A DNA stretch of 64,000 nt, from the NCBI RefSeq assembly GCF_000003605.2, contig NW_003105110.1:91776-155775 (forward strand), in the 5' to 3' direction. Numbering within the stretch: position 1 is the stretch's first letter; every line of letters begins with the position of its first letter. This DNA comes from Saccoglossus kowalevskii (Eukaryota > Hemichordata > Enteropneusta > Harrimaniidae). Shown in pieces: positions 1-64,000 of this stretch. A program made the translations under genes and the position numbers. The notes below the pieces were generated by a model, which worked only from the letters and a program-made list of their open reading frames with translations, had not been told where the DNA came from and made no database searches.

Positions 1-1210
1 TCTCTTCAAACTACATTTTTTGATTTTCTCATAGCATTTGCTTCACCCAGGTACATGTTTTAGAGAAGTCTTCCTTGCAATATGTGTAGGGTACACACCT
101 TACGATATAAGGATTCTCACGAATTTGAGATTTCTATTAATTTTTGTATTTCTATACTTTTATGACAATTATCTTCACCTAGATTCCACATAGTGTTAAG
201 TTACAGTGAGACTATAAAAATGTATTTTCCTTGTTTTGCTCATTTACAAAGCAACATAAAGTGTGGATGAGAAAAGTATTGTCAGAAATAGTTCAGATTC
301 AATGAAATTTCCAATTTCTTCCTTAGTTGATTTGATCGAGTACCATATAACTGGTAATTTTTTCTGATTAAGCTGAAGCAATATTTATAAAGATTAAAAC
401 TGTATGTGCCAAGATTTTTTCCTAAAATTGAGGTGCATTTGACAATAATACACAGGATTATACTGATATGGGAATTACCAATAACTACTGTCATTTTGAG
501 ATGCAAATGTTGTTAGTATTGTATTTGCTGGGATGTTAAACTTGCACAGTGATTTATGCTAAGTGCCCAAAACACCATTGTATTCAATGTCCATTTACTA
601 GATTTACTCCTACATTTATTTTGGTTATTCTGCAATCTGCACTTACGTACTTGGTATTGTTATTGTTTTATATTCATAGAATTAATATTTATACCTTTCT
701 GGTTACTGTACTGAGTAGTCATAATAGTTGACAGGACTGAAGATTTGTATATTCGTTACAAGTTTGGGCATTTCTTAGCTCATGCTAACTGTTGTTCTCT
801 CTTGTGTGTGAAATCAACGGGGTTTAGGCAATATGCAAACATATGGGATTAGCTCAAATCTTAGCCCGTACTTAATTGGTGTAGCCTGAATGCAACGTCT
901 ATGGTACTGGGGTAAATAATACATTTGACATCGATCAATGATATTTATTATTCTATTTTACATACGTGTATGCAGGTATATCCAATAACGTACATGTAGT
1001 TTGATTTCTGCTATTTGACTGTTTTATTGATGTATTATTAATGAAACATAACATTTTTGTTGTGCCTTGGGTGAAATTCACTTAGTACGAAATTTATCTT
1101 TGACTGTGTTCTTAAATTATTCTGTCAAAGTCTATAAAGAAAAATGGTCACAACTTCAAGGAATTGTGGGTAAATTTAATTTTGAGTAAATTTTTCACAA
1201 ACCAACTAAT
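1..1210. other. AT-rich non-coding DNA, nothing recognised
   Basis: I see no coding exon, RNA gene or repeat I can name here. Only short open frames with AT-driven composition occur. Confidence 0.5.
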
Positions 1211-1300
1211 AACAATGGAGACTTATTTTCTGTGGTACCATTCACATCATCTTTGCGCTGGCAAAGATGATGTGAATGGTCAATTTGTTCGACCATTGTT
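1211..1300. repeat. Near-perfect hairpin (20-bp stem, 4-base loop)
   Basis: The arm accattcacatcatctttgc (1237-1256) is followed by a 4-base loop (1257-1260) and its exact reverse complement (1261-1280). A second stem outside it pairs aacaatgg (1211-1218) with ccattgtt (1293-1300). The whole is a foldback of about 90 bp. It could be a compact foldback transposon remnant, a hairpin RNA or a structured DNA site; I recognise no family. Confidence 0.85.
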
Positions 1301-3587
1301 TCACCATTATACCATTTGAAGCAGAATTTCTGTGTAAACCTGTATTTTCTGTCAACGAAATGACAGAAAAATTGAATGTTGCATGTTTATGTCAGTTAAG
1401 ATGTAGTGTGGTTTCAGACGGCAAAATGTATTGGTTCAAATTTGAAATTGAAGTGATTGGTTGTTGCAAGAACACTCCTTGGCATGCCCCAATCAAATCA
1501 TTCTTTGTAATTGTGGTCAAATACAGATTTTCCTAACACAATCATGCACTGGTTCGTAGATACGGCCATGGATAACCAGCTTCGGGAAAACAGTGGGAAT
1601 TGGACAATGCATTCACATATTCACGTTTTTTCTGTTACTTTTTCACTGCAGACAATTTTCAGAATTCACACATATTGTCATTTTCACCATAAAAACAGTA
1701 TCTCAAAATTTGAAAATGTTTATCCTTCACTCACATGGTATTTTTTATTCTTTACAAGGTTCCTAGGCTATGTTTACAGCATGTGTTAACAGATGAAATT
1801 CAAACAACTATCGTGTGATGGCAGAAGTACTTAAATTCAAAATAATTGACATACTTGTATAAAGAAACAATTTATCTCTGAACTGTCTCTACTTCCTGTG
1901 CAATGCATGCTGGGTAGTGTAAATGAGAAGCATCTGACCAATCCCTGCTTGTCTGTTCAGTTGCTAAACAAGATGACCTACTGTAACAGTACCAAACCAC
2001 AATAAAAAATAAAACTGCTATGATTAATGCTGATGGTATCTGGACTCTCCAACCTTTTTTTTATGCGATATTAATATTTACGCCGATTATAGTATACTTA
2101 CTTTGTCAGGTTATGAATGAGTGGGAGTAAGTGATTGTCTTTTTATTTTAATGGCTTTAGACTAGCATTTTATACATTTGTGATTTTGTTTGAAATGTCA
2201 AATGTTATTTTTTGTTGGTTATTAAGATTTTCTAGGTTATGGTATGATTTTCTATTTATTAAAAACAAAATGTTGTGTCTTTGAATGAAAATGAATAAAC
2301 CATTTTCCAAACTTTTCGAAATCCCAAAACAGACATTTTTGGGGAGTATTTTCACATTTAATAATGTGTTATGCACAATTAATGCTAGTCGATTTTGGTG
2401 AAGTAGGGGTATTACGCTATTTTTTCATCTTAAAGAAGGTATTGAACTGCAAAACAAAAAAACCAAGTTTAAAATTAAATCATTTGATTCATGTGGCAGA
2501 CATTCAGACATTCAGTCTGCACTGTTTGCGCATAACGGGACATCTGATAGAAGCACTGGAAATCATCAGTTAACCACTGCTATATCACTCACAGGAAATT
2601 TTAGAAAAAGTTACATACACCCCCAGTAACTAAAAATATATATCTAAAAAACTGCCATTTAAAAAGTTCCGTGAAATACCAGTAATCATATATAAAACCA
2701 AGCTACTCTGAAAAAGGCTTAATTATTCACTGGGTTTTAATTTTGCTTATTTCGCTGACTGGAAAATGCGCTAATATGTAATTGAGCATAGAACACATCT
2801 AAATGATAAAACCGTGAATTTAAAACGGTTAAAAGTGACCCTTTAATTTGTCAGCTACAAATGTTCAGTTACATTTTAAGTATTACTTGTCCAATTCATA
2901 ATGTAGTGAATCACAGTGAGTTGTGGTAAACCACAGAACTTTAAACTAATGCAGCGTCCACTGACACTGATACTTGCGTTGGAATCATAGCTTCTCTAAT
3001 TCTAATGCATAACGGGTCTTGCTCTGTATTGATTCCCGACTACTTTGCATTGACATCAGGTGTGTTTTCCTTCACTGACAGCATTTTTTTTTCCTTCGCA
3101 ATAATACGAGCGATGCATGCATGCTTAGTTGCTTAACTGGACAAATTGTCTTGACAGTTATTTGTCACGTTCGGTTATTTTACTTGACATTTACCTTCAT
3201 GCTTGGTGTCAGTACACCTTCAGGTGTGTTTTGTGTGCTTTCCACAACTTGTTGTTTCTGCTCGACTTGCTCTGAATTAATGTTCAAGATTCACCTATCT
3301 CTCTTTCACATTATACTTAAACGAGACTTTATTCATTTCACTTTTTAAAATATTCAATTCTCGTAACTGATTTGGTTATCCTACACTAATGCATATCTCA
3401 TCCTGTAATTAGAGACGAAATCGTTAACTCGTTATAGTTTCCTTGAAGCAAACAGTGATGTCCCGGAATATCAGAATTCTAAAATACAGATCAACATTGC
3501 TATCAATTAAACATTCATTTAAAGGGCTTCTATTAATCTTAAACTCATAAACTTAAAGCGAGATATATGGGTCTCGTATAAACAAAG

Positions 3588-3698
3588 ATGGCGACTTTGA
3601 CTGTTGCGCAGATCAACGAGTACGAACGAGACGTTTCCAAGCTTAAATTAGGCAATTTTCATGTGATTGGAAAGTATCGAAGGAGTCACCGTCAGTAA
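3588..3698 (+). CDS. Possible small ORF or first coding exon, unassigned
   Basis: A 36-codon frame opens with ATG inside a YY1-like context (AAAGATGGCGAC) and reads MATLTVAQINEYERDVSKLK before continuing to a TAA. The residue mix is more protein-like and less AT-driven than the surrounding frames. No splice donor of good quality follows, although GTATCG at about 3673 could serve weakly. It could be the first exon of a gene, a relic of a mobile element ORF, or chance. I do not recognise the protein and see no partner exon. Confidence 0.15.
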   Translation: MATLTVAQINEYERDVSKLKLGNFHVIGKYRRSHRQ

Positions 3699-5835
3699 TC
3701 AGTGCAAGTTGCGACGACTACCGCGCTTTAAGCATGGATACCAAATATTTGAAAACAAAAAAAATTATCTGTCAAAAATCAAATAGTAAACAACGTCATC
3801 AAAGATGTTGAAAGTCCCAAAAATGAAGCTAACTCAACTACACCAGTATTGGGAAAAAATTTATAACATTGACCCAGCTGGGCACTAACTCTCAGTGCTT
3901 CACTATGCTCTTGGCTTTGTCGAGCAGAGCTTATCATATGAATTATTGTCCGTCGTCGTCCACCACCATGGTCTGTGTCAACTTTTAACTTTTTCAACTT
4001 CTTCTTGAAAACTGCAAGCCTGTGTTTTTGTACCTTTGGTAGACCTCTCTTAAATTTGTTCATTTTATGATGATATCTTTAATTCTCTCTAATTTTGGTG
4101 AATATTTTTGTAATTTTTTTTAAAAAGTAATATTTTCGACTTAATGTTAAAAACAGTTCAATTGCATTGATATTATACACATACATTTAAGTACCTTAGG
4201 TCTGATTGATTTGATATTATACATAAAGGTGCTACAGGTAGACCTCATTCAGATTTGTTCATTTCCTTATGATATATTCAATTCTTTAATTGAAATGTGC
4301 ATTGCTAACAGCGGAGCTATCTCAGCCGACAGGCTGCTAGTTTATCTACTTCTTGGTCTAAAATATTATTCATTTTCTCTGCAATGGTAATTTCAGACCA
4401 GTCTGGTTGAACGTGTTTTGTCATTTAATGCCAACTGGCATGGTGTTTTCTCAGGTGTGATTCTTTGTAACAAATCGTAAGTTTGGGATCTGTTTTCTGT
4501 CATTTCTGTGCTGGAGAGATGTCATTTTGTTGGGTCTTCGTCCTGTTAAAAATCAGCTGGTACAGCCCGAACTGAGGATGCCCTCAACCTGCTCAATTTT
4601 GTATCAAAATCTATTCTGTTAAAAACAATGAGAAATCATTTGCAGTTGATGATAAGACAATCTTCTCCGTTGAAACATTGTGACATGTCTTTGCTTTTAA
4701 AGTGACTGCGTACTTCGGCTTTAGTAATGTCAAATTGCATGATTTAGGTAAGATAAGAAAAAGAAGCAATAAAAACGGTTCACTGGAGACACAATATAAA
4801 AAATAATAATGTGATTAATCGCTTGTTATTATCTCTATACTATTTGTCATTGTGTAGCTGGACCCGCTTTAGGGAGGGTAGAAGCGCCTTGCGATGCTGA
4901 CTGTATGAGTTATCTTCATTACAATCAATCATGTGACTTAAATTAACAGTTGCAATTGGTTTTATGAGATTAAAGAATGAACGACGGTTTCTTAGTTGAC
5001 GGTTTCTTAGCTCCCGTTGTTCTTTTCTTGTCTTGCTGTAAAACTCCATCGTGAGTGGAATTGTTATCATAGTGCATCGTTCAGGGCTGAGATTGAGATA
5101 AGATCAAATTTCACTGGTGATGATGATGTCTCTGGTTCGGCTTGAATGCTAATAACGTTTTTCCAGTGAGAAAAAGTACTTTAAATCAATTTAATTTCAT
5201 GAGTCGGTAAAGGGGGTCCTGCAGTGTGTGAGTGACTTTTGCCAAGTTTTGTTTTCAAGAATGGCTTTCTTGCAAATGTAAATGACTACAAGTGATTGTG
5301 GTCACCATGTCTGTTGTCGCTAACAATTTCTTGTGCCTCAATAAACTCAAGTAATTTTTGTTGAATCTTCCTCAAACTTGGTGATATCATCTAACGTGTG
5401 TAATCTCTGTTTTGTTCAGTTTCGCCCTGCATGTAGATTTGATGGCTCTTAATAACTTTGAATAATAGCATTGCAAACCAAGACAGTAGAAAAGTATTAC
5501 GGCAAGTAGAGTGATTGCATCGGTCAACATCATTTCTTGTACATGTATATAAATCAACTGCTTGCATCTTGCAAGATATAAAACAAATCTAAGCAAGGAA
5601 ATGACGACAGCAAGTCAGCTTACTGCAACCGCACCTGATTCCTCTCAGCGCATATCAATGAGCAGACTTTGTGATTATGGTCTGTATTCCGTGCAGCATT
5701 CCTTTGAGATAATTATTTTACCATTTTTGTCATCTGTTAACTGAGAATTTAATTTTACCTAAGATCGTGGTCGTATGAGGACCCCCCTGGGTTATCGTCA
5801 TAAATACCCCAATACTTGGGTTAATTCTACTAAAG

Positions 5836-6369
5836 TTGCTGACAGATTTACTAATGAGACAACAACTTGACATTAACATTCACACTTTAAGCTCATGTCT
5901 TATAATTTATTGCCGACAATGTGAATTTAGCATGTCGTCGGAAAACCACAAAGTCCTGAATGAGCTTTATGTGGTCTTATACCCCCCCTTTCCATTAATG
6001 ATAGAAGATGTTCTTGATTCTATTGACACCAGGGCATTGTTCAGATCAGAGTTCGGACTCTTGACTATTTACTCTTTGCACCAATGTCTGCTTTATGATA
6101 TGAATCTTTTCTCCAAAGACGTTCTCATTCCCAGAGTGTCTTTTTCATCACTGTTGATAAGTGGCCAGCTGGTTTCTTTTCTTTTCCCTTCTCTTTTTAT
6201 TCCTCTCTTTGGGAAAAAGGTTATACTACAAGCAAATGGAAGAGATTTCTCTAGTGCGCAGTCAGGAAAGCATTTTAGATTGAGCAAACTTGTCAGAAAT
6301 CTGGCAGTGTTCTATTTCAGTATTTGTATTTTCTCACTTAGAAGAACAAGTGTTCATCTCTTTGAATGA
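5836..6369 (+). CDS. Long open frame of unknown meaning, possibly not coding
   Basis: A 177-codon frame without a stop, starting at TTG; the first internal ATG is at about 5854. It is unusually long for DNA this AT-rich, where random frames rarely pass 90 codons. The translation has hydrophobic stretches but no motif, signal peptide or domain that I recognise. A shorter open frame on the other strand overlaps it (6093-6287). It ends where a pyrimidine/C-rich tract starts. It may be a decayed transposon ORF or chance. Confidence 0.15.
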   Translation: MLTDLLMRQQLDINIHTLSSCLIIYCRQCEFSMSSENHKVLNELYVVLYPPFPLMIEDVLDSIDTRALFRSEFGLLTIYSLHQCLLYDMNLFSKDVLIPRVSFSSLLISGQLVSFLFPSLFIPLFGKKVILQANGRDFSSAQSGKHFRLSKLVRNLAVFYFSICIFSLRRTSVHLFE

Positions 6370-6430
6370 AACCCCTCCCCCCAAATTTTGGTATATCATT
6401 TGTCAAATTTATATACACTTTTCTAAATTA

Positions 6431-6620
6431 TTAGTCCCCATTTCAGACAAAAGGGACTATTAATTTTGGTTCCATTCATCCCTGTTCCCAAAGCCATTTC
6501 CACACATTCTTTGACCAATCACATACAAACATTACAAAAAGACCTGGTATAATGACTTACATATGCGTGTCGATTTTACTTACCATTTGACCAAATACGG
6601 CTGACTGACAGTTATTTTGG
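6431..6620. repeat. Fragment of a hairpin-headed repeat (AGTCCC...GGGACT)
   Basis: The stretch opens with tagtcccc and, after a short loop, gggacta (6432-6459), so it can fold into a stem. The longer element at 33771-35000 opens with the same AGTCCCC...GGGGACT design. The rest of this copy is diverged and its 3' limit is unclear. Confidence 0.4.
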
Positions 6621-8158
6621 TCCTACATTTTTTAATATAAACAGAACAAATTTATTAAATTTTGTACCACGATTATGCATATTGGGTTATATGTGCGAGT
6701 CTTAATTTTTTTTGAGATTATGATCTGGTGGCCATTTTTTCACGTCAAGCCAATGCCTCTCATAGAAAGGGATATTCTTTTTGGATCAATTATTTGGATA
6801 TTCTAATTGGTCTACGGTGTGGATATTCTGTATCACCATGGCAACCTATTGTCTAAACATGATACTCCAACAAGTGGGTTTTCAAGAGGGGGAATTTACG
6901 GAGGATAAGTATTGTCCAAACACTAATGTCATTAATCTTACTTCAACAGTCACATCCTGTCCAAACAGTAGCTGTTGTTTTCATACAGTTCCTACTGCAT
7001 TGGTATTTGAATTGCTAATATGCAATCAATATCTGTCATACTTAAGCCCATCTCCAAGCATTAGCGATTTTACTAGCGCAATATGATAAATCATGGGAAA
7101 TGTCTTCCCATTTATGCCATTATCTGTGAAATGACAAAATTTATAGTTCTGTGGGATTACTCATGGCATCTGAGAAACTCATTTGAAGGCTAAGAGAACT
7201 ATCTCATCAGCAACCTGCTATAAGCTGCAATCATCCGGCTGCAATAAGAATTGATGAATGGACATTCTTTCTTTTACTAAACACATATTATCGGCTCCCC
7301 CATGGTGACCAGAACATGGTCTGTGGTCTGCATATCTGGTGTCAATATCTACCTGCCTCTATGGGCGGTATTAATATGTATAGAGGCACTATATTTTGTT
7401 TTAACGAACTAGACTGAAATTGCCCTGATAAGTATGAGACATGTTATTGCATCAGCAGCTCTCATTCCTTTGTAATCTTTTTCTTGTATTTTAAAAATGA
7501 ATATTTAACGACATAATTTATAAAAAATGTAACGACATAAAAAATTTAGTGGAACATTTGGCACATTTTTATGTATTTTTAGAAAAATTCAATTTTGGAT
7601 CTAAGAGACATGATTTTACAGATCTTGATCAAAATTAGTGAAAAAATAGAAAAGATTACGCTTGTTTATTTGTCGCAGATGACAAAAATTGACTTTGGCA
7701 CTTACAGGGTTAATGGTTCTTCAGTACACATGTATGTCTCCTCATCGGCTGATCTAAATGCATGATACATTCCCACATTAGCAGGATGTGCATTTCACCT
7801 GGCACTTAGTATGAGAGACGTATAATGAATCGCTGTAGTCGTCCACAAACACATGTAATCTTTCACTGTATTTGAAACTGTTTAACCTCACCTGTGAGGA
7901 GTTTTGTGCGCTAATACTGCATTACCATGGTTACTATGGTCTAATGAGATGGGAATGTACCGTAGTTTGTAATGTCTAGCGGTTCTAATCCGTGAATGTT
8001 TTAGTGGGTAGACATTTTGAAAGTGTCTAGACTGCAAATTTGACTTTGTACCACTTAGTGAGTCAACAAATGAGGCATGGGGGAGTTACCTAATTCGTTA
8101 GTGGCAATAGGAACATTGTAAGGTCAAATAAAATATCATTGCCTTCTCTAAAATATTT
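6621..8158. other. Non-coding stretch
   Basis: No gene seen. Two X-box/RFX-like palindromes occur, around 6832-6845 (atcaccatggcaac) and 7921-7934 (attaccatggttac). A lone piggyBac-like end reading CACTTACAGGG then TTAA lies at about 7697-7715; no matching other end was found. Confidence 0.45.
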
Positions 8159-8330
8159 AAAATCTGTATTAGAAGCCGCATCCCTAATAGAAGTCACACC
8201 CATTCTTTTTGAATAATTGAGAACCAAAAATTCATCATTTCTCATATGTGTAGATGCTCTATTAGAAGCCGCATCCCCTCTGTTGCATTGTACCATTTTA
8301 ATAGAAGCCGCGGTTTCTAATACAGATTTT
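8159..8330. mobile_element. MITE family B, copy 1
   Basis: The element starts with aaaatctgtattagaagc and ends with the approximate reverse complement ggtttctaatacagatttt. The motif atagaagccgc or ttagaagccgc recurs inside. A second, shorter copy is at 12742-12878. There is no coding capacity, so it would have been moved by an enzyme supplied elsewhere. I cannot assign the transposase superfamily from the ends. Confidence 0.7.
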
Positions 8331-10995
8331 ACAGTTTACATGAAAAAATGCAAAATCAAACTAGTTTTCAACAAGACTTAAATACAAATTTTTGTTCAGA
8401 GAAATAAATTAAAATCTTACCTGCATTACCTAATTTACATGTTATGGGAACCGCACATTCTTCTTGACAGTTTCAATCCCACAACCACTTGTTGTGAGTA
8501 ATGCCAGTGAAGAATATTTTAAAGTTCATATCATATGAATTCAAAAAAATGTTTTAAATTATTTGTGCAATAGTTTAATGTTAAAAAAATAGACAAAAAA
8601 GAAAATAGACAAAAAATGTCAGGTGTTGTCTTCGATTTTTGTATTCATACAGCATAAGCGATGCACCTTCTTCATTACAAATCAACCAACATATCGATTG
8701 CTACAACTCAATTTTACAAGGCCTGCAGGACTAACATATCATCAGCTATTTCAGTTGCTCTCTAAAACTTAACAAGTTTCACACTATCTTCGTTTTTTGA
8801 TATGAGCGTATAAATTGTAACGTGTTGTTTACATGGAGTATTGGGAGTGCTCACCAATTCAATTTGATATAGGTTTTGTGTGTGTTACATCATTCCTAGT
8901 GTTGAAATGATAGCATACAGACGACGTCTTTGCAAAATACAATCTGTACTATGATATTGAGACTTATCAGGTGATAAGGCAAGAGATTGAAAAACGTGTT
9001 GTGTCAGCGTTGTCCATTGTTCGCTTTAGCTATGAGAAACATAAAAATCTCAAAAGATAAAAATTTTGTTCACTAATTAAGTTTAGTTTAAATAGCATAT
9101 TGCTTTATTCATTAATTTGGTAAAAAAAACAAATGAAAAAACAAAATGACCTCAAGAGGGCACACAAAATTTATAGAGGGCACTGTTCCATATTACTCTA
9201 TTCTCGACAGGCACTGTTAATCACTCCTGTACTACTTGTGGGATGATTTAATAGCTTAAATATGGTTCTAGAATGCAATCCAATTCTCAATGACCGAGTT
9301 AAGCTGGAAAATGAAAACAAAAACATTTGACATTGAAATATTTTATAAGACTTTGTATTGTCAGAGCCACAGTGAAGTTACATTGTTTGATGCATCACTT
9401 TTATCATTCTTTTCAAATACTTTTTTTACCTGCTCACTAAAGCGACTTTTCTAGATGTAATAGTAAAACAACTGAAAAATGAAAATGATGTTACAGACAA
9501 AATTTTGTTACAGACGAAAACTGTTGCTTCAATCCAATATGGCAAACCATTACAGTAAATGTATGCCTCAAGAAATGTATGTGACAAATTTTACAAAAGT
9601 CACTATAAGCCTCAATCTAAAACCTATATATGTAGTGTATGTCTATTTTGTCAAAAATTGACAAAGAATTAATAGAAAAATTCATAAAATATTGAGAACA
9701 TCGCACTGAAATTTGCGCGAGTACCAGTTATATTTGTAATTTGAAAATAACTGTTTTGAAACTGATTAGGAATTCAAAATTGGTTTGCAAACATTTCAAA
9801 TTAAATTTGAATCTCACTTATAGATTGGTTTGCAGACCATAGTAAAAGTATAATTGGTTTATGGTAATTTGCATAATGTTTTACCTAATATTCCACATCA
9901 CAAGTCAGTGTGAATAATCATCATCATTTTCGTAACTATTATTTCTGATAACTAGTTATGTAATATTGCAGCCTAGAAAATTGAATTTACATGCGATAGT
10001 GGGTTTCTTGAGACCTGTATAAAATATGTAATGAAATCTGATTCAAAATCACTAAAAATTTTCCTGCTCGCTGAGTCATGTTGAAATTTCTTGAAGCAAA
10101 ATTCATATGAACGTATGGTTATCCCCTGAGGGATATGATATACTAAGAATATCAAATGTGTTTTATTAGCGTATTGTACACATTCGTACACCTCACTACC
10201 AAATTGAGGTTAGATTTTTAGATTATTTTCCCCGTCTTATTTATTTCATCATGTATTCTCAAATAGCAAGCAAACCGATTGACATTCAAGCGGTCCCTTG
10301 ATGCAAATAGCCCAATATTGGAATTTGTCTTGATTGAAATGAACTTTAATGCAATCAACCTTCTAAAAAAAAAAGTGCTAAGGAAACATCTCCAAGTTTT
10401 ACATGTGGAAATCCTTGTCTGTAATTATCATTATATAATTATTGTCTATGTTCAAACACTGGGAAACCATTATACAATAGAGGCGTGATAAATACTTCAT
10501 TTTTAAATTGATGTGAGTTTTTGAGGTGACCCCTTAATCTTGAAACCTACATAGTAATTATTATTATTACAGTTGTGATGAAACTTTGCTGGAATACAGG
10601 AAATTGATTTCTCAGCTTATTAGCTGTATTGTTAGCTAGCCTCTTAAAGAAGGATGTAGTTTTCCCCGTGCTGTGTTATAAAAATACTTGACCCAAATCA
10701 TAATCCTGAAATGAGTGACAGAGAGAGAGAAAACACTACTTGATTTGTGTGATTTTACCGAAAGATTAAAGATTACTGCAGAAGATTAAGCTAAGTGCAA
10801 TCGGAGTAGAATTTCGCACAGAAAGTCCTCTGCTTTCTATTTCATCAGTGCATCAGAACCTGGTTGGTTTATAAAATTTATGCTTTATTAATGGTTACAG
10901 TTGGCTAATTAGAATTCTGCACAGAAAGTCTGAAATGCTTGATCCATAACCACTGTGTGAGACCCTGACCCTGAAGGCTTGATAAAGCTACAATA
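8331..10995. other. Non-coding stretch
   Basis: I see nothing gene-like. It holds short open frames only, AT-rich sequence and A- or T-runs. Confidence 0.5.
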
Positions 10996-11196
10996 TACTG
11001 TGGAATACTTTATTTTCGCTGGAATTAATTTCTGCTGAAAAGGCTTTTTGGGCGTTCTTTATGGAATTTATTTTCGGTGATTTTTGATGAGTTGAATGTG
11101 AAATATAGGAAAAAAAGTATATTTGCTGGATGTTATCATCCCTTCAGCGAAAATAGCGGAAATAAATTCTAAGCGAAAATAAAGTATTCTACAGTA
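10996..11196 (+). mobile_element. MITE family A, copy 1 (TA-flanked)
   Basis: About 200 bp bounded by TA. The left end reads CTGTGGAATACTTTATTTTC and the right end is its near reverse complement ending TATTCTACAG before TA. The interior carries the phrases ttgggcgttcttt, gatttttgatgagttgaatg and atcccttcagcg. Four further copies lie in this window. TA duplications plus 20-25-bp inverted ends fit a non-autonomous Tc1/mariner-type element. Confidence 0.85.
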
Positions 11197-11712
11197 GTTA
11201 TACAATTTTGTGTACTGTCACCACAAAATGAAAAAAAAATAGAAAAGATTCCCTGAACAAGACGCTTTTGCCTGGTGTTTTGATAAGTTAAACAGAAATG
11301 GTTTGTTCCATAAAATAAATACCCATTGTTATGATACTGCATTGTGTAGCAGTGATTTTCTACAAGTACATTTGATAACGTTTGTTTTTCAGTTTCCAAA
11401 CTATTACTTTTTCAGTCTAGCCATTGTAAAGACAAACAAACATTATATATTTTAGTTGTAAATTGTCACTACTCTGAGTGAAACCATGCAAATTAATTGT
11501 GTGCTGTCATGTTACTTCCTACTAGATTCCTCTGGTATAGTTACACGCGTATAATGGGACCCTAGATACTGCTACTTTTCCTGTCAATACATCATTTATT
11601 ATGACTGATTAGACTTGAGTAATTTTAAATTATCACCACTTTGACAGGAAATGGTCATGGGCGTATCTGATAAAAAATTTTAAAAGAAGGCAATCACGAC
11701 ACCACGAAGAGA
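11197..11712. other. Non-coding stretch
   Basis: Nothing recognised between the MITE and the tandem array. Confidence 0.4.
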
Positions 11713-11914
11713 GCTGTTCACTGATTTGGGCTGATGATTAGCTACTCATCAATTGGCTTATGTATAGCTGTTCACTAATTGGCTGATAGCTAGCTATTCA
11801 CTGATTGGCTGATAGCTAGCTACTCACTGATTGGCTGATAGCTAGCTACTCACTGATTGGCTGATAGCTAGCTACTCACTGATTGGCTGATAGCTAGCCA
11901 CTCACTGATTGGCT
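11713..11914. repeat. 26-bp tandem array carrying CCAAT boxes
   Basis: Regular units of 26 bp contain CTGATTGGCT at 11801, 11827, 11853, 11879 and 11905, with a variant CTAATTGGCT at 11775 and more degenerate units to the left. On the other strand each unit reads AGCCAATCAG, the strong NF-Y (CCAAT-box) form. Each unit also carries the palindrome GCTAGC. Confidence 0.9.
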
Positions 11915-11999
11915 TTGTCACGTAGGATGTCGCATGTCAAAGTTTAAAAAATTAACTTTAGTTGTATGAAATTGTAAATGTTATGCAAATTATTTAATG

Positions 12000-12032
12000 T
12001 ATTTTTTTTATCTTTTTATTTTGCAGGTAAGG
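12000..12032 (+). promoter_or_regulatory. Strong splice acceptor fused to a donor (possible recursive splice site)
   Basis: A long T-rich tract ends in tttttattttgcag at 12026 and is followed at once by GTAAGG. This is the acceptor-donor juxtaposition of recursive splice sites in long introns. An ordinary exon starting with GTAAGG and running into the N gap is the alternative. The meaning depends on a + strand transcript crossing this point, for which the downstream CSPG4-like gene is the only candidate here. Confidence 0.35.
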
Positions 12033-12084
12033 CAATTCTCAGGATATTCGAATGTTTATTTAAAGTGTTTATGATGTATCCTTT

Positions 12085-12596
12085 NNNNNNNNNNNNNNNN
12101 NNNNNNNNNNNNNNNNNNNNNNNNNNNNNNNNNNNNNNNNNNNNNNNNNNNNNNNNNNNNNNNNNNNNNNNNNNNNNNNNNNNNNNNNNNNNNNNNNNNN
12201 NNNNNNNNNNNNNNNNNNNNNNNNNNNNNNNNNNNNNNNNNNNNNNNNNNNNNNNNNNNNNNNNNNNNNNNNNNNNNNNNNNNNNNNNNNNNNNNNNNNN
12301 NNNNNNNNNNNNNNNNNNNNNNNNNNNNNNNNNNNNNNNNNNNNNNNNNNNNNNNNNNNNNNNNNNNNNNNNNNNNNNNNNNNNNNNNNNNNNNNNNNNN
12401 NNNNNNNNNNNNNNNNNNNNNNNNNNNNNNNNNNNNNNNNNNNNNNNNNNNNNNNNNNNNNNNNNNNNNNNNNNNNNNNNNNNNNNNNNNNNNNNNNNNN
12501 NNNNNNNNNNNNNNNNNNNNNNNNNNNNNNNNNNNNNNNNNNNNNNNNNNNNNNNNNNNNNNNNNNNNNNNNNNNNNNNNNNNNNNNNNNNNNNNN
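12085..12596. other. Assembly gap (512 N)
   Basis: Run of N. Long open frames that appear to cross it are artefacts of the unknown bases. Confidence 1.
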
Positions 12597-12741
12597 TCAT
12601 GTTAAAAATTGCATTTACTCTTGCATGTGATGTCAAATTCGCAGTTGCCATGACGGTTTTTAACTGGTATTTTAATAGTTGTAAATTAACCCTAAACCAC
12701 ATCTATGGATGATATCAAATAATGTTTTCAAGGTCTACCAA

Positions 12742-12878
12742 AAAATCTGTAATAGAAGTCACACCAATCGTTTTGAACAATTGAGAACCAAAAATGTATA
12801 GATGCTCTAATAGAAACCGCATCCCTTCTGTTGCATTGTACGATTTTGATAGAAGCCGCGGTTTCTAATACAGATTTT
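12742..12878. mobile_element. MITE family B, copy 2
   Basis: Same ends and interior phrases as the copy at 8159 (gttgcattgta, agaagccgcggtttctaat), but about 35 bp shorter in the left half. Both copies are followed by acagt, so the true right end may lie five bases further out. Confidence 0.7.
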
Positions 12879-13527
12879 ACAGTAATATTACTTTCTCAAG
12901 TAAAACTGTTGGAGAAGACCCCTTAATAAATGTGTTCTGGGTCGAAACAAGTAGATTTCAAGAGTAGTGTCTCAAGCTCATATCTGGGAACTATGACTGT
13001 ACAGAGCAGTACGTGTATATACTTGCGCTTAAATTTAATGAGATAGGAAGTCGTTTTTTTGTAAAAGTCATTTGGGTTCAGTGATCTTGGGTGACTGACA
13101 GTGATAGTGGTAACTCAGAACACGCAAAATGTATAATGTAACAATTCTTATGTCATACATGTTGTGTTTGGATACGGTTATCTACAATGTGAAAGTCTAC
13201 AGGGAGTTTGTGCAATGAATTCTCGTCATGATTGGGTTAATAAACTATGGTAGCACTGTCTATATCATATCTCGTCACTGCGAGAACTCGCTTTGATTTT
13301 TTGAGTTCTAGGGCTATGTGTGTTGTTTACAATAATCGTCTCTGTTTATGCAAGATTTCTTTCACCAAACGGATCTTGGTATAATGTCAACATGCAAATG
13401 GGAAATGGGAATGCTGTGTGATGGGTACAACTATTCCCTGGTTGTTTTAACATAGTTCAAATTATATGGGAGTTCTAGTTGAATTTAAGTTTTTTAAATC
13501 TAAATTTGTAAAACATGTTCCTGAGTG
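12879..13527. other. Non-coding stretch
   Basis: No gene or repeat recognised. Confidence 0.4.
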
Positions 13528-13806
13528 TATGTGCAATGCATTATGGGAAAGAAATTCTAGTTTTGCATTTACTGTGCATGTTACTGGGCATATGTTCAAT
13601 GCATTATGGGAAAGAAATTCTAGTTTTGCATTTACTATGCATGTTACTGGGCATATGTGCAATGCATTATGGGAAAGAAATTCTAGTTTTGCATTTACTG
13701 TGCATGTTACTGGGCATATGTGCAATGCATTATGGGATGTGAATTACATTTTACTCCCACTGAGCATGTTACTGGGCATATGTGCAATGCTTTATGGGAT
13801 AGAAAT
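13528..13806. repeat. 63-bp tandem array carrying ZNF143-type sites
   Basis: Units start at 13528, 13591, 13654 and 13717 (exact 63-bp period) with a diverged fifth at 13779. Every unit holds TGCAATGCATTATGGGA or a close variant. Its complement TCCCATAATGCATTGCA fits the ZNF143/Staf consensus. Because 63 is a multiple of three, frames stay open on both strands through the array with a 21-residue period; these frames are not evidence of a gene. Confidence 0.92.
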
Positions 13807-14110
13807 TCCCATTATCAATTGGAATGTGTTATCACATTGAAAATTCACTAAAATGTGTAACAATCAAAAACTAGTAGTTTTTGTATCCTACTTTACACCA
13901 ATCGATGATTTTATTGATTGAAAACTATTACCGACATGTTTTGACCTTGACCCCAAATTTGGATTAATGACATGTATAAAAGAGTGACATATTATCAATT
14001 TTTTGAGCCTCCTCAAAAAGGCGATGGTCATCACACAGCACATGTTTGTTTTTTGTGTAAACAGATATATTTTACGTGTGTTGTATACGTCACTATGGAA
14101 CTTGTATGGA
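13807..14110. other. Non-coding stretch
   Basis: Nothing recognised. Confidence 0.4.
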
Positions 14111-14230
14111 ACACAACATGCCACAATGATCACTTCCTTTTAATTAAGTCTACACAGCACCTACTCTAAGAACACAAAATGCCACAATGACCACTGCCCT
14201 TTAAGTAAGTCTGCACAGCACCTACTCTAC
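14111..14230. repeat. Two-copy tandem duplication, 61-bp period
   Basis: The phrases atgccacaatga and cacagcacctactcta recur 61 bp apart (14111-14169 and 14172-14230) with a few substitutions. Confidence 0.8.
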
Positions 14231-14556
14231 TACTTGAACATGTACAACATTGAACCAACTGCATAACCTCAGATATAAATACTTCACCTAAACAAAATCT
14301 TGGTGTCTGGTCTATATTAAATAAATTTACAATGCTTGTCACAAGATATATTTTTACTTTGGCAATGCTGAAAAGTAAATTGAAGAGAGTTATTTCTAGT
14401 AGTGTGATGGAATGCATAGCTTACACAACTTGTTTATACCAGCTATTAACTACTAAAAGACGTATAGTATTAAAAACATCTTCCTCAATATGTGGTCTGA
14501 TGCATTATCTAGCATCATGCTCCCATCGCTTATCTTTCATATAACAACCTGAACTC

Positions 14557-15131
14557 TCAATCCACCCTACCCTATCTGTCAATCCACCCTACCCTATCTG
14601 TCAATCCACCCTACCCTATCTGCCAATCCACCCTACCCTATCTGTCAATCCACCCTACCCTATCTGTCAATCCACACTACCCTATCTGTCAATCCACACT
14701 ACCCTATCTGTCAATCCACCCTACCCTATCTGTCAATTTGCCATACCCTATCTGTCAATCCACCCTACCCTATCTGTCAATCCACCCTACCCTATCTGTC
14801 AATCCACCCTACCCTATCTGTCAATTTGCCATACCCTATCTGTCAATCCACCCTATCCTATCTGTCAATCCACCCTACCCTATCTGTCAATCCACCCTAC
14901 CCTATCTGTCAATCCACCCTACCCTATCTGTCAATTTGCCATACCCTATCTGTCAATCCACCCTACCCTATCTGTCAAATCCATCCTATCTGTCAATCCA
15001 CCCTACCCTATCTGTCAATCCACCCTACCCTATCCTGTCTGTCAATCCACCCTACCCTATCCTGTCTGTCAATCCACCCTACCCTACCCTATCTGTCAAT
15101 CCACCCTACCCTATCTGTCAATCCACCCTAT
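14557..15131. repeat. 22-bp minisatellite, about 26 units
   Basis: The unit is built on CCACCCTACCCTATCTGTC plus AAT. A variant unit carrying tttgccatacc occurs at 14733, 14821 and 14931, at distances of 88 and 110 bp (4 and 5 units), which shows higher-order amplification. The C-rich strand contains CCCTACCCTA, a telomere-like phrase. Open frames across the array are repeat artefacts. Confidence 0.95.
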
Positions 15132-18100
15132 GCCTCATCTCTGACACGCCACTTCCGTACATTTTATATAGTAAATGCCATAAATATTATATCAGTAGCA
15201 CGTGTGCTTCTATTTAAATATGCTTCTAATAGAACAAATACCATATAGTGTTTAAATATGAATTATATTTGTTGTGAATAAAACCATTGCTTTATTGTTA
15301 AGACCATTGCTGTACATCGCTTTAAAGTGTCACAATGAGTTTATCTAATCATTGTTCGCAATACTATGTCTGTTTCCATCAACACCCGTTACTTGTATCT
15401 TATCTTCAAATGTCATTTCCCTATCCCATGATGCATCACTTCAACTCTTCAGATTCCATTAGGATATTCACATTGTCACCTTTGGAGCTATTAATACAAA
15501 TAGCGATCAGTACTACAAATACTCCGCAGTCTTGGTGATCAGCTTATGGGTTATTAAAATGACATCTCGCCATTAACATGTTGACATATTTTAGAACTGA
15601 ATCATTTCTATTGTTTATTTTTACTCGATTTGTTTGGATTGCCCTTCCGGTCTTCTGTTTTACGAATCAGGTTAATAGAACGTTTGTGTGATTTTGTTAC
15701 AAGTCACGACATGTGATCATATCCAGTATTGTGTTAGAATGATGTACCTTGTAAAAACTGTGAAGTATAATGTTTGTTTTAGCTGACTTTTCTCTGTTTG
15801 TCTGTTTGTTAGAGCACATCCTGAAAAATCCTAATCTTGCAACTGGATCTTCTGTTAGATAAAAGATAAGCCATTATATCATAAAATCAATTTTTGACAT
15901 AAAACATTTTTTGAAGATTGGTCCAAGATGCACAATATACTTCCTGTCTATTAATTAGTTCACTTGCAGAATTATAGTTGTATTTAGCAGAATTCCACCC
16001 AGCAGTGCATGATGGGATTTATTGTATTGAAGACTATAATAACTTATCAGTAGTTAGGTTCTAATCAGTATAACCAACAAACTCCATTAACTTTCAGATT
16101 TGATTTTTGGTCAAGTTTTTTTCACAAATATTACAAATAAGAAAAATTTCGCAACAGACACAGAGGGATTTTTTTTGAAATTGTGTTCTCCGAAATGACC
16201 TCAAAGTTATAATGTAAACAAAATACAGCAAAACGTTGTCAAAACCATCAGAATCAGAAAATCTATTAGAAACTCAGGCTGTCAAATGACTGGCATAGTA
16301 TAATATGACATTAGAATCAGTTAAACTGCTTAATAGAGAGGCAAACAACACTTAACATTTTGTGACATTGTGCTGAGCAAGCAATCTTGTCACCATGGAA
16401 ACACAGTTTGTGATTTCTTTTCAGCATCTGCAGATATCTCAAACAATATAATTTTGACAATTTAATTAAAAGAAGTATGTCACTCAAATTCTTAGACATT
16501 TTCAAGCAGTTAGACATCCAAAATAGCTTTTGCAGTCTTAGATAAAATTCTGTGTCAAATATGTTCTTGTGAAAAATGTCTTCAATTGCTAGCATTTGTA
16601 AAAAAAAATAAAATAAAAAGTGCTGGGAATCGGGGACACCAGCGAACGAATGTCATTCTCGTACAGAAACCAACTGATGGTGCTATGACTAAAAACTCGC
16701 TATTAATGAAATCAAGTATTTCAAATAATGTTTTATTTTGTCCCGCACTCAATTTTCCAAAACATAGCTTTTTATACTATTCGCCATAGCTACCTGAAAT
16801 TACGCAAGAGAACCAATTAAATGAACTTGTAAGTTCTATCACCCTCTTTTAAAGCATTGATATGTTTCTGTCATGCTTATCACGTTTATGGTAATTACGA
16901 AGTATATGATCGACTGTTCTGAGTTCGATTTCATCTTAAATTGGACAGTGTTTTATTACATATTCTGTACCATCGGGAACCTCAGAACTATCTTCAGATG
17001 TCAGAGTTAATATTTGATGCTCCTATATATTCTCTTGGGTGCAACATGGTAAACAACACTGACAACAGACAGTACCGGGGTCCTGACATTAGCAATAAAA
17101 TACATGCGTTTTTTTAACAGGCTTTGGAATGCTCTTGGATAAAAAAATTACACTATTGTTTACATCTTTGCAGACTACCTGCATTTAAATTTCATCATTT
17201 ATGGCGCCCTCCTCGGGTTACGCCAAAATCTCTTATGTCTCACTTTGAGCAATACATGCAATAATCGTCAATTAAGAAATCTACTTTATTTTGTCTGTGT
17301 GTCTTTATGCTCACTAGCTCATAGTGAAATGTCTCTCTTTGTTTTATCTCTGTGTGCAATGATGGCGTCAGCGAGTCAGCTGAACTAAGGTGGTGTATAT
17401 TCACATCCATTTAAAGGAATTAATAAAAAAAATTAAAGAAATAAAAAGTACTAATATATTTTTGATGAAAATTTTGTGGAACCGCCTGAAAGCTTCATCT
17501 CCAGAAAACATCATTCGTCAAACGTAATACATTAACATATTTATTTTCCCTGGCAATTCAAGTTTCATTACGAATAATTGCCACCGTATTAGTTGAAATG
17601 TTATTCTATCTGAAGTGATTTTAGTTGATATTAATCCGCTATCCCCTAGTCAGGACTTTTAAATTGATAGCCAAGCGAAGTATTTCTATGGGACTCTTGC
17701 TGAGTAGTAACTTGTCAGTGTAATTATGAGATCATATCTGGTTTTAAATGATATAATATTTTGTGCATATTATTGTTTAATTAATACATGTAGCAATAAG
17801 AACTAAACTATCCCTGTCTGTTATGCTGAGCACAGACTATTAGCGAAGTAAATGCATCTCTTGGGTGTGGTGACTCATACAGTGTACTTGTCATCACAAA
17901 TTTTTCAAAATTGACGAGGATCATTTGAATGACAGGAAAGAAATATTTTATTGTTGTCATCCAGTTTAAAAAGATGGGGAAACTTATTTTTAATTACCAT
18001 ACTAATTTATCTTATTTATGTTATTTTCTTTCAGTTTTTTTTTTTGCAGCAGCAGCAGCACACATCTGTAAAATTGCTGTAATCGTAAAATTTTTAAGAT

Positions 18101-21100
18101 TTTGCATAATATAACATTTCGATGTTAGCAGAAACTATATTGTGGGATTGACATTTTTCTTTTTAGTTAGATAGTTTTAGTGGGAAAAATTCTGTTTTTT
18201 AAAAAATAAGGGCTAGCCATATCAATAGAAATTGATTATTTTTTTAACGTTTAAGCTTTAAAGAAGGTTTAGTTTGAATTAAAATAGTTACCCCCGGCAA
18301 TGACAAATTTCTTAGATTGCAACATTTGCAACAAGTGAGTCCCATGCAACATATACAACCCATGTTAAACACTTTGATTCTTTATATAACAAAATTCAAG
18401 CACAGATGCACAATGACTGTATCACTTTAATAATGTGACATATTTCTGATTATGGTGAGAACCCTCATGTGAGTTTAACTGATGTGTATTTAAGATTGTC
18501 CCTCATTGGCTACCCGACACATAAACTGAATCATTCAACCAATCAGAGAACTTGCTTCTTATATACATGTACATACCAGAAAATATTTTTTCGGTTCATT
18601 ATTTTAAAGATTGATATAGTCTTTCATTTTTTACTTACAGTAATATTTATTAAAACTTATCAAATATGAATGAAAATATGTATGAAAATATACATGTTTG
18701 CTAGGCAAATGCATCGCTTTCTTCAATTTAAAACTTTAATTTTTTCCCGAAATTTGTCGATGTTCGATACTGTTTTTGTGCTGGACTACCACGTTTCCGT
18801 TTAAAAGTGCGCACAGAATAGCGATGATGTTTTGAAATTTGCATAGAACTTATTATAAAATTATTTTTTTAGTGAGAATGCTGTCCCACAAACTCTGGAT
18901 ATTACATAAAAGCAAAAGAAAAGAGAAAAATATGAATCACGAAATGTGGAATTAACTGAATCCAAATACCAATAGCAACTTTTCTCCACTTTCACAAAAT
19001 CAGTGTAGGAAATGTAAACTGTATACATAAAATGTTTTCACCAAGATGTTTGCAGGAAAAACTGTAGCATCAAAAGGTTGCCTTATCTGCAATTCAAACA
19101 ACGGAAAGACTGTGAAGATTCAGAATAAAGTAATAAAAAGGAATTCATTTTGTTTGCTCCAAGAGATTTTGAGGGTATTATGTATACTCAAGTGTTTTGG
19201 CTGAACATATTACATTTTACCAAGGGTAGATAAGGATATAAGAGCAGAAGGGCACACCATAACATAATTTATTTACCCAGCACATCAGCTTCTTTGCCCT
19301 CCCAATTATCTCAAATGGTTCATCCCTTGCAATACATTATATTATGTTTTTTTCCCTCTTAGGGGTGTGTATTTCATCACCAGGCTTTGTATGCAAGTTG
19401 TTTTAACACAAAACACATGTTTGTAATTTCAAAAAAAAAAAGCTACAGGGTAAGTTGGTAGAAAGGATATAATTTAGAAGAGTAAAGTAATATATCATCA
19501 TGAAAAGTTGAATGCAATGATATTGAGACTATTATGGTTAATTGCCAGAAGCACGGCGATAGATCCATCTCTGATATAGCCGTATGTTGCGGGGAAAAGA
19601 ACGCCTAGTAATAAAAGTGAAGTACTTGTCTTCTATATTAGCGCAGAACGGCCGGCAGCATAGAATATATAGAGCTTGATTAAATGGCTTGCATGATGTA
19701 ACAGTCATCTTGTCGTGTTAGTCATAGTTTTTTTTACGTAAATATTAGGACTTTAACAGCATGTGTAGAATGCTGTGAGCCAATATAATTTTGTAAGAAA
19801 CAGATTTCGTGAAATAATCATAAAATGTGAAAATGAATGCATGGCAGTATGGGCGGTGTTAGTTGTGATGAACATCTGATGATGAAGCTACTCAGACGTA
19901 AACTGTATTTATAATGGCAAATTAATTTCGTTATCGTATTTTGGTGTACCACAGCGTTAGCGAATAAACATTGGATGTTTGATGCCAATCGCTTAGCTAA
20001 GTATCCAAGAATCTGTTGCATCTTTTAAAATCAAGAGTTGTGTTAAAGCCATAAAATAGGAAGCATGTTCAGTCGTCTTGATTAGATAATGGATTATAGT
20101 TCAGGAACTTTTATGTGTTCACCGGCGATGACTCAACGATGTTTAAATGTGGCCTTTTATTGCATTTCCTAGTGCAGTTCAGTTGAGTTGAACAAAAATT
20201 GCAAGCAGAGGAATTGAACAGTGGCATATGGTGTGAATTCATTCAAGTGATGTTAATGCATTGCAAAAACCATGCTTTATATTATCACTTTACATTTATA
20301 ATAACATTGTCCGAAAAAGTTTAGGTTGACTTAAATGTTCTTGTTACTCATTGACCAATCACAATAAGGGTTAAAGGTCATTCTAGTTCTTACATCATAA
20401 TTGTGACTAACTTAGGGGGTGACTTGCCCCACTTTTTTTTTTTTTTAGGCTAATAGGATTTCAATCATCGTTTGAGCTAACAGATTTAATATTAATAAAT
20501 TGTAAGAGTAAAGTGTAAACGTTTTCATTGACCCGATCTCCTATTGATTAATTTGAAGGTAATTAATACAGCAGACAACTGGGCGACAACGTAATCGGTG
20601 AAATTATACTTTGATGTTCCTGTAAATGAAGTGATTAATCATGCGATAGACTTGTAGATTGAAATATTAAATCACATTATCTTCCTAGACGGATAAAACT
20701 AATCAATATTGCCAAGACTACAAATTAGTCAGAATATATTTGTGTGATAATAATGATCACATTCAATTTTAATTTTGTTCAGTTCATAAATTTGTAATTT
20801 GGAATGAGATTAAAGTTGTAGCACTCACTGATATTTCGAAAATCATCCTTTCACAGAATTTCACACTCGTGTATCAAAACATATCCCAAGTTTATGCTCA
20901 TGATTCACAACCAAGGAAGCAGCGTTGGTGACAGTTATGGTTTTAGTTATGAGACTAAATTGCTGAAAACTCTAGTCAGATAGACCTCTATCGTTGAACT
21001 GAACACTATTACTCGTAATGCTGCGCGGGGTTTCCATGTGCAATTTATTACCCAATGAGAACACTTTTAAACGTGGTGAAAATTAAAACTCATCATGGGA

Positions 21101-23927
21101 AAACATTTTGCAGTGAGCATTCTCTACAAATCATTCATGCCAGCTCAGTCTATTTTTTTGCGGAGTGTTCATGATTACGGTCATTAAACCGAATCAAACC
21201 ACCGACACTAATCATTACAGCGTTAATAATTAGGAAATATGGAATTCTCGTGGATTGTAATAATACTTTATTCTGCTGACAATTTATTTTTATTATGCTA
21301 GAACAGACAATGATGTTATCAACAAGTTTGTAAAATCAAGAAAATTATAAGTAATATTAATATTTGTTGTGCTGAGGGGCTTCAATTTAGATTTGCTGGT
21401 ATTTTACGCAGACGGTTAATTAACCTTGCACTTGTTTGTTTAATTCCTAGAATTCAAGATATTTTTCCATTGTGTCATTTCATTAGCGTCAGTTACAAAT
21501 AATGTCACTCTGCATTATTGCACATTGTTCGTGACTATCCAATCAAACAAAATTTAAACATGTCCAATTACTGTGAACCATTTAATGTTTACGATTTCAT
21601 TATTTTCATTATTTAATGGTGTTTGTGAGAGCAAAATTTCGTGAAAGAATTAATTTTTGTTAAATATTAAATTTAATGGAAAAATCATCAGGTTTCTTTA
21701 CTGTAGTATGGTTTCTTCTATTCTCTGCTGTACATCTTTTTATTTATTTCTGATTTTTTGTGGTGCATGATTCTGAAGCCATACACTGAAACGGCAAAGT
21801 GGGAGATTAGCTACATAATAATAAAATTAATAATGAAAAAAATGTAAATATTATCAAAATATTTCAATTTTCGGTTCAAAATAAATAATCTTTGCTATCG
21901 AGAAATACTCAGAAAATTTGTCAGTTTTATTGGAAGCACAAAAAACCACAGTTTAGGGTGTTTTAAATTATAACACTGCTCAACAGCTTTAATTTTGGAC
22001 TCCCTAGGTGCTTGCGTTTTTGTCTCTTTTTTAATATCTAAGTGTGTGTTAATATATCAGTTTATTGCTTTTATAATTGGATACTTTTCAGTGTTACTTA
22101 CTGGTACTTTATGACTCAGTCTGGATTTGAACATACCCCTATAGCTACACCTTTATGCTTACCTACTTCTAACATTTGATGTCTTTATAGGGCGCCCTCA
22201 CTGTCTTATGTTTCTCAAAATATTATTTGTTCACATATGTTTTCATCAAAGACCTGCAGCCAAATGTCTATTTGGTCGAAAATTTTTAAAAAAATTATAT
22301 AAAAATTAAAATGGGAAAAATGTTGCACAACGTTTTTAACAGGAACAAAGTATGGTATTAAATACATATTTTATGCATTTTTTTGCAATGATGGAAGAAA
22401 TGCCCTTCAATTCAATTTTGTTTCTAATGACTTTCCTTATTGATTGTGTTAAAGAAATTTCACGATTTGCCATAGAGAAAGAGCATTACAACAAAGTTGC
22501 CGTAGAGACAAAGTTTTCACAAATAGGGATATCTCTTTACGCTAACATGGGGGACAAAACAGTATTTGCTACTGAGGGACGGTGCCTAAAGGAGTAAATT
22601 AAAGTACAATTAACATAATTGTTGCCCCGAAGTTATGCCAAATACAGCTGTTCACCTCGGAAGTGATGTACGTTGAACTGATGGTCTCAATGAATCATCC
22701 ATGCTATGTCCACTCACAACAGCTACTCTCATAACAGTCACTTGTGTCCATTGTTTGATACTGAACACTGCAATTGTCACTTCCACATTGCAGGTTTTAT
22801 TGACTTTATGAAAGTGTTTAAGTGGCAACAACCTACCACAATGGAAAACGTTGTTTTTGTTAGACAGCTTTGGCATGCAATTGTCACTTTATTAAAATGT
22901 AACTGACGTTAAATGACGCTGCACGTGTGCAAGTAATAATGCTTTACGATAGTAATTCAGTAGTTCACAGACAGAAATGTATTGTTATGTTTTCAGGAAA
23001 CAAAGAAATAATCTATTATTTGCATCGTTTTTTGTTTGGATATGTGCGTCATGTTGAATTAAGAGAGTTTGAGTTTCATTCATATTTTGCGCTTCCGAGC
23101 ATTATGCGAGAACAATAAAATATGTCGTTTTGTCGTTCAATTCTGTTTTCTGAAGCAAAAAATGATTTGCCAATATAAATTTCTCTCAGTGAGTACCTGT
23201 AGTAGTAGCACTGACTACAACTCTTAAATGCTGATTGTAAAAAAACGAAAAGCAGATTTATTTTTATGCCCAGTTTGTTAAAATGTTGAAAAAGTTATTA
23301 TTTTATGCTAGATAGTTAAAAAAGCAATCCTTTGAAACGACTTCCACCCTAATAAGGTATTTCAGAACTAAGCTTTCAGAAGGATATCATATAAAGTCAG
23401 TAAAAGTTTATTTTTGATTGCAAATTTGATTTCAAATTTTCTGATCCCTAATTTCTAATCCCAAAATCATCAGATGTCTATTTTCATTTCAGTAATCCTC
23501 TTAATTATTCTTTACTGTGAACTGTTTTTACATTCAGAGTTACATGTGAAAATAATCGTCAAACTTATCAACCATTTCCTTGTACCTCTTGAGGTTGGTA
23601 TATTTTCAAATTGTAATTATTTTTCTGTTCATTTTTTTTATCAAGCAGACGTAATCTGGCATTAATCACACATACTTATTCCAATTTCTAAGAATAATCA
23701 ATCAGTCATGAATTCATAAAAGTAAAAGTTGACATAACAATGATTTATTGTTCACTAAATTTCTAATGAGAATCATTTACCAACTTTCACACTGATTATG
23801 ATTTATGTTATAAAGTTACGTTTAGTCATACGCAATCAGTTATATTAATCGGGAAATAATAGTTAATATATTTTGCCTACAACCTTTTGATCTTTATTGT
23901 ATGCAAAATATTCATTACATGTGCTTT
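15132..23927. other. Long non-coding stretch
   Basis: No confident exon or RNA gene. Notable local items: a poly-T tract followed by gcagcagcagcagca at about 18035-18060, which resembles a strong acceptor but has no supported exon; near-ZNF143 motifs at about 15425 and 16003; A/T homopolymers near 16605, 19430 and 20430. Confidence 0.5.
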
Positions 23928-24151
23928 AACCCTATCACCACTAGTTCCCTCTTTTCATCACAAATTCACAAAATAGTCTCGTTTATAGTCTGCACTTTCC
24001 TTCAGAAGACTGGGACCCAAATATCCAAATTTTTTGAGTAAAATTTTTTCTCTTGGCTCCAAAATTAGGGTTTATTTTCAGAACTATTGAGAAATATATA
24101 TAAAAAAAGTACAGACAAATTTGGACGAGAAAGTCTGGTTGTGAAAAGGTT
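23928..24151 (+). mobile_element. MITE family C, copy 1 (TTAA-type)
   Basis: 224 bp with inverted ends: aaccctatcaccac on the left and ggttgtgaaaaggtt on the right. Interior phrases include agtctgcactttccttcag and tcttggctcc. The left flank is TTAA. The ends and TTAA target fit a non-autonomous piggyBac-like element. A copy in the opposite orientation of the same length is at 39715. Confidence 0.75.
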
Positions 24152-25468
24152 ATTGAGAAAATAAAATGTGTTCTTAAAACCTAAGTTGGAAGGGAAACAA
24201 ATTTGTCAAGTAGTTCTACCATATCTCATCCCGTATTTTCTTATGGTAAAATAAATTTAAATTTTCTGTGAAAAAAATATGGGTATATTCAACATTTTTT
24301 TTGAAGAGTCTGAATTGTAAAATTTGTATTTATTCTTCATTTTTGCATTTGGTTTCCACAAAGACAATAGAAAATGTCTTTGGTTTCCATTGGTTTCTTT
24401 CTTCATATCAAAAGTTTTGTTTGGTGCCTTGAAAAGATTAACTACCAATTTTTGTCAAACTTTTGTAGTTTTGCACACTAAAATCAACTTTTTGTCACAA
24501 TTACAAATAAACGGTAACTGAGTTTTGTCATTTTCACACTCCCATGATATTTTATTGAAAAAACACCAAAATTTTAACAAGAAAACTGTATGCAAGTCTA
24601 GAAAATATCCAACATTTGGGTGAGAACATTGTATAGGATGCTCTCAGGGTGAAGCCTATTAAAGTGAGAGAGCATTTTAAATCACCTGACACAGTCTGTT
24701 GGGGTGCACGTAACTACTACTTGATTATTTTCCCATGATGCTCCTGGATAACTACCAGCAAGGTCTTGTGGGAAATCACAATCTCATATAATCTTTACTT
24801 TCAGTAGACATGCTTTCTCAATTCTAGAAATGCCTCAATGATAGTATGTGATCGTGTTGATTGAAACCTGATGAGATTATCTCTGTTTTATGGTTTAATT
24901 CTTGGGTTTTCAACTTCATTTATTCTATTGAATGCATTCCAGTCTTTTTTGGGGGGGAAAATCCATTTGTGTTTATAACATTTATGTCTATGTGTAAAAT
25001 GACTACCGGTAACTGTGATATTATGTGTATAATATCCAACTTAAAAATATGTTTTTAGAAAGAAAAAAAATTTAAAAGCAACAAAAAATGTTTAGTTTAT
25101 TGTTTTTAATATTTGTTGGTACATGTAATATTTTTTTTTCAAAAGACTTTAAAAGTAGAGTTTACTGCCCCATAAAAGACTACATCTGTTTGGAAACATA
25201 CATGTATCTGCACTCTCGTTTGAATGTTCAAGTTTTCCTTATTTTGGTTAAACTTCATTACCAATATTTACACAATATTGACACACTCAAGATTATCGAT
25301 ATCATATTCATACACTTTTATTTGTTTACAACAGATATAGATGCACTATTATGCGTGATGGAATTACGATTTCAACGCGATTCTTTTGTTTAAAAGTCAT
25401 AATGAGAATACCGCAAAGTATGCACTCGGGCAGTATGGGAATGCATCAACCTTCAATAGATGTTGGTT
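24152..25468. other. Non-coding stretch
   Basis: No defended gene. A short hydrophobic frame beginning at 25088 is discussed as a speculative signal-peptide exon. Confidence 0.4.
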
Positions 25469-25635
25469 AACATTTTCACCACCAGTCTGCACTTTCCTTC
25501 AGAAAATTGGGGGAAAATAGCTAAATTTTTTATGCAAAAATTGAAAAATGAATCAAATTTTGTCTGTTGACTCTAAATTTAAGGTTCATTTCCAGAAAGT
25601 TCAGAAATATTTGAGAGTCTGGAGGTGAAAAGGTT
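25469..25635 (+). mobile_element. MITE family C, copy 2 (internally deleted)
   Basis: 167 bp. Bounded by TTAA on both sides: TTAA then CATTTTCACCACCAG on the left, GGAGGTGAAAAGG then TTAA on the right. Shares agtctgcactttccttcag with copy 1 and lacks part of the ends. This copy gives the clearest TTAA target duplication. Confidence 0.75.
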
Positions 25636-27624
25636 AATACGATTGCCTTTGTGCATATTACGCGATGTTCTTGTAATAACATCATATTAATATATAATTA
25701 AACACAAATTGATTATTCCTGCATTAAGTTAGTATCTTTAACATGGGCTTTATCTATAATACAGATAGACAATGTAACTTAGGTATTTTCTTCTAGTTCT
25801 AACGCAACCATGGTTACTCATGGTTGAAGTTGCATGTACATGTATGTGGGCCTCGAAGCAAGAAAAAGAATTCAGTACAATTGCTTTTCAAAATCAACAA
25901 GCTTTCTGCGGACAGCCCCCAGTGCTTCAATCGTCCTGAGATGGTAGAATAGTGAGTGGAGGTACCACTAAACGTCAGAGTAGGAGATCAAAACAAAAAA
26001 ATTCTATATATGATGCTTTGGTTTAAAAATCTGTTTCAAATAGTGTAAATAAACATGTGATCATTCCTTAAAATATTCAGTTTTAGTTTAGATGTTGTTT
26101 AGCGACAAATTTCTTCATTGTAACCAGACATTCATTTAATATTGTAATAAATCTTCCATACTAGTTTCATATTATCAGTAACAATACACTTTAAATTCCC
26201 TAACATACATGAGTCATCGCTCAGTGATTACCATGGCAACCACTGCGTTCTAAAAAAAAAAAGGCAATTCCAATGAAATTTCTCCAGGAAACTCTTCTTC
26301 AGAGATAAAATGATCGATTGCGTACATTTTTTTTCATGATAGCAATTCCTATGTTTCTGAAATAATTAATACCCATATGTACATGGACCAGATTGTTCAT
26401 GGAGATAGCAGATTCAAATTTGTTTCTGGAGGAAACTTGTTTCTGTTCTGAGATAAAAATGAGTGTTCAATCACATAGCTTCACATGATCTATAGTTCCA
26501 TGACTATAAAACCCATCTATCAATACACGAGTAAAAGAATCTCGCTATTAATGTGATTGTCACTTTCACTCTTCTCGTTGTTATATGTATTTTGTGCTTG
26601 TACGAGACTTTCGATATTAATAGCACAATAGTTTGAATCAGTTAGCTTCTTTGAAGACCCATTTCAACTGTATCACTACAGAAGTTGTTTGCAAGTAGGC
26701 ATTGTATTCCATCAAAATCATAAATTCTTAACATCAATGTGAATTTTCAAAATTGTAGATTCTTTTATTTTTTTCTGGTGACAATCCTTTGTTGAATAAC
26801 ACACCTATAGGCGCTATGTTTTTCATTCATTTCAGCTGTCTGTGGGGTCTTTTAGATGCGTTAATGAGTTGTAACGTTCTTTCACATCTAAGATTTGCTT
26901 GGTCCCGTTAGTAATTTTTAAATGTCATCAAAACATTTGATCAAAATCAGTAAACTGTACAAAATCCTGTCTAAGTCCAAATTACGGGCATTTACTGGAA
27001 ATCTTAGCGTCATCTTTATGCAGCCACCAAAAGTGAAGTCAACGTCATTTACAATATAGCCGCAGTTTTGAACAGATTAACAGCTTAAGCCAATATCTTG
27101 TTATGTTACTTAGAAACCTTCATGCTTAATCTATGAAAATAAAACCATGTGATATTTTTCACCCACTACAAGCAATCGTAATCATTGTATATAAAGAAAA
27201 GCGATTTTCGGCGTAATCACTATAATAATGAATGTCACGCCATGGTACGTGACCCATAATCCAATTTTTGCTTTACTACTTTGGGGTCAAATTAAGAATA
27301 TTAAAATTAAATTCACTTAGCGGCACTTACTTTTACCTGCCTTCTTTTGTATGAGCGTGATCTGTTGCTGAATTGGCCACTCGACAAAGGTGCGTGTCAT
27401 TTCTTTTGATGCAAGGTGTGAAATTGCATTTGACAACTTTATTTGATCAAATTCAGTAAAACCACGGATTAAGTGGCAAAGGTTGGATCTGACTATTAAT
27501 CATCATGATAAAGAGCATCCGGTATTGCCATGGCAATGGCAGGAACATTGGATGTCTATTTTGCATCCTGTTGATGGAAAAATCCCCAGAGCAACGTGCT
27601 CAGCGTATTAGTGTAATGTTCAGT
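25636..27624. other. Non-coding stretch
   Basis: No gene. X-box/RFX-like palindromes lie at 25804-25817, 26226-26240 and 27524-27537. Confidence 0.45.
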
Positions 27625-27810
27625 TACTGTAAAATACTTATTTTCGCTTAGAAATTATTTTTGCTAATTTCACTGAAGGAATGATTCAGTGAAAATAAAA
27701 TCCAGCTAATATACTTTTTTTCCTGTATTTTTACATTCAACTTGACAAAAATCAGTGAAAATAAATTCCATACAAAATTAATTCCAGCGAAAATAAAGTA
27801 TTCCACAGTA
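27625..27810 (-). mobile_element. MITE family A, copy 2
   Basis: 186 bp, inverted relative to the copy at 10996. It begins TACTGTAAAATACTTATTTT and ends TAAAGTATTCCACAGTA, with TA at both borders. Confidence 0.85.
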
Positions 27811-29346
27811 GTCTACCAAACATTGTTTATATGCTTTATCTCTAATACTTTCTCTAACATTGTAAATGGTCTATTTCTAATCTCTCCAACATTCTAAACG
27901 CATAATCTATCTCTTTCCCTCTCCAAAATTGTCAAATGTAAATGAGCTATCTCTGATATCGTCTCTTGCATTGTAAATAATCTATCCCTTGCCTGTTTCA
28001 GAAATAATTGAAGCTTTGTATGATTTTATTCTGAAAAAAATTACATATTATTTGGTCATTACGTTCCAAGCGAAACAAGACACATTTTGATGGGCGTGGC
28101 ACCTGTCTGCACATCCACGTAATGTACACGTAATACTCTTAAACAGCTCACAAGAAATGTTAATAAGTTTTAATGTACCACGTCTTAATGCACCGTTTTC
28201 TGAGTTTAATAGCAGGATATAGACTATATGTGGTGTCCTCAAGGACAAAATTCTGCCGACAATTATGCAGGTAATAGCGTTGATAACTAGATGTTCTCTA
28301 GCACCTTTATTCATTAATAATTGATTTTGCCTCAAGCTGCTGTGATTTCTTTTGACAAGTTCGAAACAAAATAGAATGGATTTCCTTCTAATATTAAATG
28401 CTGTGGGATGAAAAAAATGATTTATTCGTTGATGATCACATGAGTATATGAGAACGAGACAGGGTACAAATGGCCGAGAGCGTGTGAGAGATTTTGCAAA
28501 ACGTATGGTTGATATTGACCTGTTGTTTTACTCCAAGACTACTAGTATATAGCTGAAACATTGAGACTATCAAAGTTAGCGACAATTCATGATAATAATT
28601 TTTAATTAATCAAAAACTCATGCTTGAATTTTTATGGCATTTAAAAACTAATTGCAAATTTAGTTTCAGAGATTCTGACTACAAAAGATAAGTTGACTAG
28701 GGAGCCTGATGTCCTAATGAACATAGTGAGAGCCTTAGATTCCAGCATTGGATTCAGTTTAGGAATAAAAGTTTTACAACACTGATGATGCAAATGGTAA
28801 TCTAAAATACATTGCAGACAATGCTGCATTTCCTATTAACATTTTTCATAAAAAACAAGTAGGTATAGTATTTTTGGGGGGGTGGGGGTTATCTCTATGA
28901 TCTGTGGTAATCTTATTCTCAAGCTGAATCTGGAATTTGAATCTAAGGCTAACTTCATGTTTTTTTCTGAATTTCTTGTATGATCAGACTCCCTAGCTAA
29001 GTCATAATCTACCCTACCCAGAGAAGGATTATTTTCCAGACATGAGACCTACAGATCAATAGTGTCTATAGAGACAGTGATTTAAGAAATACTTTGTCAA
29101 TGTCTGTTTTTCTGCCAAATCACCTCATGTCTTCATTGATGTTTTGGATGACCCAAATCCTCCTAGTTGTCTATTCTATATGCATAGTTATCTCATTAAT
29201 AGTCACAAAGATCATGCTGAATTTGACCAAGTTTTGAAATTGAATATACAATACAAGATTACCCACTAACCAAGTGGTCTAATGTCATTTATTTTGCAGC
29301 GATGGTAGAATTACATGCGAGTGTTTTGGGGTACAGTAATGTTGAA
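27811..29346. other. Non-coding stretch
   Basis: No gene recognised. A G-rich tract lies near 28877-28888. Confidence 0.45.
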
Positions 29347-29549
29347 TACTGTTAAATACTTTATTTTAGCTGGAATTTATTTTCGCTGAATAGACTTTTT
29401 GGGTGTTTTGTATGGAATTTATGTTTACTGATTTTTGACAAGTTGAATGTAAAATATAGGAAAAAAGGTATATTCGCTGGATTTTATTTTCACTGAATCA
29501 TTCCTTCAGCGGAAATTAATTCAGAGCGAAAATAAAGTATTCTACAGTA
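29347..29549 (+). mobile_element. MITE family A, copy 3
   Basis: 203 bp, same orientation as the copy at 10996. TACTGTTAAATACTTTATTT at the left, TAAAGTATTCTACAGTA at the right, TA at both borders. Confidence 0.85.
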
Positions 29550-32500
29550 TTTTATATTTTAGACAGCAATGCTATGGCAACTTAATTTCTTTTCATTTTA
29601 TTTTTGCGTACTTAAAATATTCAAGTCATAAATATTTGGTTTAGTATGTTATACCTGCAGACTGGTTTGAATAATATTAAATGTTATCAAAGACAGATAA
29701 AGAGATAAGGGCGTATGTGGATACATGGGTGAGATCTCACGATTGATCACAAAATCATGTGGCAAACATACAATTCTGGAAATACAAATGAGCGAATCAA
29801 AAAATGTTAAAGTGTTTGCTTCAGGTCCTTGCATGTTTGTTGATTGTACGTGCATTGCACATTTTTGCCTTCATGAATAAAGCATTTACCATTTCATTTG
29901 TGTTTTCACATGTGTATTTCGATAGTGAGATCTTCATCACGTGCCACCATAAATCAGTCTCTTCATCGGCATTTTTTTATATTATATACAAGGAAAATTT
30001 AATTTTAGTGGATTTGATGTTAGAGGGAATTTTATTCACTGGTTTTTAATTCAGCAAAATAGCTAATAATAGAGCCCTATACAGTACAGGCAGTGTACAA
30101 TTTCGAAAAATGTATCAATTCTTGGTTCTGAATTCCACAAATGCAAATCAAAAAGACAATAAAATTCAGTGCTGCTGACATTTCACAATATGAGATTGAC
30201 ACACATGCAGAGACAATACAATTTTATATTCTTGATCATTTTTGATAATTTATAGCTCCAGCAAATTGCACAATTACGAGTTTGAAAAGTGTCTTTATTG
30301 AGGTGTATACGAGTTCCCCTATTAAGGATAGATGCTATTAAAAAAAATGTCATGAAAGATCGCTCTTAAAATTATGTAAATCAGTTGTTGCAAATAATTT
30401 AAAATATTTTTTTTTTCTAAATGCACATGCTGTTAAATTTCACGCTTACTTTAATGATGTATTTTCTCAGCATATTTACAAAAAAATACATGTATATATA
30501 ATTAGCTGCGCATGTGTACCAGTCAATTGACTGGTTCTGTTCTAATTGATAATGTACCTGTCCCGGGAAAAATAAATTACGACATATACTGGTAATTTGA
30601 AATCAAATTTTAATTTTTGGCTCATCATCTTATAAATTTTATAAATTCTGAAAGCAATTTGCAGCTTAGGACTACCACATTCGGTCAGTTAGCAAAAAAC
30701 ATTTTGTACATTTTAACTTTCACAGCAAAAATCTGCCTGTCTGGGGCAGGTAGACAGGCCTTAATTTCGACCCCTGGTTTATGCAAATGATTGAGTGTAT
30801 CTATGGTAACAAAAAAGTCATATTTTAATGCACCAATATGCAAAATAAATGCATTTTTTGGTTTATGTGTTTATATACAGGATTATGCTTCTAGAATACA
30901 AATAAGATAGATTATTACCCACTGTATTTGTTTTAATGTATATTTCATCTATGTGAAAATGAAAAAGTAGTTCATTACGTGAACTATTCACAACATTCAA
31001 GGATTTATGTGTGTATGTAAGTAGTATGATATGCAATGATGATCTCACATGAATTGGAAAAGAATCTCACAAATTTTGAGATGATCCGAAAAGCACACCA
31101 CATTTTGAAAAGTCCTAAATTCAAATGAGTTCAAATTGACAGTTTTTGTAACAATCCATTCGAATATCGGTGTAGCCAGCTTTGTTTCAAACTAGAGCTG
31201 CTCAAAATTTCAAGTCAGGTGTTCACAAAATGGCTACCATTTTACTTATATTATACATCTCAATGTGAGAAAAAAAAACTAAAATCACAGTTTCTATGGA
31301 AACAAATCTGACTACCTATCCTTATTTTTTTTCTGAACTCAAACTTAATTATTGCAAACTAATAAATAATATAAAAGTTCAGATTTTGTTAGCTAGAATC
31401 CTTCTTAAATGATGTAAATTATGAATTGTGATCTTGCAGTTAGGCAAAACGACAACCGCAATGAACGCTAAAAGTCTCTGACAGCGGTATATGCGGCTGA
31501 TAAATAAGACGTCACCGCAAAGTGTTGTTTATTAGACTAACTTGTCCTTTTGATCACTATTATGTCAATTCTGGACATAAGCACTGATTTACAGAGTAAT
31601 TTGTCATAGTTAGATCGGTTAGCGTTGTATGTCAGAAACACGAAAACAGTTTCTCATTAAGTTCTCTTTACTGTTCTTCATTTCTACTTCACGGGACTCT
31701 GTTCTCTGTAGCTTAATTCACAGTAATGGTCGACAATGTATTTTTTTCTCTCCATCATGGTATGCTTGCGTTTGCAATCTAATAACGTATCTAAACCATT
31801 CTTGGTTTCAAGGTTTCCACAAATATTTATGTTTGAATACCTGAACTGTAGTTACAGCTGTTTTAAGTCATTTCTTGGACACACCGAATTCGTTAATGTA
31901 TAATGCATTTACCAGACATAAGATTTTTTTTATTTGATGATTTTCCTAAAAAAAAAATACATTTCAACCTGTTACTAATCATTTCTCTGTTTGCCATGAC
32001 CAAACATAACATTCTGTTTTGTGAATTGATTCAATCGATGTCCTCACACTTTGACCGATTTTGTTTTAATTTGGTACAAAAGAAAGATGTTTTGGTTTTA
32101 ATGACATTTACTCAACGCCCATTTGTGTCCAAAATGTAAATGACTTGTCGCAATGATTTTTCATTATGTACCTCCTGGACTTCATCTTCATTATCTTTGG
32201 CAGGTTATTGGTTTCCATGCCATCTGCATCCACTATTTTTTTTTTTTATTTAATATATTTATTACAAAGCAAAAGGCCATTGGCCCAAAAAGCAAATACA
32301 CTACTTCTATCACTTTATCTGTTTCTATATCTTCTGCCAATTTCAGCACTTGTTATCGTACTATCCATTATACTCTGTCATCATGTCTCTGCATCACTCT
32401 ACACATAAAAGTTTATATTCTAACCAATCTTTTCAAAACCAAAACTTAGATGGAGCAACAGGATAATATTTCATTTTCTTAATAGACAAGTTCTCTGATT

Positions 32501-33620
32501 GCTTTGTTAATGTGCGTGTATGAGTATGAATCCATAGTAGTGGCTAGAGTGGCTGATTTCACAATCGTTTTATAACGGTTGTTCATGAGGTCATTTACTG
32601 CAGATTAATTGATTTCTTTGACTGTTTCTCTTTAGACATTGCTCAGAGATGTGCTGTTAAATATCCATGGATACTAAAATGTCACAATTTTATATTCTGT
32701 TCTGCTTCGTCAATTTGCATGAGTAATTATTTCTTGTGTTTAATGAATTTTAATATCATGGGTAGGAAATTGATTCAAAAATGCTTGCATCTCCACATGA
32801 AACTGCATATTTTTGATGACAATAAGAAAAGTAACTACTTCCTTTTCTTCCAAGTTTGACACTGTTGCCTAGCTATTTTATCAATGTCAGGAAAATGTGA
32901 TATTCATTGGAAAATTATATAAATATTCACCGATGGGGAGGAGTGGGTTTTTGTTTTTGAGTAAAAGTATCTTGGAATGAGTCTACAATTTCAACAAAGC
33001 TAAAAAATCAAGAGCATCATTTAAGCCATAAAATCGTGATTTTTAACTCATCTCTAAAAAGAACCATGGTCTGATATTGTATTTTTGCAAAATTGTCTGA
33101 AAAAAATTATCCTTTTTCACATTTTTGTCGTCTTGAAAGAGGTAGGTGACTAAAATTGCCAAGAAAACTATTAAAGAGACTGATATCTAAACTGAGGAGT
33201 TGATCAAAGTATACAAATAAATTCACAGAAATGTTCTCCAACAATTCCCCAAACGTTTCCATTCATCGGTGGAGTGCCCTTGCATGCATCTGATCCAATA
33301 GCTTCCGAGCCTCACTTTAATTGGACCTGTTGACACAGCTTTTTTAGCGGTCTATAAAAAGCCTTATAAGCGGTGGATCATGATGGATGCCTGCTCTTGT
33401 AGATTGCATAACAATGGCTAAAGGTGTTGATATGTGCGTGTGGTGGAATATCAAGATGATTTGAATTACTGAGTCTTGTATAGATCTGTTTATACAGGCA
33501 TAGGTGTGTGTATGAATAAATATCTGCCTTATACTAATCATTATTATGACAGTAGTTAGAACTCGTTATATCCATTACAATTGATCTGGGCTGTACATAC
33601 AACTTCATGTTTATGAGTGT
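29550..33620. other. Non-coding stretch
   Basis: No defended gene. An 18-bp perfect palindrome (accagtcaattgactggt) lies at 30518-30535. A-runs and T-runs are common. Confidence 0.45.
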
Positions 33621-33744
33621 GGTAGAGCCTGTTCTGATTCCGCGGTGGGTAGATCCTTGCCTCGCCTCGTCCTGCCTCACCTAGCCTTTCCTCTATATTT
33701 CACTGTTATAAAAGTTTAGTCTGCCTAGCACATGGCACATAAGG
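33621..33744. repeat. Left unit of a tandem duplication split by an element
   Basis: This unit (gtagagcctg through gcacataagg) recurs at 35003-35114 with phrases such as gatccttgcctcgcctcgtc in common. The second unit is interrupted near its start by the element at 33771-35000. Confidence 0.8.
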
Positions 33745-33770
33745 TTATGAGTGTGGTAGAGCCTGATTTT

Positions 33771-35000
33771 TAGTCCCCGTTCGGACGGAGTCCGAAAACG
33801 GGGACTTATGTTTTGCCCTGTGTGCGTCCGTCCGTGCGTCCGTGCGTCCGTGATCACCTGTATCTCGAACATGCATGGACCGATTATGTTCAAACTTCAC
33901 TCATACATCACACATTATATGGGACATATGCACATGCATTTTTGTCATGATCCGATTAACGATAGCCGAATAGCGGCCATTTTAAGGCCGAAAATGCATT
34001 GAAATCGCACATTTTCACCATTCCGGACCCAGATCTCAGTTATGCATGGACGGATTTCATTCAAATTTGGTACATACATTAAACATAATAGGACCTTGAT
34101 GCACGTCATTTTTTTTTTCAGATCAAGTTCGAAATGGCCGACTGGCGGCCATTTTGTTTTAAAGAATTCAGTTCTGGATCCGTATCCGAGACATGTCTGG
34201 ATTGATCAAGTTCAAACTTCACACACACAAGGTACATCATGTCACAAATATGTATGTGNNNNNNNNNNNNNNNNNNNNNNNNNNNNNNNNNNNNNNNNNN
34301 NNNNNNNNAAGTTCGAAATGGCCGACTGGCGGCCATTTTGTTTTAAAGAATTCAGTTCTGGATCCGTATCCGAGACATGTCTGGATTGATCAAGTTCAAA
34401 CTTCACACACACAAGGTACATCATGTCACAAATATGTATGTGCATTTGTTTCATGATCCCATTAACGATAGCCAAATGGCGGCCGCTTTAAGGCCGAAAA
34501 TGCATTGAAATCGCACATTTTCACCATTCCGAACCCGGATCTCAGTTATGCATGGACGGATTTTGTTCAAATTCGGTACTTACATTAAACATAATAGGAC
34601 CTTGATGCACGTCATTTTTTTTTTCGGATCAAGTTCGAAATGGCCGACTGGCGGCCATTTTCTTAAAGAATTCAGTTCTGGATCCGTATCCAAGACATGT
34701 CTGGATTGATCAAGTTCAAACTTCACACACACATGGTGCATCATGTCACAAATAGATATGTGCATTTGTTTCATGATCCGCTTAGCAATAGCTGAATGAT
34801 GGCCATTTTAAGGCCGAAAATGCATTAAAATCACGTATTTTCACAATTCCAGAACCGGATCTCAGTTATGCATGCATGGATTTTGTTCAGATTTAGTACA
34901 ATGTGTTGTACATATGCAGGTGCATTTCGGTCATGATCTGCTTTGAATGTATATGTCACTCAAATATGAACGGAACGGGGACGTGTCATTGACAATGACT
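33771..35000. mobile_element. Hairpin-ended non-autonomous element with internal tandem repeats
   Basis: The left end folds: AGTCCCCGTT (33772-33781) pairs with AACGGGGACT (33797-33806), with an inner CGGAC/GTCCG stem. The right end carries gaacggggac (34973-34982), the complement of the left gtccccgttc, then the hairpin GTCATTG-A-CAATGAC (34985-34999). Inside are repeated units with gttatgcatggacggat, aaatggccgactggcggcc and ccgaaaatgcatt. The 13-bp phrase tagagcctgattt stands on both sides (33757-33769 and 35004-35016), which looks like a target duplication. No coding capacity. The architecture resembles the pearl or Helentron-associated classes of invertebrates. Confidence 0.7.
34259..34308. 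other. Assembly gap (50 N placeholder)
   Basis: The 134 bp before the gap (34125-34258) are identical to the 134 bp after it (34309-34442). The gap therefore probably joins two overlapping contig ends, and its true length is unknown, possibly negative. Confidence 0.95.
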
Positions 35001-35002
35001 TG

Positions 35003-35114
35003 TTAGAGCCTGATTTCGCAGTGGGTAGATCCTTGCCTCGCCTCGTCCTGCCTCACATAGCCTTTCCTATATATTTAACTGTTATAGTAGTATAGTCTGC
35101 CTAGCACATAAGGC
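35003..35114. repeat. Right unit of the tandem duplication
   Basis: Matches 33621-33744 apart from small indels. It continues the host sequence after the inserted element. Confidence 0.8.
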
Positions 35115-35116
35115 TT

Positions 35117-36533
35117 GAGGAACTGTCAGTCATGTGTTATTTTTGTTGGCTAATATTGAAAAACATTTAAACTGCATAGTGGTATTTTCTGACAGTAAAA
35201 TTTTCAGTGATAAATTCACCAGAGAGGCAAATCGGAATTTTGTTAGACATTCACTGTTTTGATACAATAAATTGCCACAGTAGTTGTGGTAATAATACAT
35301 TCCTTCAGCAGAAAAAAATAGTTAACGTCAGCACAGATGGCAATATTTCAGCTTTCAAACTATTTAAATGATAGATATTTAATACCTGGTTTCCCTAATA
35401 AAAGTTCAAAGTACAGTAGATCCCATTCTTTGTTTATGTTTTATGTTTATTTACACATATAGGTTTCCAATAAACCATGGTCACTTTCTACAAGTGCCAG
35501 TGCTGTACTGCATGGTGTTGTTTTTCATCTAAACTTTGTATAAATTGTATCAAAGTAACATTTTGCAACATTGTATGCACTGAATTAAAACCCAGTGCAA
35601 ATTTAAAAATAATTTTGTAATATATTATTTCTCTCGTGAACCAGTGATATTTCTGCAACATCAAATAGTTTTTTTTGTTTTATTTCTCATTAACATTAGT
35701 ATGTCTATGTCTATTTCATACATAATGTATCTACCTATACCCTACATGTATATATTTAGATTGTTGGTTGAAATTTTATTATTTTGTTTCCCAGGTACTG
35801 TAATTTCACTGAAAACACTTTTCTTATTAGAGAATTGTATGTATAGTCATAGCGTAAAGATAATAATGAAAAATTCAAGATAAAATTAAAAATGTCAAGT
35901 ACCTCGCTTAATTTTGAACCAATTGTAATTTTTGACCCGACAATTTATATCCCCCCCCAAACTACTTTGACCTATAACCTCAAGCAATTTAGTTTAAACG
36001 TACCCTAATCTACTGTGCATACTCATGAAATATTATCAAACACAATTTAAAAATTTCAGAAATAGGTTTTAGTGATATATAGCAAAGAAGAGAGAAAAAA
36101 GGTATTATTCAAGGAAATTGAAAAAATTTCTCCTGACATTAAATAATTTGGTTGAGAACAACGAACAATTTTCCAATTATTACATTGATATATTAGCAAT
36201 AACGTAGTATATGTAGAGTGCTACAATCTTTAATAGTCGTATCTGTAATAAATCAGTGATGCGGACGCTATACAAAAGTTTGTCGGTTCTAACATCGTTG
36301 TTAACTTGTACACTCATTGATAGAATAAATCACAATTTTCGCACATGGGTGAACTAATGTGATGGATAGAGTCTGATGTTCGGTTTCAGAGCCGACTAAT
36401 TAGTAGAGCTAAAGCCTTTTACCCAATAATAAAAGGTTTTGAAAAAGGTTTACAGAGCACCATTGTAAATCCTTAATAGTGGGAAAAAAGTGTGGCATTT
36501 CAAAGGATTTTTACCTTGAAAAAAGAATTTAAA
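35117..36533. other. Non-coding stretch
   Basis: Nothing gene-like recognised. A C-run lies at about 35952. Confidence 0.45.
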
Positions 36534-36774
36534 TTACTTTTATTTTCACTTAGAATTTATTTTCGCTGAATGAATGAATAATAAAAATAAAATCCCCAAA
36601 AAATAATGAATTTTACATTCAACTTAAAAAATAAGTGAAAATTAATTTTTTTTCTTTCGCATCGTGAATTTGCGTGTCATCCTTGTGCAGGGGCGATGCT
36701 AATCTTTTCTGCATCATCCAATTTCATAGTGTATGTGCTGCCGAAGCAACCACAAAATAAAGTATTTTTTAGTA
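36534..36774 (-). mobile_element. MITE family A, degenerate copy with a nested U6 insertion
   Basis: Left part reads as the reversed MITE family A (ttttcacttagaatttattt, ttttacattcaactt) and the right end is ataaagtattttttagta. The two halves are separated by a U6 snRNA copy at 36646-36752. Confidence 0.7.
36646..36752 (-). pseudogene. U6 snRNA retropseudogene
   Basis: On the minus strand the sequence reads through hallmark U6 blocks: GCTTCGGCAGCACATA, AAATTGG, AAGATTAGCAT, CCCCTG, CAAGGATGACACGC and AAATTC. The length of about 107 bases matches U6. The catalytic ACAGAGA box is altered to GCAGAAA and the 3' end runs into an A-rich tail in place of the Pol III T-run. These show a reverse-transcribed, non-functional copy, probably mobilised by a LINE-type machinery. 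Confidence 0.88.
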
Positions 36775-39714
36775 TGGCTGAGTGAGTTACTTCATGTCAC
36801 ATCTTTTCTTATATACATGCGTACAAGATTAATAAAAAAATCTGCTTTGACAGATGATAAAGTAAAAAAATACTAAAAAAGTACAATAAAAAGATAATAA
36901 TAAAGTAAAGTAAGGAGGAACACATCACTCAAGAATTGAACATTAGCAACACAGTGCTTGTGATGTAAATTCCTAGCACTCGTACACAAAAATATGAAAA
37001 CTGTAACAATATGCCACTTTTAGTATTTTGAAGAAATAGTTTAATTTATTATTGAAGTGCCAAAATTGAGGTAAAAAAATTTCGATGAAAAGCAGTGATT
37101 TTAACTGAACTAACTATTTGGACAAATGATGAAATAACGAATCTGTTTCAACTACATACATTCAAATCAAACACAAGACGAGGAACAGACATTGCAGAAA
37201 ACCTCAGACATTTCATCCTTTAATTTTTGATTCATTTACATGTCATTGTCCTATTTTTCAAGATGGCAGTTGGGGCCTAGTGTATTAAACTGTATGAGGG
37301 CGCTGTCTGATTGTTTTGCAGGGATATACTGTATGTATGTAAGTTGAATATGTGTAATGATTCTTTTTATATTAACAGATTAAAATGTTAAAAAAACATT
37401 CAAAGCCCTTTAACGAAACTGTTTTGTCTACTTTTCCCAATTTCTTCTTGTTATTAAGTGTTTATGCATTTCCATATTTTTGTTTTTCCCTGTATAGTAG
37501 TAACCCAGACTCGCTCGTAATTTTCCCATTCTGCAAGTTTTTAGTAAAAAATCAGCATAAAACATCATATAGAATAATGAAAAAATGATTTATTGTTTCG
37601 AGAGATGAATTTACGCTTGGGAAAAACACCACATTTTGTACCAGTAAAAATATTGCTGACAGGGTTTTGGTGAAAATTTGTCATAAGAATTTTTCAATTG
37701 CAAACATATCTGTATACAGTCTGTCAAATTGTATTGCCTGTGAGTGGACTTATGGTAGGAAATTATTACACGTAGTAAAAATAATATTGCATATTGTCAT
37801 GGTTACTGTCTGAATGTTTTAAAGTCGGTCTTTGAACATAAAATGTGAATCACATAATTCATTCATATTATTGCGCCATAAATCATTTCTTCGTTGTTCC
37901 GTAGTGTTCAGTCTTGGGGGATTGTTGCAAATCAGTAGAAAACAATAATTTTGATTTTAGGTATATGAGAAATTGTCTTGGGGGGTTTAATAAACTGGTA
38001 GAAGTTTGAGGTGAATATTTATCGTTCAATTTACTAAATTTTACAGATGGCCAGAAGCAAATATGTGCAGTTTACCGCAAGACTTTAATGAGAAGCTATT
38101 AGCTTTTCTTATTAACCCTTTCACCAATTATTTGTTTCAGATCTTTTCAGATTGTGTTACATTTTCTTCCAGTGTTTTACACTGATTTTGATTCTCATGC
38201 CATGAGAGTGCATTTTTTTATTAGACTCCATCTTGGATTTTGCAGTGCATTTTGGGACATTTATATTCAAAGCTTTCTACATTGAAAAAAACATAAATTT
38301 CTCTAAGTTGCTCTATATCATTATCCTAACTGATATATATTTCCTAAGATGATCGTTTCCGTATTTTTCAGGCACAAAACAGATGTCACTCCTAATAACA
38401 AATCTCCATAGTAACAAGCTTATAACGCATGACTATACACGTCACTTTAATCTTGGGCCTCACATGTTTTGCGGAAACCATTGGGGGATTCACGCCTAAA
38501 ATGAGACCATTTGTTTTCAAACTAGTATTTAGTGTCTGAAGTATTCCCCCCTTGGGATGCACAAAATCACCATGGTGTCGATTCAGTATCTTGTTGTTTG
38601 CAAAATTGTCACTTCTTGCACAATATTAACCTTCGTTATTCTGCAGACATCCTGATTTCTATTACGTTTCTCTTGCATGACAATTGTACCAGCAAGATGT
38701 GTGGAGACTTAACAGTTTTCTCATCTCAGATATCTTGCTAAAATCTCCTTTCCTTATCCAGAAACTTGCAAACTATCTCCCTATTGGCTATTGACAGTAT
38801 AACAAAAATGTTGTACTTAAAAATACATCTATACGTAGAATTTCCTGTACTTTTTAGCTAACAAATTTATAACATCTGACTGTTCAGTCAGTGAGGAGAC
38901 ACTTTGTTAGGAAGTGTACTTTAACCAATATTTTTTTTTTTTTTTTGCCATTCTATAGCAATATTAACAATAGAGCCACCTGTGACTTGCACTCCGTAGA
39001 ATTGCCCCTTCAAATTGTAGACAATATTGTCTAAATTGTTTATTCACATGAAACCATTCAGCAAAGGAGAGGAGTAACTGAAGACCAAACCTGTTAGACT
39101 AGAAATTTTGGGAGAACAAAATTGTCTTAGTGAATCAATATGATGTAAAAAAATTTTTTATTCTAGAATATGTGAATAAAATATTTGTTAAAAACCAAAT
39201 CCTCTCTCCCTTGAGAATTCAAGTGGAAAACTCTTACTCTGTCTTTCATTAAATATGTAGTGAGTTATATTTTTTCGATTCTATCAATTGTGAATTTGGT
39301 AGCTTTGTTTTAATATGAGGACGAAATTCAAGATTGTCAAAAATTTGTCGCACGAAAATACAGCAATTTATAGTAACCTACCTCTATTGTACACCCTGAT
39401 TATGTAGCATGCCCCCTAGTGGTGAAAGAGAGAAACAAGCAGCTCTTATTATATATTTTACTGGGATAGTCTTGTGTGTATTTATTAGTACTTGAGTGAG
39501 TGATCATATTTTCATGAATACCTTTCTACATGGTTCATTTTGCCTTGACATTGATGTTATATACACATTCAATCACTCTGTGACAATGAACTTGTGTTCA
39601 GTTTCTCCCAATGGAGGGAACCAAATGTATTGAGTCAGCATAGCTGATTTCTATGGGAATATATCTTTGAAAGGTTTCCTGAAACTGAAGAATTAAAACA
39701 GACATATTATCTTC
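36775..39714. other. Non-coding stretch
   Basis: No gene. A piggyBac-like end (TTAACCCTTTCACCA) occurs at about 38113-38127 without a recognised partner. A long T-run lies at about 38933-38946. Confidence 0.45.
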
Positions 39715-39938
39715 AACCTTTTCACCACCAGACTTTCTCATTTTTTTCTTATATTATTCAATATTTCTGGAAATAAATCCTAATTTTCGAGCCAAAAGAC
39801 AAAATTAGAATCAATTTTCAGTTTTTACTCAAAAAATTTGGCTATTTTTGGAACAATCTTCTGAAGGAAAGTGTAGACTATAAACAAGATTATTTTGTGA
39901 ATTTGTGATGAAAAGAAGGAACTGGTGGTGAAAAGGTT
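39715..39938 (-). mobile_element. MITE family C, copy 3
   Basis: 224 bp, the best preserved ends of the family: AACCTTTTCACCACCAG and its exact complement CTGGTGGTGAAAAGGTT. Interior is the reverse of copy 1 (ctgaaggaaagtgtagact). The right flank is TTAA, the left TTCA. Confidence 0.85.
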
Positions 39939-42889
39939 AAAATCTCTCATCAATTATGCAAAATATTTAAGTTTTATTTAATCTTATGGTATTAACATAG
40001 TTAAATTCCCATTTAGTATGTTTTGTTGTTGCTGTATGAAAGAATTAAGAATTGACAGAATTAAGAGCAGAAAACGATTTAGAGATTTCATTTATGTATA
40101 TTTTTGTATCAACAATTTTGGTGCTTTTATTGCATGCTATTAAGTGCACCACAGATAATAATAATGACAGTTCCGAAAATATAGCTGATAACAGAAGTTG
40201 ACTTTATCGCTGTGCTTAATGTCAGTATGTGGGTCTGAAACGATCAGCGTTCATATGCGACATGTGTGTGTAAAATTTTACAACAAAGGACGTATTGGCA
40301 GGTATTTTTTATTGTGATAGTATCAATCAGATGATTCCCGAGACGTATTCTGTCCACAAAATCCATCTACGAACACTGTGGTTTATTTATATTTATTGCA
40401 TTTTTTAGCGTTTGTTTCAGGATTATTTCCTACTTGCAAAATAATATTGAAGGCCATCAAAATTTGTGAAGGAATATTAAAAATTATTCCCTACAACCGT
40501 GACTGGCTATTTGAAACTCAAACGCTACTCAAACGAATTTTTTAACAATGAACCACAAGTGCATGAAATTGGCTTAACTATAAAAAAAAAAATTACATAG
40601 TAATTTCCATGGAAACAAAGTTCAGATACCTCGAAAGTTTATAGTTTATCTTTGTAATCTATTTCATGAAAGTTGTTAGACTGCAAAACATCAAGAATCT
40701 ATTTAGTTAACATAATGCTTAAATACAAAGTACATGTCGTTCTTAATAGATTTATAAACAACCGATTACAGTGACTGTATACCATGCAATTGTGTTGGTA
40801 AGATTTGGTCATCTTTATTTTATATGTTTAATATTTAAAAAAAAGAAAAATATTCTAAATCACAGATAACGTCGCTTTAAAATGGCTTGTATGACTGCAT
40901 GTGCAGTCAATTTTAATTGGCGTATTAGCGAGTCTGCGATTGTGTTTTGACAGAAATCCTGTCTGGTACACAAATTTTCATGAAAACACCTAGAAATGTC
41001 AGGTATGACATCAATAATGGATGTTTGAATTCAAATCATCAAAAATTACGAAAACAAAAATTATCAATAGAAAACTATATAGATGAAAACTGATATAAAG
41101 CTTAGTAGTTGACATTATTTCAAAGCAGCTAGTGTTGCATTTTGCATCAAAGTCACATGATTCAATATTCCTTGCCAAAAAATATTTTTGCTATGTTCAT
41201 AAAATATTTGTATGATGCCTTTTTTTACCCCATTCATTTTTGGCTATCCATGAAAGTTTTCAGCAGACAATATATTAGTCTGGCCATGTTAGTTTATAAT
41301 TATTGAATAAATGAACTAAAATTTTGCCTGGAAAATGTCTGCAGATGAAAGAAGCAGCCGACATACGATGATGATGTCAGAATTACATCATACTTGACAG
41401 ATGTTACATACAAAATAACCCTGGAGCGTATTACTGCGAAAACGAAGGTGTAAAATGTAGTTATTTTATTCTTGATTACATCAGTAAATTGTGTTATCAT
41501 TCTCATTACTTCATCATTGAGATGAAAAGACGATATGTGTAATATTCTCTCTCAAAATCATCTCAATCTGTCCCTGAAGACCGTTTTCAGTTTGTCATGG
41601 CGCAGTACGCCGTCTGTCCCGATTACTCACACGTTGATGCTTATTAGATTCCATTTTCCAATTTAATAATTGTTTGGTATCCTCCTTAATAAACCCAAAA
41701 ATAATGTTATTTTTCAAAACTTTTTTGCACCAGTGACTAATTTTTCAAACGGCAGTGAAAACTGCCCTTCTTGGCCCTGTGTATGCCATAATTTTTTCCT
41801 CCAAAATTAGGTACAACATTTTTCAGAATATTTTTAAAAATTAATTTTGATTCAAATATAATAATTTAGCATTGCCTACCAGTTTTAATCGATTTTTTTT
41901 TAAAAAAAGGAAAAAATTGATGCCGGTTTATATATTAAGTTAAACATTATTTATTGCTTCTAGAATTATATTCATGAATTTTTGAGAAGTCACATTTTTT
42001 ATATACAGTATAATAACTTGAATTTTTTGTAGTGGAATACAGAACCGTATTAAAAATTCAGTCTATTTTGTAAATGTAACCGGCATGTGAGGGCGCTATT
42101 GTGAGGAAGTTTCCTAAATCTAGTACATGTATTACTTCAGCATGTTATACTGATATTTTATGTATAAGTAAATTGCCATTATTTTTCCTGGTAAAATTTG
42201 GGTGTATTTTGTATATTTTCATGTATTTTTGTATTGTTTCTTCGTTAATTTTAGACCATTTGGACATGCATTGTAATTCCCCATTGCCTACAGGTCATAA
42301 AGGGGAATAAGAGTGTACCAAGATGGCCGCCAAAATTACCGGTAATATGCTAATCTGATCCAAGCAAGTTGCATCATGGCCTTGTGCTTTAGGAAATGAG
42401 CTAGTTTATACATTGTTTTGAGAACAAATGACAAATGACAATGTCTAAATGAACCATGAATATGTGCGCTAACAATTTCACTTGTCTGTTGAGTGCGTTT
42501 CATTTTCCCATATGGATGCTTTACGGTGAAATGGAAAACATGAAAAAAGGAGAAAAAAATATTAATCCCCTCAATGTTTTTCTAATCGATGGTGATATTA
42601 GCATAATGACATGCAAAAGTCAAGAATAGATGGACTCCTGTATATCACATCTGTACATTTGTTTCTGTCTCAAGTTCAATGTAATATTTTCAGCATTGTG
42701 TATATTCTCAGTAACACATAAAACTTGTAATTTCTCTCCCATAATGCATTGCACATAAGTCATGCAAAATTTGAAATTTGCCTCAACTTGAGAAAAAATT
42801 AGTTTTTCATATGTAATGTATATACTTACACTAAAATATTTAAGGGTGAACATTTCTTTTAAATTTGCTTTTTCTTTTTCTCGTTACAG
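39939..42889 (+). other. Intron or upstream sequence of the CSPG4-like gene
   Basis: No separate gene. The segment ends in a pyrimidine tract and acceptor (ctttttctttttctcgttacag) at 42889. A ZNF143-type motif (ctcccataatgcattgca) is at 42736-42753, about 140 bp before the exon. How much of the sequence to the left is intron is not known, since the first exon is unidentified. Confidence 0.6.
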
Positions 42890-44817
42890 CATCCTTCTAT
42901 GGAGCCAGTTACGTAAGCCTTCCGGTGAATGAAGTAAGCAGTGAAACAGAAATTCATCTCCGTTTTCGAACAAGTCGAACGAGGGGTCTACTGCTCCTCG
43001 CTGCCGGAGATACTGACTATTGCATAATTGAGCTTCGGTCTGGAAAGGTTCAAGTGTGGATGGACCTTGGTGCCGGAATTATTGGGATTGAGAGCACAAA
43101 GGGATTAAAACTGAACGATTTGCAGTGGCATACAGTGGACTTGCACAGAATTAACGAGAATGTTAATTTGACAATTGATGAAGTGCACACAGTCTCTGTT
43201 GTAGCATCTGGAGAGTTTTTTGAACTGAACATTGAGGAAGGTGTGTATATTGGGGGTCCTGGAAACCTAAAGAAAGATTATATAGGAGAATCAGAGAAAT
43301 ACTTCCGTGGATGTATCAGTGATGTTACGTTCAATTCAGTAGATTTGTACCAAACTGCAGAGGATTTGATGGAAAACGATTTCTTGAAACAGTACGCTGA
43401 GATAGAAGGTGTAACGTGGAACTGTAGTGCAGAGTTCGATGCATCACCCAATGATGCTGTGAGCTTCACTGAAGGATCTTCCTACTTGTCTTATGCAAAG
43501 TGGGAAGCGGAAGAAAAAGGATCTTTCTCTTGTTGGTTAAAAACTCACGCCGAGATCGGTCTCCTTTTGTATAGTGGTGGCGAAGGAGAAGACTATGCTG
43601 CAGTGGAAATTGTTGAGGGAAAAATTCATATGTTAATAAACAAGGGAATTGGACCAATCAGCTGCAGTCAGACATAAAGATTAATGATCGCAAGTGGCAC
43701 TGGATAATGCTACGTATTGAGGAGTCGTTTTTAGAAATCAGCGTTGATCGTAAACCCCAGATTTTGACTTTAGAAGATGGGGAAGGGCAGGTTTTGGAAT
43801 TGAGCGGACCTCTGTTTGTCGGAGGCGTGTTGCAACGAATTAGAAATATTGCATCACGGTTGGATCTGGCATCCCTGACTGGAGAACAAGATGATGTATC
43901 ATTCCAAGGTTGTATGCGAGATATTGAAATCAATGGGGTTGGTTTCAGCATACCGGATGCTCGAGCTACTAACCTGATCAAGCCTGGTTGTGTGTGGGAA
44001 TATCCATGTTCTAGGGAGCCGTGCATTCCTGAAGCTGAATGCCTGGAATCAGGATGGTCTGAATATGAATGTAAATGTAACATAGAAGTTTGTGAAAAAC
44101 CAATTGAAGACATAGCTATAATTGAGGAGACAAATATTTCTGAGATTACTGAGGAGAAGAAAGACAAGAAGAAAAAGGGAAAAGACAGTGGTAAATCAAA
44201 GAAGTTTCTTGTTTTGGGGACACTTGAGGTAGAGGAGGGTGGTGAAGCAGTGATCACTTCAGACCAAATAGAAGTGAATGTTGATTTAGACGAATTAGGA
44301 CTGAGAGAGTCGCAGGTTGTATTTCGTGTTGTTCGCAAACCCAGGTTTGGAGAACTTATTCATGATGTTTTGAGACGTGATAACAACGATGTCTTCACTC
44401 TTCTTGATGTGATTGGAGGAAGGATTATATACAGCCATGATGGAACCGAGAACTTCATTGACCGCATGACGTTCGAAGTTGACATTCTTGGGAATGATGG
44501 CGAGTTACCTACAGCCCTGCAAGAGGACAATAACTTTGTACTTAGAATTGAGATTCAAGCCGTTAATGATATTCCTGAATTTATCATGCCGCCAGGGAAT
44601 CTCTTTCAGCTAGTACTGAACACAAAACGTATGATTTCCACTGATATTCTGAATGCCAATGATCCTGATAATGACGTCGATGAGGTACAGTACTCCACGC
44701 TCAGTGACATCTCTGCAATGGGTTACATCGAAAATGTTGATAATCCCGGTCAAAGCATTAATACATTTACCCAGCAGGATATAAACATGGGGAAAATATT
44801 TTTTGTTCATGATGGCA
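42890..44817 (+). CDS. CSPG4: CSPG4-like exon: LamG1, LamG2, EGF-like segment, repeats 1-2
   Basis: Starts after the acceptor at 42889, in phase 1 (two bases finish a split codon). LamG1 spans about 42892-43425, with its Cys pair in FRGCISDV and TWNCSA. LamG2 spans about 43440-43985, ending FQGCMRDIEING and GCVW. A Cys-rich EGF-like segment follows (44008-44100: six further Cys including ECKCN), then a Lys-rich linker (KKDKKKKGKD) at about 44155. CSPG repeat 1 (FTLLDVIGGRIIYSHDG) and the first half of repeat 2 close the segment. The frame fails at TAA 43675-43677. LamG2 resumes in the next frame from 43653, as if one base after the GG at 43651-43652 had been lost. Confidence 0.93.
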
Positions 44818-47800
44818 NNNNNNNNNNNNNNNNNNNNNNNNNNNNNNNNNNNNNNNNNNNNNNNNNNAACTCGCCAGAACAGGATTGGCAATCCAGTATG
44901 AAGTATTAACGTCCCCAAAGTATGGTGAAATACAGCGAATGTATTCCGACCATTGGCGATCCATTACCGAATTTTCACAGCGGCAGCTTGAAAAAGACAA
45001 AATTCGGTTCGCACCCCTGTATGATTCTGAACATCTCAAAGATAGTTTCCAGCTGCAAGCAACATGCATGGATGTGAGCACAGATCCTTTTGAAGTTATG
45101 ATTGACGTCATCGCTGTCCACATAAAAGTTGCGAATAACACCCCCCTGCTTATGGACATAATCAAAGAGAAGACCCTAACTCAGCAGCACTTAGGGTCGG
45201 TAGTTGTAAACGCCGTCCAAAACAATTTTACAATAACATACTCAATAACAAAATTACCCGAACATGGAAACCTAGTGCGACATTCTGTTCGCCATCTAGA
45301 ACTTCACGACCAATTCACACAGGATGACATAAACAAAGGACATATTGGTTTTCGTATCAAACATCACATTCGCAAACACGTCAATGATACTTTTGAGTTT
45401 CATGTTTCAACCACAGGATATCAATCAAGTATTTTCACATTCCATGTGATGTACATTCCTGATAAACTGAGTACGACAGTAGTTAACACTGGGATTGAAG
45501 TGAAAGAAGGTACAAATAAGGTTATTTCGTCTGAAGATCTGTCAATTACCCATCCATTAGCTGATGATTTCCGTTACACTGTAATGACCTCCCCGCAACA
45601 CGGGAGTCTCCGGTTGATAAATCCAGTCACTCAAGAAGTGGTCGAGATGGGGATCACAGCATTCAGTAATAACGACATAGTATCTGGCAGACTAGTGTAT
45701 CACCATGACAACTCAGAGAGTGTGAAAGATGCTTTCCAATTCACTGCTATGGCAATTAGTAATGAACCTGAACTTGACGATCCTAAAGATACTACGGTTG
45801 TAGAAACTTTTAATATTACCGTGCAGTTAGTAAACGACAACAAGCCACATAGAGTGATTGATAAAGTATTCAAGGTGGTGATGAACAGTGAAAAGGCACT
45901 GACAGGAAATGATCTGAAGTACGCTGATGGTGACATCGATTTCCCTGATAACCGATTGCAGTACAGTCGGCAGATGATCCCAAATGGACAGTTAGTAAAC
46001 GTCAATAATGTGTCCTTGCCTGTATACCATTTCACACAAGCGGACTTAGATACAGGAAAGTTGTTATTCAAACACTCTGGTGCACCATTTGGCAGGATGG
46101 TCTTTTACGTGTACGATCAAGACAGAGCTAAATACTCATCAGGACTTCTCGTGATTGAAGCATCAGATCCGTATATCAGAGTTGTAGATAACACTGGACT
46201 AATCGTTCAGAAAGGTCGTGGGGTCATCATCATGCCAGCTAACTTGACTGTTGAAACAAACCTGAACGCCAGGGATAAAAGCATTGAATTCTACATCACA
46301 GAGCCTCCCAAACATGGGATGTTGTCTAAAAAGGGAGAGGACGGAAATGTGGTCAGTTTTAATCTTGAAGCTTTGAAAAATGGTCGCATTCGCTACCAGC
46401 ATGATGATAGTGACATCTTAGAAGATGGATTTAACTTCACGGTTAAGGTTAAAGATGTCGAAACTACTGGTTATGTATCAATAAGAATCTACTTAAAGAG
46501 CCACCAGAGTCCTCCTGATGTTGCACAATTACGACCGCTGGTTGTCAAAGAAGGTAGTGTTGGCACAATCAAGAAGGCAAATTTGCGTGTCGTCCATAAG
46601 GACAGTATTCCTAATGATATTGTGTTCCACATAAGAATGCAACCAAAACATGGTTTCCTGCGGCTTTTGACTGCAGAAAGCGTCAGAAAACTTAACATTG
46701 ATGAAGACATTGAAGGCCTCACAAGTGAGGAGGTTGAGACCACTACAATAATGGAAGATGAAGCAGACTACTTAGCTGACGTGGAAGTGGAAACTGAATT
46801 CATAACAACATTCACACAGACGCAGATTGATCAAGGACGAGTGCAGTATGTTGAAATGGAACCTGGACAAGCCGCTGATCGGTTTATCTTTGATGTCACC
46901 AACGGCATTCTGACTGTACCTGATCAGGTCTTCAAGATTGACATTATCCCAGATGTCATTCCTTTGCGAGTAAGGAATATTGAAGTTCGTGAGGGGAGCA
47001 GCAGAGCGCTAACCGAAAAATACATCAAAGTTACGAGTAAATACATGAAGGATCAGGTGATTAATTTCATCATTACCAGTGAGCCAATGAGAGGTAGAAT
47101 TGAGAACAGCCGTGCACCTGGCATCCCTCTGATGCAGTTTACTAGCGAAGACGTCCTAGACGAGTTTATTTACTATGTTCATGATGACAGCGACACTTTA
47201 ACCGATCAGTTCAGTTTTATTGCGAACTCTACTAGCACTAAGAAACTGAGCAGCGTTCATTCAATCAATGTGACTGTATCACCGGTGAACGATGAACCAC
47301 CAGACATTGTGATCAATAATGGAATGGAAGTGTTTATTGGTGCTGTTACCATAGTTACAACAGAGGATATGAGTGCCGAGGATAAAGATACTGAAGATAG
47401 TCAGATTGTGTTTTCTCTACTAACACCTCCAACCAATGGTTTTATGGCCAAGAAACTGAACACCAACAAGGCCATTACCAACTTTACCCAGGATGATATA
47501 GTGAATCACAGAATTGTCTTTGTACATAACGGTAATTCATAGTTTTAATAATTCATAATTCATAGCTTTCCTATGTATTTTAACATTTTAAGCACCCAAA
47601 TCAAAATGTTGAAAAATACAAGTGTTATACCAAAAAAATACTTATGCTCAAAGGGCTTTATCAGATTTTGAAAAAGCCCCCAAAAAAATAAATTTTACAA
47701 AGCCTCATATTCAAATTAAAAACGTCATCTTGCTTTGAAGGCATATCTCTTGACATTTTCTGGTTTTTCATGTTAAAATTTTATATTTTTCTTAAACGGG

Positions 47801-50800
47801 AGAACTAACATGTAATGCAATTACTTGGTTTTTTTTTACGGTTGATCATTCGGTTAGTCACTCAGTTACAGATTGTTTATTCCAAGTACATGATTTCTGC
47901 TTTAACTTGAATGTTAATTTTTATGCAAATTAACCAAATTGGGATATTGATTTTGAGAAAACGTATGATAAAAGCCATTAAAATTTACTTGGGTGTTGAC
48001 TTGAAAGTCATGATTAGGAACTTGAACTGGGAGTTTTTGTAAATGTATGCTTCAAACACCACCATTAAATTATTTTCACGCAATGCAATGCATACCAAAC
48101 TTTAGTGTTTAGGAAATTGTTCCCATTAATTTCAGAATTATTTCCAAAAATGTAGGAAAAAAGTGAGAATGTACACTTTACACACATCAATATAAAAACA
48201 ATTAATATTTTTTTTAAATTTTAATTTCTTTTTTGTGTTTTTTATCTTGTAGGTGCTCGAACTGGTGGCTTTCGCTTTCAAGTCAACGATGGACAGCATT
48301 CTGCTAAGCGACAGATTTTCAGTATTACTGCTAAACCGCTGGTGTTATCAATTGGTGCCAATTTAGGAATTGATGTTTACCCTGATTCTGTACAGCCAAT
48401 CACACCTCAGCATCTAAAAATAACTACCAATGAGGAGCCAGAGAAGACTTCAAATAAGAGCATCATATTTAGGGTTGACCTGAAGCCAGAACTTGGTGAA
48501 CTTGTCAGGATACCACATCCAGATAGCGTGCCCGATACTTATCATGCTTTGCATGAGTTTACGCAGGATGACATCAACAAAGGAAAGGTCGGATACAAAC
48601 ACGAACAGACATCAAGTAAATGGACTGAAAGAGACCGATTTGTCTTTGATGTGTTCCACCCACTCGCACAAAATATCACTGGTCAGTTGTTCCTTATAAC
48701 GATATCTTATGAAAACATTGGAGGAAGTATACGAAGTCCACTACTTGCAAATACTGGTGTTGAGGTGACGGAAGGGAATGCCGTGATCATCACCAGTAAG
48801 CAGTTGGATGCATCAAATCTTTACGCTAAAGTCGATGGACAATCTGACAACTATATTATTGAATACAATATTACAAAACTTCCTACGCATGGTATTCTTG
48901 TTGTCAATGGCAACAATGTAACAGAACCATTCATCATCTTCATTCAAGATGATTTGGCTAAGAAGCGTGTCCATTACCTCCATGATCATTCTGATACCCT
49001 CCAAGACTCCTTTTGGTTCAATGTTGCTCTTGGGAGGAAAGACTCCTTGTCGACAGACGCAGACAAGATTCAAGCGGCTGATGATGCTTATAGTGATGTT
49101 GCTAATCTTGGCGATACTTTCAACATTACGATTGTCCCAGTCAATGACCAATTATTTTCCGTTGTGACATCCGCCCCTGGTATGGATGTGGTGCAAGGAT
49201 TCAATAAAGTCATCACCAAGAAGCATCTGGAGACGATAGATCCAGATACAGGCCCAGATGGTATTCTGTATGCAATTATTCGTGGTCCTTCCAATGGACG
49301 AATTGCATTGACTCGCAATCACAGTGTTGATGTACATGAATTCACACAGGAACAGATCAATAATGGTGATTTGATTTTCATCCACAACGGAGCCAAAGAA
49401 CATGGTTCTTTTTCGTTCAGCGTCAGCGATGGAGTTCATAAAAAGCAATACAAACTTTTCAAATTGAACATCACACCTCTCTCCCTGATACTGATTAACA
49501 ATACCGGCGTGGAACTGTTACAAGGTGATTTGTATGCCCCAATCACGCGAAACCAACTCGGTGCAGGAACCAATGGCAACCGAAATGGCATAATGTACAA
49601 TATCACAAGCCAGCCACGCTTTGGAATGTTACTAGTGAATGAGCAGCCTCAGACAACCTTCTCTCAAATTGACATTGACGAAGAACAATTAGCGTACATA
49701 CAAACTGATAGATCAGCATCAGAAGACGAGTTCCAGTTTGTTGTCTACAACTCTAAGAACATACTTGCAGCTAACGTATTCAAGGTGACTGCAAAAGCTA
49801 TTATTAAAAAGTCGCACATCTCGGTACGAGCCGGAAGTAGTTCCACTATAACTGTTGCTGAACTTGATGCTACAGAACTGGCTAACCGAACTCTAAGTAA
49901 CCCAAATTACAATATTGTTGAATTTCCGCAACATTGTCAGATCCTTAACTCATCAACGTCGCAATCCATCTCGCATTTCAGTCACAATGACATCATCAGC
50001 AAAAAGGTCATTATCTCAGCCGACCCTATTGAAATGGGGAATTCTACGAAGCATGTTGCAGACTTACTTGTCCTGTCACTCCATGCAAAGAATGTTCAAC
50101 CAGCACTGGTTGATGTTCCCATTGTTCTTAAGCCTATAAAAACCAAGAAAACAATGGCTAGTGAAGAAAGCAGTCCAACTACTGGCACAATTGGAGTTCT
50201 TCATCCGAACATCGTGTCTGACCTGCATCCTGATCCTGATGATACTGAGGAAGATACTAATGAAATTAACATCATGGCGGATGGTGGCCGAAATCCAACA
50301 AAGAACCCAGATGGGTCTGGCAGTGTCGGTAACAACTCTTTGGCCAATAATGAACCAGGTTCTAGTCTGGTTAATCAGGAACCTGTGTCTGGTGGCCAGT
50401 TAGCTGTCATAATACCCATTATTGTTCTTCTAGTGTTAGCAACCGTTGTTGTCATTGTCATCATTTGGAGAATGAGACGAAGAGACAAGCCAAAGAACGA
50501 TGACTCCCCGTACCCCGAACCAGATGAGGGCCCACTCCCTGTAGTTCATCCACAAAGAGTTGCTCTACAGGGGTCTCCGGGGCAGAGCTCAGCCAGTACT
50601 GGTTTCTCCAGCATGCCACCGCCTATGCCACCAGCGATTTCTCCAGTTCTCAGTCCTGGAATGCCAGAACGCAGTCCAATGGTACCACAGGTTACGGTTA
50701 CACCGCTGGGGAAACCAACAGGGATGGAAGACCCAAGGTTTGCTCTCAACTACCCAGCCATGCCAGCTGGTCCATCAGGCCAATCGGTGATCAGTTTAAC

Positions 50801-50912
50801 ATCAAGTGGTAGTGGGACAATGGTGTATAATTGGCAGAATACTGATCCAGAGATGCAAGAACATTGTAGATCAACTAATCCGAGTCTGAAGAAAAACCAG
50901 TATTGGGTGTAA
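42890..50912 (+). CDS. CSPG4: CSPG4/NG2-like transmembrane chondroitin sulfate proteoglycan (lacks identified first exon)
   Basis: A large type I membrane proteoglycan of the CSPG4/NG2 (kon-tiki/perdido) family, expected at the cell surface and in matrix adhesion and signalling. The order is laminin-G, laminin-G, a Cys-rich segment, 15 CSPG repeats, a transmembrane helix and a cytoplasmic tail, as in vertebrate CSPG4. The start SFYGASYVSLPV aligns with the mature vertebrate N terminus, so only the signal-peptide exon is missing. The end NPSLKKNQYWV matches the vertebrate C terminus and PDZ ligand. Coding segments are 42890-44817, 44868-47531 and 48253-50912, about 2,410 codons plus a gap; the human protein has 2,322 residues. 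An apparent 1-base deletion near 43652 and an N gap at 44818-44867 break the frame; both look technical. The 721-bp intron is GT-AG and in phase 1. Confidence 0.95.
44818..44867. other. Assembly gap (50 N placeholder) inside the CSPG4-like gene
   Basis: It falls between the VHDG of CSPG repeat 2 and the middle of repeat 3. Compared with vertebrate CSPG4, roughly 50-60 residues are missing, so the true gap must be longer than 50 bases and may include an intron. Confidence 0.95.
44868..47531 (+). CDS. CSPG4: CSPG4-like exon: CSPG repeats 3 (part) to 10 (part)
   Basis: Open for about 887 codons, with the first complete codon at 44870. Repeats are recognisable by the recurring pattern of a V-x-E/K-G start, an H-G-x-L turn, F-T-Q-D-D-I, and Y-x-H-D. 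Examples are FTQDDINKGHIGF, VNTGIEVKEGTNKVI, YHHDNSES and VNDEPPDIVINNGMEV. Many N-x-S/T sequons suggest an extracellular position. Repeat 8 carries a Glu/Asp/Thr-rich insert (about 46695-46800) not present in vertebrate CSPG4. The exon ends at 47531 before GTAATT, inside repeat 10 just after FVHNG. Confidence 0.95.
47532..48252 (+). other. CSPG4-like intron (721 bp, phase 1)
   Basis: Donor GTAATT at 47532, acceptor tttttatcttgtag ending 48252. Joining G (47531) to GT (48253) restores a Gly codon and the repeat 10 sequence HNGARTGGFRF. No other feature inside. Confidence 0.93.
48253..50912 (+). CDS. CSPG4: CSPG4-like last exon: repeats 10-15, transmembrane helix, cytoplasmic tail
   Basis: 885 codons then TAA. 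It completes repeat 10 and holds repeats 11-15, ending near ELDATELANRT, which matches vertebrate repeat 15. An acidic spacer (DPDDTEEDTNEIN) with an SG dipeptide in NPDGSGSVG is a possible glycosaminoglycan site. The transmembrane helix lies at about 50398-50466, in AVIIPIIVLLVLATVVVIV. It is followed by stop-transfer RMRRRDK and a tail of about 140 residues rich in Pro, Ser and Met. The last residues DPEMQEHCRSTNPSLKKNQY and then WV resemble human CSPG4 closely. QYWV is the PDZ ligand that binds syntenin, GRIP and MUPP1 in vertebrates. The tail is about twice the human length. Confidence 0.96.
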
Positions 50913-51231
50913 ATGTAATATCAGCAGCAGAGAAAAAGGTCAAAATCTCACTTGACCCGAAGTCTACAGCAATTTTGCTGCCAAAAATTCTGATTTTATC
51001 AGCATTATAAAGTTTAAGGATCAACTACGGTATTTATTGGCTATTTCAGAACAATTCAAGTTTTATTTTTTGTTGTTCAGTAATATCAGCAATGGTTTGG
51101 GGTGGAAATATCATTTAAAAACTAATGTTGTACAATTTTTTCTTGAAAAAGATGTTTCAGATGTTTTGGCAGAAACAGTGGTAAAATGGTTTGCCCCAAA
51201 AATATTTTAATTTAAAAAAAAAATATACTTC

Positions 51232-51237
51232 AATAAA
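51232..51237 (+). promoter_or_regulatory. Proximal poly(A) signal candidate (AATAAA)
   Basis: Canonical hexamer about 320 bp after the stop codon. Confidence 0.45.
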
Positions 51238-54200
51238 AGCTCCTGTGAAATTCAACTGTATGAACTTAAGAAAATTACTTTTCATTGTTGCATATTTTAT
51301 AAATATGCCTTATTTATTACGAGAAAGGTTCTGTGTGAGGAAAATGGTTTGTGTTATTGGAGTAGACCATTATTTCTGTAGGGGTGGGGAAGGTGGGGTA
51401 CATGCACATTTAGCCACTAACAAACATTGTAGTGAAAATGTTTTCTCTAATTTTCTCTAAATCCATAATTAATTTTAATGTACAGATTGAGTATGATATT
51501 TGTTAATTGTTTTAATATTTTGGATATTTGATGAGAACAAAAAAAGTAAGCTAAGAACACAGTTCAAAGTATTTTGTGAAAAGTGCACAATGGTGGAAAC
51601 AAAAATATATAATATTAATATATATTAAGCCATTATATTTATTTTTTCTGGATTCTAGCTCAGCTACTTTCCCCAATAGCAATAGTGGTCCATCCCAAAG
51701 GAAACAAGTGGAATATATACACTCTGGCATCCTTACAGTTTTTCCGTTTGTTTGGCCTTTAAGGTGAAGTACATGAAGTAGCTTTGCACAATTTTTGAGA
51801 TAATGCTAACATTAACCTACCAACTGCTAGGTTAAATTGAAAAGAAATATAAAGTGTATAGTACCAGTGAAAGTGAATAAGTTGTCATTGTCTATGTTTG
51901 TGTAGTACAGGAAATACAATGTCTTCACCCAAGAGCCTCTTTCCGAAATTACCTCAAATGCCTAACAGGCAGGAAGCTGTGAGGGCGCCATACTTATTAA
52001 AAGGGTGTGTTGTCTGTGACACCCACACTTCAAACTTGTAACAAACTTTCCAATTCCAAAGAGGCAGTTATGCTTTAATGAAGTCTTGACATTTTTTTTT
52101 TGCGTAATTGTCCCCCTAATGGTGCTAAATAAATATCATGTAAACCAACTCTCCTTTTCAAAAAACAAACAAAAAACTTTTTCTTTTGTGCACTCATTAT
52201 AATATTTATATTATTAAATTACCCCCCTATGCAAGTGTTTAGAATTCTACGTTGTGAAAATTGTGTGCAATCAGTTTATCTTCATCATGATACATTTCTC
52301 CTTTGTACTAATCATGAATCATGTTGGATTGTGTATGGTGCATTGTGGGTGAAACATCTTAAAATTTGCATGTTGCTGTTTCTACTCATTCATAGTGAGT
52401 ATATTTCACAGATTACGCTGCACAACTCCAGCAAAATTGCCAATCTTGAAATTGTGTGATTTTTTCCCGACAAACAACCACATTTCTTTGCCTGCCAATC
52501 ATACACGTCCACACAAAAACAATTGACAGTTGTAAAATTTTGAATTTGTAAGAGTGGAAGTAATTTGCAGAATTGCTTCTAAGAACTTGCTTTATGTAAA
52601 ATGTTTCATATAATAAGGCCTACTGTTTTATGACTAATATTTATTTTAAACTGGATAGAGATATTTTTTATCCCATGATGCTGTTTTGCCAAGTTTTTAC
52701 GGAACAATGATTTGAGCTGATGTTTTAAATATTAATAATAAAAACTAAATCAAAAAACCGAGCTGTTTTTTTTTTTAATTCAGCTTATATGAAAAGTATT
52801 CTTGATTTTAAAGAATCTATCTTTTCCATATGGCGATTTTAAGTCATTATATTTATTTTTAATTTTGTATTTAAAAAAAAAGAAAGAGTATTTATGGCGG
52901 CTGACATTAAGTTTTCAATCTTTTTTTTTACTTTTATATGTTGCCATGGTAATTTAACTCTAAAATATGTGGCAGCATTTTCTGAATAACCATGAATATT
53001 CCTCATATCTTCTAAATTATTTATCCCTGTCAGTTGCACTACTAAATTTAATGATTTTTCACTCATTACTGAGATGAACTGCCACATTTTTTTACTTATC
53101 GGTGAACGAGAACATATTTTACGTTATGTATTACTGAAGATGTATTATAATTTTAAAGGAAAGACATGTCAGTTATTTTCTGATTTCAAGAAATTCTACT
53201 TATTTGTTTAAAACCCAAAGTTAATATATATAACTATTCGTAACTATCACTAACTATTTATAACTACTTATTACCAGCTAGTTAAATTCACAATGCCTTA
53301 GACAGTTAAAGGGTCATCTGCTGTGTTTGTTGTTGATATTTTTATACAAACTGAACTCTGTGGTACAAAATGAACCTATACATAGGTAATTTGTGAATAT
53401 CAACTGGCTATAAACATGTAACCAGTGCCTAGACAGCTGGATATGCACATGTAAAAAGCACCTAGGCAGTTAGAAAATTAAATCTCTTTAAGCTACATCT
53501 ACATGTGTATTTGCATGTTCTGATCATTAATATACACCAAGTGAAATAACATATATTCTTGTGTGTTTGGTAAAAACAGATTATCTGGCTCATTACCAAA
53601 TTGTTTACAAAATATTACCAGATTATGCAGATTATGTCCCTTTAACTGATAGACTGCTTTGTACTTGAAACCGTATTTTTCATCGTTATCTTATTTATAT
53701 TATAAGCCTCGGCAGCAATTGGTGATAATTTGTCTTTGAACATTCGAGCTTGTTTATTCTTTTTCGTTTTTTTTTTTAAACAAGATACAATGTAGTTTGA
53801 TAGTTTGTGTATCATGTATGTATCAATATTTATTAAATGCAACATTTCTTTGGTGCGTGGGTTGGGGGTTGTTTGTTCGCTCTGTGGCTCAGCTGACCCT
53901 GTATTGTTGCAGTATTTGATTGATGTATTGATGGCTGCTTTGGTTCAGTGAACAACGAACTCCTCATTTGATGAGTGAATCCAACATGTATGCGTGCGAA
54001 TTTCATCAATCCTCTCAGTCAAGTTTTCAGTTTGGTTTATAGCGTTGTAATGTACATGTATTTTTGAAAACCATATTAAAAATGACCAAGCAGTAGTACC
54101 ACCCAAACAACGAAAATTAACTTCTCTTTACATCATCAACGTAAAACGAGCCATTATTTTTAGAGAGGGAAATTCTATATCTATACGGTAATAATTATGT

Positions 54201-54895
54201 AACTATCGGTATAGATCCAGTACTTTCAGTTCTATACTAAAACTAGTCAAGACAACACTATAAGAGTCTGGTAGCAATTAGCAATGCTTTTCATGTATTT
54301 TTTCGATGTCTTTGATCAGCTTTATCGGTGTAATTGTTTCTTGATCAGCTTTACGTTATATAAATTCAAATCATAATACCTTGATTTCTTGTAGATTAGG
54401 AAGTTTTTTCATCTTTTAGGAATGATGCAGAAATGAAATCCAAACAAGAGTGTAAAAATATTTACTTGTTTGTTTTGTCGGATATCATTCTGAAAATTGC
54501 TAAAAAAAATTGAACTGGATCAAACTGGTTCAGACCAGATTATTTCAATCATGTCATGGTTGCAGCCTCACAGTTGTTGCTCAACATGCATTCAAATTTC
54601 ATGTTAACAATGTATCTTATGTACGATGTGGTGTACAGTTGCATAGGAACCATATTGAGCATGACTGAAATGCTTCAACAGTTTTCTGAAACATTATAAA
54701 TCTGGTTCACCAATATTGATTAAAACTTTGTGGATCAAAACTGGAAGAAGCTAGTTTAAATCTTGAAAATCTAATTGAACCAATCAAAATCCAAGAAAGG
54801 ATTTCCTTCTGCCCGATAGAATCAACATGTTCTTAGCTATGTGTTTCTAGCTTTTATATACAAATGTCTTGTATATCTTTAACACTGTATGTTGC

Positions 54896-54901
54896 AATAA
54901 A
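54896..54901 (+). promoter_or_regulatory. Distal poly(A) signal candidate (AATAAA)
   Basis: Canonical hexamer followed 20-40 bases later by a GT/T-rich stretch (ttgaatgtttatttatg), the usual downstream element. It would give a 3' UTR of about 4 kb. Confidence 0.4.
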
Positions 54902-55153
54902 AACGATGCCACAAAATTAATTTCTTTGAATGTTTATTTATGTTGAAACAAAGGGAAATTTTATATGCTGCTTAATACTGTAAATCGTTTCAATTCTGTG
55001 GGACATTTTTTCGTGCGAGTCAAAGAAAAGGCATTCTAAAGACAGTAGGGTCACAGTCACTATGGCTAAATTTTGTCCTCAAAAACACCTATAAATCATC
55101 CAATCCTGAATTTCCCTAGCTGCAAAAACTAAATGGTTTACAGTATATTAAAC

Positions 55154-55350
55154 TACTGTAGAATACTTTATTTTAGCTGGAATTAATTTTCGCTGAAAAT
55201 ACCTTTTGGGCATTTTGTATGGAATTTATTTTCACTGATTTTTGATGAATGGATGTGAAATATAGGGAAAAAAGTATATATTTGCTGGATTATATTTTCA
55301 CTGAATCATTCCTTCAGTGAAAATAGTGAAAATAAAGTATTCTCCAGTAT
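55154..55350 (+). mobile_element. MITE family A, copy 4
   Basis: 197 bp. TACTGTAGAATACTTTATTT at the left, AATAAAGTATTCTCCAGTA at the right, TA at both borders. Same orientation as the copy at 10996. Confidence 0.85.
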
Positions 55351-56754
55351 TCAGTTTAATGAATTAATACTACAGCTAACCAATCGGTATCCCTGTTACA
55401 AACATTTTGTGTTTTAGTAAAGCGCTCTCAGATTCCTTGGTGAATACAGTTTAGCTCCTGAAAATTTGTCATTAAAATTAGAAACTAGTGCTCTGCTTGT
55501 GAATGTTGCAGGAGCCATCTATTGGCACTGTCGTACCACAGTTTTGCAAACTTTAATTAAACATGCTATGGTGGTGAGGTGATGACTGAATAAATTGACC
55601 TTGGCTGAGGAAGATTATTGAAGTTGTTGTACATAAGATTCTTTAGACCCCCACCCCATCCCACCCCCAAATTTCCACTGCTGTTTATCATTTTGTAGTG
55701 AGTATAAGCTGAATCTGATTTAACCCACCTGTGTGTGTGTGGGGGGGGGGGGTGAATCACTGCATTTGAACTACAGAATTTTGAATGGCAAGTCAAACAT
55801 TTTCGCTAATGCTCATGTGACATTACCCTGTAAAATATTCATAATTGTTTACGATAGAACAGTTTCACTGAACACAACGAAACCTTATTCTCAATTTAAA
55901 TAACTCAATAAAGTTTTGAATATATTAATAATTATGAGTACATGTAATCATTTCATCAAGGATCCACTTTTGAGCATGTGTGAATGTTTTAATGGTAATT
56001 TATATAAAAAAAAATTGGAAAGCCCCATCCTTCGTCCTAACATTAAATTCCAAAAAAGTTGTAATTAGGAGAAGTCCTTCAGATAAGCACATCACCCCTG
56101 AATCTTTGCGTGTTTCTCTCAATCTTTACCGAATTTAAATATATTCAGAATGCTTCAAATTAAATATTTGTGAATAGCACTAGTATTAGGCATGTACTAT
56201 ATAGTTTGGCACAGAATATTAAATTGTAAAAGATTCATTTTCAAGTTATCAGAAAGTTACGTTAGGTCAAAAGTTACATTGATTGCATATTACCTATGAT
56301 GTTTATCCACTAATTGGGTAAATGGTGCTGGATTGTCATTTAGCAAATTGGTGTCTTTCAAAACTAAATTATTTACTCAACTTATATAAGAGTTTGACCG
56401 GATTTTTGCAAGTTTTCGAGAGTACGAGATCATTTTTATCACAAGTTAGTAGTAGGCTTGTAGCTTGTCCCAAAGATTAATCTTTGATATTCATGGATGG
56501 TTTTTGAGGGTGTTGTCAGTTGCAGATGTACGGTTGCCATGGAAATGCCAATATCAACAAATGCCAAAAATACTTAAAATATGATTTTTTTGCCACTGCT
56601 TCATTGCTACCCATCTACAATAGAGCATATCTGAACAAATGATTGACTGTTTATGTTTTTTATTTCACCCAGATGACCATTTGTCACTTGATCCGTGCAT
56701 TACAGCATTAGATATTCATATTTTTAACTGAAGGAGGAGTTCAACTATAATCAG
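55351..56754. other. Non-coding stretch
   Basis: A (GT)n run joined to a G-run is at about 55729-55753, and a C-rich tract at about 55650-55668. An RFX-like motif is at about 56532. No gene recognised. Confidence 0.45.
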
Positions 56755-59700
56755 ATGGCACTTGGTTCTGCTGAAGAACAATCAAATGTTCCAGTGAATT
56801 CTGAAAGTTTGCTTCATTCCGTTATTGGTGTGCTCAGGCAAGAAATAGCAGAGATTGAAAAACCAACTGAATACTTCACTGCTGCTGGAATCGGCTTGAA
56901 AACATCCCAAAAATTAGTACCAGAGCTTTTACAGAAGGCTTTCTTTTGGTTGCTCAGCAAAGATGCATTTTAATCTGGTGATTCAAAATACCAGCCATCA
57001 CAGAAAGTACAAAGAAGAGTCTTAATTCTTGCGGAAAGTGTTATTCATAGCAGTATAATAACCCCTCTTCATTTAGGACTTGCAGCTCAATTGCATCATG
57101 ATCATGGAAAAGAGACACTCTCCATGCCCATGGTTTCAGCAAAAGCTATGATAGCCTTTGATGCTTTTTAACAGCACTGGGAAAAGATGAACTATAAATT
57201 TTTTTTTTTTTTTTATTATTAGACGCATAAAATCCTTAGAAAAGGATAAAAAGGGTCTTACAGAAAGAAATTACAAAAAAAAAAACACAAAAAACTACAA
57301 TCTAAAAAAGAAAACAAAAAATAAAAACTTTTCTAAAAAAAAAACAAGTCAAAAACAAGTCAAAAACAAAAAAATACAATTTGCAGCCAATGGTGAATAC
57401 AGAATATAGAATGAACACAAAATGTGGCCTAATACACTGATAGTTGTTGCTGTTTTGTTCCATAGCTGTTTTTTAAGAAGACAGCTAAGGCTGGTGCTAG
57501 AGTATGGTTTGCCATAATCAAAATGAATTTATTCTGACTATTTTCTTTATCAAAATTTGGAATTTTATTTTGTGCAGTCAGGAATAATTTGTCCCTATGG
57601 TGACTGTAAGCTGGACATTTATACAAAATGTGCTCATCCTCAACTATATTTTGGCTGCACATATCACATGTTCTTTTATCCAGCCGCACATTATTATGTC
57701 TGCCTTTCTCAATTTTAAGGTCATGGTTGCTTGTCCTGAATTTTGCAATTAACCTTCTAAGACCATGGTTCTGCATATTAATTAGGTAATTTTCAATTTT
57801 TAAATCTTGTTTGAAAAGTCTGTATGTTCTTAGTTTGTTTTTAGCCAAGGTTAGTTTTCTATTATCATTATGCATGTCTAAGATCCATTGGTTCTCAAAT
57901 GATTTGTTTATTTTTTTATGAATAAAGTCTAAATTTTTCTTAATTATTTTTTCACTTGAGTTTACAATGGTGACAACATCTAAATCTTGCATGAGGGTTT
58001 CTACACTTGTAAACCATTTACTTTTTACATTCTTGTTTACTAAGTAGGCTTCTCTTAGTAATGTGTTATCAGAGTTTGTTACTCGGTTGAAATATTTAAG
58101 TTGTTGTTTCTTGATAAAACAGTCAATGGGGTACCTTCCTAGCTCACCATAAACAGCCATTTTTGGTGTGAATTTTGAGAGACCAAGGATGAACCGACAA
58201 AATGAAAGATGGACATCCTCAATTGCAGACTTAGTTGTGCTTTCATCACCCCAAACATCACTACCATATACAATAATTGGTCTTATCAGTTTGTCAAATA
58301 AAGATAGTTGGAGGGGTATGTTTAGTGAGTTGTCATAACCGAGTTATATATGCAACATCGCATATATATACCACGTGGCTTAGTCCCACAGCAACATGGA
58401 GGAAAGCTTATTCAAGAAGGTGATGACAATATTGACATCAACTGTGCTACAATTGATGGCAAGGGAACAATTTGTGTTGTATTTCAGGAACAAACAATTG
58501 ATAGAGATGTCTCTTGCCTGGAAGACAAAGTGAAGATTGGCAAAGAGAAGTCACTGTCTCTTGACTGTGATGATGCGAAGGCACTGAAAAATGTAATGCA
58601 TTATGACAAACCCAGGAAACAACCAGAGCCTCGTAGGCGTGATGATGCAAAGGGCAAGGTAAAATCACTTCATATTGCTGAGTCAGACATACAGGCAGCA
58701 GATCTTTCTTGGATGTTTCTCAGAACAGTTTCACATGGAAGACTTTCTGTTCCCTCAAGTATTGACTACAGTACATCACAAATAGTGCCTATCTGGACTG
58801 GATATAATGCATTGATGTCTGAAAGAGACTCACTCGCAGACACGGCCAGACATAGGAATGATCCATGTATTGAGTCAGTCAGCCACATCTATTCCTACAT
58901 CTGTTTAACGAGGATGGTGCAATGAGAAAAACACAAAATTGACACATATATTAAGGAATAAGGTAGAGGTTGGTCCAATTCCAGCAACCACTGATCATAC
59001 AAGCTGTGTCTACATAAGAGGTGCAATGGCTGAACTACAGTCAATGACAGGTGGCATCAACACATTTGGTGACCATGCTAGCAGATATATGAATCAGTTG
59101 TTGAATTGCATACAGAAAAGAACCACTGTAATAGACGTGTTTGATCAATATGAATATAAAAACTCAATCAAAGTAGAGGAACGGAGCAGAAGGTTAGCAA
59201 CAACAGGTGAAGCAAAGCAATATCAGGTGATGGCTGGACGCCCACTTCCACCATGGCCAAAGTTTATGGCACTCTCATCAAATAAAGCTGCATTGACTGA
59301 CTTCCTGTGCAAGTACATAACTGAATATGCACCAAGAACACCAGAACTAGCTGTACACCAAGAACCAAGGAATCTTGCAGGTGGGTTTAGTGATGGGGGG
59401 AAAACTGTTTGTATCTCTAGTCAAGATGTAACACCAGTGGAGAATTTCTTCTGTTCGCACAAGGAGGCTGATACAAGTATGATGTTTCATGCTATGAAGG
59501 CAGATGAAGAATTTTCTGCTGCCAATATCCAAGGAAGCATTGTCGTGAAGTCAGCTGACACAGATGTCCTAGTGATCGCTGTACACTATTATACTCAGAT
59601 GCAAAGTACATCGTCTTTCTGGATAGAAACAGGAAAAGTTACTGCATTGCAAATCTCCATTGCCACATGCTGTTCACAACATATGCAATAAATTGGGCCC

Positions 59701-60342
59701 TATGGTTCCTAGTCTGCTTCCTGCCATGCATGTCTTGACGGGATATGATACCGTCTCATCATTATGTGGAATAGGAAAAAAGAAAATGTGGAAAACTTTT
59801 GAGTCATTGGAGAAAAAAGGTTCAATTCCATTCCGTGGTAATTTGGGTACCAGTGACACAGTACAAGCCAAACACGCAGCCAGGCAGTTTGTTGCTGCTC
59901 TATATGATCCAAAGGTGGTGTATAAAGTAAAACATGGTAACTTAAATCTTCTGAGAGTGCGTCTGGCTGACAAAAATGTGTCATTGCATGAACTACCACC
60001 ATCAGAACCTAGCTTTCATCAACACCTCAAGAGAGCGTCATTTCAGACCAGAATTTGGATGCTGGCATGTTGGCAAACCAGATGTGTCTTCACCAGATGG
60101 AAATGGGTGGCAAAGAGAGGGTGGTGAATTGAAGGTGAAGTTATTTGATAGCCCAACATCTGCAGAAATATTAGATGATCTTCTGTGCTCACGCCGTGGA
60201 TGATTCAAGACAATGTAGTAACATTTGCAATTGTGCAAAGAATAGTATGCCATGTACAGACGAATGCATCTGCAAGGCGGCAGATGGATGTATGAATAAA
60301 CACACCCATCATGAGCCAATGCTAGATGAGGTTGATGAATAA
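56755..60342 (+). pseudogene. Decayed copy of a multicopy protein family with FEN1/XPG-like (PIN) nuclease motifs and a Cys-rich tail
   Basis: N-terminal part (56755-57198) has in-frame stops at 56971 and 57169. A retrotransposon then interrupts it (57199-58341). The rest (58342-60342) crosses at least four frames. Motifs in order: DDNIDIN with TIDGKGT (about 58420-58460), DVFDQYEYKNSIK (59133-), CSHKEADTSM (59455-), SADTDVLVIA (59551-), MHVLTGYDTVSS (59726-), GIGKKK (59768-), SSPDGNGW (about 60090) and a tail CSNICNCAKNSMPCTDECIC (60214-). The order VFD / EAD / D-x-D / TGYD / GIGKK parallels the XPG-N, XPG-I and helix-hairpin motifs of FEN1. Many uncharacterised invertebrate and fish proteins share this layout. 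Function unknown; a mobile-element origin is plausible. This copy cannot encode a full protein. Confidence 0.75.
57199..58341 (-). mobile_element. 5'-truncated non-LTR retrotransposon (ORF2 C-terminal part)
   Basis: Minus strand. The 5' end starts inside the reverse-transcriptase ORF with LFDKLIRPIIVYGSDVWG, continuous with an open frame 57429-58160 that begins MAVYGELGRYPI. The C-terminal region has KFRTSNHDLKIEKGRHNN and a zinc-knuckle-like C-x2-C...H...C (CDMCSQNIVEDEHILYKC). An A-tail is visible as the T-run at 57199-57214 on the + strand. 5' truncation plus a 3' A-tail is the usual outcome of target-primed reverse transcription. The type fits CR1/L2-like elements but the clade is not certain. 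Target duplication is not obvious. It lies inside the PIN-like pseudogene, so it inserted later. Confidence 0.85.
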
Positions 60343-60504
60343 CCAAATTATAGTATTATCTTTTATATAGTTAGTTAGTTATTATGGTGATCCTCCACTA
60401 ACATGTATGAGGTTTTGTAATATAAAGATAGTCCAGACTTTGGATAGAAAGATTCTTTTAAGTAATGAGGTGACTGACAAATTAGTAGATTTTGTATTAT
60501 GTGT
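60343..60504. other. Short spacer
   Basis: Spacer between the pseudogene stop and the second retrotransposon tail; nothing recognised. Confidence 0.4.
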
Positions 60505-61200
60505 CTTAATTTTTGTATAATAATAATACAGTTTTATTACACCATAATGAGATTACAAATTCATTTTTGGCTAAAAGTAATAAAAGGTAAGGTAAAAAGG
60601 TAAGTAAAAAACAAAACGTTAAAATAACTTAAGATTAGGTAGTGAAAAATTAATGTAGTTTGTGTTTTTCAAAACACACTTTTAGATACCGTGTCACATG
60701 TCTAATTAGTTTAGGATGGTTAGTATTAATAAGAATAATAAACTTGTTGATATTGTTTTCAGACTGAAAAGTGGGGATTTCCTTTGTAAATTGAGCATAC
60801 ATAATATCACAAATCCTGTTCTCTATGGGATTTTAGGTCTTTTATGTCTGCCTACTTCTATTTTGAGTTTGTGACAACTAAGTCTCAATTGAGAAAGTAA
60901 TTAAATATCTTGTCTATTATTTAACAGTAGGCATTTAGCTGGACTAATATCACTTTTAAGTAACTGTAAGATCTGAGTTTGGCATCAGGCCTCTTGATAT
61001 TATTAATCCACATGTTAGTATAATGGTTTTTAGTTTTCTGGTAGAGTACATACATTATTAGAAACAGTCAGGAGATCAATAATATGCAGGTCTTCCAACT
61101 ATAGCAGTTGTTTTCAAGTTCTTTGACTGCATGGGAGTTAAAATTAATTGAACCATTGTTTTTAATGTTTTGGTAGTTTAATACATGACAGCTTGAATTT
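60505..61200 (-). mobile_element. Second, more decayed non-LTR retrotransposon tail
   Basis: On the minus strand broken frames read RPDAKLRSYSYLK, then LRLSCHKLKIEVGRHKRPKI, then FIILINTNHPKLIRHVTRYL and CFEKHKLH. The block LRLSxHxLxIExGRH matches the corresponding block of the element at 57199-58341 and is typical of non-LTR ORF2 C-termini. Stops and deletions are present, including loss of the zinc-knuckle. The left (3') end has an ataataata run. Borders are approximate. Confidence 0.7.
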
Positions 61201-61411
61201 GAATCTTTGTAATTAAAGGTAGCCTGCCAGTTTCAAGCATACAGCCTATTGTACATATGTTTTGCCAAAACTAAAGTTGTGGTCCTGTGCTTTGTTATGT
61301 TTATTTATGTTAGACATTTTGATGGTAGCTGTTAATTTGAAAACAAGCAAACCTTTTGTCATGAATACATATAAACTTAAAACCATTTAGGGCGCAATTA
61401 GCAAATAACCC
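61201..61411. other. Non-coding spacer
   Basis: Nothing recognised. Confidence 0.4.
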
Positions 61412-61469
61412 ATCCCAGGCGCTGGAGGTTGTAATGTTCCGCTCGCCCGGTAGGATAATGCTACACAAA
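61412..61469 (+). repeat. Left arm of an inverted duplication (about 55 bp)
   Basis: The arm with gcgctggaggttgtaatg and cccggtaggataatgctaca is repeated in inverse orientation at 62012-62069, with three substitutions in about 50 bp. On the + strand it could encode MFRSPGRIMLHK, then a frame reaching a GTGAGT donor after ATCGGAA at about 61495. It is either a duplicated first-exon start or an inverted-repeat end. Confidence 0.75.
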
Positions 61470-61800
61470 CAACACTCCAGTCTGACTGCTATCGGAAGTG
61501 AGTGCGCCGTTTATAAAATAGATGTAGCGCTGATTGTGTATTGTATTATTTAGTAATTTAGTGATTGTATTTGTTATTTAGTATATTGTGTTTTTGTTTT
61601 GTTTTTTATATATATATTTCTCCTTGTACTTTGTGACCATTTTCTTTCCCTCCGGGGATTGTGTAAGTGTCAATAAGTAAATAAATAAATAAGTGTGACG
61701 CAAGTGTCAATCAAACGCCCACTCTATTTATAGCTAATGTCGTAAATAAAACAAAATCACCTGACTGGCGCCATTTTCAGTTCATCAAAAGATCTGTTTT

Positions 61801-62043
61801 TTAGCTCCATGGTTCATGCCATTGTTCAATGTATTTCTTGCACTTCTCAGCCTGGTCGATTTGTCGCTTAAGATGAACTGACAGTGTGGCACTCTTCCTG
61901 ATTGAACTCAGTCCTGTTAATTTGGCGAGGCGATCAGCGTACGTAACTCCCGTTTTCGGTTGCTTAAAAAGATTAATGCACGATTTTAACTGGCCATGCG
62001 ATCTTAGTTTGTGTAGCATTATCCTACCGGGCAGGCGGAACAT
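61801..62043 (-). CDS. Small unassigned protein, 80 codons, possible mitochondrial presequence
   Basis: Starts MFRLPGRIMLHKLRSHGQLK, which is basic and amphipathic with no acidic residue in the first 45 positions, as in a mitochondrial targeting peptide. The frame ends in QAEKCKKYIEQWHEPWS and TAA. GC content is visibly higher than in the neighbourhood and the residue mix is protein-like. An in-frame upstream extension to 62085 exists (MTVWLFVPQALEIV) but lacks an ATG-initiated context as good as that at 62043. The first 13 codons lie in an inverted duplication with 61412-61469. I do not recognise the family. It could be a small host gene, a retrocopy, or one exon. Confidence 0.4.
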   Translation of the reverse strand: MFRLPGRIMLHKLRSHGQLKSCINLFKQPKTGVTYADRLAKLTGLSSIRKSATLSVHLKRQIDQAEKCKKYIEQWHEPWS

Positions 62044-62069
62044 TACAATCTCCAGCGCTTGGGGCACGA
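62012..62069 (-). repeat. Right arm of the inverted duplication
   Basis: Complement of 61412-61469. The two arms are about 540 bp apart and overlap the start of the 80-codon minus-strand frame. Confidence 0.75.
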
Positions 62070-62386
62070 ATAACCATACTGTCAAATACGCAACTTAAAG
62101 TTCGTCCAAAAACACAAATAAACTTTAACCTACAAATTTCATCTAGAATTGTATCATAAATAAGTTGTACTTTTGTTGGGTGCAGTTTAATAGTTTGTTT
62201 GGTTAGTTCATGATAAATCACAGTCCGATAATATTGCATCTTTAAATCATTGTAATTGTAATTCATCGTTGAAAATAATGTATCCGTCGAAACAGGCTCA
62301 ATCGGAAACTTTTTGGTCTCTACTGATGCGTTTTCCGAGGACTTCAGCCCGACGGAGGTTTTGCAAAATCTCGCATTAAAACCCAT
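62024..62386 (-). CDS. Open frame upstream of the 80-codon ORF, unassigned
   Basis: 120 codons, starting MGFNARFCKTSVGLKSSENA. The last third overlaps the next ORF in another frame and is probably not coding. The middle (TIKLHPTKVQLIYDTILDEI) is plausible protein. It may be an upstream exon, a 5' leader ORF, or chance. No recognised motif. Confidence 0.2.
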   Translation of the reverse strand: MGFNARFCKTSVGLKSSENASVETKKFPIEPVSTDTLFSTMNYNYNDLKMQYYRTVIYHELTKQTIKLHPTKVQLIYDTILDEICRLKFICVFGRTLSCVFDSMVIRAPSAGDCNVPPAR

Positions 62387-63299
62387 GGATTATAGGCTGC
62401 CCTTGTATACAGTTTGTGCAGATTTTTATATGGAAACTGTATTTTTTTTTAGATTACTACACACTGACTACAGTCTCGTATTTAATATGCGGCACGGGTA
62501 TTTCGAAGTGAATGACGGAAATGGAGAAAAATAGAATAAATACTGAATCAACTGTTTTAAATATATCATTGTACTGAAGCTTGTAGTATGACATATACGC
62601 TACTCCTACATGTACACACTTAATAATTTGACTAAAAATAAAAATCATGCAAAAATTACGGGTTACGTTGTAAATTATCGGTATCAATAAATCCCACTTA
62701 AATAAATTAATCTTGTTTGGAATATCACATGATTATTTTTTTATTGTGTTTTTTATTGTCGATTAACAAAGTTATGTTGAAATCACCCAGTTACTTTGAT
62801 CAGTTAAATAACACCGTGGCGTTTTTACGCCCTAATCGTAAGCACAGTTTGAAAAGAAAAGAAAAGTGCAGTTCTTTGAAAACTGTCAAGGCATTAGATA
62901 ATGCAATAAATGACTAAATTTATAAACTACCTAGAAGCTTTGTGTTATATGATTATTAGGCGCGAACATTCGAATCCGTTCAAACCAGAAACTACTAGTA
63001 TGTATATTGAAATATTCACCAGAAAACAGAATAAATGGAGATGTTAGGAAATCAATCTGAGTGGAATCAGTGCTTGATGTTTCTTTCCTACTATTTACGT
63101 AAACAGAACGCTATTTTCCCTCAGTTTTAGTGTATCACGGTGCGACATTTCACTACAGTAACATTACCTTGCACAACGTAGTCTGTGCAAAAAAAATCGT
63201 ATTTACGTTTTCACAGAAGTCAGATATTAATAAATAGTTAGGTTGTCACAAACATTTTTTTCTACTTTTTATCGAACGTTTTCAGGTAAAAAAAAAAAA
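62387..63299. other. Non-coding stretch
   Basis: Nothing recognised apart from short frames. An A-run of about 11 is at 63287-63299. Confidence 0.4.
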
Positions 63300-63622
63300 C
63301 TGCGGAAAAAATGGCTGTGCCCTATCGCGTGAAGAGCAAAGACCCATGGGAAGGAGATTGCGTGACTACAGGGAGTGCACTGTATATACTTGGCTGGTTC
63401 CCGCCTCAAGTGTCATGGCATACCAAGCCACAAGAGGCCGGCCCAAATGGAACAATATGGCGCACGTGAATAAGGCGATTACTAGTTACCTGCGTCCTAC
63501 CTGCCATTCGCAAAGGACGCCGGGAACCAGCGAAGCATTGACGCTGCACAGTTCGGCGTCTTCTCCACCGATCTGACGCATATCGCGCTAGGTGTGCCGG
63601 GAGTTTGTTCGAAATTTCGAAC
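63300..63622 (+). promoter_or_regulatory. GC-richer island, possible promoter or first exon
   Basis: GC and CpG content rise sharply against the AT-rich surroundings. An ATG in good context at 63311 (aaaaaATGGCT) opens a 52-codon frame MAVPYRVKSKDPWEGDCVTT... to TGA at 63469; a second frame is open from 63346 to 63576. A YY1-like ATGGCGCA and a CACGTG-like cgcacgtga follow at 63458-63468. The block ends in the 16-bp palindrome gttcgaaatttcgaac (63607-63622). No family recognised. It might be the start of a gene running out of the window. Confidence 0.3.
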
Positions 63623-64000
63623 GTTTCGAAGTCAATCGTAGATTTCCACGTATTTTACGGATATATTAAATCGTTTCAGAGACCTGTTTACTAAATAATG
63701 ATAAATGAAACTTAGAAAACTTGTAAGAACAAACTGGGCCCAAATTGCAATAAGTTTTTACGCTGCTAGAGTCTGGTTCGGATGGAGTTCTACACACGCT
63801 CAAGGACGTTCTATTTTCGAACTAGTTGAAACCGGAAATAACGCAACTACTTTCGAACTTCAAACACAAATTTGATTATCATTATTATGTGTTAGTTTCT
63901 GTTGTTTCAAAGATTGAATTATGTATGACAATAATATTTCACTCTATAAACAATTTCATAAAAATATGTGATTCAATAGGCAACCTCAAATTGTAAAAAG
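63623..64000. other. Non-coding end of window
   Basis: Further ttcgaa words occur at about 63625, 63814 and 63853. No gene recognised. Confidence 0.4.

Follow-up and report, generated by a model that had tools for sequence, protein, structure and literature searches.

Academ transposons and the locus under study

Academ proteins carry an XPG nuclease together with a Cys8 finger as their hallmark. According to PMC10045372, target duplications are 3 or 4 bp long in AcademX and 9 or 10 bp long in AcademH, lengths that are tied to the nuclease and the helicase, respectively. Academ elements have been amplified in bivalves, where the curated ones average 5,565 bp (PMC10294476). The sequence considered here lies in a stretch of 64,000 nucleotides of Saccoglossus kowalevskii DNA (the window), for which an earlier note had described an uncharacterised multicopy protein family that reads like a FEN1/XPG-type nuclease. 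We consider it quite probable that the copy in the window is a decayed autonomous TIR DNA transposon, most likely of an AcademX family. Its relatives likely make up a new AcademX family and no new kind of system, an assignment made by anatomy and published descriptions. The term 'uncharacterised' was half right, as the anatomy of the family fits a transposon group that has already been described.

Layout and decay of the window copy

The remnant and its parts are given below, with the evidence for each in brackets.

56476..60518, plus strand: transposon remnant, matching positions 737-5902 of the related locus L009 (blastn blocks of 86-92% identity)
56476..56732, plus strand: 5' part of the element, preceding the coding part (blastn against L009)
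56755..57198, plus strand: core coding remnant upstream of DDNIDIN, with in-frame stops (frames and L009 match)
57199..58345, minus strand: inserted retrotransposon-like 3' fragment, not the transposon's own (T-run at its left end; no L009 counterpart)
58350..58838, plus strand: coding remnant with DDNIDIN and IDGKGT (L009 match)
58993..60049, plus strand: FEN1/XPG-like region, from VFDQY..SIK to GIGKKK (motifs; family profile set against archaeal FEN1)
60175..60342, plus strand: Cys-rich CXC-like tail and stop codon (motif spacing)

The closest relative of the window copy is L009, on contig C3323. The blocks that match it are collinear (56476-56732, 56726-57094, 57145-57198, 58350-58838, 59005-59935 and 60157-60518; blastn, 86-92% DNA identity), and over 2,377 aligned bases the two copies have diverged by 0.074 substitutions per site. 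Both L009 termini (664-736 and 5903-6511) are missing from the window copy, as are L009 997-2420, which encodes zinc-finger-like units and is lost after 56732, and L009 3356-4600, lost after 58838. The stretch 56755..60342 does not form a single gene body: it is split by the unrelated minus-strand insert and lacks these two segments of L009. Within the insert, a minus-strand ORF at 57429-58160 has a translation that resembles the terminal part of a non-LTR retrotransposon, and this ORF has no significant Pfam match. Two weak translated matches to the insert (37-46% identity, opposite orientation) lie at 60728-60900, perhaps a second old fragment adjoining the transposon's 3' break.

All of the motifs named in the earlier note can be found on the plus strand and in the order given there, spread over three frames:

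58422-58442, plus strand: DDNIDIN, in the same frame as IDGKGT
58452-58469, plus strand: IDGKGT, in the same frame as DDNIDIN
59137-59172, plus strand: VFDQY..SIK, second frame
59458-59475, plus strand: HKEADT, second frame
59552-59569, plus strand: SADTDV, second frame
59738-59752, plus strand: TGYDT, third frame
59768-59785, plus strand: GIGKKK, third frame
60214-60272, plus strand: Cys tail from first to last Cys, second frame again

The FEN1/XPG-like region of the window has its frame broken between SADTDV and TGYDT. The Cys tail shows the pattern described for it, with a spacing of C-x3-C-x-C-x6-C-x3-C-x-C and hence x6 rather than x7 in the middle. Two terminal motifs were sought in the window and neither occurred above chance, because the copy is truncated. 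The window copy had been called dead, and it is indeed past mobility, having lost both ends, two internal segments and its reading frame, and it holds a retrotransposon fragment inside.

Relatives in the genome

The genome searched has 4,830 contigs that total 572 Mb. The 250-aa open frame of the window, used as query, yielded 32 matches in 26 loci, and with the relative L015 as query, 109 matches fell into 89 loci; one further locus was matched by the window query only. Counts of this kind are lower bounds. The family therefore occupies at least 90 loci in its own genome, which bears out the description of it as multicopy. These matching loci and the invariant EADTR, DTDV, GCDT and GK columns of a five-copy alignment (A2) place the motif set far beyond chance. 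Another alignment (A1) was too diverged for search patterns. Most relatives are just 30-40% identical at the protein level in the L015-query search.

Twenty-three loci (L009-L031) were read, in stretches of up to 10 kb each, and none of these 23 copies is intact. The longest family frame has 546 residues (L025); longer open frames were set aside as N runs, which are open in all six frames together. Four queries found no relatives in a viral collection and one query found none in a collection of prokaryote genomes, so the collections searched indicate no viral or prokaryotic source. Several repeats were noted in or beside the copies read. In L031, positions 1-2957 and 7035-9999 form a 99.1% identical direct repeat of 3 kb, which gives a short contig two copies of the 3' half of a family member and is either a recent duplication or an assembly artefact. 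Tandem arrays with periods, by self-match offsets, of ~76 bp (L009, 8583-9440) and ~58 bp (L028, 7569-8930) lie beside family members. A dispersed repeat of ~170 bp in the window (55154-55324) has counterparts of 78-86% identity in L010, L015 and L020.

Transposon ends and target duplications

Two origins had been proposed for the family, a mobile-element enzyme and an amplified host nuclease, and the terminal repeats and target duplications that can set these apart were sought around the copies. DNA comparison shows that the units of a subfamily are homologous end to end, that several subfamilies have inverted repeats at their ends, and that homology inside subfamilies stops at those termini. 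The termini start with TAG, for example TAGGCCTGCAGATTA, TAGTGCTGCAGC, TAGTCTAGTGG and TAGGCGAGCGG, and AAG takes the place of TAG at one end of L014 and one end of L017. Terminal inverted repeats are present in 9/9 elements with both ends, a set picked for recognisable ends, and the two ends of an element agree at 12-17 of their first 20 bases. L010, L012, L015, L019, L020, L024, L025, L026, L027, L028, L030 and L031 are without a terminal repeat as fetched; these loci may be truncated copies, or the fetched stretch may be too short.

Directly outside the TAG termini, perfect 3-bp flanks occur in four of the nine elements (L009, TTA; L016, TAA; L023, AAT; L018, ATA), 2 of 3 bases match in another four (L013, L014, L021 and L022), and none matches in L017. 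When the boundaries were shifted, giving 169 register pairs, the TAG register came out best with 4 perfect flanks and 20/27 matching bases, against a mean over all 169 of 0.24 perfect flanks and 7.2 bases. Perfect duplications of 2, 4, 5, 6, 8, 9 or 10 bp were seen in 0/9 elements. L009 is complete with both ends, running from 664 to 6511 (5,848 bp) between its TTA flanks. The full element is some 5-6 kb long and makes AT-rich 3-bp target duplications.

These ends bear directly on the host-gene origin, by which a host nuclease gene family would have grown by gene duplication or retrocopying with no transposon involved. The window copy and L009 have no common terminal repeat inside the stretch that they share, and the 30-40% protein identity of most relatives would be compatible with an old gene family. 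Such an origin is nonetheless contradicted by the terminal inverted repeats and 3-bp target duplications of relatives, L009 among them, by the stop of subfamily homology at the termini, and by the presence of a separate FEN1 exon in the genome, and we regard it as extremely unlikely. The mobile-element origin has both features in its favour.

Protein architecture

With no intact copy among the 23, the architecture of the one protein had to be pieced together from several loci. Judged from L009 (about 1545 to 5703), the full protein is estimated at 1,300-1,400 residues. The parts follow one another in relatives as two zinc-finger-like units, a long core, the FEN-like region and the Cys tail. 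Each of the two units has the form C-x2-C...H-x3-C; in the first L015 frame, the Cys pairs fall at positions 29/32 and 131/134, and the H/C pairs at 81/84 and 182/185. Their columns are conserved in 6/6, 6/6, 7/7, 7/7, 7/8, 9/9, 7/7 and 6/7 copies, counts that, like those for the core, leave out L029 as a near-duplicate of L015.

In the core, the DN-x-D column has D in 13/13, N in 13/13 and D in 12/13 copies; the D of '..D...Y..A' is found in 13/14, the H of G-x-F-H in 10/10, and the D and E of D-x-x-x-E in 16/16 and 15/15. The core is a candidate DDE transposase, as its conserved D, D and D/E columns follow one another in a plausible order; known DDE cores gave no profile or fold match. DDNIDIN and IDGKGT had been described as a conserved N-terminal region; conserved they are, and they are better taken as a piece of this second, larger core, which lies behind the two zinc-finger-like units.

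The Cys-rich tail, read earlier as metal-binding, is weakly similar to the Tesmin/TSO1-like CXC domain of Pfam (TCR), with which it shares its Cys spacing. Weak matches to TCR were obtained in 3/10 pieces, each from a relative (E 0.056, 0.4 and 3.7), all three under the curated cut-off of 23.5 bits, and the window tail was unmatched. Across Pfam scans of 20 family protein pieces, in two sets, none scored over its cut-off, so a profile built from these copies would be useful.

Resemblance to FEN1/XPG nucleases

Sequence comparison indicates that the C-terminal region is probably FEN1/XPG-like. The five acidic motifs of FEN1 all have counterparts in the family, in the same order and with the first acid included. 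The FEN1 pattern opens with an acidic strand (hydrophobics, then D-x-x-A), which the earlier note had overlooked and which is present in the family. Eleven copies extend to the position of the first acid after the hydrophobic strand; by eye, eight of them have D and two (L020 and L026) have E. The window copy has G and so differs from FEN1/XPG nucleases in being without this acid. The later motifs are VFD-x-Y followed by SIK and R..R, E-A-D-T-R, D-T-D-V, and G-C-D-T followed by G-x-GK, so that the basic S-I-K..R..R after the second motif and the G-x-GK after the last are shared with FEN1/XPG nucleases as well. The acid columns of the family read E 19/19, D 18/19, D 19/22, D 21/22 and D 19/19. 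Of the six archaeal FEN1 sequences in the set, 1rxv and L040 have the same spacing from G-x-D to the hairpin as the family, and the other four have one residue more. The family differs from FEN1/XPG nucleases in adding the Cys tail and in placing the region within a larger transposon protein.

Profile comparison can be used to weigh this likeness. In hhalign, a query-anchored alignment of the XPG region with 24 rows, set against these six archaeal sequences, gave a score of 31.05 with an E-value of 0.0023, but an hhalign probability of 12.5%. Column shuffles of this alignment (n=300) had a mean of 12.9 and a maximum of 22.9, and none reached 31.05; the reversed alignment scored 12.2. Four other segments of the family protein scored 11.4, 14.2, 18.9 and 19.7 against FEN1, the segment at 18.9 being the tail segment, which overlaps the hairpin. 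A confident local alignment of 77 columns spans the last part, and at a low threshold the earlier motifs fall into register too. An earlier hhalign test with 15 rows scored 23.7-23.8 (E 0.02-0.03), a level that was reached by 0/300 column shuffles but by 11/300 ten-column block shuffles. Clear separation from shuffles was thus obtained only with the 24-row alignment, and there against column shuffles.

Plain sequence searches recovered no relative among FEN1 proteins. Pfam, XPG_I included, returned no match for the family. Against PDB, phmmer was blank and a profile search returned one irrelevant match (E 0.48). An HMM of the six FEN1 sequences, run with hmmsearch over 1,642 ORFs, did not single out the family: the 873 ORFs reported include 28 of its 39 from the XPG region, with a best rank of 6 and an E-value of 3.3. 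AlphaFold2 was given the window protein as a single sequence, with one frame slip bridged, and returned a model with a mean pLDDT of 32.3, too poor for use. Another exon of the same genome, apart from the FEN1 exon, reads by eye like XPG. Motif order, hairpin spacing and profile score support the original FEN1/XPG reading, and the plain-sequence searches of Pfam, PDB and the FEN1 HMM give it no match.

The blank plain HMM and Pfam searches, the hhalign probability of 12.5% and the block shuffles that matched the score of the smaller alignment could all be accounted for if the likeness were accidental, the C-terminal part of the transposase having a different fold in which D-x-D and G-x-D motifs occur by coincidence. 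Chance of this kind would have to produce five motifs ordered as in FEN1, a hairpin spacing close to that of FEN1 and acids as constant as E 19/19, D 18/19, D 21/22 and D 19/19. It would also have to explain why 0/300 column shuffles reach the 24-row score and why other segments score 11-20. We consider an accidental likeness rather unlikely, and the FEN1/XPG-like reading of the region is kept below.

Class assignment and proposed mechanism

The family has terminal inverted repeats, 3-bp duplications and the size of AcademX elements. Its 3-bp duplications fall within the 3 or 4 bp of AcademX (PMC10045372), its predicted nuclease would correspond to the one that AcademX is described there as encoding, and its ~5-6 kb compares with the 5,565 bp that curated bivalve Academ elements average (PMC10294476). 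Size, candidate nuclease and 3-bp duplications together fit AcademX as described in the literature. Where the window copy departs from AcademX is in being dead and without ends.

A competing assignment is to the AcademH (helicase) lineage, or to some other DDE superfamily that gained a FEN-like nuclease independently. AcademH belongs to the same superfamily as AcademX and, according to the title of a published paper, occurs in animals, and since Academ was assigned by description, another superfamily is possible. The features expected of AcademH are absent from the data: the family pieces scanned by Pfam contain no helicase family, and duplications of 9 or 10 bp, the AcademH lengths in PMC10045372, are perfect in 0/9 family elements. 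This assignment is unlikely in our judgement, and AcademX remains the preferred one.

For an AcademX element of this anatomy, a division of labour can be proposed. The DDE core would make the transfer cuts and joins, while the zinc-binding modules would bring the FEN/XPG-like part to the element ends. There the FEN/XPG-like part may remove or trim the 5' strand that is not transferred, or the flap that strand transfer leaves behind. A nuclease that trims 5' overhangs would be expected to yield shorter duplications than a helicase-based relative, in line with the contrast published in PMC10045372, and such 5'-strand trimming could be why the duplications of the family are a mere 3 bp. Alternatively, the FEN/XPG-like region could itself be the strand-cutting enzyme, with the core serving DNA binding or assembly only, flap-nuclease chemistry at work in place of DDE chemistry and the 3-bp duplication as its footprint; we hold this to be very unlikely.

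With the AcademX assignment, a 'hypothetical nuclease family' becomes a likely named kind of transposon, and this should help to avoid the annotation of its copies as host genes. It also raises a question that can be tested: what is the role of a flap-nuclease-like domain in a transposon protein, and does it set the short target duplication?

Other features of the window

Downstream of the remnant, at 61414-62063, the two 57-nt arms of an inverted repeat, with 93% complementarity, are separated by 536 nt. The pair resembles a short non-autonomous element, and no clear target duplication was apparent by eye. Upstream, a large multi-ORF gene on the plus strand (42865-50912) encodes laminin G domains and many Cadherin_3 repeats according to Pfam; we take it to be CSPG4-like. 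On the minus strand, 36646-36753 matches U6 spliceosomal RNA over the full model length with 64.8 bits, and may be a gene or a pseudogene.
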